The notes beneath the pieces are model-generated. The model made no database searches. It saw only the letters and a list, made by a program, of their open reading frames with translations, and was not told where the DNA came from. DNA of 61,365 bases, from positions 1 through 61,365 of the forward strand of contig JARGFH010000020.1 of assembly GCA_029210695.1 (NCBI GenBank). The letters are read 5' to 3'. The translations under genes were made by a program, and so were the position numbers. Shown here piece by piece: positions 1 through 61,365 of this stretch (the first letter of the stretch is position 1; each line of letters starts with the position of its first letter). The stretch comes from Acidimicrobiia bacterium (GTDB lineage Bacteria; Actinomycetota; Acidimicrobiia; Spongiisociales; JAHEDJ01).

Positions 1-85
1 ATCACTGGCGAGCAGGTGGTCCCATCCCCCTGGCGAAACTCATCTCAAGGTGGTCCCATCCCGCTGGCGGGCGACACGTTGGGTC
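1..85. repeat. Direct repeats, possible IS end
   Basis: Two copies of a roughly 20-base word (AGGTGGTCCCATCC, one variable base, CTGGCG) lie about 35 bases apart at the very start of the window. Spaced internal repeats of this kind are typical of the ends of IS21-like elements, so this may be the tail of an element outside the window. No transposase is visible here, so the assignment is a guess from pattern. Confidence 0.3.
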
Positions 86-377
86 TTGCCCGGAATACAG
101 CCGACGCGGGAGGGCTCAGTGGGCCGTGAGCAGTGGGCCGTGAGCAGTAGGCCGTTGGCAATACGCAATTAGCAATTGGCCCAGTAGGAAATGGGCGCCG
201 GCGGGCTCATGGCTATTGCCTATGGCCTGTAGCTGAGTTGCGGGAAAACCCGTCGGTTGGCGGGAAATCAGTTGCGCTAGAGGATAAAGTCCTTACCTTG
301 CAGTCAGTGAGTCACGACGTTTAGAGTGTCGCCACCGCTAGCACGGTGATGAACGGGACTCGGGGGAGGCAAGGCAA
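86..377. other. Gene-free leader with low-complexity words
   Basis: No gene is seen here. Positions 117-160 hold three imperfect copies of a CAGTGGGCCGTGAG word, followed to about 235 by AT-richer CAATTAGCAATTGG-type words that recur elsewhere in the window (around 8980 and 46540). The last 100 bases probably carry the promoter and 5' UTR of the oxidase operon. Confidence 0.5.
272..299 (+). promoter_or_regulatory. Candidate promoter of the caa3 oxidase operon
   Basis: TTGCGC (272-277) and TACCTT (294-299) are separated by 16 bases. Transcription would start near 306, giving a leader of about 70 bases before the GTG at 378. This is a weak match to a housekeeping promoter, found by eye only. 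Confidence 0.3.
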
Positions 378-1406
378 GTGCGGTCAAGGTCAAGACGGTC
401 GGTCGAGTTGGCGCTGTTGACCGCGTTGCCCTTGCTTCTCGCTTCCTGCATCGAAGGCTCACCGCTCGACTCGCTCGACCCGCAGGGACCTGCGGCGCGT
501 CGAATCGACGAACTCGGGACCCCGGTTTTCTGGATTGCCGGAGTGATCCTCGCCATCGTTCTGGGCGGCATGACCTTCGCGATGATCCGCTATCGAGATC
601 GAGGCCAGGCTGATCCAAAGCAGATCCACGGCAACGCCAAGCTCGAGGTGCTCTGGACCGCCATTCCGATCATTCTCCTGGCGGGCCTCGCAGTACCCAC
701 CGTCCAGGCAATTTTCGACCTCACCGAATGCGATGCCGACGCCATGGAGGTCGACGTCATCGGCCATCAATGGTGGTTCGAGTACCGGTACCCGGAGGAG
801 GGCATCACAACGGCCAACGTCATGGTCATCCCGGCCGGCAAACAAGTCTGTCTCAACATGACCTCCGAAGACGTCCTGCACAACTTCTGGATTCCGAAAC
901 TCAACGGCAAGCGCTATCTGGTGCCGGGGCAGCAGACGTTGCTCACCCTCGAGGCCGACCAACCCGGCGAGTACTGGGGCCAATGCGGAGAGTTCTGTGG
1001 ACTGTCCCACGCCCTCATGCGGGCCAGGGTCAGAGCGGTCGGTCAGACCGACTACGAGGCGTGGGTAGCCAGGATGCAGCAACCGGCCACGCTTCCGGCC
1101 GATGGAACCCCTGCTGCAGCGGGCCTCGCCGAATTCAACGGGATTTGCAGCACGTGCCACGTGATCGAGGGTGTGAACCAAATCGACAAGCCGGTGGGGC
1201 CGAATTTGACCCACTTCGCCGATCCCTACCGCAATGTCTTTGCGGGCGCCTCACTCGACCGCACCGCCGAGCACATTGCAGAATGGCTGGCCGATCCACC
1301 CACCATCAAACCAGGATCGTTCATGCCGAACCTCAACCTGACCTCGGATGAGATCGACGTGCTCGTGGCATTCCTCCAAGGGCTCGACCCGACCAAGGGG
1401 AACTAA
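378..1406 (+). CDS. ctaC: Cytochrome c oxidase subunit II with fused cytochrome c (caa3 type)
   Basis: Takes electrons into the haem-copper oxidase through a CuA centre; being caa3 type it carries its own cytochrome c domain. It starts at GTG 378 after a GGGGGAGG ribosome site. The N-terminus is a lipoprotein signal with lipobox LASC (C24), followed by two membrane spans (about 46-70 and 92-112). CuA ligands are visible: H168, C203, E205, C207, H211 and M214. A C-terminal haem c domain has CSTCH (C257-H261) and a likely Met ligand M316. It is first of four genes whose stop and start codons overlap or nearly touch. Length (342 aa) fits fused subunit II. Confidence 0.96.
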   Translation: MRSRSRRSVELALLTALPLLLASCIEGSPLDSLDPQGPAARRIDELGTPVFWIAGVILAIVLGGMTFAMIRYRDRGQADPKQIHGNAKLEVLWTAIPIILLAGLAVPTVQAIFDLTECDADAMEVDVIGHQWWFEYRYPEEGITTANVMVIPAGKQVCLNMTSEDVLHNFWIPKLNGKRYLVPGQQTLLTLEADQPGEYWGQCGEFCGLSHALMRARVRAVGQTDYEAWVARMQQPATLPADGTPAAAGLAEFNGICSTCHVIEGVNQIDKPVGPNLTHFADPYRNVFAGASLDRTAEHIAEWLADPPTIKPGSFMPNLNLTSDEIDVLVAFLQGLDPTKGN

Positions 1407-3376
1407 TGGCGAGCACCGCGGCTCCCGCCTCAACCATCTTCCGCCGGCCGAAGCAGACCTCCGGATGGATGAGCTGGCTCACAACGGTCGATCACAAGAA
1501 GATCGGCATCATGTACGGGTACTCGGCCTTCTTCTTCTTCATCCTGGGCGGCCTCGAAGCGCTGATTCTCCGGCTGCAGTTGGCGGGACCCAACGGCACC
1601 GTCCTCGATGCGAACGAGTACAACGCGATGTTCACGATGCACGGCACCACGATGATCTTCCTTTTCGTCATGCCGGTCGGCGCCGCCTTCTTCAACTACA
1701 TGATGCCGCTGATGATCGGCGCCAGAGACGTTGCCTTCCCCCGCTTGAACGCCCTCAGCTTCTGGATCTTCATCTTCGGTGGCATCTTCCTGTACTCCTC
1801 CTTCTTGTTCGGGACAACGGGACCGCCGGCGGGTGGCAACCTCCCGGGTGGTGCCACCGACGCCTCATGGCTGGGCAGCACGATCAACGGCGGGTGGTTC
1901 ATGTACCAGCCCAACGCCGGTCCGCGTTTCTCAACAGGAACGGTGCTCGACTTCGGAGCCATCGGACTCCAGATACTCGGTCTGGCTTCGCTGATCTCCG
2001 CGGTGAACTTCATAGCCACGATCTTCAACATGCGCGCCAAAGGTATGAAGTTGCTGCGGATGCCGGTGTTCGTCTGGATGACTCTGGTTGTGGCGTTCCT
2101 GCTGCTCTTCTCGCTGCCCATCATTGCCGTGGCTCTGTTCATGGTCACATTCGATCGCCAGTTGGGAACCCTTTTCTTCGACACATTCCAGGGTGGCGAT
2201 GCCATCCTCTGGCAGCACCTCTTCTGGTTGTTCGGTCATCCGGAGGTCTACATCCTCATTCTCCCGGCGATGGGGATCGTGTCCGAGACCTTGCCGGTGT
2301 TCTCCCGCAAGCCCCTCTTCGGCTATCCCGCCGTGGTGTTCGCCGGCGCCGCCATCGGGTTCCTCGGGTTCGGTGTATGGGCCCACCACATGTTCGCCTC
2401 GGGGATCACGCCGGTCGCCCAAGCCGCATTCGGGCTGGCAACAATGACGATCGCGGTGCCGACCGGCATCAAGATCTTCAACTGGATGGGAACCATGTGG
2501 ATGGGGAAGATCAAATTCACCACCCCGATGCTGTTCTCGCTCGGCTTCGTGGCCCTGTTCGTCATCGGCGGCCTGTCGGGCGTCACTCACTCGATCGTCC
2601 CCGCCGACTGGCAGCAGACCGACACCTACTACATCGTTGCGCACTTCCACTACGTGCTGTTCGGCGGCGCAATCTTCGGCATCTTCGCCGGCCTCTACTA
2701 CTGGTTCCCGAAGCTCACCGGCCGCATGCTGTCCGAGAAGCTCGGCAAGCTGCACTTCTGGCTCATGTTCATCGGGATGAACCTCACATTCGGACCCATG
2801 CACTGGCTCGGACTCCAGGGAATGGTCCGGCGCACGTGGAAGTATCCAGAGGAATACAACTTTGGGACCTGGAACATGGTCGTGACCGTCGGCGCCTACA
2901 CAATCGCGCTCTCGATCCTCGTGTTCATGATCAACTGGGTCAGGTCGAAGCGAAAGGGCGTCGAGTCCGGCATGGATCCCTGGGACGCCCGCACTATCGA
3001 GTGGAGTATCCCCAACCCGACCCCGGAGTGGAACTTCGGGGTGAATCCCGAAGTGCAGGCTCTCGACGATTGGTGGCACCGCAAGTACGACGAGAACGAA
3101 GAGGGACGCCCCGTCCGAAAGGCCGAGGCCGATGCCACAATCGCGCAGTTCCACGATCAGGGCGTGAACCCGCCCTCGCCGATCCACCTCCCCTCGCCGT
3201 CATATTTCCCGTTCCTGGCGGGCGCCGCGTTCCTCGCCATCGGATACGGCGTGGTCTACCACACGAGAGGATGGGGCCTCCCGCTGCTCGCCTTCGGCGT
3301 GATTCTGCTGTTGTCGTCGATGATCGGCTGGTCACTCGAACCCCTTGAAGAAGATCACGAGGAGGTGCACGCATGA
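1406..3376 (+). CDS. ctaD: Cytochrome c oxidase subunit I
   Basis: Catalytic subunit of the terminal oxidase: reduces O2 to water at the haem a3/CuB site and pumps protons. Visible ligands are H79 (haem a), the CuB motif GHPEVY (H278, Y282), H327/H328, and the haem pair H413/H415; the K-channel VPTGIK is at 352-357. At 656 aa it is about 100 residues longer than a minimal subunit I. The extension (from about 560) ends in two further hydrophobic spans and an acidic tail. Its ATG shares one base with the ctaC stop codon, so the two are translationally coupled. Confidence 0.97.
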   Translation: MASTAAPASTIFRRPKQTSGWMSWLTTVDHKKIGIMYGYSAFFFFILGGLEALILRLQLAGPNGTVLDANEYNAMFTMHGTTMIFLFVMPVGAAFFNYMMPLMIGARDVAFPRLNALSFWIFIFGGIFLYSSFLFGTTGPPAGGNLPGGATDASWLGSTINGGWFMYQPNAGPRFSTGTVLDFGAIGLQILGLASLISAVNFIATIFNMRAKGMKLLRMPVFVWMTLVVAFLLLFSLPIIAVALFMVTFDRQLGTLFFDTFQGGDAILWQHLFWLFGHPEVYILILPAMGIVSETLPVFSRKPLFGYPAVVFAGAAIGFLGFGVWAHHMFASGITPVAQAAFGLATMTIAVPTGIKIFNWMGTMWMGKIKFTTPMLFSLGFVALFVIGGLSGVTHSIVPADWQQTDTYYIVAHFHYVLFGGAIFGIFAGLYYWFPKLTGRMLSEKLGKLHFWLMFIGMNLTFGPMHWLGLQGMVRRTWKYPEEYNFGTWNMVVTVGAYTIALSILVFMINWVRSKRKGVESGMDPWDARTIEWSIPNPTPEWNFGVNPEVQALDDWWHRKYDENEEGRPVRKAEADATIAQFHDQGVNPPSPIHLPSPSYFPFLAGAAFLAIGYGVVYHTRGWGLPLLAFGVILLLSSMIGWSLEPLEEDHEEVHA

Positions 3377-3975
3377 GCGACATCGCTCACGATGAGCAGC
3401 TTCACGAGAGCACCGGGATCGAGACCAGGAAGCTCGCTATGTGGATCTTCCTTTCGAGCGAGTTCATGTTCTTCGGTGCACTCATCTCCAACTACCTGCT
3501 GTTCAAGGGCAGGGTCGGATATCCGGAGCCGTATCCGTCGGAAATGTTCGACATTCCGTTCACTTCGGTCAGTTCGTTCGTGCTGTTGATGAGTTCGCTG
3601 ACGATGGTGCTCGCCGACCATGCCATCCACCGGGACGATCAACGTGCGACGCGTACCTGGATTGTCGCAACGGCCCTCCTCGGCATGGTGTTCCTGTCCG
3701 GACAAGCGTTCGAGTTCACCGAGTTCGTTCTTCACGATCCACCGATGACGCTCTCCACCAACCCCGCCGCCTCCGCGTTCTTCACGCTCACCGGCTTCCA
3801 CGGCATGCACGTACTGATTGGCGTCATCATGCTGCTCACGCTCGCCGGCACCTCTTTTCGCAAAGGACGGCTCTCGACCGCGACCGGGCTCAACCTAGAG
3901 AGCGTCGCCCTCTACTGGCACTTTGTCGACATCATTTGGATCGTGATCTTCACGGTCGTCTATCTGATCAAGTAG
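3373..3975 (+). CDS. ctaE: Cytochrome c oxidase subunit III
   Basis: Membrane subunit of the haem-copper oxidase, needed for stability and sustained turnover. The 200-aa protein has five hydrophobic spans, the shorter form lacking the first two helices of mitochondrial subunit III. Typical signatures are the early ETRKLAMWIFLSSE segment, FTLTGFHGMHVLIG in the middle and ALYWHFVDIIW near the C-terminus. Its ATG overlaps the ctaD stop in an ATGA junction, so it is in the same operon. Confidence 0.95.
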   Translation: MSDIAHDEQLHESTGIETRKLAMWIFLSSEFMFFGALISNYLLFKGRVGYPEPYPSEMFDIPFTSVSSFVLLMSSLTMVLADHAIHRDDQRATRTWIVATALLGMVFLSGQAFEFTEFVLHDPPMTLSTNPAASAFFTLTGFHGMHVLIGVIMLLTLAGTSFRKGRLSTATGLNLESVALYWHFVDIIWIVIFTVVYLIK

Positions 3976-3985
3976 GGATCTCCGC

Positions 3986-4303
3986 ATGACCACCCACGCA
4001 CCAACCAAGCCGCACCCCAGCCCGAAGCAGTATGTGCAGATAGCTGTGATTCTGGCGGTGCTCACCGGCGTCGAAGTGGGCCTCTACTACATCGAACAAG
4101 CCGGGGTCTCGTCGGGGATCGTCTACCCGACGCTGATCGTTCTGGCCGCCCTCAAGTTCGTGATCGTCGTCGCCTTCTACATGCACGTCCGCTACGAGAA
4201 GAGCTTGATTGCCCGCTTCTTCACGGTGGGATTCGTCGGGGCTGTCATGTTGTACACGGTCGTTCTCGGCACCTTCGGCGTGCTCGCCGCCTTCGGCGGC
4301 TGA
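3986..4303 (+). CDS. ctaF: Cytochrome c oxidase subunit IV (bacterial, prokaryotic type)
   Basis: Small accessory membrane subunit of the caa3 oxidase. It has 105 aa with three hydrophobic spans and the charged loop AFYMHVRYEKS that is typical of the prokaryotic subunit IV family. It follows ctaE by 10 bases and is the last gene of the operon. No assembly genes (ctaA, ctaB, ctaG) are in the window. The gene then meets a gene coming from the other strand (stop at 4395). Confidence 0.88.
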   Translation: MTTHAPTKPHPSPKQYVQIAVILAVLTGVEVGLYYIEQAGVSSGIVYPTLIVLAALKFVIVVAFYMHVRYEKSLIARFFTVGFVGAVMLYTVVLGTFGVLAAFGG

Positions 4304-4394
4304 GCAAGGGCACCCGGTCGCAAGCTCCAGGTTGCAGTTCCGGGCCTACCGCCGCCACCCACCGGCAAGAAAAGCCAGGGGTCGAGACGCCGGA

Positions 4395-5501
4395 CTACTC
4401 GCCGCGGACGACGACCACCAGGACAATGGCAACGACCACAGTCGCAATGCCAGCCAGTGCCGCGACAACCTCGGTATACCGGAGCTTGATGCTCGGGCGA
4501 TAGCCGCCCAGAAACGCAAAGAGCAAGATCCCCGCTGAGATGACAATGGCCAGCGCGGACGCCGCCTCATGAAACAGCAGGAACAAGGTAGCGATCAACG
4601 CGATCACTCCGGCCAGCACGAGGACCGAGACCAATGGCAGCAGCATCGACTGGGTGAGCCTCGTCCGTACCTCACCCGAATCTGCCGACTCCCCAGCTGA
4701 GAAACCGGCCGGTACTGCCGTCACATGCGCCAGCACGGCTGTGCCGGCCCCCAGCCCGGCACCGCCGATCACGAGCCACCACAGAGCCGTCACGACGGGG
4801 ATCGCCACGATGCCTTCGTCGATCGTCTCCATCCCCAGGGCTCCGGCGAGAACTCCCCCACCGATCGCGCCCAGCGCCAGTCCAATCAATGCGCCGAACC
4901 AGATACCCGATCCACCTACTACCGCCAACTCGGGGCGAAAGAAGGCAGGGCCGCGCCGTCCGAGAATGCCGAGAAACCCCCCGAATACCGCCGCCAGCAG
5001 CGCGGTCGCGATCACGATTGGGAGTATCTCGACCTGCACAACGGCTCGGAAACCCGTTCCCTGTTCCACAGCAGCGGCATTGTCCACGAGGAAGACCGCC
5101 GCCAGCCCGGCAGTAATGAGGCCGAAAAAGCCACCAGCGCCTGCACCCAGCGCGGCGGGAAGCCTCAACCGGCTCCCGAGCGGCGCCGGCTCAAAGGCGG
5201 GCAGTGCAGTTGCGACTGGTTGGAGAGCTTCAGCGGGGGCCGCGGTTGCGGGCTCTGAAACCTCGTCTCCGTCGTCTTCAACTGCATCGACGGGTGCGGG
5301 AACGGCGGATTCCGGCACTACGGCCGGGGCAGCTTTGGGTGCCTCCGGTGCGGCGACGCTGAAAGCAGATCCACTTGCCCAAGCTTCCAAAACCTGCTCG
5401 GCATCAATGCCCTGTGCAGCAGCCCGTGCGTCGACCGAACGCTGGATCAACGCTTCAGGTGCCCCCAGGGTGGCCGCAACCGCGGACAACAACTCGCTCA
5501 T
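4395..5501 (-). CDS. Multi-spanning membrane protein of unknown function
   Basis: I do not recognise this family. I place the start at ATG 5501 (368 aa), where the protein begins MSELLSAVAATLGAPE; the reading frame stays open further upstream but that part is repeat-derived. The first 100 residues are soluble, with a helical region and an acidic/Ala/Pro-rich linker; the rest holds about eight hydrophobic, Gly/Ala-rich spans. It is divergent from the PfkB kinase, 65 bases away. A TATCAT box lies nine bases before the start. It may be a general membrane or transport-like protein, but nothing catalytic is visible. Confidence 0.75.
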   Translation of the reverse strand: MSELLSAVAATLGAPEALIQRSVDARAAAQGIDAEQVLEAWASGSAFSVAAPEAPKAAPAVVPESAVPAPVDAVEDDGDEVSEPATAAPAEALQPVATALPAFEPAPLGSRLRLPAALGAGAGGFFGLITAGLAAVFLVDNAAAVEQGTGFRAVVQVEILPIVIATALLAAVFGGFLGILGRRGPAFFRPELAVVGGSGIWFGALIGLALGAIGGGVLAGALGMETIDEGIVAIPVVTALWWLVIGGAGLGAGTAVLAHVTAVPAGFSAGESADSGEVRTRLTQSMLLPLVSVLVLAGVIALIATLFLLFHEAASALAIVISAGILLFAFLGGYRPSIKLRYTEVVAALAGIATVVVAIVLVVVVRGE

Positions 5502-5517
5502 GGAGCCGGGATGATAG

Positions 5518-5546
5518 TGGAGTCGCGGGTCGCGGGTCGCGGGCAC
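5518..5546. repeat. GTCGCGGGTCGCG-type low-complexity repeat
   Basis: Four tandem copies of a seven-base word (GTCGCGG) sit in the intergenic space between two divergent genes. The same word family recurs near 14625, 40845, 40940 and across 50780-51186. Confidence 0.6.
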
Positions 5547-5566
5547 CTGGTACGTTGTACGTCCCC

Positions 5567-6448
5567 ATGCTCTCCGCACTCTGCTACGGATCACTCAACC
5601 CGGATCTCGTGCACCGGCTCGGTCGCTTTCCCGAGCCTGGAGACGATCTTCGCTCTTTGACGTCCCGCATGACTTACGGGGGAGGCGGCGCCAATCCGGC
5701 AGTGGCACTGGCTGCATGGGGAGCCAACGCCTCCGTACTGGGCAACACACTCGGAGACGATCCACTGGGGAGGTGGCTGATCGACGACCTGGCCGCCCGA
5801 GGTGTCGATATCTCGATGATCGACCTGTCCCACACAACGCAAACGCCACACTGCATCGTGCTCGTGGGTCCCGACGGCGAACGAACCATCATCTCGAGTG
5901 GCTACAGAACAGCCAGGTGGCAGGAGGTGTCTACCGACGTGTGGAAGGGAAGGTCGGTGGCCCTGGTGGACGCGTACTCTGCCGGCGCGGGGGCGGCGGT
6001 GATCGCCGATGCAGCAGATGCAGGTGTCCCGGCAGTTGGCATCGATGTGACGGGCCGGGCGGCAGCCCCGCTTCAGGTATGCGTGTGGTCGAGCCATGAG
6101 CACGCAGTGGAAGACGCGCTGGCCCTGTCTCGATCCGGGCCGGACGTAGTACTCACCAGCGGGCGGGAGGCGGCGGCCTGGTATCGAGCGGGAAACGAGC
6201 TGCATGCGGTGCGCCCACCCGAGGTCGAGGCGATCGACCCGACCGGGGCCGGTGACACTCTCGCCGCCATGGTGGCGTACGGCACAGGGTCTCGATGGGA
6301 GCCGGCACACACGCTGCGTATGGCCGTAGCGGCAGCCTCTCTAACGGTGGGGCTCGAGAGGGGCGATCCGATCCCGGATCTCGGCGCCATCACCTCACTG
6401 GCGGCGACGGTGGCTACCTCAGAACAAGACACGGATCCTTCCGTCTAG
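5567..6448 (+). CDS. PfkB-family carbohydrate/nucleoside kinase
   Basis: ATP-dependent phosphorylation of a sugar or nucleoside; the substrate cannot be named from sequence. The 293-aa protein has the family's N-terminal GGxxAN motif (GGGGANPA, 38-45) and the C-terminal signature DPTGAGDT (224-231), with D230 the expected catalytic base. I use ATG 5567 because the conserved N-terminus (MLSALCYGSLNPD) begins there; longer versions would read through low-complexity DNA. A TACGTT box lies ten bases upstream. It ends nine bases before the penicillin-acylase gene and may share transcripts with it. Confidence 0.85.
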   Translation: MLSALCYGSLNPDLVHRLGRFPEPGDDLRSLTSRMTYGGGGANPAVALAAWGANASVLGNTLGDDPLGRWLIDDLAARGVDISMIDLSHTTQTPHCIVLVGPDGERTIISSGYRTARWQEVSTDVWKGRSVALVDAYSAGAGAAVIADAADAGVPAVGIDVTGRAAAPLQVCVWSSHEHAVEDALALSRSGPDVVLTSGREAAAWYRAGNELHAVRPPEVEAIDPTGAGDTLAAMVAYGTGSRWEPAHTLRMAVAAASLTVGLERGDPIPDLGAITSLAATVATSEQDTDPSV

Positions 6449-6451
6449 CCT
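6446..6451 (+). promoter_or_regulatory. Candidate -10 box (leaderless start)
   Basis: TAGCCT lies six bases before the ATG at 6458, and there is no ribosome binding site. The same TANNNT-6/8-start arrangement recurs at many genes in the window. Confidence 0.4.
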
Positions 6452-6457
6452 GCCCCT

Positions 6458-8971
6458 ATGCGTGCCATCGGTCGTACCCTATTTCGCTTGATCACCTTCC
6501 TGTTGATTGTCGGCCTCGTCGTCGGGGTCTTCGGTCTCTACCTCGTGCGGCGTTCGTACCCTGTAATCGAAGGCGACGTCCGTGTCGCCGGCCTCGATGC
6601 CCCGGTGGACATCATCCGGGACACAAACGGCATCCCACACGTCTACGCCTCGACCACCCACGACCTCTTCGTGGCGCAAGGGTACGTCCACGCCCAGGAT
6701 CGCTTCTGGCAGATGGACTTCTGGCGTCACATCGGACAGGGGCGTCTCGCCGAGCTATTCGGAAAATCGCAGGTCGAAAGCGACACTTTCCTCCGGTCAC
6801 TGGGGTTCACTCGCCTGTCCGAGTTGGAGTTCGCTGCCCTAGATGATGAGGCAAAGGAGATCCTCGAGGCCTACGCCGAAGGCGTCAATGCCTACCTCGC
6901 CGACCACGCCGGCACCAGGTTGTCGTTCGAATACGCAACTCTGGTCCTTCAGAATCGTGGCTACGAACCCGAACCGTGGGAACCAATCGATACGTTGTCG
7001 TGGGCGAGAATGATGTCGTGGGATCTCGGTGCCAACATGGGCTCCGAGATCGCCAGGGCGGTACTGGCGGGCACCTTGCCGCGCAGCCGCGTCGACGAGT
7101 TGTACCCGCCGTATTCGTCGGATCGGCCCTACGTTCTTCCGGAATCGTCACCGTATGCCGGCGGAGATCCTGCGACTGCCGATCCCGTCGCCGGGCTCAC
7201 GAACGCCAATCTGGCCGCCCTACTGGGTCCGGCGGCAACCTGGATCGAAACCCTCGATGCCCTGATCGGTCCATCCGGTGCAGAGGTAGGCTCGAACAAC
7301 TGGGTAGTGGCCGGCTCGAAGACGTCCACCGGTTTGCCGATCCTCGCCAACGACCCTCACCTCGGCATTCAAATGCCGTCCATCTGGTATGAAGTTGGTC
7401 TTCATTGCGACGGGGCCTGCCCCTTCGACGTCACCGGCTTTTCGTTCGCCGGTGTCCCGGGCGTCATCATCGGCCACAACGACCGGATCGCCTGGGGTGT
7501 CACCAACCTCGCCGCCGACACCCAGGATCTCTACATCGAACGCCTCAACCCGGAAAACCCCGACCAGTACGAAGCCAACGGAGAATGGGTCGACCTCGAG
7601 ATACGCACAGAGACGATCGGAATCGCCGGAACGACACCGAAAGAGATCCAGGTCAAATCAACGCGGCACGGACCGATCATCTCGGACCGGTACGGACCTC
7701 TGGAGGACTTCGGCAGCGAGGCTGGTATCGAGGTACCCATCAACTATGCGGTCGCGCTCAAGTGGACGGCCCTCGAACCATCCAGGCTCGTGCAAGCGGT
7801 GTTGAGCATCAACCAGGCCGCCAACTGGGAGGAGTTTCGCGAGGCAGTGAGTCGCTGGGACATCGCCGGACAGAATTTCGTGTATGCCGACATCGACGGC
7901 AACATCGGCTACCAGAGTTCAGGGCAGGTCCCCATTCGCTCGGCCGGGGACGGCCGATGGCCGGCGGCCGGCTGGGATGGAGCGACCGAGTGGACCGGAT
8001 TCATCCCGTTCGAGAGCATGCCGACCGTGTTGAACCCGCCGGAGGGTTTCCTGCACAGTGCCAACCAGCAGATCGCCGACGGCTCCTACCCGTTTTATCT
8101 GGCGTACGACCTCGACTACGGCTATCGGGGTGATCGAATCGTCGATGTGCTGACCGACGCGACTCAGGTCGACATTGCATTCATCGCAGATTTGCAGCGC
8201 GACAACCGCAACCTCGGTGCGGAAGAGGTGATCCCGGCACTGCTGGCGGTCCCGACCGACAAGCCACTCGTTGGAGATGCACAACACATCCTCAACGATT
8301 GGGCAACCGGCGACGCCTACCAGCAAGGCGCAGACCTCCCGGGGGCTGCCTTGTATGCCACGGTATGGAGACACCTGCTCCGGCTCACCTTCCACGATGA
8401 GATGCCGGAGCGATTCTGGCCAGATGGTGGGAGTCGCTGGTTCGAAGTTGTCAACGGCCTGCTTCAGCAACCAACCAATGCATGGTGGGATATCGCCTCC
8501 ACCTCAGATATTGAAGGTCGGGATGAGATCCTCGAGTTCGCCATCATCGCTGCGATGAACGAGTTGCGCGACGAACTCGGAGACGACCCGGCCGAATGGC
8601 GATGGGGTGATCTGCACGAGGCGACCTTCCGCAACGCGACATTTGGAGAGTCGGGGATTCCTCCCCTGGAATGGCTGTTCAATCGTGGACCTTACGCGGT
8701 GGGCGGAGGCGGATCGATCGTCAATGCCACGACCTGGGACGCCGCCGACGGTTATGAAGTCGTCGCACTGCCATCAATGCGGATGATCGTCGACCTGTCC
8801 AACTTCGAGCGGTCACGAACAATCCACCCGACCGGGCAATCCGGGCACATCTACCACCCCCATTACATCGATATGGCAGAGGCATGGGTGGTCAACGACC
8901 TCCACCCGATGCATTGGGATCGCGATGCGATCGAAGCGGATGCGGAGGGAACGCTGACGCTGAAGCCTTGA
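6458..8971 (+). CDS. Penicillin acylase family (S45) N-terminal nucleophile hydrolase
   Basis: Cleaves an acyl-amide bond; members act on beta-lactams, acyl-homoserine lactones or other N-acyl compounds, and the substrate here is unknown. Precursors are normally exported and cut autocatalytically into alpha and beta chains. The 837-aa protein begins with a membrane anchor (residues 7-29). The family signature HVYASTTHDLFVAQGYVHAQDR is near 61-82, split by the alpha chain. S279 in GSNNW (278-282) is the expected new N-terminal nucleophile of the beta chain. Length is normal for the family. It follows the PfkB kinase directly. Confidence 0.92.
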   Translation: MRAIGRTLFRLITFLLIVGLVVGVFGLYLVRRSYPVIEGDVRVAGLDAPVDIIRDTNGIPHVYASTTHDLFVAQGYVHAQDRFWQMDFWRHIGQGRLAELFGKSQVESDTFLRSLGFTRLSELEFAALDDEAKEILEAYAEGVNAYLADHAGTRLSFEYATLVLQNRGYEPEPWEPIDTLSWARMMSWDLGANMGSEIARAVLAGTLPRSRVDELYPPYSSDRPYVLPESSPYAGGDPATADPVAGLTNANLAALLGPAATWIETLDALIGPSGAEVGSNNWVVAGSKTSTGLPILANDPHLGIQMPSIWYEVGLHCDGACPFDVTGFSFAGVPGVIIGHNDRIAWGVTNLAADTQDLYIERLNPENPDQYEANGEWVDLEIRTETIGIAGTTPKEIQVKSTRHGPIISDRYGPLEDFGSEAGIEVPINYAVALKWTALEPSRLVQAVLSINQAANWEEFREAVSRWDIAGQNFVYADIDGNIGYQSSGQVPIRSAGDGRWPAAGWDGATEWTGFIPFESMPTVLNPPEGFLHSANQQIADGSYPFYLAYDLDYGYRGDRIVDVLTDATQVDIAFIADLQRDNRNLGAEEVIPALLAVPTDKPLVGDAQHILNDWATGDAYQQGADLPGAALYATVWRHLLRLTFHDEMPERFWPDGGSRWFEVVNGLLQQPTNAWWDIASTSDIEGRDEILEFAIIAAMNELRDELGDDPAEWRWGDLHEATFRNATFGESGIPPLEWLFNRGPYAVGGGGSIVNATTWDAADGYEVVALPSMRMIVDLSNFERSRTIHPTGQSGHIYHPHYIDMAEAWVVNDLHPMHWDRDAIEADAEGTLTLKP

Positions 8972-8974
8972 GAG

Positions 8975-9015
8975 CCGTGGGCGATAGGCGATAGGCAATA
9001 AGCAATCGTGGGATT
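8975..9015. repeat. GGCGATAGGCAATAAGCAAT-type low-complexity words
   Basis: Short iterations of GGCGATA / GGCAATA / AGCAAT follow the stop codon of the acylase gene. They resemble words at 155-235 and 46535-46570. Confidence 0.5.
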
Positions 9016-9086
9016 CGGCGCTCGCGCAGGGCACCTGGCTGATGGTCCACGGCCCGCCCGCCCGGGAGATGCGCCATACTTGACTC

Positions 9087-9959
9087 ATGCGTGAGTACGA
9101 ATCCCAGCGACGGCCCGACCGAGAAGACGGCGCCTCAGGCCTGGCCGAGCGCCTCGATTCCCTGGGCATGGATTCGGTCGAGCGGGTGTTGCGGCGAGCG
9201 ATCCAGCTCCAGTTCGACGATGAGCACGGCCCGGACACCCTCAGTCCAGAACACATCGAGCGCATCGCCGGGGAGATCGGCATCGACCCTGCCCACGTCC
9301 GCCGGGCTCTCTTCGAGGAGGCCACCGCCTCCGAGCAAGTCGAAATGACACCTCTCGATCGGTTCCTGGCCCCGGTGCGCATGAAGGAGCGCACCATGGT
9401 CGTTGGTGACCTAGCCGAGGTCACCAACACGATCGACACCTGGCTCGAGAAGCACGAGGGCCTCCAGAAGCGGCGCCTGCATGGACACGGAATCGTATGG
9501 GAGAAGGATCCCTCGCCGGTCGCCTCGATTCGTATGGGACTCCACCTGGGCAAGGGCAGCGGAGCTTTGCGGGCGGTCGGACCGGTGACCAACCACGTTC
9601 ACAGCGTCGAACCCGGCAAGCATCTAGTCACACTCGAAGCCGACACCAGCATCATCGGGAAGACCGCCAAGGGTCTCCTGGCAGCCGGCGTCGGATTGTC
9701 GGTTGTGCTGGCGCTGGTACTCGGCATCATGGGCGCCGGTTGGGCGGCACTCGGCGGCGCGGCCGTGGCCCTCGCTGTGTTCGGTGGCATCGCCGTCACC
9801 ACGGCCAGACTGTGGGCCGGTCGCGTGCGCAACGGGCTCAGGCGTGCCCTCGACGCAATTCGCCTGCCCGATGTCAATCGTGTTCACGAGTCGATCTTCG
9901 ATCGGATCGAACGGGCCATCTCCAGCGCTCGCGGGCGCGACACCCGCTCCAAGTATTGA
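9087..9959 (+). CDS. Conserved-looking membrane protein of unknown function
   Basis: I do not recognise a named family. The 290-aa protein starts with a charged cytoplasmic segment containing a short helical region (about residues 30-85, DTLSPEHIERIAGEIGI), a central soluble domain, and two adjacent hydrophobic spans near 188-235. The C-terminal 50 residues are basic. The ATG has no Shine-Dalgarno sequence; CATACT six bases upstream could be a -10 box for a leaderless mRNA. It stands alone on its strand. Confidence 0.75.
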   Translation: MREYESQRRPDREDGASGLAERLDSLGMDSVERVLRRAIQLQFDDEHGPDTLSPEHIERIAGEIGIDPAHVRRALFEEATASEQVEMTPLDRFLAPVRMKERTMVVGDLAEVTNTIDTWLEKHEGLQKRRLHGHGIVWEKDPSPVASIRMGLHLGKGSGALRAVGPVTNHVHSVEPGKHLVTLEADTSIIGKTAKGLLAAGVGLSVVLALVLGIMGAGWAALGGAAVALAVFGGIAVTTARLWAGRVRNGLRRALDAIRLPDVNRVHESIFDRIERAISSARGRDTRSKY

Positions 9960-10006
9960 ACCGGAGTCCGGCGGCGTACCATGGTGTTAACAGAAAGGCC
10001 GTCGCT

Positions 10007-10090
10007 GTGAAGAAGCTACTCATCCTCCTCGTCATAGGCGCCATCATCGCCCTCGCCGTCAAGAAGGGCTGCGCCGGCTCGACTCCATAG
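10007..10090 (+). CDS. Very small single-span membrane peptide
   Basis: A 27-codon frame starts at GTG 10007 with an AAAGG ribosome site seven bases upstream. It encodes a Lys-flanked hydrophobic helix (KKLLILLVIGAIIALAVKK) and a short GCAGSTP tail. The shape resembles the tiny DLW-39-type actinobacterial membrane peptides, but the defining tail is absent, so I make no family claim. It could be a chance frame; the ribosome site and the charge-hydrophobic-charge pattern favour a real gene. Confidence 0.45.
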   Translation: MKKLLILLVIGAIIALAVKKGCAGSTP

Positions 10091-10176
10091 GGCTGCCAGG
10101 GCCGACGCACGGACGGCTTCGACCCGAGTTCCGGAGACCGAGCGTCGGGTTCTGAACTGGGTGATCATGGATCGCC

Positions 10177-10192
10177 TGTGATCACTATCACA
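10177..10192. promoter_or_regulatory. CRP/FNR-like palindrome
   Basis: TGTGA-N6-TCACA, a perfect match to the core of CRP-type operators, extended by one base on each side (TGTGAT/ATCACA). It lies about 130 bases upstream of the DUF4389 gene. Mycobacterial Crp binds similar sites, so a CRP-family regulator is a reasonable inference. Confidence 0.4.
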
Positions 10193-10321
10193 GCTGGCCG
10201 GGGGCATCGCCATCGGATCCCCCGGCGCCGTCCCGTTGCTCGAGAGGGTTTGACACACGTCCTGAAACTCCCCCGCCGGAGAGCGTAGGGTGAATCGCGT
10301 CACACCTTGAGGAGGTAGACC

Positions 10322-10960
10322 ATGGTCACGTCTTCCGAGCCCTTCGCAGCTCGCCTGGATATCGACTACCCCGAAACGCTCGACAGGTTCACGACGTTCT
10401 TTCGGCTGATCTGGATCATCCCGATCGCCATCATCCTTTCTCTGCTCACGGCAACCGGGAACGAAACGGTGGCCGAGACCGGTGAGCAGATCCAGAAGAC
10501 CGGCATGGGGATAACCGGTGGCCTGGCGCTGGCCACGATGCTGATGATCGTGTTCCGGATGCGGTACCCACGCTGGTGGTTCGACTTCGCCCGAGAGCTG
10601 ACCCGCTTCGGAGCGCGGGTCAGTGCCTATTTCTTCTTGCTCACCGATCAGTATCCTTCGACCGTTGACGAGCAAGCGGTGCACCTCGAGATCGATTACC
10701 CAGACGTGGAGCGAGACCTCAATCGCTGGCTGCCACTCGTGAAGTGGCTGCTGGCCATCCCCCACTACATAGTGCTCGCCGCGCTAGTTGCCATCGGGAT
10801 CATCGTCTGGATCATTGCCTGGTTCGCCATCCTCTTCACCGGACGCTATCCCCGCCCGCTCTTCGATTATCTGGTGGGCGTTGGCCGATGGGGACTGCGA
10901 GTGGATGCGTACGCGTTCCTGCTGGTTACCGACGAATATCCGCCGTTCAGCCTCAAATAG
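10322..10960 (+). CDS. DUF4389 membrane protein
   Basis: Function unknown; DUF4389 proteins are widespread actinobacterial membrane proteins. The 212-aa protein is built of two similar halves, each with an entry motif (LDIDYPETLDRF at about 11-22, LEIDYPDVERDL at about 121-132) and an exit motif ending in DQYPS or DEYPPFSL. Two hydrophobic spans lie in each half, and RYPRPLFDYLVGVGRW is the family hallmark. A strong GAGGAGGT ribosome site precedes the ATG. Upstream lies the CRP-like palindrome at 10177. Confidence 0.88.
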   Translation: MVTSSEPFAARLDIDYPETLDRFTTFFRLIWIIPIAIILSLLTATGNETVAETGEQIQKTGMGITGGLALATMLMIVFRMRYPRWWFDFARELTRFGARVSAYFFLLTDQYPSTVDEQAVHLEIDYPDVERDLNRWLPLVKWLLAIPHYIVLAALVAIGIIVWIIAWFAILFTGRYPRPLFDYLVGVGRWGLRVDAYAFLLVTDEYPPFSLK

Positions 10961-10967
10961 GCCGTAT

Positions 10968-11888
10968 CTAGCCCCTGCCGCGCCCGAGGAAGGCCTCAAT
11001 AGCTCTGATCATGTGACCGGCGTGCGTGAGGGGAGCTTCATGGCGAGCTCCGACCAGTTCCACCACCTCTGGATGGCGCAGAAGTGAGGCCAGTTCGTAC
11101 TGGACTTCGGGAAACATCAATTGATCCTCGGTGTTGATGATCACCAGGGCCGGTTGTTCCAGTTTGCCGATCCACGGGCGGGCATCGAAGCGGTTGACGG
11201 CTGAACCTGCCTGCCAGTAGAGGTCGGGGTCCCGGTTCTGTAGCTGCCAGTGGGCCCAGCGCAGGTGCTTGGGAAGCACAGCCCCGACGTTCGATAGGTA
11301 ACCGGTTCTCGCCCGGGTACCTTCGGACCGGCTGAGGCGATCGAAAGCCCGAGCCAGCACGATCACTACCCCTCCTACGATCCGCTCGGCCGCCGAACGA
11401 GCCGGCCCGGCAGACGTGCCGGCCAGGATGAGCTTGTCGACTCGCTGCGGGTGCCGGTGGGCCAGTTCGAGGGCGGCCAGTCCGCCCATCGAGTATCCGG
11501 CGATGGAGGCCCGGTCGATTTCCAGCGCGGTCATGATGCCGGCCAGATCGTCGGCGAGGTCGGCGATTTCATAACGGGCACGCAGAAGATCCGACTTCCC
11601 GGTGTTCCGGCCGTCCGGCACGATCACCCGGTAGTTCTTGGCGAGCCTGCCGATCAACTTCCACCACACCACGAGACCGTGATCCCCCCAGCCGTGGACA
11701 AGCACCAGCGGCGGAGCTTCCGGGTTGCCGGCCTCCCGAACGAAGAACTCATTGTCTCCGACGAACACAGACCGCCCGGGCAGGCGGAAGGGGTGTTCTT
11801 GCGCTTCGGCCGCCTTCGGTTCCGGTTCCGGGCCGAGCAGCCGCCAGGCAACCCATGCCAGGAAGAGCCGCTTCATCCAGCGCATCAT
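10968..11888 (-). CDS. Alpha/beta hydrolase
   Basis: A hydrolase of the alpha/beta fold; substrate unknown. The 306-aa protein has the oxyanion-hole motif VHGWGDHG (64-71), the nucleophile elbow GYSMGG with S133, a likely acid in NTEDQ (about 254) and a catalytic His in the C-terminal [12 protein letters not shown] region. A short hydrophobic N-terminus (8-18) could be an anchor. Its start overlaps the stop of the upstream ferredoxin-like gene by four bases (ATGA), so both are co-transcribed. It converges on the DUF4389 gene. Confidence 0.9.
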
Positions 11889-12334
11889 TGTTGTGCGCCC
11901 AGCGCGTCACGGGCGAACACGTACTCCTCAACAGGCCGGCCTTCGATCAGGTGCTCCTGGATGATCCGTTCCATCACCTCGGTGGTGACCGACCGGTACC
12001 AGACGCCATCCGGATAGACGAGGGCAATGGGTCCTTGCTCACAGATGCGGAAGCAGTCGACCTTGGTCCTCAGCGCGACGGCCTCCCCGTCGGTCATCCC
12101 GCCCGGGGGCGGTTCGCCGATCGACCCCCGCCACGGCGGCGGCGCACTCGCCAACTCCAGGTCCTTCATGCGCCGCTTCGCGTACTCCCACACGCTCGAC
12201 GACTCCTCGTACGTCGAACAGCGCGGCGTCGTCTGTTCTGCGCACAGGAACAAGTGGCGACGCAATCCACCAATCGATAGCGCCGAGGCGATCTTCTGGA
12301 GCCGTTCATCGAGAAAGGGCAGTCGGTCACTCAT
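11885..12334 (-). CDS. Thioredoxin-like [2Fe-2S] ferredoxin domain protein
   Basis: Probably an electron carrier or a small redox protein with a thioredoxin-fold 2Fe-2S centre. The likely start is ATG 12334 (149 aa, [13 protein letters not shown]); upstream in-frame codons do not look like protein. Candidate cluster cysteines are in [12 protein letters not shown] and in [11 protein letters not shown], the spacing seen in thioredoxin-like ferredoxins. It is coupled to the alpha/beta hydrolase downstream and lies next to the MFS exporter, suggesting one minus-strand unit. Confidence 0.8.
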
Positions 12335-12341
12335 GAGCCGT

Positions 12342-13529
12342 TCACGATACCGGTTTGGCGACGGGGTCTCGCCGGGTCTCAGGCACAAGGAACAGCACGC
12401 CGGCGGCGACCATCATGATCGACCCCGTCAGGAAGAAGCCGGCGGTGATGGCGCCGGTGTCGGCGATGAAGCCGAGCGCCAGTGGGCCCACTACGAATCC
12501 GAGATCTCCGGCCATCCGGTAGACGCCGACCGCAGAGCCTTCCAGGCCCGGCGGCGCAAGATCTCCCACCATCGCCGGAGGGGCGATGCCGGCCAGTCCT
12601 GCGGTTATTCCGAACACCATCGAGACGAACAGCAACCCGGTGAAGGATTCGAACATGCCGTATCCGGCTGTGGCCAGCGCGGCGGTCGCAAGACCGATCA
12701 GCGCCACCGGCTTCCCGCCGACCGAGTCGACGAGTCGCCCGGCCGGATTGACGATCAGGAGGTTGGTGAGGGCCGAGACGGAGAGCAAGATCCCTATGTC
12801 GCCTGCGCCGAATCCAAGCGACTGTTCTGCATAGAGGGGTAGGAGGGTAACCCTCGCACCTCCGCGCATGAACATCATCGAGAATCCCACCAGCATCAAG
12901 GCCAGATAGGTAGGCGAGCGAACAAGTCGCCGGGCCGCGGATACCACCTGCCGGGCACTCGTGGCTCTGGTCGGAAGATCCTCGATGAAGAACCAGGCAG
13001 ATACCGCGACGAGGCCCGCCAGGACCGAGTAGACCCAGAACGGGGTCCGGAAGTCGCCCAGTTCGGCGAGGAACCCACCGACGAATGGGCCGATCGCCAC
13101 GCCGACGAGCAAGCCGGTCTGATAGGCGGCCGTTGCCCGGCCGAGGCGCTCCCTCGGAGTGACCTGCAAGAGATACTGGAAGGCGGTGGTGGCGAAGATC
13201 GCCGAGCCGACCCCCTCGATGAAGCGCGACCCGAGCAGCACTGCATAGCTGGGTGCCAATGCGGCGGTCACGCTCGAGATAGCCAGAAGCGTCGTGCCCA
13301 GTACCGTGACTCTGCGGGCACCCCACCGATCACCCGCCATCCCACCGATCACACTGAAGAGAAGTCGGGCGACTGCAAATCCGGTGATCAGCGCCCCTGC
13401 CGCCGTGTACGAAACTCCGAACTCCAGCGCGTACAGAGGCAGAATCGGCGCAACGAGGGTGAGTCCGGCCATCACGAAGCCGACACTGATGGAGATGATC
13501 ACTATCTGACGAGAGACGGTGGACGGCAC
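12342..13529 (-). CDS. MFS transporter
   Basis: Secondary transporter of the major facilitator superfamily, with 395 aa and about 12 hydrophobic spans. The loop between spans 2 and 3 has the family motif [13 protein letters not shown], and the second half repeats it as [14 protein letters not shown]. The overall look is of a drug or metabolite exporter; the substrate is not predictable. It starts at GTG 13529 and lacks a ribosome site; TAGGCT lies eight bases before it. It sits 27 bases downstream of selD on the same strand and could also be read from the selD promoter. Confidence 0.9.
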
Positions 13530-13537
13530 TGCGGACC

Positions 13538-13543
13538 AGCCTA
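13538..13543 (-). promoter_or_regulatory. Candidate -10 box (leaderless start) of the MFS gene
   Basis: TAGGCT on the minus strand lies eight bases before the GTG start at 13529, with no Shine-Dalgarno sequence between. Confidence 0.35.
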
Positions 13544-13556
13544 GGTGGGCGGCCCG

Positions 13557-14603
13557 TCAGCTCAGGAGGCGGATGCCCGCTCCGGCCACGATCGACCCGA
13601 TCACGGCCGCCGCTTCGGTCCGTTCGGCCTCGAGGGCGGCGAGGAGGAAGTCCAGACGATCGGGATGGACCGAGATCAGCAGGCCTCCCGACGTCTGTGC
13701 GTCTGCGAGGACATCTCTGAGTGGGGACCCGACATCGCCGAAATCCACGTGATCGATCACCGCAGACATATTCCGTTTCGACCCCCCCGGCAGGATGCCC
13801 TGCGTGGCGAGGTCGAGCACCCCTTCTATCAGTGGTACCGAGACGGCGTGGATCTCGGCGCCTACTTCCGCCGCCGATACCATCTCGTGTAGGTGGCCGA
13901 GCAGTCCGAAGCCGGTGACATCTGTCGCCGCGTTGACCCCGACCGACGTCATGGCTCGGGCAGCGCCCTCATTGAGGGCGGCCATGACCTCGATGGCCCG
14001 CCTCTCCACCCCGGGATCAACCCGGCCGTTCTTGATGGCCGTGGCGATGATGCCGGTGCCGAGCGGTTTGGTCAGGACGAGCACATCGCCGGGTTGGGAA
14101 CCGGAGTTGGTGACGAGGCGGTCGGGCTCCACGATCCCGGTTATGGCAAACCCGTACTTCGGTTCCGGATCGTCGATCGAGTGACCACCGACGAGCGTGC
14201 ATCCCGCCAGTTCGAGTACGGCTGCGCCGCCGGCGATCACCTCTTCGAGGAGGTCAAACGGCAGCGTGTCACGGGGCCAGCCGACCAGTTGCAGGGCGGT
14301 GAGTGGAGTCCCTCCCATCGCATACACGTCGGAAAGGGCGTTGGCAGCCGAAATACGGCCCCAATCGTACGGATCATCGACAACCGGGGTGAAGAAGTCG
14401 ACCGTCTGCACCAGGGCTGTTCCCCCGGGCGCGACGAAGACGGCAGCATCGTCGCTGGTTTCGAAGCCGACCAGGAGGTCCGGATGGCGGGTGACCGGTG
14501 AGTTTCGCAAACGGCGCAGGACCTGCGCCAGCTCGTCAGAACCGAGCTTGCACGCTCAGCCGCTTCCGTGCGAGTACTGGGTCAGACGCGGATTCAAGTC
14601 CAT
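13557..14603 (-). CDS. selD: Selenide, water dikinase, probably a selenoprotein
   Basis: Makes selenophosphate from selenide and ATP, the selenium donor for selenocysteine and selenouridine. A conventional frame begins only at about 14510 and lacks the catalytic N-terminus. Reading from ATG 14603, which follows a near-perfect GGAAGGAGGT site, gives RLTQYSHGSG, then UGA (14558-14556), then ACK. This aligns with the E. coli N-terminus (GAGCGCK), placing UGA at catalytic Cys17; C18 and K19 match Cys19 and Lys20. The rest is a full SelD, with DDAAVF, DFFTPVVDDPYDWGRI, AGGHSI-like and GFGLLGHL motifs. With Sec at residue 16 the protein is 348 aa. Two hairpins directly follow the UGA. No selA, selB or tRNA-Sec is in the window. 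Confidence 0.88.
14513..14548 (-). promoter_or_regulatory. Candidate SECIS hairpins after the selD UGA
   Basis: On the minus strand, hairpin one (14548-14530) has a perfect 6-bp stem AGCTCG/CGAGCT with loop GTTCTGA, its loop beginning 14 bases after the UGA. Hairpin two (14529-14513) has a perfect 7-bp stem GGCGCAG/CTGCGCC around GTC, with apical sequence GCAGGTCCTGC much like the E. coli fdhF SECIS apex. Either could recruit SelB; which one does cannot be decided by eye. Confidence 0.55.
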
Positions 14604-14610
14604 CTCGGTC

Positions 14611-14620
14611 ACCTCCTTCC
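14611..14620 (-). promoter_or_regulatory. Ribosome binding site deciding the selD start
   Basis: GGAAGGAGGT on the minus strand sits seven bases before the ATG at 14603. This strong site supports initiation upstream of the in-frame UGA rather than at the internal codon near 14510. Confidence 0.75.
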
Positions 14621-14621
14621 T

Positions 14622-14660
14622 CGTCGCGAGTTGCGAGTTGCTGGTCGCGGGTCAGGATGC
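14622..14660. repeat. GTCGCGAGTTGCGAGTTGC-type low-complexity repeat
   Basis: Iterated GTCGCGAG / TTGCGAG / GTCGCGGG words lie just upstream of selD. They belong to the same word family as 5518-5546 and 50780-51186. Confidence 0.5.
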
Positions 14661-14792
14661 CAGTTTGGCACGGCCTGAGAATACGGCTGCCGTTTGCCTC
14701 TGGCCGCACTCGCCCGGTCTTGAGAAGCTGAACATGTCATGTCGCCATTTCGCCGCGCTCGAGGCTCTCAAGTAGTGAAGGGAGAGTCGCAG

Positions 14793-15257
14793 GTGCAGGC
14801 AGATGATGAGCAAGCCTTCACTCGTTTCGTCAAAGAGACGGAACCGCGGCTCTCATATGCGCTGGCCGCCGCCTACGGGCCAGAGGTCGGCGCGGATGCA
14901 ACCGCGGACGCTCTCACCTATGCCTGGGAGAACTGGGACAAGGTTCGGGTCATGAACAATCCGGCCGGATATCTCTACCGGGTCGGTCAGAGTCGCTCTC
15001 GGATCTACCGGCGGCCGCGCCTTCTGTTTCCGGGCGTGGCGCCGTCGGATGCTCACGATGTGGAACCCGGATTACCCGCTGCACTCGAGTCGCTCACCCG
15101 CAACCAGCGGGTGGCGGTTGTACTGCTCAATGCACTCGAATGGACCGAGCACGAGGCCGCCGAGTTCCTCGGGGTCTCCCGTTCGACCGTTCGCACCCAT
15201 GCAGAACGTGGATTGAACAGGCTGCGTGCCGCCCTGGAGGTGACGGTCGATGCATGA
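14793..15257 (+). CDS. ECF-like RNA polymerase sigma factor
   Basis: Directs RNA polymerase to a special promoter set. I prefer GTG 14793 (154 aa) because AGGGAGAG lies just upstream; an in-frame ATG at 14739 would add 18 residues. Residues about 5-70 resemble sigma region 2 (AFTRFVKETEPRLSYALAAAYG and the following helix); residues about 100-150 form region 4, with an HTH in EWTEHEAAEFLGVSRSTVRTH. The region 2 part is short and divergent. The next gene starts inside its last codons, the usual arrangement for a sigma factor and its membrane partner. Confidence 0.8.
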   Translation: MQADDEQAFTRFVKETEPRLSYALAAAYGPEVGADATADALTYAWENWDKVRVMNNPAGYLYRVGQSRSRIYRRPRLLFPGVAPSDAHDVEPGLPAALESLTRNQRVAVVLLNALEWTEHEAAEFLGVSRSTVRTHAERGLNRLRAALEVTVDA

Positions 15258-16137
15258 CGTCGAGGTTCAACTCCGCACGTACTTGGATTCAACAGTCGAA
15301 CGGATCGACGCCGACGACGTGATAGCCGGAGCCCGGGCTACCCATCAGCTGAAGCGGTGGAACGCGGGGGTACGGCATCCGCTGCGTATCGCAGCCGCCG
15401 CCGCCACGCTCGTGACGGTCGCGATCAGCCTGGTTGTTGTCGGAGCATGGATGCTCGGAGAAGGCGTTCCTCGAATTGGAGAAGCCAACCCAACACCGAC
15501 AGCAACTGCCCCGGTAGCAACGACCGTTTGGCCGATCGCGCTCGCCGGAATCGCCGCGGCCACAGCAGTAATCGCGACCATGACGGTCAAGAAGAGAAAG
15601 GGGGGTTCCGTGGACACACTGGAACGCCAAACACCCGAGGTGCGGATCGAGCACCTCCGCAAATCGAATCGCGGCCTGATAATCGCGCTGGTTGTGACAG
15701 TACTGGCCCTGGCCGGCCTGGGCGGCTGGGTACTGTTCGACAAGGTGATCGACACCGGCATCGAAGCCGACGTCCAGGCGCTGCTGGACGACTTCCTCGC
15801 CAACGCCAACGCGGGCGATCTCGAGGCGAACACCGATCTGTACACATCCAGGGCGGCCTACATCGAGGGAGACGGCACCATCTACCCGGCGCAGGACATC
15901 CCCGCGCACTGGGCAGACCTCGAAAGCTCACTGGGGCAGTTCGCCGGTGAGCAACTCGGTGATCCGCTGATCATCGAGGATCCCGATGCCAATCGCTATT
16001 TCGTCTCCGTGCCGGGACAGATCGGCTGGGGACGGGACCCCTACTACAAGCACTTCATGACGTTCGTCCTCACCGAGGTCGATGGGGAACTGAAGATCAT
16101 CAGCCAGATGGTCAGTCCCCTCGACAAATGGCGCTAA
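15250..16137 (+). CDS. Membrane partner of the sigma factor with C-terminal NTF2-like domain
   Basis: Probably controls or serves the sigma factor; overlap of eight bases with its gene implies tight co-translation. The 295-aa protein has a short N-terminal cytoplasmic part, three hydrophobic spans (about 45-68, 94-112 and 141-162) and a C-terminal extracytoplasmic domain (about 170-295) that looks like a small NTF2/SnoaL-type fold. No zinc-binding anti-sigma motif (HxxxCxxC) is present, so it is not a classical ZAS-type anti-sigma factor. The regulatory role is inferred from context only. Confidence 0.7.
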   Translation: MHDVEVQLRTYLDSTVERIDADDVIAGARATHQLKRWNAGVRHPLRIAAAAATLVTVAISLVVVGAWMLGEGVPRIGEANPTPTATAPVATTVWPIALAGIAAATAVIATMTVKKRKGGSVDTLERQTPEVRIEHLRKSNRGLIIALVVTVLALAGLGGWVLFDKVIDTGIEADVQALLDDFLANANAGDLEANTDLYTSRAAYIEGDGTIYPAQDIPAHWADLESSLGQFAGEQLGDPLIIEDPDANRYFVSVPGQIGWGRDPYYKHFMTFVLTEVDGELKIISQMVSPLDKWR

Positions 16138-16213
16138 TCCATCCTCTTCTCGTTCCTGCGTCAGAGCCAGGCGTCACGCGCCGAGAACTGGCGCAAGAAC
16201 GGGCAGGCGAGAC

Positions 16214-17131
16214 TCACCGGCCGGCGTCGAGCGGCACCTCCACCTCCGCTACCCCCCTCAGCTGAACCGACGCCACCGCCCCCACGATCAGGACCATGCC
16301 GGCAATCTGAAGAGAGGCCATCTTCTGGGCGAACATCATCCAGGCGGCGACGGCACCGATAACGGGTTCGGCGGTTGCGATGACGCCCACAAAACCGGCG
16401 GAGGCTCGCCGCAATGCCTGGAGTTCCAGCATGAAGGGAATCGCCGTTCCGATGATGCCCAGCCACGCCAACTCGACCCAGACCCTCGGCGACAGGTCGG
16501 TCGGAAAGGACCACACCGGCTGAATCACGGCCCACATGAGCGCCGAAATGGCGAATCCGTAGGCCATGATGCCTGAGGGCGGCATCGTCTGGCCGAGCCT
16601 TTCCCCGATAATCAGATACGCGGCGAACGTCAGCGCTGCTGCCAACCCGGCCCCGACCCCGATGAGGTCGATGTCGGATACCCGCCACACCTCAGCAATG
16701 AGACCGGTCCCGATCAGCGCCACGTATGCCGCCCACCAGGTCGACCGACGTATGAATTTTCGTTCAACCCATCTCATCCACAACAACACAACGATCGGCG
16801 CCAGGAACTGAAGCGTCATGCCGGGCCCCACGCCGATGCGGTCGACCGCCTCGTAGTACGCCGCGTTCACCGCCGTGAGACTCGCCCCGAACAGAAGCAA
16901 CAGGGTCCACGAGGCTCGTGCAGCCAGCTTTCCCCGATACCACGCGTACGGAAGCAGCACGACTACGGCCACCATCGCCCTCGACTGTGCCGCCCTTGCC
17001 GCGCTGATTTCGACGAGAGCGTCGCTGGCGATCGCGCCGCTCACGCCGAAGAGCAGCGCCGCGGTAAACGCGTACGCAAACGCCGAACCCCGGATGTTTG
17101 TCTCCTGCACGGGGCTATCCTGCCCCGCCAT
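16214..17131 (-). CDS. EamA/RhaT-family (DMT) permease
   Basis: Transporter of the drug/metabolite superfamily with ten hydrophobic spans in 305 aa, made of two EamA repeats; the substrate is unknown. The second repeat carries the usual ATAEPVIGAVAAW motif. The ATG given shares two bases with the greA ATG on the other strand (CATG at 17129-17132). A GTG 21 bases downstream (residue 8) has a better ribosome site (GCAGGA) and may be the real start. It converges on the sigma-factor operon. Confidence 0.88.
   Translation of the reverse strand: MAGQDSPVQETNIRGSAFAYAFTAALLFGVSGAIASDALVEISAARAAQSRAMVAVVVLLPYAWYRGKLAARASWTLLLLFGASLTAVNAAYYEAVDRIGVGPGMTLQFLAPIVVLLWMRWVERKFIRRSTWWAAYVALIGTGLIAEVWRVSDIDLIGVGAGLAAALTFAAYLIIGERLGQTMPPSGIMAYGFAISALMWAVIQPVWSFPTDLSPRVWVELAWLGIIGTAIPFMLELQALRRASAGFVGVIATAEPVIGAVAAWMMFAQKMASLQIAGMVLIVGAVASVQLRGVAEVEVPLDAGR
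17116..17121 (+). promoter_or_regulatory. Candidate -10 box (leaderless start) of greA
   Basis: TATCCT is eight bases before the greA ATG. It lies inside the first codons of the divergent EamA gene and forms the loop of a 6-bp GC hairpin (CGGGGC/GCCCCG). No ribosome site is present. Confidence 0.5.
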
Positions 17132-17606
17132 GACCGATCAGACCACTTGGCTCACTCCAACTGCGCACAAGAAACTCCAGGAGGAGTTCGAATCCCTCAC
17201 CACCGAGGGCCGCATACAAATCGAAGAACGCATCGCGGAAGCGCGCTCCCACGGCGATATCCGTGAGAATGCCGACTACGACGCGGCCAAGAACGAACAA
17301 GGAATGATGGAAGCGCGGATTCGCCAGTTGCGCCACCTGCTCGACACGGCCGAGATCCGTGAAGCTGAGGACAGCGGCGTTGTGCAGGTCGGCACGATCG
17401 TCACGATCGTCGATTCAGAAGGCGATTCGACGGAGTACTTCGTCGCGCCGACCGAAAACCGGGTACCCGGGTTTCTGCTCGCCTCACCCACCGGACCGCT
17501 CGGAAGTGCTCTCCTCGGTGCCGCGATCGGCGACGAGGTCAGCTACAAGGCGCCCGGCGGAACGTTCACCGTCACGGTGGAAGCCGTTCGACCCTTCGAA
17601 GCTTGA
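17130..17606 (+). CDS. greA: Transcription elongation factor GreA
   Basis: Rescues backtracked RNA polymerase by stimulating cleavage of the nascent RNA through the secondary channel. The 158-aa length is normal. The N-terminal coiled coil spans about 10-75, and the tip motif HGDIRENADYDAAK carries the two acidic residues (D43, E46) that coordinate Mg2+. The C-terminal FKBP-like domain follows. The reading frame is open far upstream, but the protein starts at ATG 17130. The gene is divergent from EamA with overlapping start codons and is probably leaderless. Confidence 0.95.
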   Translation: MTDQTTWLTPTAHKKLQEEFESLTTEGRIQIEERIAEARSHGDIRENADYDAAKNEQGMMEARIRQLRHLLDTAEIREAEDSGVVQVGTIVTIVDSEGDSTEYFVAPTENRVPGFLLASPTGPLGSALLGAAIGDEVSYKAPGGTFTVTVEAVRPFEA

Positions 17607-17733
17607 TGACCTGACCGGTTCTGGGTTCCAACACATCAGGGAGAGATACCCCGCCCGCCCGGGGCTAATGGCCGGAGGCCTCCAGCTGCCCGGTTAGCCT
17701 GAACCCGATCGACCACGGCTATGAGGCCCGCGT

Positions 17734-19143
17734 ATGAAACTCCGTCTCCACAGTCCCCGCGAGCTCGCCACCAGGCTCAGATTGAGCGCGCGCCGCAGCC
17801 CCGAGGAGGTAGAGGAATACCTCGATACACACCATGAGGAATGGGAAGCGCTAGCGGAAGCGGACCCGCACGATGCCGCCGACATCCTCGAAGAACTGGG
17901 CGAACAAGCGGCCACCGACCTCATCTCAGATCTCGATCCGGATGATGCCGCCGACGTCCTCGAGGAAATGCGGGACGACCTGGCCGCCGACATCCTCGAG
18001 GAGATGGACCCGGAGGACGCAGCTGATGTCCTCGGGGAGATGCCTGCAGACGAGGCAGTCGACATCATTCATCGCCTCGAACCGGAGGCGCGCAGACAAC
18101 TCATCGCCAAGCTCGAACCGTACTTCACCGATGAAGTCCGACAACTGCTCGGATATCCGACGGACACCGTCGGGGGTCATATGACCTCATCGTTCGCCTC
18201 GCTACCGCTCGGCATGACGGCAGGTGAGGCGATCGAGCGCATCCGGCAACTGAACGAAGAGCTCGAAGATCTCTCATACGTCTACATCGTCGATGACGAC
18301 CGCAAGCTCGTCGGTGTCTTGTCCTTCAGGGAACTGGTGTTCAATCGGCCGGGGGCCGGCCTCGCCGACGTGATGATCCCGAATCCCATCGGCGTCACTC
18401 CCCTCACCGATCGCGAAGACGCTGCAGAGCTGGCCCAGCGTTACCACCTCTTCAGCCTCCCCGTCGTCGACGACAGTGGGCGCTTGATCGGCCGGCTCCC
18501 GAATGAGGAAATAATGGAGGCAATCCAACTGGAGGCCTCCGAAGACTTTGCGCTGGCGACCGGTGCCGGTGCCCACGAGACGGTCTTCACGCCCGTGCTG
18601 GGCTCGGTTCGAATGCGGCTCCCCTGGCTCAGCCTCAACCTGTTGCTGGCACTCATCGTTACTTTTGTGATTGAACGACAGACCGGCATCATCGAAGCCG
18701 AGCCAATACTGGCTGCACTCATGCCGGTGATTGCGCTCCTGGGCGGAAACAGCGGGTTTCAAAGCCTGGCCGTAGTCATCAGAGCCCTCGCCACCGATGA
18801 TGTTCCCGGCACACAGGTGCTCGCCGTTCTCAGACGTCAGCTCGCCGTTGGACTGATGAACGGCGCCATCCTGGCGGTGATCGCCGGGACACTGGCGATG
18901 ACCCTCATCAACGCGGGTGTGTTTGATTCGAGCTCGTCGTCTTTTGCGGTCGGACTAGCCGTCAGCATTGCTGCCTTCGGGAACGTGACGATCGCGGGCT
19001 TCGCCGGATCGGGGATCCCATTGCTCTTGAGAAAGCTGGGACTCGATCCCGCCCAAGCGTCGAGCATCTTCCTGACCTTGATCACGGACGTAGTCGGTTT
19101 CGGCGGGTTCCTGGCCGTGGCAGCCCTGGTCCTCAGTTCGTGA
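17734..19143 (+). CDS. mgtE: MgtE-type magnesium channel/transporter
   Basis: Mg2+ uptake channel gated by cytoplasmic Mg2+. The 469-aa protein shows the three family parts: an N-terminal helical domain with acidic repeats (DPHDAADILEEL, DPDDAADVLEEM, DPEDAADVLGEM; 46-110), a CBS pair (about 135-255) starting after VGGHMT, and a C-terminal membrane domain with five spans (about 285-469) containing ALLGGNSGFQ. A GAGG site precedes the ATG by seven bases. The 127-base leader shows no clear Mg2+ riboswitch. Confidence 0.95.
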   Translation: MKLRLHSPRELATRLRLSARRSPEEVEEYLDTHHEEWEALAEADPHDAADILEELGEQAATDLISDLDPDDAADVLEEMRDDLAADILEEMDPEDAADVLGEMPADEAVDIIHRLEPEARRQLIAKLEPYFTDEVRQLLGYPTDTVGGHMTSSFASLPLGMTAGEAIERIRQLNEELEDLSYVYIVDDDRKLVGVLSFRELVFNRPGAGLADVMIPNPIGVTPLTDREDAAELAQRYHLFSLPVVDDSGRLIGRLPNEEIMEAIQLEASEDFALATGAGAHETVFTPVLGSVRMRLPWLSLNLLLALIVTFVIERQTGIIEAEPILAALMPVIALLGGNSGFQSLAVVIRALATDDVPGTQVLAVLRRQLAVGLMNGAILAVIAGTLAMTLINAGVFDSSSSSFAVGLAVSIAAFGNVTIAGFAGSGIPLLLRKLGLDPAQASSIFLTLITDVVGFGGFLAVAALVLSS

Positions 19144-19166
19144 GTACCGGGTTGTAGGGTTCGCCG

Positions 19167-20750
19167 TTAGCCGGTCTTGCCGGGGAACTCCACGATGTCG
19201 GCAGTTCTCCTCATCAGTCGATCAACCTCGATCATCGCTCGCACGACATTGGCATCGAACCGGCTGCCGGCGTGGGAGCGCAGCTCGGCGAATGCCTGCT
19301 CCGGCACCATCCGCGGCCGGTGTGGGCGGTCGGACGTCATCGCGTCGTACGCATCTGCCACCAAAACGATTCTGGCGAACAGCGGGATGTCCGCTTCCTT
19401 CAGCCGGCGTGGATACCCCTCGCCGTCTAGTTGTTCGTGATGACACAACACGGCGTCTGCGACGTCTTCGTGCACGGCATCGGCAATCAGCTCGAATCCA
19501 CTGGCCGCATGCGCACGGATGACCGCCCAATCCTCATCGTTGAGTGATTCGGTCTTGAGCAACACCGAATCGGGAACGGCGAGCATTCCGACATCGTGGA
19601 GCAGGCCGGTCAATCTGAGCCGTTCGAGCTCGAAGACCTTCAGTTCCAGCACCGTTCCAATCTGGGTCGACAGCTCCGCAACCCGCACCGAGTGATCGGC
19701 CAGCCACGGCGCCCGCATGCGCAAGGCGGCGAGCAACGTTCCCACCACCGGCGTCATCGAGGTGAGCGACCGACCGGAGCCGGCGAATGCCGGCGCTCCA
19801 CCACTCAGTCTCGTGCAGTTCTTTCCCGCCCGCTTGGCCGAGTACAGCGCCCGGTCGGCGGCCTCGACCATGTCCTTGGGCGACTGTGCATCATGTGGGA
19901 AGACCGAAACACCGAGGCTGACCGTCACCTGCCCGACCCCAGACATGGGCTGGTCGGCAACGGCCAGACGGATACGCTCTGCCGCCTGGATCGCCCCTTC
20001 GGCATCCGTTTCCGGCATGATGATCCCGAACTCCTCACCACCAACGCGGCAGGCGATGTCGACCTCCCGGATCTGCCTCCGAAAAGCTTCCCCCATCCCC
20101 CGCAGCACAGCATCGCCGGTGCTGTGGCCGTAGTTGTCGTTGACCGCCTTGAAATCATCGATGTCTGCCATGACTACGGCCAGCGGACGGTCGTAGCGAC
20201 GGGCGCGCTCGAGTTCCTCACTCAGTCGATCGAAGAAGTATCCATGATTCTTGAGGCCGGTTAGCCAGTCGGTAACGGAGAGCGCTTGCAGTTGCGTGAC
20301 GGACTGTTCGAGCTCTTCGTTCCGCTCTCGCTCACGCTCGTAGAGCCGGCTGATTTCCTCGAGCACCGGTCTGCTGGCCTCCGCCGAGAGAAGGCCGGAA
20401 CCGCTGGAGACAGCCCGGATGGCGCCGATCAGATCCGCAGGTTTGCCTTTCACGACATAGGCGGCAGTGCCGGTAGACACCATCTCGCCGAGATGGGCCA
20501 CATCACCGAACGACGCGATCGCGACGATCTCGAGGCGTTGGGCCGAGAGGTCGCGCAGCCGTCTGGCCGCCGTAACAGCACCCATGCCCGGGAGTGCGAC
20601 GTCGATGACGGCCACAGTCGGGGACATGACGCGAGCGCGCTGGATCGCTTCCTCACCGGTGGAGGCTTCCACGACGACTTCGAAACCGGCTCCGACCAGC
20701 ACACTCGCGGTGGCGGCTCGGGCCGTTGCATCGTCATCGACGAGCATCAC
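19167..20750 (-). CDS. Response regulator with GGEEF and HD-GYP domains
   Basis: Likely makes and/or breaks cyclic di-GMP under phospho-relay control. Domains in order: receiver (1-120, phospho-acceptor D50), linker helix, diguanylate cyclase (about 155-315; GGEEF at 236-240 and an RxxD product-inhibition site at 227-230), and HD-GYP phosphodiesterase (about 330-520; HD at 384-385, HHEQLDGEGYP at 436-446). All active-site motifs are intact, so opposing activities sit in one chain. The frame opens at GTG 20750, but GGAGG at 20769-20773 points to an in-frame CTG at 20762, which would give the more typical N-terminus MDIRVMLVDDD. Confidence 0.93.
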   Translation of the reverse strand: MMLVDDDATARAATASVLVGAGFEVVVEASTGEEAIQRARVMSPTVAVIDVALPGMGAVTAARRLRDLSAQRLEIVAIASFGDVAHLGEMVSTGTAAYVVKGKPADLIGAIRAVSSGSGLLSAEASRPVLEEISRLYERERERNEELEQSVTQLQALSVTDWLTGLKNHGYFFDRLSEELERARRYDRPLAVVMADIDDFKAVNDNYGHSTGDAVLRGMGEAFRRQIREVDIACRVGGEEFGIIMPETDAEGAIQAAERIRLAVADQPMSGVGQVTVSLGVSVFPHDAQSPKDMVEAADRALYSAKRAGKNCTRLSGGAPAFAGSGRSLTSMTPVVGTLLAALRMRAPWLADHSVRVAELSTQIGTVLELKVFELERLRLTGLLHDVGMLAVPDSVLLKTESLNDEDWAVIRAHAASGFELIADAVHEDVADAVLCHHEQLDGEGYPRRLKEADIPLFARIVLVADAYDAMTSDRPHRPRMVPEQAFAELRSHAGSRFDANVVRAMIEVDRLMRRTADIVEFPGKTG

Positions 20751-20759
20751 TCGAATGTC

Positions 20760-20773
20760 CAGGGCGGTCCTCC
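20760..20773 (-). promoter_or_regulatory. Ribosome site pointing to a CTG start
   Basis: GGAGG (20773-20769) lies six bases before an in-frame CTG (20762-20760). The later GTG (20750) is 18 bases from it, too far for normal initiation. Confidence 0.4.
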
Positions 20774-20828
20774 GCGTCGATAGCTTCTGTATTCCTATCG
20801 GCGCGAAACCGGAGGTCGTTGAGGAACT

Positions 20829-21365
20829 CTATGAACCGATCTCGTAGCCTGGCACATCCTGGAATGGTCCCTCAAAGGAGACCGACGTTCCGTCGACGAG
20901 TTTCAGCAAATAGTGGGCGTCGAGGTCGGCCTTCTGGTCGTCGGTGAGATCGGCCGGGTCGGCGAGCACGAGCTCGAGCACCGACGGGTCGTCGATCACA
21001 TGTGCTTCAGCGACGGGCCCGAACGTGTCGACGACGTCGAGAATCACCTGTTCGAGCTCGTGATCGGTGACACCACTGCCGTCGTCATCCAGGACGATCA
21101 CGAGGAGATCACCGTTGTCACCGGGACTCCGATGCACGACCTCGTAGGTCGGCAGCGCAGCTACTTCCGACGTCGTGGTTGTCGATCCATCGTTGCTTCC
21201 AGGCGTGTCTACGCCGCCCGAGTCACCGGAGGTATCACCGCTCAGGACGCTGGTGGTCGTCGCCGACGCCTCATCTGCGAGCGTCGTCGTGCTCTCGTCG
21301 TCCCCGCTACAAGCTGCTCCTGCAAGGACGGCGATGAGAAATGGGATCAGGAATCGTATGCGCAT
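20829..21365 (-). CDS. Secreted lipoprotein, function unknown
   Basis: A 178-aa exported lipoprotein: MRIRFLIPFLIAVLAGAAC gives a lipobox with C19, then a Ser/Thr/Asp-rich linker to about residue 65 and a compact acidic domain. The C-terminal region (VLDDDGSGVTDHELEQVILDV and on) has no named family that I recognise. It starts at ATG 21365 after GGAGG; the longer open frame upstream is antisense to the M23 gene. The gene is divergent from the M23 peptidase gene by 72 bases. Confidence 0.75.
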   Translation of the reverse strand: MRIRFLIPFLIAVLAGAACSGDDESTTTLADEASATTTSVLSGDTSGDSGGVDTPGSNDGSTTTTSEVAALPTYEVVHRSPGDNGDLLVIVLDDDGSGVTDHELEQVILDVVDTFGPVAEAHVIDDPSVLELVLADPADLTDDQKADLDAHYLLKLVDGTSVSFEGPFQDVPGYEIGS

Positions 21366-21424
21366 GACCCTCCAACGTACACGACCATCGCCAAAGTTCC
21401 CCATCAACCGACGAACAGGCAGGG

Positions 21425-21430
21425 TAAGAT
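21425..21430 (+). promoter_or_regulatory. Candidate -10 box (leaderless start) of the M23 gene
   Basis: TAAGAT is seven bases before the GTG start at 21438, and no ribosome site lies between. Confidence 0.5.
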
Positions 21431-21437
21431 CTGACAG

Positions 21438-22748
21438 GTGAGGCGGATTTGCTGGGAATTCGTGCTGGTTGTGCTCGTATTGGCTGCATCGACGGGTCCC
21501 GTCGTCGCGCAGGAAGCAACTACGGATCTCCCGACCTGCGCGCCGGTCACGCTGGAAGACCTGTTTCCCGAGTTGTACGGACCGGAGGCAATCCCCGCCG
21601 ATGATCCAACTGCTGAGGTCCCTCCGGTTGAAGAACCGCCCACGGATGTACCCCCGGTAGAAGAGACCCCGGTAGAAGAGACCCCGGCAGAAGAGGCCCC
21701 GGCAGAAGCTCCCCCCATCGAGGAACCGGCTGAGCCGGCCTGCACACCGTTCGTCTACAACCTCGTCTACCCGGTGGCCGGGAAATCTGTGGCCGTATCC
21801 TCGTTCGGCGCGGACCGCTCCGATCACCAGCACGCCGGCAACGATGTCGCGGCAGCGTCTCTCACCCCGGTAGTGGCGGCGGCGAACGGCCGCGTTTCCT
21901 GGGTGGCTCCGGAATGCTGCGCGCTGGCCATCCGCCATGACGACGGCTGGACCACCTGGTACATCCACCTCAACAACGATACGTTCGGCACGGATGACGG
22001 CCTCGGATGGGGCATCGCGCCCGGCCTGGCGGTCGACACGGTGGTTACGGCCGGACAAATTATCGGCTGGGTCGGCGATTCCGGCAATGCCGAAGACTCG
22101 CAACCACACCTTCATTTCGAGTTGCGGGATCCGTCGGGAACTGCCGTCGACCCGGCGCCCAGCCTCTCGGCAGGAAGTCGGCCGACTGAGATCCAGGACT
22201 TCCGCGGCCCATTCGCCGACGACGATGGAAGCCCGTTTGCAGAGGCGATCTCGACCCTGACCTCGGTGGGTCTTCTCACGGGATGTGGCGATGACCCGGC
22301 CGCCTTCTGCCCGGATACGCCAATAAGCGGCCTCGAGATCGCCACTCTGGTGGAGCGCATCACCGACCTGGACATCACCGACGTGCGGCTGGCGAGAAGT
22401 CCGGAAGGTCCCTGGCAAGACAGGTTGAGAAGCAGGACCGGTTTCGTCCGGCCGCCACGGGCGTTGTCGTCGTGCGCGCTCAAAGCATTCTGCACCAACG
22501 ACCTCATCACCTTCGAGGATCTGAGAGAGCTGGCGGCCCTCCTGCTGGAAATGAACACGACCGAACTCGATACGCTCATGACCGTCGAGGATCTGGCCGG
22601 TTCGCTGTTGGAGCAGAGCGACGGCAGCACTCCGCTCGCCTACTGCAGCCCCTCTCTCACCCGGTACGTTACGAATGGAGAAATGGCAGAGATGATTGCC
22701 AGGGCGCTGGGAATGGTCGGCCCACCGCCATGTGATCAGATCGAGTGA
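21438..22748 (+). CDS. Secreted M23-family metallopeptidase
   Basis: Probably a peptidoglycan endopeptidase or an LytM-type regulator of cell-wall hydrolysis. The 436-aa protein has a signal peptide (1-24, cleavage after VVAQ-type end), a Pro/Glu-rich linker with EETPVEETPAEEAP repeats (about 55-95), and an M23 domain whose zinc ligands appear in HQHAGNDVAA and HLHFEL. The C-terminal half (about 265-436) has segments reminiscent of SLH repeats (FAEAISTLTSVGLLTGCGDD) and paired cysteines. It overlaps the convergent aminotransferase gene by 13 bases. Confidence 0.85.
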   Translation: MRRICWEFVLVVLVLAASTGPVVAQEATTDLPTCAPVTLEDLFPELYGPEAIPADDPTAEVPPVEEPPTDVPPVEETPVEETPAEEAPAEAPPIEEPAEPACTPFVYNLVYPVAGKSVAVSSFGADRSDHQHAGNDVAAASLTPVVAAANGRVSWVAPECCALAIRHDDGWTTWYIHLNNDTFGTDDGLGWGIAPGLAVDTVVTAGQIIGWVGDSGNAEDSQPHLHFELRDPSGTAVDPAPSLSAGSRPTEIQDFRGPFADDDGSPFAEAISTLTSVGLLTGCGDDPAAFCPDTPISGLEIATLVERITDLDITDVRLARSPEGPWQDRLRSRTGFVRPPRALSSCALKAFCTNDLITFEDLRELAALLLEMNTTELDTLMTVEDLAGSLLEQSDGSTPLAYCSPSLTRYVTNGEMAEMIARALGMVGPPPCDQIE

Positions 22749-23569
22749 GTAGCTGCCAGGACCCGTTCCCTGAACGCGGCGCCCAACGCTCGAGTGACCG
22801 GCCCGCCGGCGAATCTGCGCTCCCCGACCCGGCTGACCGACGTCACCTCTTTCACGGTCGACAGGACGAAGAACTCCTGCGCGCGATCGAGTCGCTCCGT
22901 CGGGAAACGGCCCTGGCGCACTTTTATGCCCAGGTCGGCCGCTACCTCCAGGGTCACCGTTCGGGTGATCGAGCTGAGAATGCCAAGGTCGAGTGACGGG
23001 GTCTCAACTACTCCATCGACGACCCAGCCGACCGAATTCGTCGGGCCCTCGAGCATGATCCCTTCCCTACTGACCAGCAATGCGTCGTCGAATCCTGCCG
23101 ACTTCGCCATGCGCACGGATGCCATGTTCGGTCCGTATGAGAGGCCCTTCACTCCTGCCAGCTTCCAGGGGAACCCTCCGGAATGCCAGGGGGCCGATAT
23201 CTCAACGAGCGTGATGGAGGACGGGAGGAGGGGCAGTTCCTCCCAAAAGACGATCAGCCTGGGCGGGGCGTCGATGTGTACATCCGTTCCGCCCCGGGTG
23301 GCGATGACCCGCACCACACAATCCCCGCCGTCGGCGGCGGCTGTCTCTACCCAATCGGCGATCAAGCTTCGATCCGGCAGCATCGTCCCCATACCGAGCA
23401 CGGCCGCGCTGTTCATGAGCCGATCCAGGTGAGCATCTACGGCGAAGGCGACGCCGTCGTACGACCGGAGAGCCTCAAAACAGCCGTCACCTCGCACGAC
23501 CCCCCAGTCGAACACGGAGATAGAGGCAGTGACGGGGTCGACCTCTTTGCCGTCTATCAGAACTCGCAT
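22736..23569 (-). CDS. Class IV PLP-dependent aminotransferase
   Basis: Member of the branched-chain/D-amino-acid aminotransferase and aminodeoxychorismate lyase family. The exact substrate is open. The start at ATG 23569 gives 277 aa beginning MRVLIDGKEVDP; an upstream extension is not conserved-looking. Visible signatures are VFDWGVVRGDGCFE (19-32), the likely PLP lysine K141 in VKGLSYGPNM and EGPTNSVGWVVDG. It could be PabC-like (folate), IlvE-like or DAT-like; no neighbouring pathway gene decides this. TAGCCT seven bases before the ATG suggests a leaderless mRNA. Confidence 0.85.
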   Translation of the reverse strand: MRVLIDGKEVDPVTASISVFDWGVVRGDGCFEALRSYDGVAFAVDAHLDRLMNSAAVLGMGTMLPDRSLIADWVETAAADGGDCVVRVIATRGGTDVHIDAPPRLIVFWEELPLLPSSITLVEISAPWHSGGFPWKLAGVKGLSYGPNMASVRMAKSAGFDDALLVSREGIMLEGPTNSVGWVVDGVVETPSLDLGILSSITRTVTLEVAADLGIKVRQGRFPTERLDRAQEFFVLSTVKEVTSVSRVGERRFAGGPVTRALGAAFRERVLAATHSI

Positions 23570-23576
23570 GCGGGAG

Positions 23577-23582
23577 AGGCTA
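23577..23582 (-). promoter_or_regulatory. Candidate -10 box (leaderless start) of the aminotransferase
   Basis: TAGCCT on the minus strand, seven bases before the ATG at 23569; no ribosome site. Confidence 0.4.
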
Positions 23583-23678
23583 GCCGGTGGGAGAAAGGCA
23601 GCAGGCCGCAAGTCATCGGCCCTCCGGAGTTGGTTGAGGCAGTCGGGGCCGCGCGGATTCTCAGTGTGTCCGAAGTCG

Positions 23679-25388
23679 CTAACGGCCCTGGTAGCCGTTC
23701 GTGATCGGGAGCCTGCGGTCCTTTCCGAACGCCTTGGTCGTGATCTTCACACCCGGCGCCGCCTGCCGCCGCTTGTACTCGTTCTGATCCACCAGACGGG
23801 CGACTCGGGCAACAACGTCCGGGGCGAAGCCACGGGCAACTACACCGGCCACCGACAGGTCGTCCTCGACGTATCCACGCAGAATCCCGTCCAACTCGTC
23901 GTAATCGGGAAGGCTGTCGCTATCCAGTTGGCCGGGTCGCAACTCGGCAGACGGCGGTTTCTCGATGATGGAAGGAGGGATCACCTCACGCTCGGTGTTG
24001 CGCCATGCGGCCAAGCGATAGACAAGGGTCTTCAAGACGTCTTTCAGGACCGCGTAGCCGCCTGCCATGTCCCCGTAGAGAGTGGCATAGCCGACGGCCA
24101 TCTCGGACTTGTTGCCGGTCGCCACGACCATTCCTCCGAACTTGTTCGAGACCGCCATGAGGATGGCCCCCCGGATACGGGCCTGCAGGTTCTCCTCGGC
24201 CACTCCAAACGGCTCACCGGCAAACACCGGCTTCAGCGTTTGTAGATAGGCCTCGAACACGTCGTCCATCGGCACGACCTCAAAGCGAATCCCCAATCGT
24301 TCGGCCAGGTCACGCGAGTCGGTAACCGAACCTTCGGAGCTGAAGCGAGAGGGCATTGAGATCCCCAACACCTGCTCCGGCCCAAGGGCGTCTGCGGCGA
24401 GGGCTGCGGTCAGTGCCGAATCGATGCCTCCTGAGAGTCCGATTACCACATGGTGGAAACCGTTCTTGCGAACATAGTCCCGCAGTCCAACCACAAGCGC
24501 CCCGTACACCTCCGCCTCGGGTGGGTCGAGTAGCGGGACCGGTGCAAGCGGTTCGAGTGGGCGACGTTCGGCCCGGCCGGATGAGATCGAGTCGATGACG
24601 CGACTCGATCGCCGCTCGGAGATCGGCACGTCGACCACAAAGAAGTGCTCGACGAACTGGGGCGCCCGGTAGAGGACGGTCCCGTCGGCGGCCAGCACGA
24701 GACTGGCACCGTCGAAGACGAGCTCGTCCTGCCCCCCGACCTGATTGACGTATACGAGCGGAACGCCCGCCTCGAGCGTGCGCTGCCGCAACATCGCTTC
24801 GCGCTCGGTGGCTTTGCCGTAATGGAAGGGCGAGGCGTTGATGTTCAGCAACACCTGTGCGCCGCCGGCTGCCTGGTGCGCCGGAGGCCCGGCGGCAACC
24901 CAGATGTCCTCACATACGGATACACCGGCTGCAACTCCGTCCAATCCCCACAGGGCAGCTCCATTGCCCCCCCGGATGAAGTAGCGGGTCTCGTCGAAAA
25001 CGCCGTAGTCGGGCAGCAGGACCTTGTGATACACCCCCCGTACCGCACCGTCGTACAGAAGCCCCGCCGCATTGGCGAGCGTTCGCTCGATAGCATCGCT
25101 GGTGGCAATCCGCCCGACTACGACCCGGTCTACGAATCCGAGCAGCGTCACCGTTCGGCGAGAAGCCGATGCCAGTCGGTGGAGCACTTCGAGGTTGGCG
25201 TCGATGAATCCCTGGCGCAACAACAGATCCTCCGGCGGGTAGCCGGTGATGGCGAGCTCAGGCAGAACCAACACGTCGGCGTGCTGTTCCTCCGCTTTCG
25301 CCATCGCACTTAGGATCTTCTCCTCGTTGCCGGGGAGGTCGCCCACTACCAGATCGAGTTGCGCACCCGCTACGCGAAGGTTTTGCAT
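23679..25388 (-). CDS. nadE: Glutamine-hydrolysing NAD+ synthetase
   Basis: Final step of NAD biosynthesis: amidates deamido-NAD using ammonia channelled from glutamine. The N-terminal nitrilase domain (about 1-265) has its Glu-Lys-Cys triad at E44 (LPELAITGYPP), K122 (YHKVLLPDYG) and C159 (VSVCEDIW). The C-terminal synthetase domain has the ATP-binding SGGIDS (318-323) and GNKSEMAVGY. Length (569 aa) matches bacterial two-domain enzymes. It begins at ATG 25388 with TAAGCT six bases upstream and no ribosome site. Confidence 0.95.
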   Translation of the reverse strand: MQNLRVAGAQLDLVVGDLPGNEEKILSAMAKAEEQHADVLVLPELAITGYPPEDLLLRQGFIDANLEVLHRLASASRRTVTLLGFVDRVVVGRIATSDAIERTLANAAGLLYDGAVRGVYHKVLLPDYGVFDETRYFIRGGNGAALWGLDGVAAGVSVCEDIWVAAGPPAHQAAGGAQVLLNINASPFHYGKATEREAMLRQRTLEAGVPLVYVNQVGGQDELVFDGASLVLAADGTVLYRAPQFVEHFFVVDVPISERRSSRVIDSISSGRAERRPLEPLAPVPLLDPPEAEVYGALVVGLRDYVRKNGFHHVVIGLSGGIDSALTAALAADALGPEQVLGISMPSRFSSEGSVTDSRDLAERLGIRFEVVPMDDVFEAYLQTLKPVFAGEPFGVAEENLQARIRGAILMAVSNKFGGMVVATGNKSEMAVGYATLYGDMAGGYAVLKDVLKTLVYRLAAWRNTEREVIPPSIIEKPPSAELRPGQLDSDSLPDYDELDGILRGYVEDDLSVAGVVARGFAPDVVARVARLVDQNEYKRRQAAPGVKITTKAFGKDRRLPITNGYQGR

Positions 25389-25394
25389 AGGCGT

Positions 25395-25400
25395 AGCTTA
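25395..25400 (-). promoter_or_regulatory. Candidate -10 box (leaderless start) of nadE
   Basis: TAAGCT on the minus strand, six bases before the ATG at 25388. Confidence 0.45.
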
Positions 25401-25429
25401 GGAACGAGTCAACCAACGCAAAGGCAGGA

Positions 25430-28357
25430 ATGCACGGCGACAGGTCACCATCGCGATACGGCATCTGGCCTGAACTGGTCCCGCTCCTGGCGCAGGCCGG
25501 GTGGCTCACCAACGGTGTGGTCTGCGAACCGGCCGTCCCCCTGTTGCGGGCCGTCCGTTCGGGGCCCGATCCGGAGGGAGCGCTCGAGCGCATCGCTGCC
25601 ATCCTCGATCGAGATCCGGGGGTCGCCGCCAGGGCGCTGGCGGACCTCCAGTTCGGTCTGGCGCTGGTGGCAGTGGCGGGGGCCAGTCGCGTTCTCTCCC
25701 AGCGAATACTCAATGAGCCGAGCATGCTGCCGGGACCCACCGATGGCCGACCTCCGCAGCCGGGCTTGGCCGACACGCAGGCCGATGCACTCCGCGCGGT
25801 GCGGCGCTTCGTTCAGGCCTCGATGCTCGGAATCGCCGTGCGCGACCTCATGGGCTACGACGACCTCGTCGCCGTCGGTCGAGAGCTGGCGGAGCTGGCC
25901 GATCGGGCGGCGGCGCTCGCACTCGAATCCGCCCATCGGGAAGTGCGCACCACGCCGCGCTACGCCGATCTGCCTCCTGTTCCCATCGCGATCGTTGCCA
26001 TGGGGAAGTGGGGTGGCCTAGAGCTCAACTATTCCTCGGATATCGACGTCCTGTTCGTTCACAGCAATCCCCCGTCCATGGATGTGGGGCGAGCAGCCGA
26101 CTACGCCGGGCGAGTCTGCGCCACCTTCATGGCGACCCTCTCCCAGATCACCTCCGAAGGCGCCGCCTATCGGGTCGACGCCGATCTACGACCCGAAGGG
26201 AAGAACGGTCCCCTGGTGCGCGACGTGGACTCGTACCGGGCCTACTACGAGCGCTGGGCCAGCACCTGGGAATTCCAGGCGCTCATCAAGGCGCGTCCGG
26301 CGGCCGGCGATATTGCCCTCGGTGCTTCCTTCCTCGCCGCTATCGAGCCTTTTGTCTATCCCGAGACACTCGACCCGTCGGCCGTGCGAGAGGTCCGGGA
26401 GATGAAGGGACGCATCGAGGGGCGGGCCGCCGAGCAGGGGGTTGACGAAGCGGAGATCAAGCGTGGAATCGGGGGAATCCGGGACGTCGAATTCGCAGTG
26501 CAACTACTGCAACTGGTGCATGGGAGATTCGATGCCAACTTGCGTTCGCCGAACACGCTGAGAACCCTTCACACACTCGCCGACGAAGGGTATGTCGGCC
26601 GGCCGGACGCGGAGGCGATGGCGACTGCATACGTGTGGTTGCGCACACTCGAGCACCGGATCCAGCTGGTGGACCTTCGCCAAACCCACATGCTCCCCGA
26701 ATCCACCCCGGAGCGCGAACGTCTCGCCAAGGCGATGACCTACCGGGACGGCGCCACCGGATCGGCCCTCGCCTCATTCGAGCATGATCTGGTCACACAC
26801 CGGAGCGTGGTGCGAACCATTCACGAGCGTCTCTTCTACCGCCCGCTACTCGAGGCCTTTGCCGCCTCACCGACGGTTGCCCTCACCGCCGAAGGTGCGG
26901 CTCGCCAGCTTTCGGCACTCGGGTTCAGAGACGTCGCCGGGGCGCGTCGCGCAGTGGTGGATCTAACCACCGGCCTGTCCAGGCGTTCCAAGCTGATGCA
27001 GCAAACGCTCCCGTTGTTGCTTGAGTGGCTGTCACGCTCGCCGGATCCGGATCTCGGTCTGGAGCAACTCCGGGTTCTGGTCACGACCACGAAAGACAAC
27101 ACCCCGCTCATTGCAGTACTTCGTGACAACCCGGTAGCTGCGGAGCGACTCTGCTATCTGCTCGGCGCAAGCCGCGTGGCCGGTCGGTTCATCGACCGCA
27201 TCCCGCGCATCCTCCCGGAACTCGGTGACGACATTCGCATCCGCCGACCCATGAACCCAACGGAAGTGACAAGAGACGCAGTCGAGTACGTCATGTTGCG
27301 TCCGACCTATGACCGCCGATTGAACGCATTGCGGAGATACGTGCGCAGCGCAACGCTGCGCATCATCGCCAGGGATCTGCTCGACTTGAGCGGGGAGCAA
27401 TTGCCGGCCAGGGAGCTCGCCGACCTGGCAGACGGAGCCGTCGCCGCCGCCTTGCAGGTGGCCGGGGACGAATTCGCGGATACACCAAATGCCGGGCTCT
27501 CTTTCTCAGTCATTGCCATGGGCAAATGGGGGGGCCGGTCGCTCGACTACCCATCTGATCTCGATGTTCTCTTTGTCTACGACGCCCCCGAAGATCTCCA
27601 CGGAGAGCCCGCTCGCCAAGCTGCCGATGAACTCGCCCGCCGGTTCAGCGCCGCGCTGGGAAAGGTGACCCAGGAGGGCATTGCCTTCAGAATCGATCCG
27701 GGGCTGCGACCAGAGGGCAAGGACGGTCCACTCGCCCGCACACTGGACGGATACCGGCAATATTACGAACGCTGGTCGGCGGTCTGGGAACATCAGGCGC
27801 TCATTAGGGCGCGTTGTGCCGGCGGCGACCCTGAACTGGGCGAACGTTTCGTTGCCATGGCAGGCGTATTCGCATTTCCGGATCACCTCTCATCGGAGGC
27901 CGTCCGCGAGATCCGAACAATGAAGGCTCGCATCGAAGCCGAGCGGATACCTCCAGGTGAGGATCCCGATTTCCATTTCAAATTGGGCAGAGGAGGTCTC
28001 GTCGATATCGAGTTTCTCGTCCAACTGCTGCAGATGCGCGGCGGAGCGTTGGTGCCGGCACTGCGCGCCCCGGCGACGCTCGTGGCTATCGCCGGCGCCG
28101 TCGACGCCGATCTGCTGAGTGCTCAGGAAGGCGACAGCCTCACAGCCGCCCACCAGTTCTGCACGAAGATCCGCAACCGCCTCTACATCCAGACGGGCCG
28201 GGACATCGGCTCGCTGCCGACCGACCCGACCGAGCTTGCCCGCCTTGCTTTGTCACTCGGCTATCGAGGAGGCTCGGTCGGCAAGCTGCGTGAGGACTAC
28301 CGCCGGGTGACACGCCGGGCCCGTCGGGTCTTCGAACGACGTTTCTATGAGGATTGA
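25430..28357 (+). CDS. glnE: Glutamine synthetase adenylyltransferase/deadenylase
   Basis: Controls glutamine synthetase by adding and removing AMP in response to nitrogen status. The 975-aa protein has two nucleotidyltransferase domains, each with a GKWGG and DxD site: LELNYSSDIDVLFVH in the N-terminal half (about 200) and SLDYPSDLDVLFVYD in the C-terminal half (about 705). The DLRPEGKNGPLVRD and GLRPEGKDGPLART segments repeat likewise, followed by helical linkers. No glnA or PII gene is near. It diverges from nadE, 41 bases away. Confidence 0.96.
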   Translation: MHGDRSPSRYGIWPELVPLLAQAGWLTNGVVCEPAVPLLRAVRSGPDPEGALERIAAILDRDPGVAARALADLQFGLALVAVAGASRVLSQRILNEPSMLPGPTDGRPPQPGLADTQADALRAVRRFVQASMLGIAVRDLMGYDDLVAVGRELAELADRAAALALESAHREVRTTPRYADLPPVPIAIVAMGKWGGLELNYSSDIDVLFVHSNPPSMDVGRAADYAGRVCATFMATLSQITSEGAAYRVDADLRPEGKNGPLVRDVDSYRAYYERWASTWEFQALIKARPAAGDIALGASFLAAIEPFVYPETLDPSAVREVREMKGRIEGRAAEQGVDEAEIKRGIGGIRDVEFAVQLLQLVHGRFDANLRSPNTLRTLHTLADEGYVGRPDAEAMATAYVWLRTLEHRIQLVDLRQTHMLPESTPERERLAKAMTYRDGATGSALASFEHDLVTHRSVVRTIHERLFYRPLLEAFAASPTVALTAEGAARQLSALGFRDVAGARRAVVDLTTGLSRRSKLMQQTLPLLLEWLSRSPDPDLGLEQLRVLVTTTKDNTPLIAVLRDNPVAAERLCYLLGASRVAGRFIDRIPRILPELGDDIRIRRPMNPTEVTRDAVEYVMLRPTYDRRLNALRRYVRSATLRIIARDLLDLSGEQLPARELADLADGAVAAALQVAGDEFADTPNAGLSFSVIAMGKWGGRSLDYPSDLDVLFVYDAPEDLHGEPARQAADELARRFSAALGKVTQEGIAFRIDPGLRPEGKDGPLARTLDGYRQYYERWSAVWEHQALIRARCAGGDPELGERFVAMAGVFAFPDHLSSEAVREIRTMKARIEAERIPPGEDPDFHFKLGRGGLVDIEFLVQLLQMRGGALVPALRAPATLVAIAGAVDADLLSAQEGDSLTAAHQFCTKIRNRLYIQTGRDIGSLPTDPTELARLALSLGYRGGSVGKLREDYRRVTRRARRVFERRFYED

Positions 28358-28444
28358 GTCCGGCGACGCGGGCCGATCACGAAGCCGATACCATTGTGCC
28401 CCCGCCGGTTCTGTCACCCCGTCGGCGCGGTCAGGAAGGCAGCG

Positions 28445-29620
28445 ATGAATACCGATGTGAAGCGACTCCAGAAGATCGTCCGCGCGATCGCGCCGACCGC
28501 CATTGATCTCCGCAGGAAAATCCACGCGAATCCCGAACTGGGGAATGCAGAGCACGAAACGACCGCGTTGGTCGATGCGACCCTCCGCGACATCGGTATC
28601 CGGCCTCGAGTTCGACTCGGGCACACCGGTCTGACGGCTGATCTTGGAGAAGACGGCACCATGGTCGGGTTCCGTGCAGATCTCGACGCGTTGCCGATCA
28701 GCGAGGCGACAGGGCTTTCGTTTGCCTCGACCAACCCCGGCGTGATGCATGCGTGCGGACACGACGGCCACACCGCCATTGGCCTCGGCATTGCCCTCGT
28801 ACTTTCGGAGTACGGGAAGTTGCCGGGGAGGGTCCGATTCATATTCCAGCCTGCTGAGGAGATTTTCCCGGGTGGTGCTTTCGACATGGTGCGCGAGGGC
28901 GTGGTCGAAGACGTCTCTGCGCTGATTGCCTTTCATATGGACCCGACGCTGGCCGCCGGAAAGGTAGGCCTCAAGATTGGAGCCATCACCAGTTCGTCTG
29001 ATCGCTTCGAGATCACAATCAGCGGACCAGGCGGTCATACCGCCCGACCTCATGAGACGGTCGACGCCGTATACGCCGCCGGACGGGTCGTCACCGAACT
29101 GCCGACCCTCCTCAACCGAACGCTCGATGCCAGGACGCCGATGTCGCTCGTGTTCGGGACGATCCACGGAGGTAAGGCCGACAACGTCATACCAACCACC
29201 GTGACAATGACGGGAACCGTTCGCATCCTGGACAGGGACACCTGGGATTCAATGCCGGATCGGGTGCAGACGCTTGTGCGGGAGATCGTGGCACCGGTCC
29301 ACGCCACCGCCGATGTGCACTACCAACGAGGAATACCACCGGTGATCAACGACGCCAGCGTGCTGTCCGAGGTCGAGTTCGCCATTCACGAAGTACTCGG
29401 GACTCAGGCCATCGCGGCCACGCATGCCAGCCTCGGCGCTGAGGATTTCGCTCGCTTCCTCGATCTCGTCCCCGGAGCGTTGCTGCGACTCGGTTCCGCG
29501 GGCCATGACGAGAAGGTCGACCTGCACTCCGCCGCATTCGACATCAACGAAGACGCGATCGAGCACGGGATCCTGATCGGAGCGGCGAGCCTGCTGCGGC
29601 TGATGCAGTGCAAGTGGTAA
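28445..29620 (+). CDS. M20-family amidohydrolase/peptidase
   Basis: Zinc-dependent aminoacylase-like hydrolase of the M20D (hippurate hydrolase/IAA-amino acid hydrolase) group; the natural substrate is not predictable. The start at ATG 28445 follows AGGAAG. The 391-aa protein shows metal-site motifs: FRADLDALPI, MHACGHDGHTA, FQPAEE (with the catalytic Glu), IAFHMDP and a C-terminal HSAAFDINEDA. The dimerisation domain is in the middle (about 180-295). It follows glnE by 87 bases on the same strand. Confidence 0.9.
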   Translation: MNTDVKRLQKIVRAIAPTAIDLRRKIHANPELGNAEHETTALVDATLRDIGIRPRVRLGHTGLTADLGEDGTMVGFRADLDALPISEATGLSFASTNPGVMHACGHDGHTAIGLGIALVLSEYGKLPGRVRFIFQPAEEIFPGGAFDMVREGVVEDVSALIAFHMDPTLAAGKVGLKIGAITSSSDRFEITISGPGGHTARPHETVDAVYAAGRVVTELPTLLNRTLDARTPMSLVFGTIHGGKADNVIPTTVTMTGTVRILDRDTWDSMPDRVQTLVREIVAPVHATADVHYQRGIPPVINDASVLSEVEFAIHEVLGTQAIAATHASLGAEDFARFLDLVPGALLRLGSAGHDEKVDLHSAAFDINEDAIEHGILIGAASLLRLMQCKW

Positions 29621-29733
29621 CGAACCGCGTTGCCCTTCGAACCGCCCGTCAGGGCTATGTCGGATGGCGATCGGGCCTGCCGAACCTCATAACCTAGAAC
29701 CCAGAACTGGCTCCAGGTACTAGGTACTTGGTG
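29621..29733. repeat. Intergenic word repeats (CTAGAACCCAGAAC, AGGTACTAGGTACTT)
   Basis: Between two convergent genes lie iterations of AACCTAGAACCCAGAAC and of AGGTACTAGGTACTTGG. The first is the complement of the GGTTCTGGGTTCTAGG words at 46440-46490. Confidence 0.5.
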
Positions 29734-30756
29734 TCAATCGGCCAGCTTGAAGCCCTCTGCGGACAGAGCATCGCTCAGAGCTTCCGCTTCGCCGGGGCGA
29801 ACAGAAAGCGTCAAGACACCTCCACCGCCTTGCGGTCCGTGGCGAAGTTGGAGGTCACGCACATCAACGGAGCTGAGGGCGAGGGCGCGACCGACCGCGG
29901 CGAGTTCGCCGGGATGGTCTTCGAGAATCACCCGGACCGCCATGACCGGCGGAGCAAGTGTCCGGCGCAAGTCCCTCGCTCGCTCGAGGAATTGCATGAC
30001 GCTCGACTCCGACTCCACATCGTCTGCGATGCCGTCGAGGCGGTGCGCAAAGCTCCGGAGTTCGGAAACCACCGCCGATCGGTTCTCTCCCAGCAACTCC
30101 GACCACAGCGCCGGATCTGACAATGCCACCCGAGTCAAGTCGCGGAAGCTACCGGCGGCCAGGGGAAGAGCCTCGGTATGGCGCTCGGCCTCGCCGAGCA
30201 AGGTGGCGGCTAGAACCTGCGGGAGGTGACTGACGATCGCCACGGCCAGATCGTGATCGGCGGCAGACATGCGAACCGGATTTGCGCCCAACGACACAAT
30301 GAGATCCTCCACCCGGCTGAGATCGTCGGAGCCGGCACCGTCCTCGACGACGACCCAGCTTGCCCCACGAAACAAGGCACCCGAAGCGGCACCCGGACCC
30401 GACTGTTCGCGACCGGCCATCGGGTGGGTACCGACGAAATGATCGAGATGGTTCGCCACCCGGCAGATCGGGTCCTTCACGCCGGCAACGTCGATCACGA
30501 GCGCATCTGTGGAGAGGTCGCCGATAGTGGTAATGACGGCGCGAGGTGGACCGGCCAGCACGATCAAGCCAGCACCCTGGATCGCAGCAACCATCGATCG
30601 GGCGGAGGCATCGAGCGCACCTACCTCGAGTGCGGTGGTGAGCGCTGAGTCGTCCGGGTCCCAACCCGTCACCTTCCATCCGATTTGCCGCAGCGCCAGG
30701 CCGATTGAAGCACCGATCAAACCCGTTCCGACCACGGCCGCCGATCGAACCGTCAC
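29734..30756 (-). CDS. tyrA: Prephenate dehydrogenase with ACT domain
   Basis: Oxidative decarboxylation of prephenate to 4-hydroxyphenylpyruvate in tyrosine synthesis. The start is GTG 30756, overlapping the aroF stop (GTGA); the long open frame upstream is antisense noise. The 340-aa protein has the NAD-binding GTGLIGASIG (about 9-18), catalytic THPMAGRE segment (about 104-111) and SHLPQVLA, and a C-terminal ACT domain (about 268-340, VRVILEDHPGELAAVGRALA) that probably senses tyrosine. Coupled to aroF in an aromatic amino acid operon. Confidence 0.93.
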   Translation of the reverse strand: MTVRSAAVVGTGLIGASIGLALRQIGWKVTGWDPDDSALTTALEVGALDASARSMVAAIQGAGLIVLAGPPRAVITTIGDLSTDALVIDVAGVKDPICRVANHLDHFVGTHPMAGREQSGPGAASGALFRGASWVVVEDGAGSDDLSRVEDLIVSLGANPVRMSAADHDLAVAIVSHLPQVLAATLLGEAERHTEALPLAAGSFRDLTRVALSDPALWSELLGENRSAVVSELRSFAHRLDGIADDVESESSVMQFLERARDLRRTLAPPVMAVRVILEDHPGELAAVGRALALSSVDVRDLQLRHGPQGGGGVLTLSVRPGEAEALSDALSAEGFKLAD

Positions 30757-31775
30757 CCCTGGAGACCGACCGCCGCAACCAGCTTGCGGATCGACACCAT
30801 CAACTCGGCGAACTCTTCGGGCAGCAGGGCCTGGGCTCCATCGACTTTGGCGAGTTCTGGATCGGGATGAACATCGACCATGAACCCGTCGGCGCCGGCC
30901 GCCACCGCCACCTTCGAGAGTGGAGCGACGAGATAGCGATGACCGGCTGCGTGGGACGGATCGACGATCACAGGGAGATGAGAAAGACTCTTCAGAATCG
31001 GCACCGCCGTGATGTCCAGGGTGTTGCGCGCCGCGGTCTCGAAGGTCCGAATGCCGCGCTCGACCATGATGATCTCGTGGTTGCCCTCCTTGTAGATGTA
31101 CTCGGCGGCGTTCAACCATTCCTCGATCGTGGCGGTGAACCCTCGTTTGAGCATCACCGGCCTGGCTTGCCGTCCCACCTCGGTGAGCAGCGTGTAGTTG
31201 GCCATGTTGCGGGTCCCAACCCGGAGGATGTCGGCATATGAGGACAACAGCTCGATGTCGCGCGGGTCGAGTATTTCTGCCACGAACGGCATGTCGAATT
31301 CTTCACGGGCTTCGGCCAGCATCTCGAGTCCGGCTTCGCCGAGGCCCTGAAACGAGTACGGCGAAGTGCGGGGTTTGAACGCATCGCCGCGCAGGACCGT
31401 CGCCCCTGCCTTCTTCACAGCCTCGGCGGCCCTGAACAGGAGGTCGCGGCTCTCAACCGCACACGGGCCTGCAATCGCAGTGAAGGTCCCGCCACCGATT
31501 GCGACGCCGCGCACATCGATCACCGTGTCTTCCTCCTGGAAATCCCGGCTCACGAATTTGAAAGGTTTGAGAACGGGGACGGCTCGCTCGACACCGGACA
31601 TCGCTTCCCAGGGGAGCTGCTGGATGAGGACGCGATCGCCGAGTGCTCCGATGACAGTCCTCAGTCGACCCTCAGAGATGTGGGCCTGCGAGTCGATGCT
31701 CTCCAAACGCTCGACGACGTGGGCGATGTCGGCAGGGGTCGCGTCTTTCTTCATGACGATGATCATGGCGCTCAT
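30753..31775 (-). CDS. aroF: 3-deoxy-7-phosphoheptulonate synthase (type I-beta)
   Basis: First step of the shikimate pathway: joins phosphoenolpyruvate and erythrose 4-phosphate. The 340-aa protein has an N-terminal ferredoxin-like regulatory domain (1-75) followed by the KDO8P-like barrel with IAGPCAVES, RGDAFKPRTSPYSFQG and PVIVDPSHAAGHR motifs. The fused N-terminal domain gives feedback control in characterised relatives. It overlaps both neighbours by four bases and is the middle gene of a three-gene unit with tyrA. Confidence 0.95.
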   Translation of the reverse strand: MSAMIIVMKKDATPADIAHVVERLESIDSQAHISEGRLRTVIGALGDRVLIQQLPWEAMSGVERAVPVLKPFKFVSRDFQEEDTVIDVRGVAIGGGTFTAIAGPCAVESRDLLFRAAEAVKKAGATVLRGDAFKPRTSPYSFQGLGEAGLEMLAEAREEFDMPFVAEILDPRDIELLSSYADILRVGTRNMANYTLLTEVGRQARPVMLKRGFTATIEEWLNAAEYIYKEGNHEIIMVERGIRTFETAARNTLDITAVPILKSLSHLPVIVDPSHAAGHRYLVAPLSKVAVAAGADGFMVDVHPDPELAKVDGAQALLPEEFAELMVSIRKLVAAVGLQG

Positions 31776-32047
31776 TGTCGCAGCGTTTCATCACCTGCGG
31801 GATCGCCGAACCCGCCGTCGGCCAGTGCCAGGGTCCGGATGGTCGCTCGATCCGGCAGCGCCGCCCGGAGCCCCTCAGCCACTTCATCGACAACGCCTGG
31901 ATCCCACAGGCTGAACAACACAGCACCGGTTTCATCGCCACCGAACAGTGCCATCCGGCACTGGGGGTCTTCAATGAATTCGTCGGTCAACTCCTGCAGC
32001 CAATCGGCCGGTAGGTCGGGAGGTGACTCGAGTAAGAGCGCTCGCAT
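31772..32047 (-). CDS. Small acidic protein of unknown function
   Basis: A 91-aa acidic protein (MRALLLESPPDLPADWLQEL at its start) that I do not recognise. It heads the aroF-tyrA unit and its stop overlaps the aroF ATG. I choose ATG 32047 because TACCAT lies seven bases upstream, the leaderless pattern seen elsewhere; ATG at 32056 is possible. Coupling suggests a link with aromatic biosynthesis, but no domain supports this. Confidence 0.6.
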   Translation of the reverse strand: MRALLLESPPDLPADWLQELTDEFIEDPQCRMALFGGDETGAVLFSLWDPGVVDEVAEGLRAALPDRATIRTLALADGGFGDPAGDETLRQ

Positions 32048-32054
32048 CTGCGGC

Positions 32055-32060
32055 ATGGTA
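32055..32060 (-). promoter_or_regulatory. Candidate -10 box for the aroF-tyrA unit
   Basis: TACCAT on the minus strand, seven bases before ATG 32047. Confidence 0.35.
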
Positions 32061-32090
32061 ACGACCGAATGAACACGTCGTCCGGACACG

Positions 32091-32096
32091 TACACT
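32091..32096 (+). promoter_or_regulatory. Candidate -10 box (leaderless start) of the SDR gene
   Basis: TACACT is seven bases before the ATG at 32104 and no ribosome site is present. The same hexamer precedes ccmA. Confidence 0.5.
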
Positions 32097-32103
32097 TCAG
32101 CGC

Positions 32104-33051
32104 ATGAGGCGGATCATGGTAACGGGAGCGGCGACGTGGACGGGCGGCCGCCTCATTCAAAGGCTCGAGGGGCAACCCGATGTCGAGGTCATCGCAGTTG
32201 ACGAGTTGCGTCCGAGCGTCGAGTTCGACTCGCCGATGCACGAGCTGGCCATCGACGAACTCGAGTTCGCTCACTTCTTCCTGGACGCCCGGCCACAGGC
32301 GTTGGTTCATCTGCAAGCAGTCGATAGGGCGGCGATCCTCGGGCGAGAGAAATCGCACAGCCGCGTGGTCATGGGCGCACATGGATTGTTCGGCGCCCTG
32401 CAGCGATGCACAACCGTCGAGACGGTCGTCATGAAGTCTGACTCCGCGTTCTACGGATCGGGGCCAAGGCAACCGTCCATCGTGACCGAGTCAACCGAGC
32501 CGAGACGCACGGCCAGCGCCCACACCAGAAGCATCCGTGATATCGAGGAGCTCCTCGCCGAGGTCGCCGGCGACCTTCCCGATGTGACATTCACGACGCT
32601 GCGCTTCGCCCCCATCCTCGGAGCGGAGATCGGGAATCCGATCAGTCGATACCTCCAACTGCCAGTAGTACCAACCCTCCTGGGGTATGACCCGCGGATG
32701 CAGGTCATCTTCGAAGAGGACGCAGTCTCGGCCATCCTGCATGCGGTGGCCCGGCCGGTTCCCGGGACCTTCAATATCGCCGCGGATGGTCAGCTCTATC
32801 TCAGCCGCATCCTCAGGTTGGGCCGTCGTATCGCCCAACCGCTCCCCGCACCGCAGCATCGGGCAGCTATGCGGGCGCTCCGCGCACTCGGCAATCCATT
32901 CCCCGGCAACCTCGAGGATTACCTTCGAAACGGCCGCGTCATGGACACGACACTGATGAAAGATTCGTTCGGGTGGAGGCCAAAGCTCACCGCTCGGCAA
33001 GCCGTCCTGGCGGGCTATGGACGCGTCCGCAGTCCCGGGACATCGTCGTGA
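32104..33051 (+). CDS. NAD-dependent epimerase/dehydratase-like (extended SDR) protein
   Basis: Rossmann-fold protein of the extended SDR type, 315 aa. The nucleotide-binding motif is atypical: VTGAATWTGGRL in place of TGxxGxxG. The usual catalytic YxxxK is not evident, so it may be a binding or regulatory SDR rather than an oxidoreductase. Its stop overlaps the GTG of the acyltransferase gene (GTGA), and this pair resembles actinobacterial SDR-acyltransferase couples linked to cell-envelope lipids; that link is inference. Confidence 0.75.
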   Translation: MRRIMVTGAATWTGGRLIQRLEGQPDVEVIAVDELRPSVEFDSPMHELAIDELEFAHFFLDARPQALVHLQAVDRAAILGREKSHSRVVMGAHGLFGALQRCTTVETVVMKSDSAFYGSGPRQPSIVTESTEPRRTASAHTRSIRDIEELLAEVAGDLPDVTFTTLRFAPILGAEIGNPISRYLQLPVVPTLLGYDPRMQVIFEEDAVSAILHAVARPVPGTFNIAADGQLYLSRILRLGRRIAQPLPAPQHRAAMRALRALGNPFPGNLEDYLRNGRVMDTTLMKDSFGWRPKLTARQAVLAGYGRVRSPGTSS

Positions 33052-34247
33052 GCGACTCAATCTCCGGTCTGCTCGGACGTTTGAGCCGCGACGAACTCAG
33101 AGCATTCGCCCGCGCCGCAGAGATCCGCGGGCGCTCGACGATGACGAAAGAACAGCTGATTGCTGCGCTCCAACCGGTACTGCAGCCCCCGCCCAAGCAG
33201 TCAGAGACTGTGCGGGCATCGATGCCGTCACTCCCGGACCTGTCCGATGCACGCCGCCGACGGATTTCCGCCGGCCATCGATTCGAATGGATGGTCGACC
33301 CGCGCAGATCGTGCACGCTCCGGACTATCGAGGGTTTCTCCTGTGGCCTCCCGGCCATTGCCGAACAGGAACGTTGTGCACTCCATGGGGGCGTGGACAT
33401 ATCCGACCTGGCGGTGCCGGCCGCCGGCCATCTCGGGGCAGATACCTGGCCCGCCCTGATCCGCCATCTCCTACTTGCTTCATACGACAACGATGCCCTC
33501 GGGCTCGACCCCGTCGTCTCCGAGATGATCTGGCACATCGCCAATTTCCTCTACTTCGAATACTTCAGGGTGGAAGTCGAAGGAATCGAGAACGTGCCGA
33601 CCAAGGGAGCAGGAGTCCTGGTCAGCAACCACGCCGGCGCCTTCATCCCCTACGACGGGATGATGCTGCAACTCGCCGTCGTCAACGAGGCCGCGCTCCC
33701 CAGGCGGGTACGCGTGGTCGGGACCGAGATCCTCAACCTCGTTCCGTTCCTTTCACACCTCTACCGAAAGGCAGGGGCGGCCTTTGCCAGTAAAGAGGAC
33801 GCCCGCTGGGTACTCAACCACGGCTATCTGCTCGGTGCCTTTCCTGAGGGAGTTCCGGCCTTCCAGAAACCGCACGCCGAGGCATACCAGCTCCGCAGGT
33901 TCGGCCGGGGAGGGTTCGCCGCGCTGGCTATCGAAGCTGGAGCTCCGATCATCCCGGTCGCCATCGTCGGATCTGAAGATGTCCACCCCGCACTCTTCAG
34001 CTCTCGCCGCCTGGCTCAGTTGTTCAAGTTGTTCTTCCCACAGCAGCGGGTAGAGGAGATCGGTGTATTTCTCAACCCGATTCCTCTGCCGGTCAAGTGG
34101 CGGATCAGGTTCCTCGAGCCCATCGAGATGCCCGACCCCGGCGCCCCGACCGATCGGCTCACCGTTCTCGAGATAGCCGAGCAGACTCGTGAGGTCATTC
34201 AGCGTGCGCTCGATGACATGCTGGAGGACCGCGGTTCGGTCTTCTGA
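33048..34247 (+). CDS. PlsC-type acyltransferase with N-terminal SAP-like and Cys-motif domains
   Basis: Likely transfers an acyl chain to a lysophospholipid or related acceptor at the membrane. The start is GTG 33048, giving 399 aa. The C-terminal domain (about 160-399) has SNHAGAFIPYDG with H195 and D203 as the likely HxD-type catalytic pair and a FPEGVPAFQK segment. Two additions precede it: a Rho_N/SAP-like helical motif (8-43, LSRDELRAFARAAEIRGRS) and a small C-C-C-H motif (C89, C99, C110, H113, ending ALHGG) that could bind zinc. The fusion is unusual. Confidence 0.8.
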   Translation: MSDSISGLLGRLSRDELRAFARAAEIRGRSTMTKEQLIAALQPVLQPPPKQSETVRASMPSLPDLSDARRRRISAGHRFEWMVDPRRSCTLRTIEGFSCGLPAIAEQERCALHGGVDISDLAVPAAGHLGADTWPALIRHLLLASYDNDALGLDPVVSEMIWHIANFLYFEYFRVEVEGIENVPTKGAGVLVSNHAGAFIPYDGMMLQLAVVNEAALPRRVRVVGTEILNLVPFLSHLYRKAGAAFASKEDARWVLNHGYLLGAFPEGVPAFQKPHAEAYQLRRFGRGGFAALAIEAGAPIIPVAIVGSEDVHPALFSSRRLAQLFKLFFPQQRVEEIGVFLNPIPLPVKWRIRFLEPIEMPDPGAPTDRLTVLEIAEQTREVIQRALDDMLEDRGSVF

Positions 34248-34299
34248 ACCGCTTCGGATGCAATTCACGGCCGGGTAGGGTCTCGTCGAACCTGGGCGC

Positions 34300-34328
34300 T
34301 TGCAATAGTTAGCGGTCTGCGTTATATT
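34300..34328 (+). promoter_or_regulatory. Promoter with overlapping inverted repeat of the XRE gene
   Basis: TTGCAA (34300-34305), 17 bases, then TATATT (34323-34328), six bases before the GTG start: the best promoter in the window, leaderless. GCAATA (302-307) and TATTGC (325-330), and also TTAGC (309-313) and GCTAA (329-333), are inverted pairs across both boxes, suggesting an operator for the XRE protein itself. Confidence 0.6.
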
Positions 34329-34334
34329 GCTAAT

Positions 34335-34718
34335 GTGAGTGAGAAACAGGAAGAGAACTCGGGCATAGGCGAGCTCGGGGCGTTCATCCGCCAGCAACGT
34401 GAACGTTCCAAGATGTCACTTCGAAGACTGGCCGACCGGGCGGGGATTTCGAATCCCTACCTCAGTCAGATCGAACGAGGACTACGGAAACCTTCCGCCG
34501 AAATCCTGAAGTCGCTCGCACGGGAGTTGTCGATCCAGGCGGAATCGATGTACGTGAGGGCAGGATTGCTCGACGAAGGCTTCGCACCCCCGACGGTTGT
34601 CGAGGCGGTCGAGGCAGACCCGACGTTGAGCATCCGCCACAAACAAGTATTGCTCGACCTCTACCGGACTCTCATCGAGGCCGGTGGGATCGAGCCGGAC
34701 AATAAGGAGACACCATGA
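34335..34718 (+). CDS. XRE-family transcriptional regulator
   Basis: A 127-aa DNA-binding protein. Residues 12-67 form a lambda-repressor-type HTH (IRQQRERSKMSLRRLADRAG, then ISNPYLSQIERGLRKPS). The C-terminal part is a short acidic helical tail. It starts at GTG 34335 with a strong leaderless promoter whose inverted repeats suggest autoregulation. Its stop overlaps the ATG of the next gene. The order XRE regulator then HbhA-like protein matches mycobacterial Rv0474-Rv0475. Confidence 0.88.
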   Translation: MSEKQEENSGIGELGAFIRQQRERSKMSLRRLADRAGISNPYLSQIERGLRKPSAEILKSLARELSIQAESMYVRAGLLDEGFAPPTVVEAVEADPTLSIRHKQVLLDLYRTLIEAGGIEPDNKETP

Positions 34719-35281
34719 TCGAAACGAAGAAGGCGTTCTACGCCGCCGTCGGCGCCCCGCTGGTCGGTTTGAAGCGGACCGGTGATGCACTTAAGGATCT
34801 CTCGGACAAGCTGACCGAACGGTTTGGCGACGTCAGCGAGAAGCTCACCGATGATGCTCGCAAGGAGTTCGACCTCTGGGCCGACGAAGGAGAGAAGCTC
34901 ATCGGCAAGATCTCCGAGCAGAAGGTCGTTGAAGACCTGAGTGCCCGGGTCGATCTCGACGAGATCCAGGAGCGCGTCGGCAAGCTGCGGGACCAACTCG
35001 AGGACATCCTCACCTCCTGGCGCGAGTCGTTCTCACCCGGTGAGACGATCGAGAAGCCGGTGATCGAGGTCGAGAAGAAGCCGGCCGCCAAGACCGCCGC
35101 CGCGCGCAAGCCGGCTGCCAAGACGGCTCCCGCCAGGAAGCCTGCTGCCAAGAAGGCTCCAGCCACGAAACCTGCCGCCAAGAAGCCGGCAGCTGCGGCC
35201 AAGAAGCCGACCGTCAAGGCAACTGCAGCCAAGAAGCCCGTCGCCAAGAAGCCGGCTGCCAAGGCAACTGCAGCCAAGTAG
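34715..35281 (+). CDS. HbhA-like / histone-H1-like Lys-Ala-Pro-tailed protein
   Basis: A 188-aa protein with an N-terminal all-helical, charged coiled-coil-like half (1-110) and a basic tail (about 112-188) of repeated KKPAAK, RKPAAK and KKPTVK units. This two-part layout and the preceding XRE gene match mycobacterial heparin-binding haemagglutinin HbhA; identity with HbhA is by architecture, not by strong sequence similarity. Possible roles are surface adhesion, lipid-body/membrane association, or DNA binding by the tail. It ends before a strong terminator. Confidence 0.72.
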   Translation: MIETKKAFYAAVGAPLVGLKRTGDALKDLSDKLTERFGDVSEKLTDDARKEFDLWADEGEKLIGKISEQKVVEDLSARVDLDEIQERVGKLRDQLEDILTSWRESFSPGETIEKPVIEVEKKPAAKTAAARKPAAKTAPARKPAAKKAPATKPAAKKPAAAAKKPTVKATAAKKPVAKKPAAKATAAK

Positions 35282-35304
35282 CAGACCATCTCGGCTTGAA
35301 CATA

Positions 35305-35337
35305 GTTGAGGGCCCCTCAGGGGCCCTCAACTCGTTT
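35305..35337 (+). terminator. Rho-independent-like terminator of the XRE/HbhA-like operon
   Basis: A perfect 12-bp inverted repeat (35305-35316 and 35320-35331, GTTGAGGGCCCC paired across a TCA loop) followed by TCGTTT. It lies 24 bases after the stop codon of the HbhA-like gene. Confidence 0.75.
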
Positions 35338-35382
35338 GGGCGCCGATGGCCGGTCCGGTTTCAGACGGCCGGGGGCCCGATT

Positions 35383-35787
35383 TCAATGCTTGACCAGCGG
35401 ATCGAGGTCTTTGGCGAACTCGATCCAGCGTGACACCATCGATTCGGTGGGCAGCCGCCGAACGAGCTTCTTCTTCTCGTTGATCTCGACCATCTTGTTC
35501 GTGAGAGAGGCTGCATTTCGGCGGCGAAGTTCCTTGATGGTGTCGACACCGGCAGCCTCGAGCAGATCGGAGTACTCGCCTCCGATCCCTTTACATCGCA
35601 TCAAGTCGGCGCGGTTGATCCATTCGAGGATCTGCTTCTCGGAAAAACCGGTGGCGGCAGCCAATGCCTTGCGCCCGTTGCGATCTGCAGCTCGCTTCAT
35701 GAGCGCTTCGGTTGTTCTTATCCCGTTCTTCCTCAGCTTCGTAGCAGTGCGCTGAGCGATCCCCTCAACGGCGTCGATTGACGGCAC
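35383..35787 (-). CDS. DUF4332 (helix-hairpin-helix type) protein
   Basis: A 134-aa protein of the DUF4332 type, with two helix-hairpin-helix-like repeats (SIDAVEGIAQRTATKLRKNG and MRCKGIGGEYSDLLEAAG with following helices), a fold that often contacts DNA. Function is unknown. It starts at GTG 35787 after an AGGAG site. It is alone between a convergent terminator and the mocA-like gene. Confidence 0.78.
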   Translation of the reverse strand: MPSIDAVEGIAQRTATKLRKNGIRTTEALMKRAADRNGRKALAAATGFSEKQILEWINRADLMRCKGIGGEYSDLLEAAGVDTIKELRRRNAASLTNKMVEINEKKKLVRRLPTESMVSRWIEFAKDLDPLVKH

Positions 35788-35885
35788 TCCCGCTCCTCTC
35801 CCGATATCTCATCGAGTCAGCTCCCCGCCGCAGCGGGGGTTACTCTCGTCGGCCAGCCTACCGAGTTCGCCTGCCACCTTGCTCG

Positions 35886-36476
35886 TCACTTGCGTGGTTG
35901 GAGCTCAGCAACGTCGTCCTGGGTGTCGACGTCGCGGGGCGGCATGTGCTCGACCCAGACCTCGCGCACCCATTCCGGGTGGGCCTGCAGGAGCCGTTGA
36001 GCTCCGGTGTCGCCTTCGAGGCTCATCAGGCGGGTCCACAGTGAGCGGTCGACGATGACCGGGTTCGACCACGTGTACCGGTACCTGGGAACAATGGCCG
36101 GCCGTTTCTCTCGTTTGAGCACGGTGAGCATCTCTGCGACAACGTCTGCGCGAATCTCGGGCTGGTCGCCCATCGCAATCAAGACCTTGTCGGCTCGCGA
36201 ATCCCTCAACAGGGAGTCCAGACCCACCCGAAGCGACGAGGCCATGCCTTCCTCGTACTCCTCGTTGATCACCACAGCCGAATCGCCAAAGTCGACACCA
36301 TCGAGCACCGCCTCGGCTTCGTGACCGATCACAACCCAGATCTCATCGAATCCAAACGATCGCGTGCGCTCAATGACGTGTCCGAGCAACGTTCCTTCGC
36401 CCCATGGAAGCAATTGCTTGGACGACCCCAGACGGGTGGAAGAGCCTGCAGCGAGAATGAGCGCGGCGACCGACAT
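35886..36476 (-). CDS. MocA-like molybdenum cofactor nucleotidyltransferase
   Basis: Probably attaches CMP (MocA) to molybdopterin for a xanthine-oxidase or CO-dehydrogenase type enzyme. The start at ATG 36476 follows AAGGA; the longer frame upstream is not protein-like. The 196-aa protein has the NTP-binding LILAAGSSTRLGSSKQLLPW (6-25), GDQPEI and SNPVIV segments of the family. It lies next to an xdhC-type gene on the same strand, the usual partner; no molybdoenzyme itself is in the window. Confidence 0.85.
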   Translation of the reverse strand: MSVAALILAAGSSTRLGSSKQLLPWGEGTLLGHVIERTRSFGFDEIWVVIGHEAEAVLDGVDFGDSAVVINEEYEEGMASSLRVGLDSLLRDSRADKVLIAMGDQPEIRADVVAEMLTVLKREKRPAIVPRYRYTWSNPVIVDRSLWTRLMSLEGDTGAQRLLQAHPEWVREVWVEHMPPRDVDTQDDVAELQPRK

Positions 36477-36531
36477 CGAATCCTTCAGGTGTGACGAGGC
36501 ACCACTATACGGCCGGCGCAACCACCCGGAA

Positions 36532-37584
36532 TCAGCCGGCTGATGGCAGGCTCGACGATCCGGCCGTGCCGGTGGCGTGCCGGACGAGGACCATTTCAGC
36601 CAGAATCTCCACAGCCGTTTCTCGTGCGCCGTTGGCCCCGAGATCGAGTCCGATTGGCCCGTGGATTCTTGCCAGCGTTGCAGGCGGGATTCCCTCACCG
36701 GCCAGGCGTTCCAGTCGCTTGGCGTGGGTCTTGCGGCTTCCCATCGCGCCCAGATATCGAACCCCCCGGGCGAGTGCAGCCCGGACCACAGGATCCTCGT
36801 ATTTGGGATCGTGCGACAGCACCACCACGAACGTACGGTCATCAAAGGCCAGTTGATCAACGGCTTCCTCGGGCCAGGCGGTGATGATTTGCCCGGCGTC
36901 GGGGAACCGATCTGGAGTCGTGAACGCCGAACGCGGGTCACACACAATCACTGAGAAACCGACGCGGGCTGCCAGCGCACTCAGAGCCTGGCCGATTTCG
37001 ACTGCACCGAAGATCACCAACCTCGGCGGTGGAGCAACGGGTTCGACGAACACTTCACTCCCGGCCACCGACGTGATCGTGGGATGCTCGGTGTCCATCA
37101 CGATCCGGACCGCGGGCAGGATCGCCTCCACAACTTCCGCGGGGAGGTCCGCTGCGATCAGGCCGAGTTCGTGGTCAAAAACACCCCGTGTTCCTGCACC
37201 GGGCCCGTCGACGACGGAGGCGAGCGCCCCGGACCGCTGAGAAGCAACAAATCGCCCGACCTCGTCGATTCGAAACCGCTCGATGAACACATCGATAACG
37301 CCGCCACAGGACAACCCGACCTCGAACGCAGCCTCATCCGATATGCCGTAGCCGACGAGCTTGCTTTGGCCGCTCTCGAGCACTTGCTCGGCATGTAGGA
37401 ACACGTCGTTCTCGACGCACCCTCCCGAGACGGAGCCTTCCATGTCCCCGGCGGACGACACCAGGAATCTGCTGCCGAGCGGACGGGGCGCCGGACCCTG
37501 AACGCGAACGAGAGTGGCGGCCGCCACGGCCTTCCCTTCGGATTCCCACCGCCGGGCCACCTCGAGGCTCCGTGCGAGGTTCAC
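36532..37584 (-). CDS. XdhC/CoxI-family molybdoenzyme maturation protein
   Basis: Chaperone that binds molybdenum cofactor and helps its sulfuration and insertion into molybdenum hydroxylases. The start is GTG 37584 (350 aa). The N-terminal domain has GSVSGGCVEND with C56, the conserved metal/cofactor cysteine. The C-terminal Rossmann domain carries VIFGAVEIGQAL, where canonical proteins have GxGHVGxAL, and LGAMGSRKTHAKRL plus HGPIGLDLGA near the end. The gene starts five bases after the M15 peptidase stop and precedes mocA. Confidence 0.88.
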   Translation of the reverse strand: MNLARSLEVARRWESEGKAVAAATLVRVQGPAPRPLGSRFLVSSAGDMEGSVSGGCVENDVFLHAEQVLESGQSKLVGYGISDEAAFEVGLSCGGVIDVFIERFRIDEVGRFVASQRSGALASVVDGPGAGTRGVFDHELGLIAADLPAEVVEAILPAVRIVMDTEHPTITSVAGSEVFVEPVAPPPRLVIFGAVEIGQALSALAARVGFSVIVCDPRSAFTTPDRFPDAGQIITAWPEEAVDQLAFDDRTFVVVLSHDPKYEDPVVRAALARGVRYLGAMGSRKTHAKRLERLAGEGIPPATLARIHGPIGLDLGANGARETAVEILAEMVLVRHATGTAGSSSLPSAG

Positions 37585-37589
37585 CCGGA

Positions 37590-38795
37590 TCAGTCCTCGA
37601 GGAGATGATCGGGGACGTGGTTCCACTCGAAGTGACCGCCGTCCGTGTAGGTCCAGCCGCCACCCCAGGCAAATCCCCACTTCTGAAAGATGGCGGCGAT
37701 ATCAGGATCCATGCCGATCCGGCCCCCATAGGGGTTGTCGTTCGGATTGATGTCGATGGCTATGCCCCACGTGTGGCGGGAGACCGCGCCCCCCTTGTCC
37801 CCCCCACGGATCAAGCGCGGGTTGTAGCAGCCGCCGGCGATCTGGAAGTCCTGCCGGTCGATGTGTGCCCATAGGCCCTCATTGATGAGTTCATCGATAG
37901 CGGAGCGCAGATAAGGGACGACGACGCGATGGCAGCGAAAGGGTCCGAGTAGTGGGAGGGTGACGTTGACGATGTTCGCGTCTTTCCATGCCTGCTCGAT
38001 CACGACCCGGTCGCCGTCACCGGTGGGCCGGTAGGAGAACTCACCGAACTTCTCTTTCACGAGCACCGTCGGCATGACCCCATCCGGATCGGCCGGATCG
38101 TCACCACTCGAAATCCTCAGTCTGATGTCGGGAAGGCGTGTCCAGAGATCGATCACGATTTCGTCCTGAGCTCGAAATCCCCATACAGCCATCGACGACT
38201 TGCGCTCGAATCCAAAGGACGCCGCGATGGCTTCTGAGAAGACGAGTTCGCTCCACCAGATGGACTCATCCGGGGCGATGGCGCCCACGACCAACCGCTG
38301 TCTCGAGCCGTCCCATCCGACGAATTCGACATCGTCGCCGACCTGCGCGCCGCGCAGATTCGCAGACGTCTCACCAAATACGACCGTGCCCGCCCGCAGC
38401 GCGGCGGCGACGTCCCCGCCGATCAGCGGCGCGGACCGGCCCGGGTCGATCGCCAGCGAAGACATGGGGATGAAGTAGCCGGGCTCGGGCTCCTGTACGA
38501 CGAATCCGGATCGATAGACGCCGGTGAGCTGAATCGTCCCACGATGGAGCGCAACCGATCGGGCACCGTGCTCTGCCGCCACGCCGACGACCGCCAGTTC
38601 GGCTTCTGTTGAGAGTCCGCCCGGCTCGTAGACGCCGATCACCGCGGATCCCGGGGTCCCGCTGGCGGCGACCGCGGGAGTCAGAGGGAGGCCGAGAACC
38701 ATCGTCAGCACCATCGCAACGACAAACTTCGCACGTGAGTAGACGCCCACCGGATGGGCGAAGACAATCGCCCCGGCTGAAGTCCCGAGTTTCAC
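37590..38795 (-). CDS. Secreted M15-type peptidase (D-alanyl-D-alanine carboxypeptidase-like)
   Basis: Likely trims peptidoglycan peptides outside the cell. The start GTG 38795 gives 401 aa with a signal peptide (about 1-45, ending LPLTPAVAASG). The C-terminal VanY/M15-type domain has the zinc motif SRHTWGIAIDIN (His and Asp ligands) and HFEW near the C-terminus. The central 200 residues are a separate domain that I do not recognise. TACGCT lies six bases before the GTG, indicating a leaderless mRNA; the frame also extends further upstream through repeat DNA. Confidence 0.82.
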   Translation of the reverse strand: MKLGTSAGAIVFAHPVGVYSRAKFVVAMVLTMVLGLPLTPAVAASGTPGSAVIGVYEPGGLSTEAELAVVGVAAEHGARSVALHRGTIQLTGVYRSGFVVQEPEPGYFIPMSSLAIDPGRSAPLIGGDVAAALRAGTVVFGETSANLRGAQVGDDVEFVGWDGSRQRLVVGAIAPDESIWWSELVFSEAIAASFGFERKSSMAVWGFRAQDEIVIDLWTRLPDIRLRISSGDDPADPDGVMPTVLVKEKFGEFSYRPTGDGDRVVIEQAWKDANIVNVTLPLLGPFRCHRVVVPYLRSAIDELINEGLWAHIDRQDFQIAGGCYNPRLIRGGDKGGAVSRHTWGIAIDINPNDNPYGGRIGMDPDIAAIFQKWGFAWGGGWTYTDGGHFEWNHVPDHLLED

Positions 38796-38801
38796 AGTGC
38801 C

Positions 38802-38807
38802 AGCGTA
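38802..38807 (-). promoter_or_regulatory. Candidate -10 box (leaderless start) of the M15 gene
   Basis: TACGCT on the minus strand, six bases before the GTG at 38795. Confidence 0.4.
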
Positions 38808-38840
38808 CCCTCCACTCGGTCGCCAACAGCAGTTTTCTCG

Positions 38841-38944
38841 GCAATACAAGAGCGCGAAAACGCACCACAGCATTGCGCAGAAAAGGTCAAGGAGATTCCC
38901 AGCAATACAAGAGCGCGAAAACGCACTACAGCATTGCGGAGAAA
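38841..38944. repeat. Pair of 43-bp direct repeats
   Basis: Copy one is 38841-38883 and copy two 38902-38944, with 41 of 43 bases identical (my count) and a 61-base period. Each begins GCAATACAAGAGCGCG and ends near CAGCATTGCG, so GCAAT and ATTGC form short inverted ends. Both lie between the M15 and the RNA methyltransferase genes; no gene is inside. It could be a small REP/MITE-like element. Confidence 0.75.
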
Positions 38945-38948
38945 GTGT

Positions 38949-40148
38949 CTAGCGCAGCTGGAACCGGGCGACCGTTTCAACGTGGAATGTCTGCGGGAAC
39001 ATGTCGACCGGAACCGCGTAGTCGAGGTCGTAGCCAACCTCCCCGAGCAGCCGGGCATCACGGGCCAGGCTGGCGGGATCACAGGCAACGTATGCGATGG
39101 TGCGCGGGGTCGACCTGGTGATGGAGGCAACGCCGTCGGCCCCCAGACCCGATCTGGGTGGATCACAGACGACCACCGTCCACTCACCCCGGTTGATTCC
39201 TCCATCAACCGTCGAAGCCACGACCTCCACCTCGATGCCGGCCGTTCCGCGGTTGTGAACGAGATCGTCGACGGCCATTCCTGCCGACTCGACCGCCAGC
39301 ACGCGTCCTGCGCTCCGCCCCACCGTCAGGCTGAAAAGGCCGCCGCCGGCATACGCATCGAGGAGTGTGTCAGCAGGCGCAACGTCGAGGGCAGCACCAA
39401 CCAGGTCGACCAGGACTTCCGCCCCGGCAGTGTTGTTCTGGAAAAAGGCGGAAGCCGTGACCCGGAACGTCGTATCACCAATCGTCTCTCTGAGAAAGGG
39501 AGCGCCGCCAATCGGTTCGGGGCGACCCCGCCTGACCCTGCACACCGGGAACGACCACTGGTGTGCAGCCTCAGGGACGGGACCCGACACCACTGCCAAC
39601 CGATCACCCGTGTTGATCCCGGCCCGAAGAGTGACCCGATGCATCGGACTGAGGTCGCCCATTTCATCGAGCATGGCGCGGAGTGGTTCGGCCAGCAGCG
39701 GGCACCCGTCCAGCATCTCGAGTTCGCGGCTGCGCCGACGGTGCAGAGCGGGTCGACCTTGCTGAACGCGGAAGTCCATTCGATTTCGATAGGCGAATGC
39801 CGGACCGGGAGTCACCGTCTGGCGAACGTCGGGATCGTCGATCTTCCCGAGGTGGCGCAGCTGACCGATGACAACATCGCGTTTCCACACCGCCTGGATC
39901 TCACGGGCGGCATACTGCCACTGACACCCACCGCAGCGACCGAAGTGCCGGCAGGCCGGGACTATTCGATCTCCGGAAGGCTCCACGATCGATACAAGTG
40001 CGGCTCGCGACCAGGAGTTGCGCTCTTCGAGGATTTCGACGTCGACGACTTCCCCTGGAAAAGCACCGTCCACAAATACAGCCTTTCCGTCGAGGCGGCC
40101 GACGGCCTCCCCTCCGTGCGCGATGTCGTGAATGCGGATGGTGGTCAG
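38949..40148 (-). CDS. TrmA/RumA-family 23S rRNA or tRNA (uracil-C5)-methyltransferase
   Basis: Methylates C5 of a uridine in RNA using S-adenosylmethionine. A TRAM domain (1-55, TTIRIHDIAHGGEAVGRL) opens the protein, followed by 4Fe-4S ligands C66, C72, C75 and C149 with RlmD-like spacing. The catalytic domain has DAYAGGGLFS, DPPRSGLG and AYVACDPASLARD, the last with the nucleophilic Cys. No ATG/GTG fits the conserved N-terminus; CTG 40148 overlaps the upstream stop (CTGA) and follows GAGGTG by five bases, so I use it. An in-frame GTG at 40193 is the alternative. Confidence 0.88.
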   Translation of the reverse strand: MTTIRIHDIAHGGEAVGRLDGKAVFVDGAFPGEVVDVEILEERNSWSRAALVSIVEPSGDRIVPACRHFGRCGGCQWQYAAREIQAVWKRDVVIGQLRHLGKIDDPDVRQTVTPGPAFAYRNRMDFRVQQGRPALHRRRSRELEMLDGCPLLAEPLRAMLDEMGDLSPMHRVTLRAGINTGDRLAVVSGPVPEAAHQWSFPVCRVRRGRPEPIGGAPFLRETIGDTTFRVTASAFFQNNTAGAEVLVDLVGAALDVAPADTLLDAYAGGGLFSLTVGRSAGRVLAVESAGMAVDDLVHNRGTAGIEVEVVASTVDGGINRGEWTVVVCDPPRSGLGADGVASITRSTPRTIAYVACDPASLARDARLLGEVGYDLDYAVPVDMFPQTFHVETVARFQLR

Positions 40149-40597
40149 GGCAACACCTCGTCGAGAATCTCCACCAGCGAACCCTGCAGCCACGACAAAT
40201 AGTCGAAGAGCGCCTGGTCCGATTCCTGCTCGACACCGCCGGGTAGCTCTGCTCGCGCTGCTTGCACGAGACGCGCTTCGGTCAAAACCCGCAACCACGC
40301 CTCCGCCTCCGCGGTGGAAAGCACAACGCCTTCGACGCCTCCTTCCACAGTCAGTGCGAAGGCGGATCGATCGGCCGCCCGACCGTGCTGCAGTTCGCTC
40401 GCCAGAAGCCGGCAGAACTCGGCGTCGGCTTCGTCATCCAATGGATACGCCCGCAAAGACAGGCGGGCGGCTGCCGGATCCGGGTCGAACTTGCCGACGG
40501 AATCGAGCAAGGCCGGGACGAGTGACAGCAACTCGACTTCCCAGGGGGCCAGCGTCATCCGGACCCCACCCGCACACGGCGCAAAGGGTTCACTCAT
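40145..40597 (-). CDS. DUF2017 family protein
   Basis: Function unknown; DUF2017 genes almost always follow clpS in Actinobacteria, so a role in ClpP-dependent proteolysis is suspected. The 150-aa acidic protein has the family's central LRAYPLDDEADAEFCRLLA segment and a C-terminal WLQGSLVEILDEVLP helix. It overlaps clpS by four bases (start at 40597) and the RNA methyltransferase start by four. Confidence 0.85.
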   Translation of the reverse strand: MSEPFAPCAGGVRMTLAPWEVELLSLVPALLDSVGKFDPDPAAARLSLRAYPLDDEADAEFCRLLASELQHGRAADRSAFALTVEGGVEGVVLSTAEAEAWLRVLTEARLVQAARAELPGGVEQESDQALFDYLSWLQGSLVEILDEVLP

Positions 40598-40824
40598 GCC
40601 CGCTCCAGCGTTGCGTCGAGGCCATGGAACCGCAGCCGGAAGCAGGTCAGTTCAACGTGCTCGCGTGCACCGGCGGCCACGGTGGCCCTCCCGCGCCGGT
40701 GGATGTCGAGCATCAGCGAAGTGGCATCGCTCCTGGTCAGATTGAGAAGGCGCCTGAACACATAGGCAACGTAGGCGGTCAGATTGACCTCGTCGTTCCA
40801 CACGATCACATTCCACGTTTCCAT
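40594..40824 (-). CDS. clpS: ClpS adaptor protein
   Basis: Adaptor that delivers N-degron substrates to ClpC/ClpP or ClpA/ClpP. The 76-aa protein is compact, without the long N-terminal extension of E. coli ClpS, but has the core WNVIVWNDEVNLTAYVAYVF with the substrate-binding ND pair, an MLDIHRRGRA helix and the C-terminal LRFHGLDATLE. TAGCGT lies six bases before the ATG. It heads the clpS-DUF2017-methyltransferase unit. Confidence 0.92.
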   Translation of the reverse strand: METWNVIVWNDEVNLTAYVAYVFRRLLNLTRSDATSLMLDIHRRGRATVAAGAREHVELTCFRLRFHGLDATLERA

Positions 40825-40830
40825 ACCGCG

Positions 40831-40836
40831 ACGCTA
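40831..40836 (-). promoter_or_regulatory. Candidate -10 box (leaderless start) of clpS
   Basis: TAGCGT on the minus strand, six bases before the ATG at 40824; no ribosome site. Confidence 0.45.
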
Positions 40837-40841
40837 GTGGA

Positions 40842-40985
40842 GAAGTCGCGGGTCGCGGGTCGCCGGTTACGCCGGCGAGATCGGGTCCCACCGGAACTCG
40901 TCCACCGGCGACACAGCCGCAGGCGTCTCGCCACCGCTCGCACTCGTGACTCGCGACTCACGACCGGCGACCCTCGACTCATTGA
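40842..40985. repeat. GTCGCGGGTCGCG-type repeat, partly coding
   Basis: GTCGCGGGTC words at 40845-40866 lie after the HTH gene; related CGACTCACGACC words at 40938-40985 lie inside its 3' part and encode the ESRVAGRESRV stretch. The family recurs in other gaps of the window. Confidence 0.5.
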
Positions 40986-41157
40986 TCCAATTCTCGAAGT
41001 CGACGCGCGCCACCCGCCATTCCCTCCCGAACTTGACGGCAGGAAGACGGCCGGAACGCAGCACACTGGTCACGACGAAGGTCGACACGTCCATGTAGTC
41101 ACAGATATCGGCGACCGACAGCCACTCTTTGGCAATAGCAACCTCAATGCGATCCAT
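40867..41157 (-). CDS. Excisionase/AlpA-type helix-turn-helix protein
   Basis: Small DNA-binding protein, 96 aa from ATG 41157. Residues 8-60 form a winged HTH of the excisionase type (LSVADICDYMDVSTFVVTSV, then RSGRLPAVKFGREWRVARVDFENWI). The C-terminal 35 residues are low-complexity and partly encoded by a dispersed repeat, so the real protein may have been shorter once. TACGCT seven bases before the ATG suggests a leaderless mRNA. It is divergent from the repeat-linked gene pair at 41290. Confidence 0.8.
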   Translation of the reverse strand: MDRIEVAIAKEWLSVADICDYMDVSTFVVTSVLRSGRLPAVKFGREWRVARVDFENWINESRVAGRESRVTSASGGETPAAVSPVDEFRWDPISPA

Positions 41158-41164
41158 GGCGCCA

Positions 41165-41170
41165 AGCGTA
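41165..41170 (-). promoter_or_regulatory. Candidate -10 box (leaderless start) of the HTH gene
   Basis: TACGCT on the minus strand, seven bases before the ATG at 41157. Confidence 0.4.
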
Positions 41171-41248
41171 TTCCCGCAGGCGACTCCCCGGCAAGCAGCG
41201 TCGACTTCGCGAAAACTCACCTTCACTCATCGCCTCACATGCACTGTT

Positions 41249-41261
41249 GAATATCGTATTC
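41249..41261. promoter_or_regulatory. Palindrome in the divergent promoter region
   Basis: GAATA-TCG-TATTC, a perfect 5-3-5 inverted repeat in an AT-rich stretch between the HTH gene and the gene at 41290. It may be an operator for the neighbouring HTH protein. Confidence 0.35.
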
Positions 41262-41289
41262 TATCGCTACTAGACCAAGGATACGCAAC

Positions 41290-41598
41290 ATGGATCCGTT
41301 GAGACATCCCGACCTCATCGAAGTATCTCGGCACCTTCGCCGGCAATGGGAACGAGTTGTCGAGGCCGAACAGGCGGCCGCCCGGGCAACGTGGTTACGC
41401 CGACGTTCGCTGAGAGACCGCCTGATCGACGCTGAAGACCGTCGAGAACACACAACCCTTTGGTGCCTTGACGGCCGCTCCCCCGCCGGCCTCGTGCATG
41501 CCGTTGGTTCTGATCATGTCGTGCTACTCACAGGTGATCGGAGCCGTTTCGTCCTCCTGCACCAGATCGTCGCGGCGGGATTCGAAGACGCCGAATGA
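41290..41598 (+). CDS. Small basic protein of unknown function
   Basis: A 102-aa protein that I do not recognise. The first 60 residues are a charged, Arg-rich helix (HLRRQWERVVEAEQAAARATWL and following); the rest looks like a small beta domain (HAVGSDHVVLLTGDRSRFVLLH). AAGGA precedes the ATG by eight bases. The last codons (EDAE, TGA) lie in the first unit of the 20-bp repeat array that leads to the CpaE-like gene; the two probably once formed an ATGA-coupled pair. Confidence 0.7.
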   Translation: MDPLRHPDLIEVSRHLRRQWERVVEAEQAAARATWLRRRSLRDRLIDAEDRREHTTLWCLDGRSPAGLVHAVGSDHVVLLTGDRSRFVLLHQIVAAGFEDAE

Positions 41599-41740
41599 AA
41601 TCCGAAGACGCCGAATGAAATCCGAAGACGCCGAATGAAATCCGAAGACGCCGAATGAAATCCGAGAACGCCGAATGAAATCCGAGAACGCCGAATGAAA
41701 TCCGAAGACGCCGAATGAAATCCGAGAACGCCGAATGAAC
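41581..41740 (+). repeat. Eight-copy 20-bp tandem repeat forming a mini-ORF chain
   Basis: Eight exact-period 20-bp units (TCCGA-AGACG or GAACG-CCGAATGAAA). Every unit carries ATGA. Reading from each ATG gives MKSEDAE or MKSENAE and a stop overlapping the next ATG, so seven 7-codon ORFs (starts 41595, 41615, 41635, 41655, 41675, 41695, 41715) link the upstream stop at 41598 to the ATG at 41735. Confidence 0.9.
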
Positions 41741-42769
41741 CGCCCACGTATGGCCACGGTCCTCTCGGCGCGGGAATGGGAGCCGAGGCTGGTCGATGCA
41801 GCCAGACGCGACCCGATCGTGCGGATCGTGCGCAGGGCATATGAACCACAAGACCTGGAGCGGGCCGCACCCCTCGACATCGTGGTGGTTGGATCCGAAA
41901 CCTCGTGGATAACGTCCAATCGCATCCGTTCGATACGTCGGAGCGGAACGCACGTCATCGGCATCTATCCAACCGGCGACGGACCGGGACACGAACTCCT
42001 TCGTCGTGGCGGCGTCGACGTCGCATTGCCGGACACAACCACCCCGGAGGACCTGCTGGCTACGGCTTCATCAGTGGCGGCTCAGACCCTGGCAGCCGTC
42101 AGCAGGGGTCGGCTCATCTCGGTCACCGGCCCAAGAGGGGCTCCCGGTCGAACGGAAATCGCCGTCTCCGTCGCGCACGCCATCGCCGAACGCACCTCGA
42201 CCGCCATCGTCGACCTCGACACCGAAGCCCCAGGAATCACCTTCCGGCTGGGGTTGGAACCGGGCTCAAGCCTCATCGACACGGTCGACACCATCCGCAC
42301 GACGGATCGACTCGTGGCACGCACCGCCGGCCGGAACCTGACGGCGATCGGTGGACCCGTCCCACTCCGGACCGACCTCTCAGTCAAACCCGGAATCGCC
42401 GAACTCCTCGACGCCGTCCTGGCCGCATTCCCGGTCACCGTTGCAGATATCGGGCCGTGGAGGCCGGATCACACGATCCTGGCCACCAGCGACGCGGCCA
42501 TCGTCGTATGCAACGCCTCCCCCATGAGTCTCATCAGAGCCGCTCACTTCGTCCGCGACTGGGAGGGGCCGATTCCATACGTTGTCATCAACCGAGTCGC
42601 ACCCGGGCAGGACGAGGACATCCTCCGCTCTGCGCGAAGAGCCCTGGGATTGGAGCCGCACACCCTCATTCCTGAGCTCGCCAATATCGATGGTCGAGAC
42701 GGGCCGGTACTCCGGCATTCCCTTGATTCCCTCGCAATCGACCTCCTCGCCGGCCCGCTCGATCTATGA
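41735..42769 (+). CDS. MinD/CpaE-like ATPase with altered P-loop
   Basis: A 344-aa protein of the ParA/MinD/CpaE/Ssd type. Residues 1-120 resemble a receiver-like domain without clear phospho-acceptor, and 128-330 the ATPase domain: VTGPRGAPGRTE (130-141) replaces the usual GKGGxGKT, with R139 in the P-loop lysine position, followed by VDLDTEAPGITFRLG. Such proteins place pili, septa or replication regulators. No pilus gene is adjacent, so the role is open. It starts at ATG 41735 in the last repeat unit, and no separate ribosome site is visible. Confidence 0.72.
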   Translation: MNRPRMATVLSAREWEPRLVDAARRDPIVRIVRRAYEPQDLERAAPLDIVVVGSETSWITSNRIRSIRRSGTHVIGIYPTGDGPGHELLRRGGVDVALPDTTTPEDLLATASSVAAQTLAAVSRGRLISVTGPRGAPGRTEIAVSVAHAIAERTSTAIVDLDTEAPGITFRLGLEPGSSLIDTVDTIRTTDRLVARTAGRNLTAIGGPVPLRTDLSVKPGIAELLDAVLAAFPVTVADIGPWRPDHTILATSDAAIVVCNASPMSLIRAAHFVRDWEGPIPYVVINRVAPGQDEDILRSARRALGLEPHTLIPELANIDGRDGPVLRHSLDSLAIDLLAGPLDL

Positions 42770-42882
42770 TCGGCGACGGTCCGGAGTCCCAACTTCAAGG
42801 GCCGTTGGACCCTGTACCGCCGTGACCTGTGGCAATACGGTGAGGGGCGGAGAGGAACAACTCAACTACATCGGGAGCCGCT

Positions 42883-43365
42883 GTGGCAGGAATGAGCCGT
42901 CGGACGTTTTTGAGTCGCGCCACCGCCTCGATCGTCGGTGGGATCGGCGCCCTGATGGGAATACCGACCGTCGCCTACCTCATTTCTCCCGCCAAAGCTC
43001 GCGGTGGTCTCGGCGTCGAGGCAATCCCACTCGGACCGATCAGCAAAGTCCCCATCGGGGAACCCACCCTCTTCAAAGCAACCATTGAGCGCAAGACCGG
43101 GTGGGTCACACAAGCCGAGGAGCTGGCCTTCTACGTCTCCACCGACGACGGCCGCAACTTCACGGCCATGTCCAACGTCTGTACACACCTGGGATGCCGG
43201 GTGCGTTGGGTCGACGACGAGGAGGAGTTCTTCTGTCCGTGCCACAACGCCGTCTTCTCGAAGACGGGCACCGTTGTGTCAGGTCCACCTCCCAGGGCTC
43301 TCGACCAATACGAGCTTTCCGTTGAGGACGGCCAGCTCTTCGTTGTGGGAAAGATCGAAGCATGA
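42883..43365 (+). CDS. Rieske iron-sulfur protein, complex 1
   Basis: Takes one electron from quinol in a bc/b6f-type complex. A Tat signal (SRRTFLSR, 5-12) and one membrane span anchor it. The Rieske 2Fe-2S motifs are CTHLGC (C100, H102, C105) and CPCHN (C118, C120, H121). At 160 aa it is short, like b6f Rieske proteins. It starts at GTG 42883 after GGGAG and heads a three-gene operon whose next start overlaps its stop by four bases. Confidence 0.94.
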   Translation: MAGMSRRTFLSRATASIVGGIGALMGIPTVAYLISPAKARGGLGVEAIPLGPISKVPIGEPTLFKATIERKTGWVTQAEELAFYVSTDDGRNFTAMSNVCTHLGCRVRWVDDEEEFFCPCHNAVFSKTGTVVSGPPPRALDQYELSVEDGQLFVVGKIEA

Positions 43366-44054
43366 TCGAGAAGGTCAGCGCCTGGTTCGAGGAGCGGATG
43401 GGATGGAAGCCGATATGGAAGGCGCTGGCCCTCCGCAATATCCCCAAGGTCAACTGGTTGTACACGCTGGGTAGCGCCACGCTCCTGGTCACGGTGAACC
43501 AGATTCTGACCGGCATCCTTCTCACCATCTACTACGTGCCGAGTCCGCAGGATGCCTACAACAGCGTTGCCTTCATAACGAACGAAATCACGGCCGGCTG
43601 GCTCATCAGAGGTCTGCATCACTGGGGGGCCAGCGCCATGGTCGTCCTGGCCGGACTCCACATGCTGCGTGTAGTTTTCCACGGCGCCTACAAGTTCCCC
43701 CGCGAGATCACCTGGTTCACGGGACTCGGCCTCCTCGCCGTCACGATGGCCTTCGGTTTCACCGGGTACCTGCTGCCGTGGGATCAGAAGGCCTACTGGG
43801 CCACGACCGTTGGTACCCGAATGCTGGAGGTCACACCCGTCATCGGCGACTGGCTCCTCCGGATCGCCCGCGGCGGTGAAGAACTGTCGGCGGTGACCCT
43901 GACCCGGTTCTACGGGACTCATGTATGGGTGCTCCCCTCGGTGCTCTTGATACTCCTGGGGATCCATATGTTCCTCGTCGTCCGGATCGGTATCAGCGCA
44001 CCTCCCACTGCTGAAGAGGCGGCTGAAGAGCCCGATGTGGAGGTCGAGGCATGA
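43362..44054 (+). CDS. Cytochrome b6-type subunit, complex 1
   Basis: Quinol-oxidising membrane subunit with two b haems. The 230 aa have four spans and the ligands H86, H100, H187 and H202, the same numbers and spacing as chloroplast cytochrome b6, so this is the short split form. Position 35, a Cys that binds haem c-n in b6 proteins, is Thr here, so that extra haem is probably missing. It overlaps both the Rieske gene and the subunit IV fusion gene. Confidence 0.95.
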   Translation: MIEKVSAWFEERMGWKPIWKALALRNIPKVNWLYTLGSATLLVTVNQILTGILLTIYYVPSPQDAYNSVAFITNEITAGWLIRGLHHWGASAMVVLAGLHMLRVVFHGAYKFPREITWFTGLGLLAVTMAFGFTGYLLPWDQKAYWATTVGTRMLEVTPVIGDWLLRIARGGEELSAVTLTRFYGTHVWVLPSVLLILLGIHMFLVVRIGISAPPTAEEAAEEPDVEVEA

Positions 44055-46438
44055 AACCGGAGGATCGCGCCGAGTACCTAGAGGAGTACGCCAAGGACAA
44101 GAAGAAAGGGATTCCGTTCTTTCCGGATGCGGTGTTCAAGGACGTCCTGGTTGCCCTCATCGTCCTCATCGTCCTAATCGGTCTCGCCTACTTCGGTGGC
44201 GCGCCCCTGGACGAACGCGCCGACCCATCGGATTCCGAATACACCCCTCGACCCGAGTGGTACTTCCTCTGGCTCTTCCAACTGCTCAAGTATTTCCCCG
44301 GCAACCTCGAGTTCGTCGGCGTCATCCTCCTGCCCGCCCTCGGATTCGCCGTTCTCTTCGCCATGCCGTACCTGGACAGGACCAAGCTCCGACACTTCCG
44401 TAGCCGCAACTGGGTGATGGCATCAACCGGCGTCGCCGTGGTAGCCATGGGGTTTCTCACCGTCCAGTCCATCCGGGAAACCCCGGCACCGGCCGACGTG
44501 ACCGGCGCCATCAACGCCGCCGCTCTCTTCACCGAGAATTGCTCCGTGTGCCACGGCACTTCCATCGATGTCCCGATCGGGATCAATCTGCATGAGACGA
44601 TTGCAGGTGGCCACGAGGGAATGCCCGCCTTCGCGGCCACCCTGTCCACCGACGAAATCGACGCCCTGGCAGGTTTCCTGGTGTCGCCTCAGGGCGGGGC
44701 GATCTTCACCGCCAACTGTGCCGCGTGCCATGATTCGAGTGACCTCGCCGCCGCCAGCCCATTCGAACTCCAGAACGCCCTGAACCTGGGCACGGGCTAT
44801 GCGCCCCACACCGGCCTCGACATCCCCGAATGGTCCGAGTTCCTCTTTGGTCCGGACCGCACCGCGCTCCTCAACTTCCTACTCGCTCCGGACGGGCAGC
44901 GCCTCTATACGCTCTATTGCTCGGAGTGCCACGGAAACTCGATCAGTTGGGACGGCGGGCGAGACGAACTCGAGGCCATCATCCGCCAGGGCGGCAACCA
45001 CCTCGACATGACCCAATGGCGGGACGTCCTGCCGGAAGACCAGATCACCGAACTGGCCCTGTTTGTCTACGAACCATCTGCAGCTCCCCAAGGCGAGCAA
45101 CTGTTTGCACAGCACTGCTCGAGCTGTCACGGTGTTCGCGTGCCGAGCGCTCCCGACATCGAGACCGCCTACAACATCATCGCCGACGGCGCAGAACACC
45201 GCTCGATGCCCCTGTGGGGAGATGTCCTCACAGAGGAACAACTCACCGCACTCACCACCTACACCCTCGAAGCCAGTCGCGGCACCCCGATCCTCATCGG
45301 TCAGCAACTGTTCGGCCGATTGTGTTCGTCCTGCCACGGCGATTTCGGGGAAGGCGGGCCGAACCCCTCGGATCCGGTCAATATCATCGCCCCGATCAGC
45401 ACAGCGTTGTATCTGGAGACTCGCGACGATCTCACGCTGCGGGCGATCATCTCGAGGGGACAACCCGATCAGGGCATGTCGCCGTTCCTCGAGAGCGAGG
45501 GCGGACCGCTCACCGAGGACGAGGTCGAAGCCCTGGTGGCCTTCCTCCGTTCGTGGCAGGCAGACCCACCGGTAGAGTTCCCGCCGGATCTCGTCCGCGG
45601 GCCGGTCGCAGGAGGGAGTACACAGGTGTACACCGCTTTCTGCGCTCAATGCCACGGCATGGACGGTGCGGGCGGACCGGGCTTGGTCGGACCCTCATTG
45701 GTCTCGGCAGACTTCCAGGATTCCTTCACGGATGAGCAACTCCACGAGGCCATCGACCTCGGCCATGCTGCCACTTCTATGATCGCCTGGGGCGAGGTCC
45801 TCACCGCCGATCAGATCCAGGGACTCGTCGACCACATCCGCTCGCTGGGCGGACGCGGAGCGATTGAGACGATCGTCTACGCACGCGACATTGCACCGAT
45901 ATTCCAGGCATCGTGCGCCGGTTGTCACGGAACGTCCGGAGGGTGGGATGCCGCCACCATGGAGTCGGTCATCGAGAGCGGGGACAGCGGTGCGGCCGTC
46001 GTGCCCGGCGATCCCGACGGGAGTATCCTGATGCAGCGCCTCCTCGGCGAGGGTAACTTGATGCCACCCGGCGGAGCGCTGCCGGATGCCCAGATCACAT
46101 TGATCGAACAGTGGATCGCCGGAGGAGCAACCACCGAGGTGACGGTCGGCGACGAACAGGCAACCGGCGACTACACCTGGACGAAGGATGTGCTCCCGAT
46201 TCTGCAGGCCAGTTGTGCTTCGTGCCACGGGTCAGCCGGCGGGTGGGACGCATCCACCTACAGCTCAACGATCAACAGCGGAAGAAGCGGCCCGGCCGTG
46301 GTACCGGGCGATGCCGATAAGAGCACGATGATCCAGCGACTGCTTCGCAATGGCGCCCTCATGCCGCCGGGGACTCCCCTGCCCGAAGAACAGATCGCCA
46401 TCCTGATCTACTGGGTAAACAGTGGAGCCAAGGAGTAG
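44051..46438 (+). CDS. Subunit IV of a b6-type complex fused to an octahaem cytochrome c
   Basis: The N-terminal 145 residues are subunit IV with three spans and the Qo-site motif PEWYFL (68-73). A long extracytoplasmic part then carries eight CXXCH haem sites: starts at C164, C223, C290, C356, C425, C531, C622 and C722. Haems one to six lie in small class I-like modules with repeated E..QL..L spacing; the last two (about 610-695 and 710-795) are tandem copies with GGWDA and MPPG motifs like those of planctomycete-type cytochromes. Known Gram-positive relatives carry one or two haems here, so this 795-aa protein is unusual. It ends the first bc operon. Confidence 0.93.
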   Translation: MKPEDRAEYLEEYAKDKKKGIPFFPDAVFKDVLVALIVLIVLIGLAYFGGAPLDERADPSDSEYTPRPEWYFLWLFQLLKYFPGNLEFVGVILLPALGFAVLFAMPYLDRTKLRHFRSRNWVMASTGVAVVAMGFLTVQSIRETPAPADVTGAINAAALFTENCSVCHGTSIDVPIGINLHETIAGGHEGMPAFAATLSTDEIDALAGFLVSPQGGAIFTANCAACHDSSDLAAASPFELQNALNLGTGYAPHTGLDIPEWSEFLFGPDRTALLNFLLAPDGQRLYTLYCSECHGNSISWDGGRDELEAIIRQGGNHLDMTQWRDVLPEDQITELALFVYEPSAAPQGEQLFAQHCSSCHGVRVPSAPDIETAYNIIADGAEHRSMPLWGDVLTEEQLTALTTYTLEASRGTPILIGQQLFGRLCSSCHGDFGEGGPNPSDPVNIIAPISTALYLETRDDLTLRAIISRGQPDQGMSPFLESEGGPLTEDEVEALVAFLRSWQADPPVEFPPDLVRGPVAGGSTQVYTAFCAQCHGMDGAGGPGLVGPSLVSADFQDSFTDEQLHEAIDLGHAATSMIAWGEVLTADQIQGLVDHIRSLGGRGAIETIVYARDIAPIFQASCAGCHGTSGGWDAATMESVIESGDSGAAVVPGDPDGSILMQRLLGEGNLMPPGGALPDAQITLIEQWIAGGATTEVTVGDEQATGDYTWTKDVLPILQASCASCHGSAGGWDASTYSSTINSGRSGPAVVPGDADKSTMIQRLLRNGALMPPGTPLPEEQIAILIYWVNSGAKE

Positions 46439-46765
46439 AAGAGGTTCTGGAAAAAAAGAGGTTCTGGGTTCTAGGTTTTAGGTTCTGGTTCTCGAGGGCT
46501 GGGCATTGGGTATCTCACGCTGCTGAGGTTGGGGAGCCAATTGCCAATTGCCAGTTGTCCAATTGCCGATCGCCAGCCACACGGAGCACAGGAACTGGCG
46601 ATACCTCGATGGCCCGTCTTCGGGAATCTGACACTTTGACCCAAAGTACGAGCCGTTCGGCCCGGGGCGAATAAACGTCCCGTCGGGTCGGTTTGCTACT
46701 CTCCTTCGCACCCCGGCCGCGTGCGGGGACTGGCGCAGTAGGGTGTCGACGACGGAGCATCTGGT
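46439..46765. other. Gene-free gap between the two bc clusters with word repeats
   Basis: No gene is seen. Positions 46440-46490 iterate GAGGTTCTGG / GGTTCTAGG; 46535-46570 iterate GCCAATTGCCA words. The last 80 bases probably contain the promoter of the second cluster: TACTCT (46694-46699) and TAGGGT (46740-46745) are possible -10 boxes, and GGAG precedes the ATG at 46766. Confidence 0.6.
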
Positions 46766-48562
46766 ATGGAGAAACTTCATTTCTTCGACGAGAACATCCC
46801 CTGTCTCGCCGCCTGTCCTGTCAACACGAATGCCGGCATGTACGTCGCCGCCATCGCAGACGGACAGGATGAACTGGCCTACCTGACTGCTCGCCTCCCC
46901 AATCCGTTTGCGTCCGTCTGCGGACGGGTTTGTGCGGCTCCCTGCGAGGACGCTTGTCGCCGCGGCGAAATCGACAAGCCCATTGCCATTCGGGCACTCA
47001 AGCGGTTCGTCACCGATCAATTCGGTGTGGAAGCGGGCATGGACACCTACAAGCAGGTCGCCGCTCCCCCACTCGAGTCGCGACCACAGAGCGTCGGTAT
47101 CGTCGGAGGGGGCCCGGCCGGCCTGGCTGCCGCCCACGACCTCCGCCGTCTCGGCTACGCCGTCACCCTGTATGAAGCCACCGGGCAACTCGGCGGCATG
47201 ATGCTGCTCGGGATCCCCGAGTACCGCCTGGATCGATCCCTTCTGGCGGCGGAGATCAAAGCCATCACCGATCTGGGTGTTGAGGTGCGTTTGAACACGA
47301 AACTCGGCGAAGGCATCACACTCGACGACGCCCGCCGACGCCACGATGCGGTATTCGTGGCTATTGGGGCGACCCTGGGGCGCGGCCTCGACCTCGAAGG
47401 CCACGACGCAGACGGGGTCTTGAAGGCGATCGAGTATCTCATCAACGCCAACCAGGGTTTTGCTACCGAGGTCGGCCAGAAGGTCGTCGTGATCGGTGGC
47501 GGCGACGTGGCGATGGATGCCGCCAGGACCGCCCTGCGAGCTGCAACATACGATGAGATTGCCCGCCGCCACGCTGAATACGACGAAGAGGACGGGCGCT
47601 CTTCAATGACCGAAGCCCTCGACGTTGCCCGAACGGCTGCGCGGACGGGCGCCCAGGACATCACCATCATGTCCCTGGAGGCCAAACACGAAATGCCGGC
47701 CTCGGAGTTCGAGGTCGAAGAAGCGGAGCACGAGGACATCAAGTTCGTCAACCGCCGCGGCCCCGCCCGGATCCTCACCGCAGATGGCAAGGTCACCGGC
47801 ATAGAGACGATCGGGGTCACGCGCGTATTCGACGAGAACGGCCGCTTCTCTCCTGAATTCGATGACGCCGATCGAGTGACGCTAGAGGCCGACACAATCA
47901 TCATGGCGATCGGCCAGGCCATCGACGTTGAGGCGCTGGGGGCGAATGGTCCGGAGCTCAGTCCTCGCAAGACCATCCAGGTGGGTGACGACAGCCTGGC
48001 GACTTCACTTCCGATGGTATGGGCCGGTGGCGACGCGGCCAGAGGCCCGCGCACCCTCATCGACGCGATAGCAGACGGCCGGATCGCGGCCCGTGAGATC
48101 CACGAGGCATTCGGTGGCAGCTTCGCCGAGCAAGATGCCGGAACCATGGTGCAGCTTGACCAATTCCACCGTCTCGACGACGTCTACGACCGGGTCCCCC
48201 GGGTCGCCGTACCCACGCTGCCGACCGACCGGCGCATCGGTCTGGCAGAAGTCGAAACAGGGTTCACCATCGAAGAGGCCAGGTGTGAGGCACAGAGGTG
48301 TCTGCGCTGCTTCGCCAACATCCTCCTCGACACGGACATCTGTGTGCTGTGCGCGCTGTGCGCCGACGTCTGCCCGCTCGACCTGATCTCGCTGGTGCCT
48401 TCTGAGGACATTCACCCGGACGAGGCGGGTGGCACGGCATTAATGTTGAACGAGCAGAGCTGCATCCGCTGCGCGCTGTGCATAGAGCGATGCCCGACGG
48501 ATGCGTTGTCGATGGGGCTATGGACCGGAGTGGGAGTGCCGACCTTGGGAGCACGGGTATGA
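46766..48562 (+). CDS. GltD-like FAD/NAD(P) oxidoreductase with 4Fe-4S clusters
   Basis: A 598-aa flavoprotein related to the glutamate synthase small chain and the NfnB/SfrA types. N-terminal cysteines C13, C17, C52, C56, C60 and C64 match the two-cluster domain of GltD. Two Rossmann motifs follow: IVGGGPAGLAAA (FAD, about 112-123) and VVVIGGGDVAMDAAR (NAD(P)). The C-terminus adds two 4Fe-4S motifs, C526-C529-C532-C536 and C566-C569-C572-C576. No glutamate synthase large chain is present; its stop overlaps the ATG of a cytochrome b gene, so it probably exchanges electrons between NAD(P)H and the second complex. Confidence 0.92.
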   Translation: MEKLHFFDENIPCLAACPVNTNAGMYVAAIADGQDELAYLTARLPNPFASVCGRVCAAPCEDACRRGEIDKPIAIRALKRFVTDQFGVEAGMDTYKQVAAPPLESRPQSVGIVGGGPAGLAAAHDLRRLGYAVTLYEATGQLGGMMLLGIPEYRLDRSLLAAEIKAITDLGVEVRLNTKLGEGITLDDARRRHDAVFVAIGATLGRGLDLEGHDADGVLKAIEYLINANQGFATEVGQKVVVIGGGDVAMDAARTALRAATYDEIARRHAEYDEEDGRSSMTEALDVARTAARTGAQDITIMSLEAKHEMPASEFEVEEAEHEDIKFVNRRGPARILTADGKVTGIETIGVTRVFDENGRFSPEFDDADRVTLEADTIIMAIGQAIDVEALGANGPELSPRKTIQVGDDSLATSLPMVWAGGDAARGPRTLIDAIADGRIAAREIHEAFGGSFAEQDAGTMVQLDQFHRLDDVYDRVPRVAVPTLPTDRRIGLAEVETGFTIEEARCEAQRCLRCFANILLDTDICVLCALCADVCPLDLISLVPSEDIHPDEAGGTALMLNEQSCIRCALCIERCPTDALSMGLWTGVGVPTLGARV

Positions 48563-49296
48563 CGTTGGGACAACGAATCCGCGAGAGCATCATTGGTCGT
48601 TCGATCTGGCGTGCCACCGACCGAACCACTGAACGCGATCAGGCGGCCGGACACTGGGCGAACTTCTTCCTGCACATCTATCCGGTGAAGGTGCGCCGAA
48701 AGGAGATCACGTTCCGCTACTCCTGGTATCTCGGTGTGGCGTCGCTGGTCCTGTTCGGATCTCTTCTAGTGTCGGGCATCTACCTGATGTTCTTCTACGT
48801 CCCGTCGCCTGCCCAGGCCTACGGCGACATCCTCAACCTGCAGACCCGGGTGGCTTTCGGCCAGTACATCCGTAACGTCCACCGCTGGTCGGCTCACCTC
48901 ATGGTGCTGGTCGTCGCCGCGCACATGGCAAGGGTGTTTTACCGGGGCGCCTACAAGAAACCGCGTGAATTCAACTGGGGTGTCGGCGTCATCCTCCTCG
49001 TGCTCACGCTGCTCCTTTCCTTCACCGGCTACCTGCTCCCCTGGGACCAGCTCGCCTACTGGGCTGTCACGGTCGGCACCGAGATGGCCGCCTTCGTCCC
49101 GCTGATCGGAGACACCGTCAAGGAGATGATGCTGGGTGGGCCGGTAGTTGCATCGTCGACGCTGCTGCGGTTCTACGTTCTGCATGTCGCCGTGCTACCC
49201 ACGGCCGTCGTCCTCCTCATCACGATCCATTTGTGGAGATGGCGCAAAGACAGCATGCTCGACGCGGCGAAGGAGGGTGTTGATGTCGACGCCTAG
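48559..49296 (+). CDS. Cytochrome b6-type subunit, complex 2
   Basis: Second membrane cytochrome b of the window, 245 aa from ATG 48559 (the frame is open further upstream within the flavoprotein gene). Haem ligands are H108 and H122, and H209 and H224, keeping the b6-type spacing. FTGYLLPWDQLAYWAVTVG is shared with complex 1. The N-terminus is 20 residues longer and basic. The start overlaps the flavoprotein stop and the gene overlaps the next by 14 bases, so the cluster is a single unit. Confidence 0.93.
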   Translation: MTLGQRIRESIIGRSIWRATDRTTERDQAAGHWANFFLHIYPVKVRRKEITFRYSWYLGVASLVLFGSLLVSGIYLMFFYVPSPAQAYGDILNLQTRVAFGQYIRNVHRWSAHLMVLVVAAHMARVFYRGAYKKPREFNWGVGVILLVLTLLLSFTGYLLPWDQLAYWAVTVGTEMAAFVPLIGDTVKEMMLGGPVVASSTLLRFYVLHVAVLPTAVVLLITIHLWRWRKDSMLDAAKEGVDVDA

Positions 49297-49819
49297 ACCC
49301 GATCAGGAGAATCCTGAGATCATCGCCGGACAACGGGTGCTCGGGGTTGTTCCCGGCAAGCCACCCGGCGGCGACCGCAAGGTTCTGAGCGAGCAGGAGC
49401 CGGTCATGGTCTGGCCGCATCTGCTCGTCCGCCACGCCGTGGCGGCGCTGGTGGTCATCGCCGTCGTTCTGGTTCTCGCCATCTTCTTCGATGCCCCGCT
49501 ACGTGAGATCGCCAACCCCACACTGACGCCGAACCCGGAGAAAGCCCCCTGGTATTTCGCGGCGCTCCAGGAACTGCTGGCGTTGTTCCACCCGCTGGTG
49601 GCCGGTGTGCTGGTTCCGGGCGCCATCGTCCTCGGGCTCTTCGCGCTTCCATACGTCGACAGGACTTCTACGATCGAGCCACGTTTCCGCAAGGTGGCGG
49701 TGGCGACCTTCACGATCTTCATGGTCGTGTGGATAATCCTGACGATTATCGGATTCGCCTTCCGCGGCCCCAACTGGGGTTGGGTGTGGCCCTGGCAAGA
49801 GTGGTACGGAGAGTTATGA
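49283..49819 (+). CDS. Subunit IV-like protein, complex 2, with APWY in place of PEWY
   Basis: A 178-aa membrane protein with three spans, the C-terminal cytochrome b part of complex 2. At the Qo site it has KAPWYFAALQE (A88-P89-W90-Y91); the acidic residue of the PEWY motif, which accepts quinol protons, is missing. It has a long hydrophilic N-terminus (1-42) and no haem domain, unlike its partner in complex 1. It starts at ATG 49283 after GGAGG, inside the last codons of the cytochrome b gene. Confidence 0.88.
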   Translation: MSTPRPDQENPEIIAGQRVLGVVPGKPPGGDRKVLSEQEPVMVWPHLLVRHAVAALVVIAVVLVLAIFFDAPLREIANPTLTPNPEKAPWYFAALQELLALFHPLVAGVLVPGAIVLGLFALPYVDRTSTIEPRFRKVAVATFTIFMVVWIILTIIGFAFRGPNWGWVWPWQEWYGEL

Positions 49820-50322
49820 GCAACGGAATCGGTCGGAGAGAATTCCTGTCCAGGGCCTGGAAGTGGGGAGCGGCCCTCATCGGCGTCGCCGGGGGCTGGA
49901 CCACCTGGGACATCCTGCAGCCCCGGATCACCGGAGGGTTCGGTGGGATCATCAAGACAAAGGCAGCCGACACGGTGCCGGACGCCACCGTCGAATCCAT
50001 CCGCGCCGCCAGAACCTACCTCACCAGGATCGACGGTGAGGTCGTAGCCCTCTCCGAGAAGTGTCCGCACCTCGGTTGCCGGGTGCCGTGGTGCGATTCG
50101 TCCGGACAATTCGAGTGCCCGTGCCACGGATCGGTCTTCAACCGGGCGGGCGAGTACCGCTCAGGACCGACCCCGCGCGGAATGGACCGCTACGAGTTCG
50201 AGACGATCGACGGCATCGTCTACGTCGACACCGGAACACTGATATCCGGACCGGCGATCGGTGTGGAGACCCTCAACGAACCCGTACGAGGGCCATCGTG
50301 TGAGGACAGCTCGCATGGGTGA
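49816..50322 (+). CDS. Rieske iron-sulfur protein, complex 2
   Basis: A second Rieske protein, 168 aa, with Tat motif GRREFLSR (6-13), one membrane span, and cluster motifs CPHLGC (C83, H85, C88) and CPCHGS (C101, C103, H104). Loop lengths are shorter than in the first copy. Its start overlaps the subunit IV stop (ATGA). Gene order (b, IV, Rieske, c) is reversed against complex 1 (Rieske, b, IV-c). Confidence 0.94.
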   Translation: MSNGIGRREFLSRAWKWGAALIGVAGGWTTWDILQPRITGGFGGIIKTKAADTVPDATVESIRAARTYLTRIDGEVVALSEKCPHLGCRVPWCDSSGQFECPCHGSVFNRAGEYRSGPTPRGMDRYEFETIDGIVYVDTGTLISGPAIGVETLNEPVRGPSCEDSSHG

Positions 50323-50779
50323 GCGACCGGTTGATCAGGAACTCGAGCAATCGACCGTCAAGTGGATGCAAGCCGGACTGGCCCTGATGGTCGTCCTGGT
50401 GCTGGCCTTCCCGGCCTACCGGCTGCTGGAACCCACCAACCGTGAGGAGGCGCGTCAGCTACTGACGGAGGAGCTGGCTGCGCAGGGCGAGGAACTGTTC
50501 GTCGGCCAGTGCGCCGCCTGCCACGGCGAAAACGGGCTGGACGGACAAATCGGTCCGTCGTTGAACTCGAAGCAGTTCCTCGAAGCCGCCACCGACGCCC
50601 AGATCATCAGCCTCGTCTCGGTCGGCGTCCCGGGCTCCCAGATGGGCGCCTACTCGATCGACTTCGGCGGTCCACTGACCCTGGAGCAAATCACGGGCAT
50701 CGCGACCTACTTGCGCTCGCTGGAAGAAGACGCCCCGGACAACCCGGACTGGCGAGCAGTCGTGGAACCGGGGAACTAG
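50315..50779 (+). CDS. Membrane-anchored monohaem cytochrome c
   Basis: A 154-aa protein with one N-terminal membrane span (about 19-36) and a class I cytochrome c domain: CAACH (C66-H70) and a likely Met ligand in GSQMGAY. It probably serves as the electron exit of complex 2, the role of cytochrome c1/f, toward oxidase or multihaem partners. ATG 50315 follows GAGGAC by eight bases, inside the end of the Rieske gene. Last gene of the second cluster. Confidence 0.9.
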   Translation: MGERPVDQELEQSTVKWMQAGLALMVVLVLAFPAYRLLEPTNREEARQLLTEELAAQGEELFVGQCAACHGENGLDGQIGPSLNSKQFLEAATDAQIISLVSVGVPGSQMGAYSIDFGGPLTLEQITGIATYLRSLEEDAPDNPDWRAVVEPGN

Positions 50780-51186
50780 TCGCGAGTTCCTAGTCGCGAG
50801 TTACTAGTCGCCCCCTCACGCGTTTCTCCCCCGCTGAAGCTCGCGACACGCGACCCTCTCTCCGTGAGGGGAGAACACGTCAACCCAAACCCGCGACCCC
50901 CAACGCGTTTCTCCCCCGCCGAAACGGGGGAGATGCCGAATCCACGAGGCAGAGGGGCCACCCGCCACACGCGACCCGCGACCCGCTCGAGGCAGAAGGG
51001 CACTCGCGACGCACAGCCCCCCTCCCCTCCAGTCGCTCCGCTCCCTCCAGGACTCCCCCCACTCCGTGAGGAGAGAACACATCAAACGACCCGCCACCCC
51101 CCAATGGGCACTCGCGACACGCGACCCGCGACTCGCGACCCTCTCGAGGCAGAGGGGGCCACCCGCGACCCGCGACCCGCGACTCG
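50780..51186. repeat. Dense mosaic of GTCGCG-type and other repeats, no gene
   Basis: About 400 bases without a gene. They hold many copies of CTCGCGACCCGCGACTCGCG-like words, two copies of CGTTTCTCCCCCGC, three of CGAGGCAGA-GGGGCCACCCGC-type words, and two near-copies of CTCCGTGAGG(G)GAGAACAC. The strand composition is strongly C-biased. Such a patchwork looks like repeated expansion or decayed mobile sequence. No T-tract terminator was seen. Confidence 0.7.
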
Positions 51187-51609
51187 CTACGCGTCCGTCG
51201 GGACCTCGTAGGGGTGGCCTTCGTCCTCAGGTGCTTGATACTGCTCGTCGTGTTTGACGACCAGTTGGTCGCTGCGGAATACGTCACCGTCCCAGGCGCC
51301 CTCGACGATCGCACCGACGCCCTCGCGGAACAGCTCCGGCGGAGCTCCCTCGTGCACGACGTGCACTTCATGGGCGCCGTCCGACACCGTGAACTCCACT
51401 CCGTCGGCGGTGGCCACCAGCGTCCCGGCTTCGACCTGACCGCCGAGTCGGAACCGCTCACCATCGGGGAATTGGGCCCTCTGCTCGACCGCCTCGTTGG
51501 GCGTCAAGTAGTAGACGAGGTTCTCGCCGAGGCTGAGAAACACCATCCATCCGATGATCACGACGATCGCTCCGATGGCGGGTAGTACGAACCAGCGATA
51601 TCGAGTCAT
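51187..51609 (-). CDS. ccmE: Cytochrome c maturation protein CcmE
   Basis: Periplasm-facing haem chaperone that binds haem covalently and hands it to CcmF. The 140-aa protein has one N-terminal membrane span (8-27) and the haem-binding motif HxxxY (H120, Y124, in VVKHDEQY), the type with His that is seen in Proteobacteria rather than the archaeal Cys type. It follows ccmD by one base. It is last in the ccmA-B-C-D-E unit. Confidence 0.92.
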   Translation of the reverse strand: MTRYRWFVLPAIGAIVVIIGWMVFLSLGENLVYYLTPNEAVEQRAQFPDGERFRLGGQVEAGTLVATADGVEFTVSDGAHEVHVVHEGAPPELFREGVGAIVEGAWDGDVFRSDQLVVKHDEQYQAPEDEGHPYEVPTDA

Positions 51610-51610
51610 G

Positions 51611-51724
51611 TCAGCCCTCCACCCGGCGGCGGACGCTACGCAAGCGCACCGTCAAAAACGCCGCATATCCGATCATGAAGCCGTACACCACTGTGTAGGC
51701 AACAACGACCCATCCGTTAGACAT
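51611..51724 (-). CDS. ccmD: CcmD-like small membrane protein
   Basis: A 37-aa single-span protein (MSNGWVVVAYTVVYGFMIGY and a basic tail RLRSVRRRVEG), starting at ATG 51724 and overlapping the ccmC stop by eight bases. Size, one span, basic C-terminus and position between ccmC and ccmE match CcmD, which releases holo-CcmE from CcmABC. Sequence similarity in this family is low, so the call rests on position. Confidence 0.75.
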   Translation of the reverse strand: MSNGWVVVAYTVVYGFMIGYAAFLTVRLRSVRRRVEG

Positions 51725-52442
51725 CACGCACCTTCTCGAGATTGGGAGCCGTGATAGCGGCACCGGCGGGGGTGGCATCAGCGGCGGCGGACTGTTCTTC
51801 GAGTTCTTCCTCGCCCCTGGCAATGGCCGTCTTGACGCTCATGAAAGCGAGATAGACCACAGTGAAGGCTCCGACGTTGCTGAGCAACGCCAGCAGGATC
51901 TCCCCATCGATCGGAGAGTCCGGTCGCACCACCGTGATCCCCTGGTGCAGCGTGCGCACGATGATCACCGAAACGTACGACAGCGGCACGAGGAAGAAGG
52001 CGACGATGCCCAGCACCGCGGATCTCGTCGCCCGCATGGCCGGGTCGGGAATGCTGCGGCGCAAGGCCAGGTACCCGAGGTAGACAAAGAACATGAGGGC
52101 GGTCGTCATCATGCGGGCGTCGCCCCAGTCCCAGAACGTCCCCCACACCGGGTAACCCCAGATCATGCCGGTCATGAGCGCCAGTGCGGTAAAGAACACA
52201 CCGACCGAAACGCTCGACTCGGCAATTCGATCGTAAACGGGCTTGCGTCTCGCCAGCCACAGGATCGAGGCGCCGAACGTCACGAGAAACGAGAGGTAGG
52301 CAAGCCACGCAGAAGGAACGTGGACGTACATGATGCGGGTGTATTCGCCCTGCAACTGATCGAGCGGCGCCTGGCCACCGAAGTAGAAGCCGACCAGAAC
52401 CGCCGCCAGGGCGGTCAACCCGAGTATTCGATGTCTATTCAA
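51717..52442 (-). CDS. ccmC: Haem handling protein CcmC
   Basis: Attaches haem to CcmE at the outer face of the membrane. The 241-aa protein has six spans and the tryptophan-rich haem motif WGTFWDWGDARM, flanked by His residues (VHVPSAW and RTLHQG). The extra C-terminal 35 residues are charged and Ala-rich. Its start overlaps the ccmB stop by four bases. Confidence 0.94.
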   Translation of the reverse strand: MNRHRILGLTALAAVLVGFYFGGQAPLDQLQGEYTRIMYVHVPSAWLAYLSFLVTFGASILWLARRKPVYDRIAESSVSVGVFFTALALMTGMIWGYPVWGTFWDWGDARMMTTALMFFVYLGYLALRRSIPDPAMRATRSAVLGIVAFFLVPLSYVSVIIVRTLHQGITVVRPDSPIDGEILLALLSNVGAFTVVYLAFMSVKTAIARGEEELEEQSAAADATPAGAAITAPNLEKVRDV

Positions 52443-53119
52443 CGTGAGGCCTCCTCGAGAAATCGGGCGGTCAGCACACCTACCACTGCCAGCCCGAGTA
52501 CCACGGCAAGTAGCAGAAGGATGGGAGTGAGGATACTTGACTTCTGCGCCAACGCTTCATACGTCTGTGATGCTCCGACGAGCAACGGGAGAGCCAGTGG
52601 TGCCACCAGCAGCGGTGCCAGCGTGTTGCGAGAGCGCAGACCGGCGGTGATACCGGAGGCGAGCGTGCCGATGAGCGCCAGGCCGACGGCCATCAGCACA
52701 AGGACCAGGATCAGGATCGCCCACCCGTCTACCGGGTCCGGGTTGTAGAGGATGATGGTGGCGGGAGCGAGCACTCCTTCGAACACGAGCAACAGGAGGA
52801 AGCTCGCCACCACCCTGCCTGCGAACTGCGCGGCCGGGTCAACGCCGAGCAACACCATCATCTCGCGATTGGCCGCGCTTTCCGTGGCCGACTGTCGAAA
52901 GGTGACCAGCATCCCGAACAGCAGGGTCACGACCCAGAACATTCCGGGTCCGATCGAGGCGATGAGGGGCCGGTCGGTTCCAATTGCCAGCGGAATGAGG
53001 AGCAGTGCAACCGCTCCAAACGGGATGGTGATGTTCAGGACCTCGCCGGTTCGGCCCTCGACCCGCAGATCCTTCAGAACGATCTCGTATGCCTGACCCC
53101 AGAACGATGGACCGCTCAT
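52439..53119 (-). CDS. ccmB: CcmB membrane component of the haem-release ABC complex
   Basis: Membrane subunit of the CcmAB transporter that frees holo-CcmE for haem transfer. The 226-aa protein has six spans and the CcmB pattern ALLLIPLAIG and GMLVTFRQ with the cytoplasmic NREMMVLLGVDPA loop. It is coupled by 4-nt overlaps to ccmA upstream and ccmC downstream. Confidence 0.92.
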   Translation of the reverse strand: MSGPSFWGQAYEIVLKDLRVEGRTGEVLNITIPFGAVALLLIPLAIGTDRPLIASIGPGMFWVVTLLFGMLVTFRQSATESAANREMMVLLGVDPAAQFAGRVVASFLLLLVFEGVLAPATIILYNPDPVDGWAILILVLVLMAVGLALIGTLASGITAGLRSRNTLAPLLVAPLALPLLVGASQTYEALAQKSSILTPILLLLAVVLGLAVVGVLTARFLEEASR

Positions 53120-53772
53120 CGTGACCTCCCCGCGATCACGGTCCCACCGGTCAGCTCATAGGTCGATTGCACCAGCGGCAACATGCGGTCGAGTTCGTGC
53201 GAAACGAAGACGGCGGCGCCGCCGCGCGAACGGACGTTGTCGACCACGGCGTCGACCAGCTGCGCGGCTTCCCGATCTAGTCCGGCGTGGGCCTCGTCGA
53301 GCAGCAGTAGATCCGGCCTGGTCAGAATCACCCTGGCGAACTCCACGCGTCGCTGCATCCCATGCGACGACTGCTCCGCCCGCCGGTGTTTCGCCCCACC
53401 CAGCCCGACCACGTCGAGCATCTCATCCACCCGCTCGTCTGTATGACCCGACAACCGGGCGACGAAGGAGAGGTTCTCACGCAGGGTCAACTGCGGGTAG
53501 AGCGCCGGCTGATGGCCGATGAGGGCGATCCGGCGCCGGATCGCATAAGCGGTCGATTCGCCCATCTCGGTACCGAACACCGCCACCGACCCCTCCGTCG
53601 GTCGCAGCAAAGTGGCCAGCACCCGCAGCAGCGTCGACTTGCCGGAACCATTCGGCCCGACGATCCCGGCTGCTTCTCCGGACGGCACCGCCAGTTCCAC
53701 GCCTTTCAATACCGGAACCCGGCCGTATCGAACGGCGACGCCGTGCAGCTGCACTGTGGGAGGTGTGGACAT
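53116..53772 (-). CDS. ccmA: CcmA ATPase
   Basis: ATP-binding subunit of the CcmABCD haem complex. The 218-aa protein starts at ATG 53772; upstream residues are not protein-like. Walker A is GPNGSGKST (39-47), the signature segment reads SHGMQRRVEFAR (normally SxGQxxR), and Walker B is LLLLDEAHAGLD. TACACT eight bases before the ATG marks a leaderless promoter for the whole ccmA-B-C-D-E unit. It diverges from ccmF. Confidence 0.92.
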   Translation of the reverse strand: MSTPPTVQLHGVAVRYGRVPVLKGVELAVPSGEAAGIVGPNGSGKSTLLRVLATLLRPTEGSVAVFGTEMGESTAYAIRRRIALIGHQPALYPQLTLRENLSFVARLSGHTDERVDEMLDVVGLGGAKHRRAEQSSHGMQRRVEFARVILTRPDLLLLDEAHAGLDREAAQLVDAVVDNVRSRGGAAVFVSHELDRMLPLVQSTYELTGGTVIAGRSR

Positions 53773-53780
53773 GACAGACG

Positions 53781-53786
53781 AGTGTA
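53781..53786 (-). promoter_or_regulatory. Candidate -10 box of the ccmABCDE unit
   Basis: TACACT on the minus strand, eight bases before the ccmA ATG at 53772; no ribosome site. Confidence 0.45.
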
Positions 53787-54042
53787 CGCCCGCAGCCCCC
53801 GGCGCCGAAACGCGCGCCCGGGTTGCCACCACCTGCTGCCTCCCGTTCATCACCTTCCTAGGTTTCCATGAGCTGGTTTCCACCAGGCAGGGCCCAAGGA
53901 CACCGGTGCGCGAGGACTTTGCGCTGTTGGTGTGTTTCCGATATACCCGTATCCTCTGGAATGAGAAACGGGGGACCGACCCTGAATCGCCGCTGAAACG
54001 GCTCATTCAAACGGTGATCCCCATGGAGGAAGGCACAGCACA

Positions 54043-56082
54043 ATGAACGCGACCCTCGGATATCTCTCGATCCTCGCCGCAGTGGTGGGAGCGCTCGGTA
54101 TCACCGTGCGGGGTTTCATCGCCATGCGAGATCCGGAGCGGGCGAACAAGGGGTATCTGGGGTTGCCCGTCATCCTGTTCTTGTCCGGAGCCGTCGGCGC
54201 AATATTCTTCCTGGAACTCGGGCTCCTCACCGACGACTTCTCGATCAAGTACATCGCCAACAACTCGTCATCCACCACCCCGTTTCTCTTCAAGTTCGCT
54301 TCGGGATGGGCATCCCTGGAGGGATCGATCGTGTTGTGGGGCCTGGTTCTGGCCGGCTTCACATTCGCCGTGTACGCGCGGTTCTTCCGTAGCCAAACCG
54401 GCGACCGGCTCGCAGCCGGTGCTCTGGCGATCATGGGTCTCATCTCCCTCTACTTCTTCGGGCTGATGGCCACGATCTCCGACCCCTTCGCCCGCTGCGT
54501 ACAAACGTTCAGCGACGGGGTCGGTTGCGTGACCGGCGAGAACGCGATTCTCGCCAACGTGATCTCCTCCCCGATCGAAGGGCGCGGTGCCAACGCACTG
54601 CTCCAGAACCACTGGCTCATGGCGCTGCATCCCCCAACGCTCTACGTCGGCTATGTCGGGCTGAGCGTCCCCTTTGCGTTTGCCATCTCGGCGCTCATCC
54701 TTCGGACGACCGGGGCGGACTGGCTGACCCGGACCCGTAATTGGACGGTGTTCGCCTGGATGTTCCTCACCGCCGGCATCGTGCTCGGTGGGCTCTGGTC
54801 GTATGAAGTGCTCGGCTGGGGCGGTTACTGGGCGTGGGATCCGGTTGAGAATGCCTCCTTCATGCCGTGGCTGGTAGCGACGGCCTTCTTGCACTCGTCG
54901 GTCGTACAGGCCAGGCGCGGGATGCTGCAATCGTGGAACTTCGTCCTCGTGATCACCACCTTCGCCCTCACGATTCTCGGTACCTTCTTGACCCGCTCCG
55001 GAGTGATCGTCTCGGTCCACAGCTTCTCTCAATCCGCCATCGGGCCGGCCCTGTTGATCTTCCTGGTGGTCGTGCTGCTGGGATCGCTCGGGCTCTTCGC
55101 CACCCGCGCCCACACCATCGCCTCTTCGCCCCGGCTCGATTCGCTCAGCAGCCGGGAAGGGGTGTTCTTGTTCAACAACCTTCTCCTGACGGTGTTCGCG
55201 TTCATGGTGCTGACCGGGACGCTCTACCCGCTCTTCGTCGAGGCGTTCTCCAACTCGACGGTGGGCGTCGGACGTCCATTCTTCGATCGCATGGCGATCC
55301 CGCTGTCCTTCCTCTTGTTGCTGGCGATGGGGATCGGACCGGTCTCGCCCTACCGGGCGGCGAGTGCCCGAGTCGTCTGGGAGCGGATTCGCTGGCCTTT
55401 CCGGGTGGCCCTCGGTGCCGCGGCGCTGGCCGTCGTGTTCGGCTACGGGAATTCGTTCCTGCTGCTCGGTGTCCTGACCGCGGTATTCGTCATGGGTGTG
55501 ATCATCCACAACCTCTACAACTCGGCCGGGATCCGGGCAGGCAAGCTCGGCATTGGACGGAGACAGGCTGCCGTACGGATCATGCGTGGCGACCCGCACT
55601 ACTGGGGCGGGCAGATCTCCCACCTGGGTGTCGCAATCCTGGCGCTGGGCATCGCCTTCTCTGCGAATTTGTCGGAGACGGCCACGATTTCTATCGACGC
55701 CGGCGACACCGTCAACTTCGCCGGATTCGAGGTGACCTATGAGGAGGCGTTCAGCCGGCAGGAACCCGGCCGGTTTGTCACCGGTGCAGACATCACCGTG
55801 ACCCGGGAGGGGTCGGTCGTCGGCAAGTACCAGCCACGCCTCAACCAGTACGGGAACACCCGCGAGTCCATCGCCACCCCGGAGGTCGACACAATGTTCA
55901 CCGGCGATCTCTACCTCTCACTCCGCAGTATCGATCCTTCCACCGTGGTCCTCGAGGTCTACTGGTTCCCGTTCATCTGGTTGATCTGGGTGGGTGGGTT
56001 CCTGGCGGCTGCGGCCGGAGTCTGGGGATTCGCAGTCAAGAAGCCCGAGCGGTCGATCGTGCCGGACGACACCCGTGTCTGA
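54043..56082 (+). CDS. ccmF: Cytochrome c haem lyase CcmF
   Basis: Ligates haem to apocytochrome CXXCH sites at the outer face of the membrane. The 679-aa protein has about 14-15 spans, the WWD-type motif WGGYWAWDPVENASFMPWL, the early FASGWASLEGS motif, and conserved His residues (LHPPTLYVGY, TAFLHSSVVQ). A large extracytoplasmic loop sits near the C-terminus. GGAGGAAGG precedes the ATG. First gene of the ccmF-H-I-G unit. Confidence 0.95.
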   Translation: MNATLGYLSILAAVVGALGITVRGFIAMRDPERANKGYLGLPVILFLSGAVGAIFFLELGLLTDDFSIKYIANNSSSTTPFLFKFASGWASLEGSIVLWGLVLAGFTFAVYARFFRSQTGDRLAAGALAIMGLISLYFFGLMATISDPFARCVQTFSDGVGCVTGENAILANVISSPIEGRGANALLQNHWLMALHPPTLYVGYVGLSVPFAFAISALILRTTGADWLTRTRNWTVFAWMFLTAGIVLGGLWSYEVLGWGGYWAWDPVENASFMPWLVATAFLHSSVVQARRGMLQSWNFVLVITTFALTILGTFLTRSGVIVSVHSFSQSAIGPALLIFLVVVLLGSLGLFATRAHTIASSPRLDSLSSREGVFLFNNLLLTVFAFMVLTGTLYPLFVEAFSNSTVGVGRPFFDRMAIPLSFLLLLAMGIGPVSPYRAASARVVWERIRWPFRVALGAAALAVVFGYGNSFLLLGVLTAVFVMGVIIHNLYNSAGIRAGKLGIGRRQAAVRIMRGDPHYWGGQISHLGVAILALGIAFSANLSETATISIDAGDTVNFAGFEVTYEEAFSRQEPGRFVTGADITVTREGSVVGKYQPRLNQYGNTRESIATPEVDTMFTGDLYLSLRSIDPSTVVLEVYWFPFIWLIWVGGFLAAAAGVWGFAVKKPERSIVPDDTRV

Positions 56083-56488
56083 TTCGATCCGCAAAATCGT
56101 GGCGGCCGTGGTGACCATCGGCCTGGCGGTCGTTGTCGTGGTCGGTCTCGTCCAGGGCGACCGTACGGATGAAGATCGAGCCCGGTCTATCGGCAGTCGG
56201 GTCAAGTGCCCGGTCTGCCAGGGCGTCGCTATCGCCGATTCACCGTCCGAAACTGCCAGGGCGATGATGGACGTCGTCGAAGAGCGAATCGCAGACGGGT
56301 GGTCCGACCGGCAGATCATCGACTACTTCTCCGAGCGGTACACCGACAGCATCGTCATCGACCCACCGTTCTCCGGGAACACTCTGCTCGTCTGGCTGCT
56401 CCCGATCCTGGCAGTAGTCGCAGGCTTCTTCATGATCTTCTCCCGGCGCAAGACGCCGGTGCCAAAAACCGATGAGGTGAAACAGTGA
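56075..56488 (+). CDS. ccmH: CcmH thiol-disulfide protein
   Basis: Reduces or presents apocytochrome cysteines for haem attachment. The 137-aa protein starts at GTG 56075 inside the ccmF end. It has an N-terminal span (8-26), the redox motif VKCPVCQG (C45, C48; LRCxxCQ family) and a second span near the C-terminus with a basic tail, the short CcmH form. A separate CcmI-like gene follows. Confidence 0.92.
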   Translation: MSDSIRKIVAAVVTIGLAVVVVVGLVQGDRTDEDRARSIGSRVKCPVCQGVAIADSPSETARAMMDVVEERIADGWSDRQIIDYFSERYTDSIVIDPPFSGNTLLVWLLPILAVVAGFFMIFSRRKTPVPKTDEVKQ

Positions 56489-57330
56489 GCAACTTCAACC
56501 AGGAGTCGTACGACCGAGCCGCCGCCCGCAAGGAACTCGCCCTGACCGATCTCGAAGAACTGGCCCAGCAGGTGGAAGACGGTGAGATCGACGCAGCCAC
56601 CGCGGCAGGACTCCGGAGCGGCTACGAGGCTGAACTTGGCGCGGCCGAGGCCGAACTGGCCACACTCGGCCCACCGCCAGCCCGCAAGAAGTCGCCCGCC
56701 TCGGCTCAGGCGCCGGGTTCGACCAAACGAGCTCCGAGCGAGACGGGGCAGCCTGCCGGGAAATCGAGCGACCTCAATACGCGCCTGCTGGTCGGCGCCG
56801 GAATTCTCATCGTCGCCCTCGTCGTGATTCTCATCTCGGTGCAGAATTCGGCACAGCCGGATCCGGCCGCGGTGGGCACCCAGGTGACAACCGCAAGCGG
56901 CGAGGGCCCCTGCGCGGAACTGGCCGGCGCGTTGACCAATCACTCCGACAACGGCTTTCGTCTGGCGCTGGCCGATTGCTACGCAGACGTCGGAGACGCC
57001 ATGTCGGCGATCGAGCATTACCGGGCCGTCGCCGAGGCCGAAGGCGCCACCGACGGCGAGGTAGCCCGGGCCAACGTGGGACTCGGTTTTCTCAACCTCC
57101 AAATCGGAGAGCTCACCAAGGCTGCCGACTACATGCGCCTGGCACTCGAGCGCGACGCCGCCAATATCGAAGCTCAGTACTTCCTGGGCATGATGCTGGT
57201 CTACGACCTCGGCGACCCGGCCGCAGGGGCCCCCTACTTGGAATCGGTACTCGCCACGCCCGATTTGCCGGAGACCGTGGTTCTCGAAATCCAGGCGGCG
57301 CTCGACGTCGCAGCGGGCGAAGGCTCATGA
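56485..57330 (+). CDS. ccmI: CcmI-like TPR protein
   Basis: Probably holds apocytochromes for the CcmF/H lyase. The 281-aa protein has a short cytoplasmic N-terminus with a zinc-ribbon-free, Glu-rich helix (1-60), a Lys/Pro linker, one membrane span (about 98-117), then TPR repeats (about 140-275: AIEHYRAVAEAEGATDGEVAR, then FLNLQIGELTKAADYMRLAL). This topology (cytoplasmic head, one span, external TPRs) is unlike the two-span proteobacterial CcmI, so it is named by context. GTG start overlaps the ccmH stop. Confidence 0.8.
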   Translation: MSNFNQESYDRAAARKELALTDLEELAQQVEDGEIDAATAAGLRSGYEAELGAAEAELATLGPPPARKKSPASAQAPGSTKRAPSETGQPAGKSSDLNTRLLVGAGILIVALVVILISVQNSAQPDPAAVGTQVTTASGEGPCAELAGALTNHSDNGFRLALADCYADVGDAMSAIEHYRAVAEAEGATDGEVARANVGLGFLNLQIGELTKAADYMRLALERDAANIEAQYFLGMMLVYDLGDPAAGAPYLESVLATPDLPETVVLEIQAALDVAAGEGS

Positions 57331-57929
57331 CCGATACCGACCTCGCCGTCGAGCCGACCCCGGACGCTCAGCAACGCAATCTCAAACTGTGGATAACCAC
57401 CGGCATCGCGGCAGTTGCGTTCATCGCGCTGGCGCTCGTGTTCAACAGCCGGTTCGGCGTTGACCCCCGGGTCGTCGAATCCCCGCTCATCGGGAAACCC
57501 GCCCCGAACGTCGAACTTGAGGTTCTCGAGCAGGACGCCATCTCCGGCCCCATGTCCATCTCGGAACTTCGCGGCAGTGTGGTTGTCGTCAACTTCTTTG
57601 CCTCGTGGTGCATCCCCGCCTGTCGCGACGAGCACCCCCATCTCACTGCGGCCGCCGCCGACTACGCCGACCGGGGCGCGCGATTCATTGGAATAGCCAC
57701 CAGCGACGCGCCGGACGACACTCGCAGGTTCCTGGACGCGCTCGGGTGGGGAACCAACTACACCTATCTCAACGACCCCGATGCCAGGGCCGGGGTCGAG
57801 TTCGGCACGTTCGGAGTTCCGGAGACGTTCGTGATCGACCGGGAGGGGCTCGTCACGCACAAATTCACAGGCCCGGTCACATACGATGAACTGGTGGTCG
57901 AGTTGGAGAAGGCGTTGGCGGGCTCATGA
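57327..57929 (+). CDS. ccmG: TlpA/CcmG-like thioredoxin-fold protein with CX3C active site
   Basis: Membrane-anchored thiol-disulfide protein, 200 aa, with one span (about 22-40) and a thioredoxin fold (from about 58). The position in the ccm operon matches CcmG/DsbE, which delivers reductant to CcmH and apocytochrome. The active site reads WCIPACRDEHP: C95 and C99 are separated by three residues rather than two. The cis-Pro motif GVPETFVID is normal. ATG 57327 overlaps the ccmI stop. Last gene of the unit. Confidence 0.87.
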   Translation: MTDTDLAVEPTPDAQQRNLKLWITTGIAAVAFIALALVFNSRFGVDPRVVESPLIGKPAPNVELEVLEQDAISGPMSISELRGSVVVVNFFASWCIPACRDEHPHLTAAAADYADRGARFIGIATSDAPDDTRRFLDALGWGTNYTYLNDPDARAGVEFGTFGVPETFVIDREGLVTHKFTGPVTYDELVVELEKALAGS

Positions 57930-58038
57930 TGGGGTGCCCGGGACACCTGGCCCCACGGTCGGGGAACTAGGCTCCTATGCGCCGCCGGAAGGTCGGACGA
58001 ACATGGGTCCGGCGTAGGATCCTGTAGGGGAGACAGGG

Positions 58039-58731
58039 ATGCAGAGAACAAACGAGCTGACACGCACGGTCCTGCGACTGGCCTGGTTGACTCTTTTGAC
58101 TCTCGCATGGGTGTTGTGGACGAGTCAGGCGGCCGCCCACGCCCAGGAACTCCCCGGACGAGATGATCCGTTCTGGAAGACCGACACCTGCCTCGGCTGC
58201 CATCAGCAGTCGGACTTGTCCGTGAAACTGCCATCCGACGAGACGCTGCGACTGGTCGTATATAGAGGCGAGTACGAAGATTCAGTGCATGGTCGAACAG
58301 GAGTGGCCTGCCGCAACTGTCATCTTGACATCACCGGTGTCCCTCACCCTGATCTCACCGCCGGAAGCCTGGTCGAGTTCTCAGAACAGCAAGCCAGCTC
58401 CTGCGAGATGTGTCACCGGGATCACTACGGCAAAGTGGCAGACGAACTGCATGAGGAGTCTGGTGGTTTGTTGTGCTTCGAGTGTCATGATCCGCACACA
58501 ACCGGCAGCACTGACTCGGTATCGACTGAGGTTCAAGCTTCCTGCAACGCATGCCACTCCGGGAGTATCGAGATTCCTGCACAGGGGATTCACGCCGCGG
58601 CCGAGGTCCCGGTCCCGGAGACCACGAGCGGTGTCACGATCCTGCTCATTCTCGGCGGGATCTTTGTCGGTTTCGTCGTCCTCGTCTGGTTGGCGACGGT
58701 GGCCTGGCGCGTTGTGCGCGATCGAAGCTGA
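58039..58731 (+). CDS. Pentahaem membrane cytochrome c
   Basis: An exported cytochrome with five CXXCH sites (CLGCH, CRNCH, CEMCH, CFECH, CNACH) in 230 aa. It has a signal peptide (about 1-36, ending AHAQ) and a C-terminal membrane span (about 196-220) with a basic tail, so it is anchored with haems outside. The five sites and spare His residues suggest bis-His coordination as in cytochrome c3/NrfH-like carriers. GGGGAGACAGGG precedes the ATG. It probably passes electrons from the quinol pool or bc complex to the decahaem lipoprotein. Confidence 0.9.
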   Translation: MQRTNELTRTVLRLAWLTLLTLAWVLWTSQAAAHAQELPGRDDPFWKTDTCLGCHQQSDLSVKLPSDETLRLVVYRGEYEDSVHGRTGVACRNCHLDITGVPHPDLTAGSLVEFSEQQASSCEMCHRDHYGKVADELHEESGGLLCFECHDPHTTGSTDSVSTEVQASCNACHSGSIEIPAQGIHAAAEVPVPETTSGVTILLILGGIFVGFVVLVWLATVAWRVVRDRS

Positions 58732-58872
58732 TCCGGCTCGGTCCCCTACGTTGCCTTGTAGCAATTCCCAAGCTCGTGCGCCCTTTCACATGGGTCGAAT
58801 GACCCTACGCGATTTGCGCGCGGATCCGTCATTATGTCGGTACACGAGTCGAGTAGCTCCCGGGGAGGAAGC

Positions 58873-60987
58873 ATGAGTCGATTTCGACACACACGCCTGG
58901 TTGTGCTTGTCGCCCTGCTGATGGTCTTGGCGGCCTGCACGAGCAGCGCCGACGACACCACCACCACTACGGGTGCGGAAGGGGCAACACCAACCACAGC
59001 TCCGCCGGCCGGCGAGCCGGTGGAATCCGAGCTCGTGGTTCCGTTCCTGGCCGCCTGGGTCGGATCTGGTCACAACAACGACACGGCTGAAGCGTTCGTG
59101 CACTGGAACGAGGACGACCCCCAGCTCATTCCGACCAGTTGCGCGAAGTGCCACAGCACCCCCGGTCACCTCGACTTCCTCGGAGCAGACGGCAGCCCGT
59201 TCGGCAGCGTTGAAGCCGACGCGGCGATCGGGACCACAATCCAATGCGAGGCGTGCCACAACGATGTCACGATTTCTCTGGACAGCGTCGTGATGCCGTC
59301 GGGCCTCGAGCTCACCGGCCTCGGCGACGAATCCCGTTGCATGAACTGCCACCAGGGCCGTGAGTCCAAGATCAGCGTGGACGCTTCGATCACCGAAGCG
59401 GGCGTCGAAGAGGACACCGTCTCCGAAGACCTGGGTTTCCGAAACATCCACTACTTCGCGGCCGCCGCCACCAAATACGGCACCGAAGCCAAGGGTGGTT
59501 ATGAGTACGAGGGCAAGACCTACGATGCGTTCTTCGTCCACGTCGAGGGATACTCGACCTGTATTCAGTGCCACGATCCCCACACGCTGGAACTGAAGAT
59601 CGCCGAATGCTCGACGTGCCACACCGGTGTCGCCACGATCGAGGATCTCCGCGATGTCCGCATGCCGGGATCACTCGTCGACTTCGACGGAGACGGCGAC
59701 CTCGAAGAGGGCATCTACTACGAACTCGAGGGCGTGCGGGAGCTGCTGCTTCAGGCCATTGAGGCCTACGCCTCCGAGGTGGCGGGAACCGGCATCACCT
59801 ACGACGCCAATGCCTACCCGTACTTCTTCGATGAGGCCGGCGAGCGATTCGCCGCCTGGACCCCGCGCCTCCTCAAAGCCGCGTACAACTATCAGGTTTC
59901 CCTCAAGGACCCGGGAGCGTTCGCCCACGGCGGCAAGTACATCCTGGAGTTGATGTACGACTCGATCGAGAACCTCAACGAAGCCATCTCGTCGCCCATC
60001 GACATGACGGCGATGCACCGCATCGACCACGGGCACTTCGCCGGGTCTGAGGAAGCCTTCCGACACTGGGACGAGGACGGCGCAGTGCCTGCATCTTGTT
60101 CGCGCTGCCACTCCACGGAGGGCCTGCCGCTGTACCTGCAGGAAGGCGTGACGATCACCCAGCCGACTTCCAACGGGTTCAACTGCTCGACGTGCCACGA
60201 CAGCACGAGCGAGTGGACCCGGTATGAAGTGCTCGACGTCACCTTCCCGAGCGGAGCAACAGTCGACAGCGGCGACGCCAACACCAACCTCTGCATGAGC
60301 TGCCATCAGGGCCGTGAGTCTGGTTCCAGCGTTGATCGCCGAATCGGCGACACGGGGCCCGACTCGGTCAGCGACGCACTGGGATTTGTCAACGTGCACT
60401 ACCTGCCGGCGGGTGCCACCCTTTTCGGTAGCGAAGCTGCGGGTGGCTACCAGTACGCCGGACAGACGTATGCCGGAGCCAACGACCACCCGATCGCCAC
60501 GTGCACGGGTTGCCACAGTTCCCACACGCTCCAGGTTCAGGTTGAGGCCTGCGGAGGTTGCCATCAGGGGACGAACTCCGAAGAGGACCTGAAGGACATC
60601 CGGATCACTGCCGGCGACTTCGATGGTGACGGCGACGAGGCCGAGGGCATCGCCGATGAAATCACCACGATGCGCGAAGCGCTGCTGACGGCGATGCAGG
60701 CGTATGCCTCCTCGACAGAGGGCCTTCAGCCGATCGTGTACGACGCCCACGCCTATCCGTACTTCTTTACCGACCTCAACGGTGACGGAAGCGCAAGCCC
60801 CGACGAGGCGAACTTCGGCAACCAGTACGCCACCTGGACGCCGCGCCTGCTTAGGGCTGCCTACAACTACCAGTACGCAACGAAGGACCCGGGCGGCTTC
60901 GCCCACAACCCGGCCTACGTGCTCGAGTTGCTATACGACTCACTGGCGGACATCGGCGCCGACGTGACGGGATTGACCAGGCCGTAG
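58873..60987 (+). CDS. Decahaem lipoprotein cytochrome with internal duplication
   Basis: A 704-aa lipoprotein (lipobox LAAC, C22; Thr-rich linker to about 45) with ten CXXCH motifs. Two homologous halves of about 325 residues each carry five: CAKCH, CEACH, CMNCH, CIQCH, CSTCH, then CSRCH, CSTCH, CMSCH, CTGCH, CGGCH. Paired landmarks include CHQGRESK/CHQGRESG, GFRNIHYFAA/GFVNVHYLPA, FDGDGD in both, and AWTPRLLKAAYNY/TWTPRLLRAAYNY. ATG 58873 follows GGGGAGGAAGC; an in-frame ATG 39 bases earlier is less likely. Being lipid-anchored outside the membrane, it is a candidate extracellular electron-transfer or reductase cytochrome; no substrate can be read from sequence. Confidence 0.92.
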   Translation: MSRFRHTRLVVLVALLMVLAACTSSADDTTTTTGAEGATPTTAPPAGEPVESELVVPFLAAWVGSGHNNDTAEAFVHWNEDDPQLIPTSCAKCHSTPGHLDFLGADGSPFGSVEADAAIGTTIQCEACHNDVTISLDSVVMPSGLELTGLGDESRCMNCHQGRESKISVDASITEAGVEEDTVSEDLGFRNIHYFAAAATKYGTEAKGGYEYEGKTYDAFFVHVEGYSTCIQCHDPHTLELKIAECSTCHTGVATIEDLRDVRMPGSLVDFDGDGDLEEGIYYELEGVRELLLQAIEAYASEVAGTGITYDANAYPYFFDEAGERFAAWTPRLLKAAYNYQVSLKDPGAFAHGGKYILELMYDSIENLNEAISSPIDMTAMHRIDHGHFAGSEEAFRHWDEDGAVPASCSRCHSTEGLPLYLQEGVTITQPTSNGFNCSTCHDSTSEWTRYEVLDVTFPSGATVDSGDANTNLCMSCHQGRESGSSVDRRIGDTGPDSVSDALGFVNVHYLPAGATLFGSEAAGGYQYAGQTYAGANDHPIATCTGCHSSHTLQVQVEACGGCHQGTNSEEDLKDIRITAGDFDGDGDEAEGIADEITTMREALLTAMQAYASSTEGLQPIVYDAHAYPYFFTDLNGDGSASPDEANFGNQYATWTPRLLRAAYNYQYATKDPGGFAHNPAYVLELLYDSLADIGADVTGLTRP

Positions 60988-60993
60988 CGACAA

Positions 60994-61027
60994 GGGGGGC
61001 CGGGCACACACCCGGCCCCCTCATTTT
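60994..61027 (+). terminator. Terminator after the decahaem gene
   Basis: A perfect 10-bp all-GC inverted repeat (60995-61004 and 61011-61020) around the loop CACACA, followed by TCATTTT. It lies directly after the decahaem gene and marks the end of the electron-transfer region. Confidence 0.78.
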
Positions 61028-61162
61028 CACCCGTTCTTGCGTCACTTTGGGGCGGTGGTTTCAAGGGTTGGCCGCGACGAGTTTGTTTAGTTGTTCGGCT
61101 GGGGTTTCTGAATCGCCCTGGGTTTCTTGGAGACTCTTTACCTTGGAAGCGAGGATGGAGTT

Positions 61163-61342
61163 ATGTCAAAGAAACTGCAGGCGCCGACGAACCGTCGGTA
61201 TACCCGGGAGCAGAAGGATCAGGCGGTGCGTCTGGTCCGGAAGTTGCGGGCAGAGACGGGTGAGCGGTATGGGGCGGTGAAGCGTGTCCCCTCTGTGTCA
61301 ACGTTTCGTGAGACGGGTCGTGTAGGTGTATCACTGTGTTGA
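61163..61342 (+). pseudogene. Truncated IS3-family OrfA
   Basis: From ATG 61163 the frame reads as an IS3 OrfA N-terminus (YTREQKDQAVRLVRKL and ETGERYGAVKRV) with the start of its HTH. After about 61286 the similarity stops and the frame runs into unrelated codons (PSVSTFRETG) to a stop at 61342. A full OrfA has about 100 residues, so this copy is broken, probably by another insertion. Confidence 0.65.
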
Positions 61343-61365
61343 GAGGGCGGGATGGGAGAATCCCT
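61287..61365. mobile_element. Possible start of a second insertion sequence
   Basis: The sequence that cuts OrfA (CTCTGTGTCAACGTTTCG and following) has the look of the left end and leader of an IS256-like element; the window ends before any transposase. The assignment is from memory of typical leaders and is weak. Confidence 0.3.

Follow-up and report, generated by a model that had tools for sequence, protein, structure and literature searches.

In a 61,365-nt stretch of DNA from an Acidimicrobiia bacterium (contig JARGFH010000020.1, referred to here as the window), subunit IV of a Rieske/cytochrome b complex carries, within the same polypeptide, eight cytochrome c modules of class I. The eight-haem fusion is a genuine inherited gene, its modules are conserved among relatives, and a gene for a decahaem lipoprotein is linked to it. 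The fusion family as a whole is inherited in two groups of uncultured bacteria belonging to two phyla, Actinomycetota and Chloroflexota. With a probability slightly better than even (roughly 0.55), the complex would oxidise menaquinol and pass the electrons through its haem string to multihaem partners, chiefly the linked decahaem lipoprotein.

The genes of the operon and the parts of the fusion protein are located in the window as follows.

42883-43365, + strand: Rieske1 [2Fe-2S] subunit, 160 aa, Tat-like N-terminus (Pfam Rieske, 7.6e-12)
43362-44054, + strand: cytochrome b6 (cytb1), 230 aa (Pfam Cytochrome_B, 8.7e-50; PDB cytochrome b6, 1.5e-53)
44051-46438, + strand: subunit IV with eight class I cytochrome c modules, 795 aa (open reading frame, Pfam, relatives)
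44051-44485, + strand: subunit IV part, residues 1-145, three predicted membrane helices at 26-49, 84-108 and 120-143 (Pfam Cytochrom_B_C)
44252-44263, + strand: PEWY motif of the Qo site, residues 68-71 (alignment of relatives)
44495-44686, + strand: haem module 1, CXXCH at 164, probable distal ligand M191
44687-44881, + strand: haem module 2, CXXCH at 223, no Met, near-invariant H253
44885-45079, + strand: haem module 3, CXXCH at 290, probable distal ligand M320
45080-45271, + strand: haem module 4, CXXCH at 356, probable distal ligand M386
45284-45580, + strand: haem module 5, CXXCH at 425, M476; matches the first haem of dihaem fusions
45599-45865, + strand: haem module 6, CXXCH at 531, M577
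45869-46159, + strand: haem module 7, CXXCH at 622, M671, PSCyt1-like; matches the second haem of dihaem fusions
46163-46435, + strand: haem module 8, CXXCH at 722, M771; tandem duplicate of module 7, source genus only

ORF analysis of the window gave a single open frame for the fusion (44051-46438, + strand) with zero internal stops. All 16 cysteines of the protein lie within its CXXCH motifs (residues 164, 223, 290, 356, 425, 531, 622 and 722), and in 20,000 shuffles of the protein the motif occurred 0.008 times on average and at most twice, compared with the eight observed. Pfam matches comprised Cytochrom_B_C at 61-157 (8e-11), Cytochrome_CBB3 in six stretches, Cytochrom_C, and PSCyt1 in two stretches. 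Reading frame, domain matches and motif counts thus agree with the preliminary description, in which one 795-aa polypeptide was said to join a PEWY-containing subunit IV to eight haem c sites. The start of the fusion gene overlaps the stop of the cytochrome b6 gene, whose own start overlaps the Rieske stop, so that the three genes, in the order Rieske, cytochrome b6 and fusion, form a coupled operon.

The source genome is in draft form, in 181 contigs, and an assembly error or frameshift could in principle have fused subunit IV with a multihaem gene located downstream of it. This origin can be practically dismissed, as relatives rule it out: the same eight-haem gene was present at full length in four congeners with 76–88% identity, on contigs of separate genomes and in named public records, and the seven-haem form was present in many genomes from other studies. 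Coding-like GC by codon position was even across the entire fusion gene, and the fusion was conserved with a fixed module spacing across five genomes of the source genus, other families of the order and Anaerolineae. The only copy that looks split (L095, in genome G247) has a run of N at the break. Two findings had been named in advance as fatal to the fusion, namely a frameshift or assembly error and separate genes in close relatives; none of the former was detected in the fusion gene, and close relatives carry the same fusion.

The Rieske1 protein carries the cluster motif CTHLGC...CPCHNAVF and lacks the Ser and Tyr residues that raise the potential, a substitution common to most relatives. 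In the yeast Rieske protein, loss of Ser or Tyr drops the potential by about 130 or 65 mV, respectively (PMC12954380). The absence of both from Rieske1 would therefore suit menaquinol oxidation.

In cytb1, the haem b ligands H86, H100, H187 and H202, spaced by 14 and 15 residues, were kept in 30/30 relatives. Cys35 is absent, the position being occupied by Thr in 29 and by Ala in one of the 30 relatives aligned, and cytb1 should therefore lack haem cn. Cytochrome b is split between the cytb1 frame (43362-44054) and the frame of subunit IV (44051-46438), as indicated by Pfam and PDB matches, and the subunit IV part itself matches cytochrome b and subunit IV structures in the PDB. The PEWY motif of the ef loop was invariant in 48 relatives carrying two to eight haems. 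By analogy with the topology of cytochrome b6f, the C-terminus of the subunit IV part, and hence the c domains, would lie on the positive side.

The features of the broad b6f type were thus observed, namely four His ligands with the 14-/15-residue spacing, a split b6/subunit IV, PEWY, and an operon-encoded Rieske protein with CTHLGC...CPCH. In contrast, those of cytochrome b6f in the strict sense were missing: besides the lack of Cys35 for haem cn, no cytochrome f acceptor was found in the fusion operon with Pfam and NCBIfam, and subunit IV bears eight class I modules instead. The presence of all core subunits in one operon, the conserved ligands and PEWY argue for a quinol-oxidising complex.

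The haem-bearing portion consists of small class I cytochrome c domains strung one after another, and differs in this from packed multihaem cytochromes. Modules 1–6 were assigned by Pfam to CBB3/Cytochrom_C and modules 7–8 to PSCyt1, while single modules gave fold matches of up to TM 0.84, with 7qhm_C (QcrC) among the best. In 21 sequences with modules 1–7, the residues M191, M320, M386, M476, M577 and M671 were nearly invariant, as was H253 of module 2, which is possibly bis-His to judge from its residues; M771 of module 8 is at the place equivalent to the distal Met of other modules. With eight separate class I modules, seven of them with a probable Met ligand, the protein does not have the packed bis-His fold of the MtrC/OmcS type.

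Two AlphaFold2 models, computed for the apo-chain on its own, yielded well-folded modules whose mutual arrangement is unreliable (pTM 0.36 and 0.35). In the model with pTM 0.35, modules 1–5 were nearly free of linkers, and low-confidence joints were located at 145-151, 513-517 and 701-706. Structure prediction, which had been proposed as a check on the geometry of the haem chain, therefore bore out the folding of the modules; the linear wire from the Qo site found no backing in it.

The database search for the architecture, likewise proposed at the outset, returned the eight-haem form from the four congeners and the seven-haem form from other members and families of the order (G007, G014, G034, G008, G010, G235 and G281) and from about a dozen records of Anaerolineae (Chloroflexota). 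Distribution of the fusion family was patchy in the sampled class, with 13/296 genomes positive, one of which (G212) carried a three-haem form only. Near-full-length matches were obtained in 4/298 genomes of the sampled Chloroflexota class. The related fusions carry fewer haems: one haem was counted on subunit IV in all 13 readable Actinomycetota loci outside the source order, and two haems in 36 Chloroflexota loci. In a tree of cytb1 plus subunit IV, the seven-haem proteins of both groups and the eight-haem proteins of the source genus formed one clade (support 0.93), which suggests that the fusion may have spread between the two groups by lateral transfer.

Module profiles built from the seven-haem family were used to assign the haems of the 36 dihaem fusions. 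The first haem was assigned to module 5 in 34 of them (median 84 bits compared with 37 for the next module) and the second to module 7 in 31 (68 bits compared with less than 10). Modules 5 and 7 were also the only ones with invariant haem sites across the 48 relatives, module 5 being the most conserved of all. Since the dihaem fusions consist of modules 5 and 7, modules 1–4 follow the membrane anchor and precede the shared core. Growth purely through C-terminal duplication was ruled out on this ground.

Modules 7 and 8 were 54% identical (z = 35.6 against shuffles), whereas the next-best pair, modules 3 and 4, reached 37% (z = 13.8). Identity of module 8 to module 7 within each protein was 49–56%, compared with about 44% to module 7 of outside proteins. 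By these identities, the step from seven to eight haems is shown to be a tandem duplication limited to the source genus, and it is the only step so shown. The last two modules had been called clear tandem duplicates in the preliminary description, rightly so; its broader suggestion of growth by duplication holds for this step and not as simple C-terminal growth, given the position of modules 1–4 and the loss evident in three-haem forms. The three-haem proteins L042 and L098 consist of modules 5-6-7, lack modules 1–4 and are nested within the seven-haem clade, which indicates that modules have also been lost.

One Anaerolineae fusion of 819 aa (L109, 113-2569) has eight haems through a second module-6-like unit and not a second module 7. 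Judged by its module composition, it gained eight haems independently of the source genus. In the tree, a support of 0.96 placed L109 with the dihaem clade, whose own node was weak (0.16). With regard to the full dihaem-to-heptahaem history, the common ancestor may therefore have had two haems or many, and modules 1–4 may have been gained or lost.

The known subunit IV fusions carry one haem, as in the Bacillus QcrC type, or two, as in Anaerolineae. The one- and two-haem fusions share with the source fusion the PEWY membrane part and class I c domains following a cytochrome b6 gene, and those of Anaerolineae share modules 5 and 7 in particular. Helices and c domains occur in one chain in the source fusion as well, but with seven or eight haems in its family and not one or two; modules 1–4, 6 and 8 are missing from the known fusions. 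Actinobacterial bcc-aa3 complexes likewise have strings of class I c domains fed by the Rieske protein, yet their QcrC is a separate dihaem subunit, not joined to subunit IV.

The anammox complexes Kuste4569-4574 and Kustd1480-1485 combine a b6-like cytochrome b, subunit IV and a Rieske protein with a hexa- or octahaem cytochrome c acceptor; there, the multihaem cytochrome is separate, subunit IV is five-helical, and the complex includes an NAD(P) oxidoreductase (PMC12954380). In the source complex, by contrast, the haems are fused onto a three-helix subunit IV, and the neighbouring NAD(P) oxidoreductase gene probably belongs to a second complex. The c subunit of Rieske/b complexes is usually mono- or dihaem and sometimes tetrahaem (PMC3578206), and hexa- and octahaem subunits have been described only for the anammox complexes, as separate proteins (PMC12954380). 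One- and two-haem fusions and separate multihaem subunits are thus already known, and seven to eight fused haems are beyond the range given in PMC3578206. No description of a seven- to eight-haem subunit IV fusion was found in the literature searched, the coverage of which was incomplete, so that an earlier mention is possible.

In textbook Rieske/b complexes, electrons go to a single mobile cytochrome c. That seven or eight haems are covalently strung together in members of two phyla suggests that a direct wiring of quinol oxidation to multihaem acceptors is feasible, and the existence of one-, two-, three-, seven- and eight-haem versions within the family makes the function of the added haems testable. 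Two candidate partners are encoded in the window.

58039-58731, + strand: candidate partner, pentahaem cytochrome, 230 aa, N-terminal signal, C-terminal membrane helix
58834-60987, + strand: candidate partner, decahaem lipoprotein, 717 aa, two similar pentahaem halves

Both genes are 12–13 kb downstream of the fusion, in an order that is the same in a congener; a second Rieske/b complex and ccm genes lie between the fusion and the decahaem gene in the source genus. Elsewhere, the decahaem gene adjoins the fusion or is within about 8 kb of it (G235, G034, L032, L034, L035 and L036). No relative of the decahaem lipoprotein was found in the PDB. In the sampled class, the gene was present in 8/13 genomes with the fusion family and 2/283 without it (p = 4e-11), and counted by genera in 4/9 and 1/139 (p = 3e-5), both values being uncorrected for shared descent. 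This linkage and co-occurrence argue for the decahaem protein as an electron partner. It is not an exclusive one, since many Anaerolineae have the decahaem protein but no seven-haem fusion (84/298 sampled genomes); it was also absent from three Anaerolineae that carry the seven-haem fusion (G300, G548 and G457). Its distance from the fusion in the source genus likewise counts against the pairing.

According to the favoured reading, the b6f-type complex would oxidise a quinol, probably menaquinol, and its Rieske protein would reduce one membrane-near module, for which core module 5 and tethered module 1 are the probable candidates. With haem presumably inserted along the string, electrons would spread over it, in an order still putative, and from there reach multihaem partners located in the periplasm or wall (mainly the decahaem lipoprotein and the pentahaem cytochrome) and possibly also the caa3 oxidase. 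The string would thereby act as a docking hub, a reach extender and a small electron store. A cytochrome c maturation cluster (ABC subunit, CcmB, CcmC, CcmF and a thioredoxin-like protein) was found beside both complexes at 51717-57929; the presence of ccm genes in the window was counted in favour of this role. A stronger version, in which the Rieske/b complex is itself an extracellular electron conduit whose attached haems feed the surface decahaem lipoprotein for reduction of acceptors outside the cell, appears rather unlikely. If it were true, energy-conserving quinol oxidation in these Actinomycetota and Chloroflexota would serve extracellular acceptors.

A caa3-type oxidase (COX2 with a c domain, COX1 and COX3) is encoded at the start of the window (378-3975), and this, together with a module number that varies (2, 3, 7 or 8) through both gain and loss and with invariant haem sites confined to modules 5 and 7 in the wider family, fits an ordinary cytochrome c reductase subunit serving caa3, in which only modules 5 and 7 matter and the others have little functional weight. 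Such a role is doubtful, as the haem sites and axial ligands of modules 1–4 are kept in seven- and eight-haem proteins that are only about half identical, which drift would not achieve, and the oxidase has the second Rieske/b complex to serve it, which comes with a cytochrome c of its own. Moreover, no haem-copper oxidase (COX1) was found in G007 and G014, which are 95% and 100% complete, though the fusion is present in both; oxygen reduction is therefore not its sole use.

Operation in reverse, with electrons from an outside donor passing through multihaem proteins and the string and being driven by proton motive force onto the quinones, is improbable, more so than the caa3 role. Multihaem partners could work both ways, and a Chloroflexota isolate has been reported for anodic as well as cathodic electron transfer (PMC5808234), but the Rieske1 protein without both potential-raising residues fits menaquinol oxidation, and no donor-oxidising enzyme was found adjoining the fusion operon. 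Menaquinol oxidation with transfer to multihaem partners accordingly remains the reading given most weight.

The neighbours of the Anaerolineae fusions included multihaem cytochromes, a NapC-type protein and an NrfD/Fe-S/octahaem set. In locus L030 (15893-18841), families were assigned to an NrfD-like protein, a Tat Fe-S protein and an octahaem cytochrome near the fusion, and open reading frames matching this set were also located near the fusion in L032 (103-3097). Cytochrome c nitrite reductase (PF02335) was considered as a regular partner and rejected: weak partial matches were obtained in 8/16 genomes, above the cut-off in three.

The second complex occupies 46766-50779 of the window and comprises a GltD-like NAD(P) oxidoreductase with two 4Fe-4S sites, cytochrome b6, subunit IV, a Rieske protein and a monohaem cytochrome c. 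Its genes overlap or are closely spaced, and their order is repeated in several families of the order (L217 and L219-L222). The complex recalls the anammox complexes that have an NAD(P) oxidoreductase. The GltD-like protein is probably not a part of the fusion complex, which its gene adjoins, since it travels with the second complex in relatives. In the subunit IV of the second complex (49148-49819; L213-L224), (E/S)KAPWYF replaces PEWY and is conserved across the order. An Omnitrophota locus (L043) encodes GltD, a Rieske protein, cytochrome b and subunit IV together with a protein bearing 10 CXXCH motifs.

Upstream of the fusion operon, at about 41514-41870 on the - strand, repetitive reading frames (FIRRLRISFGVFGFHSAS repeated) were observed, their appearance being that of a short non-coding tandem repeat.
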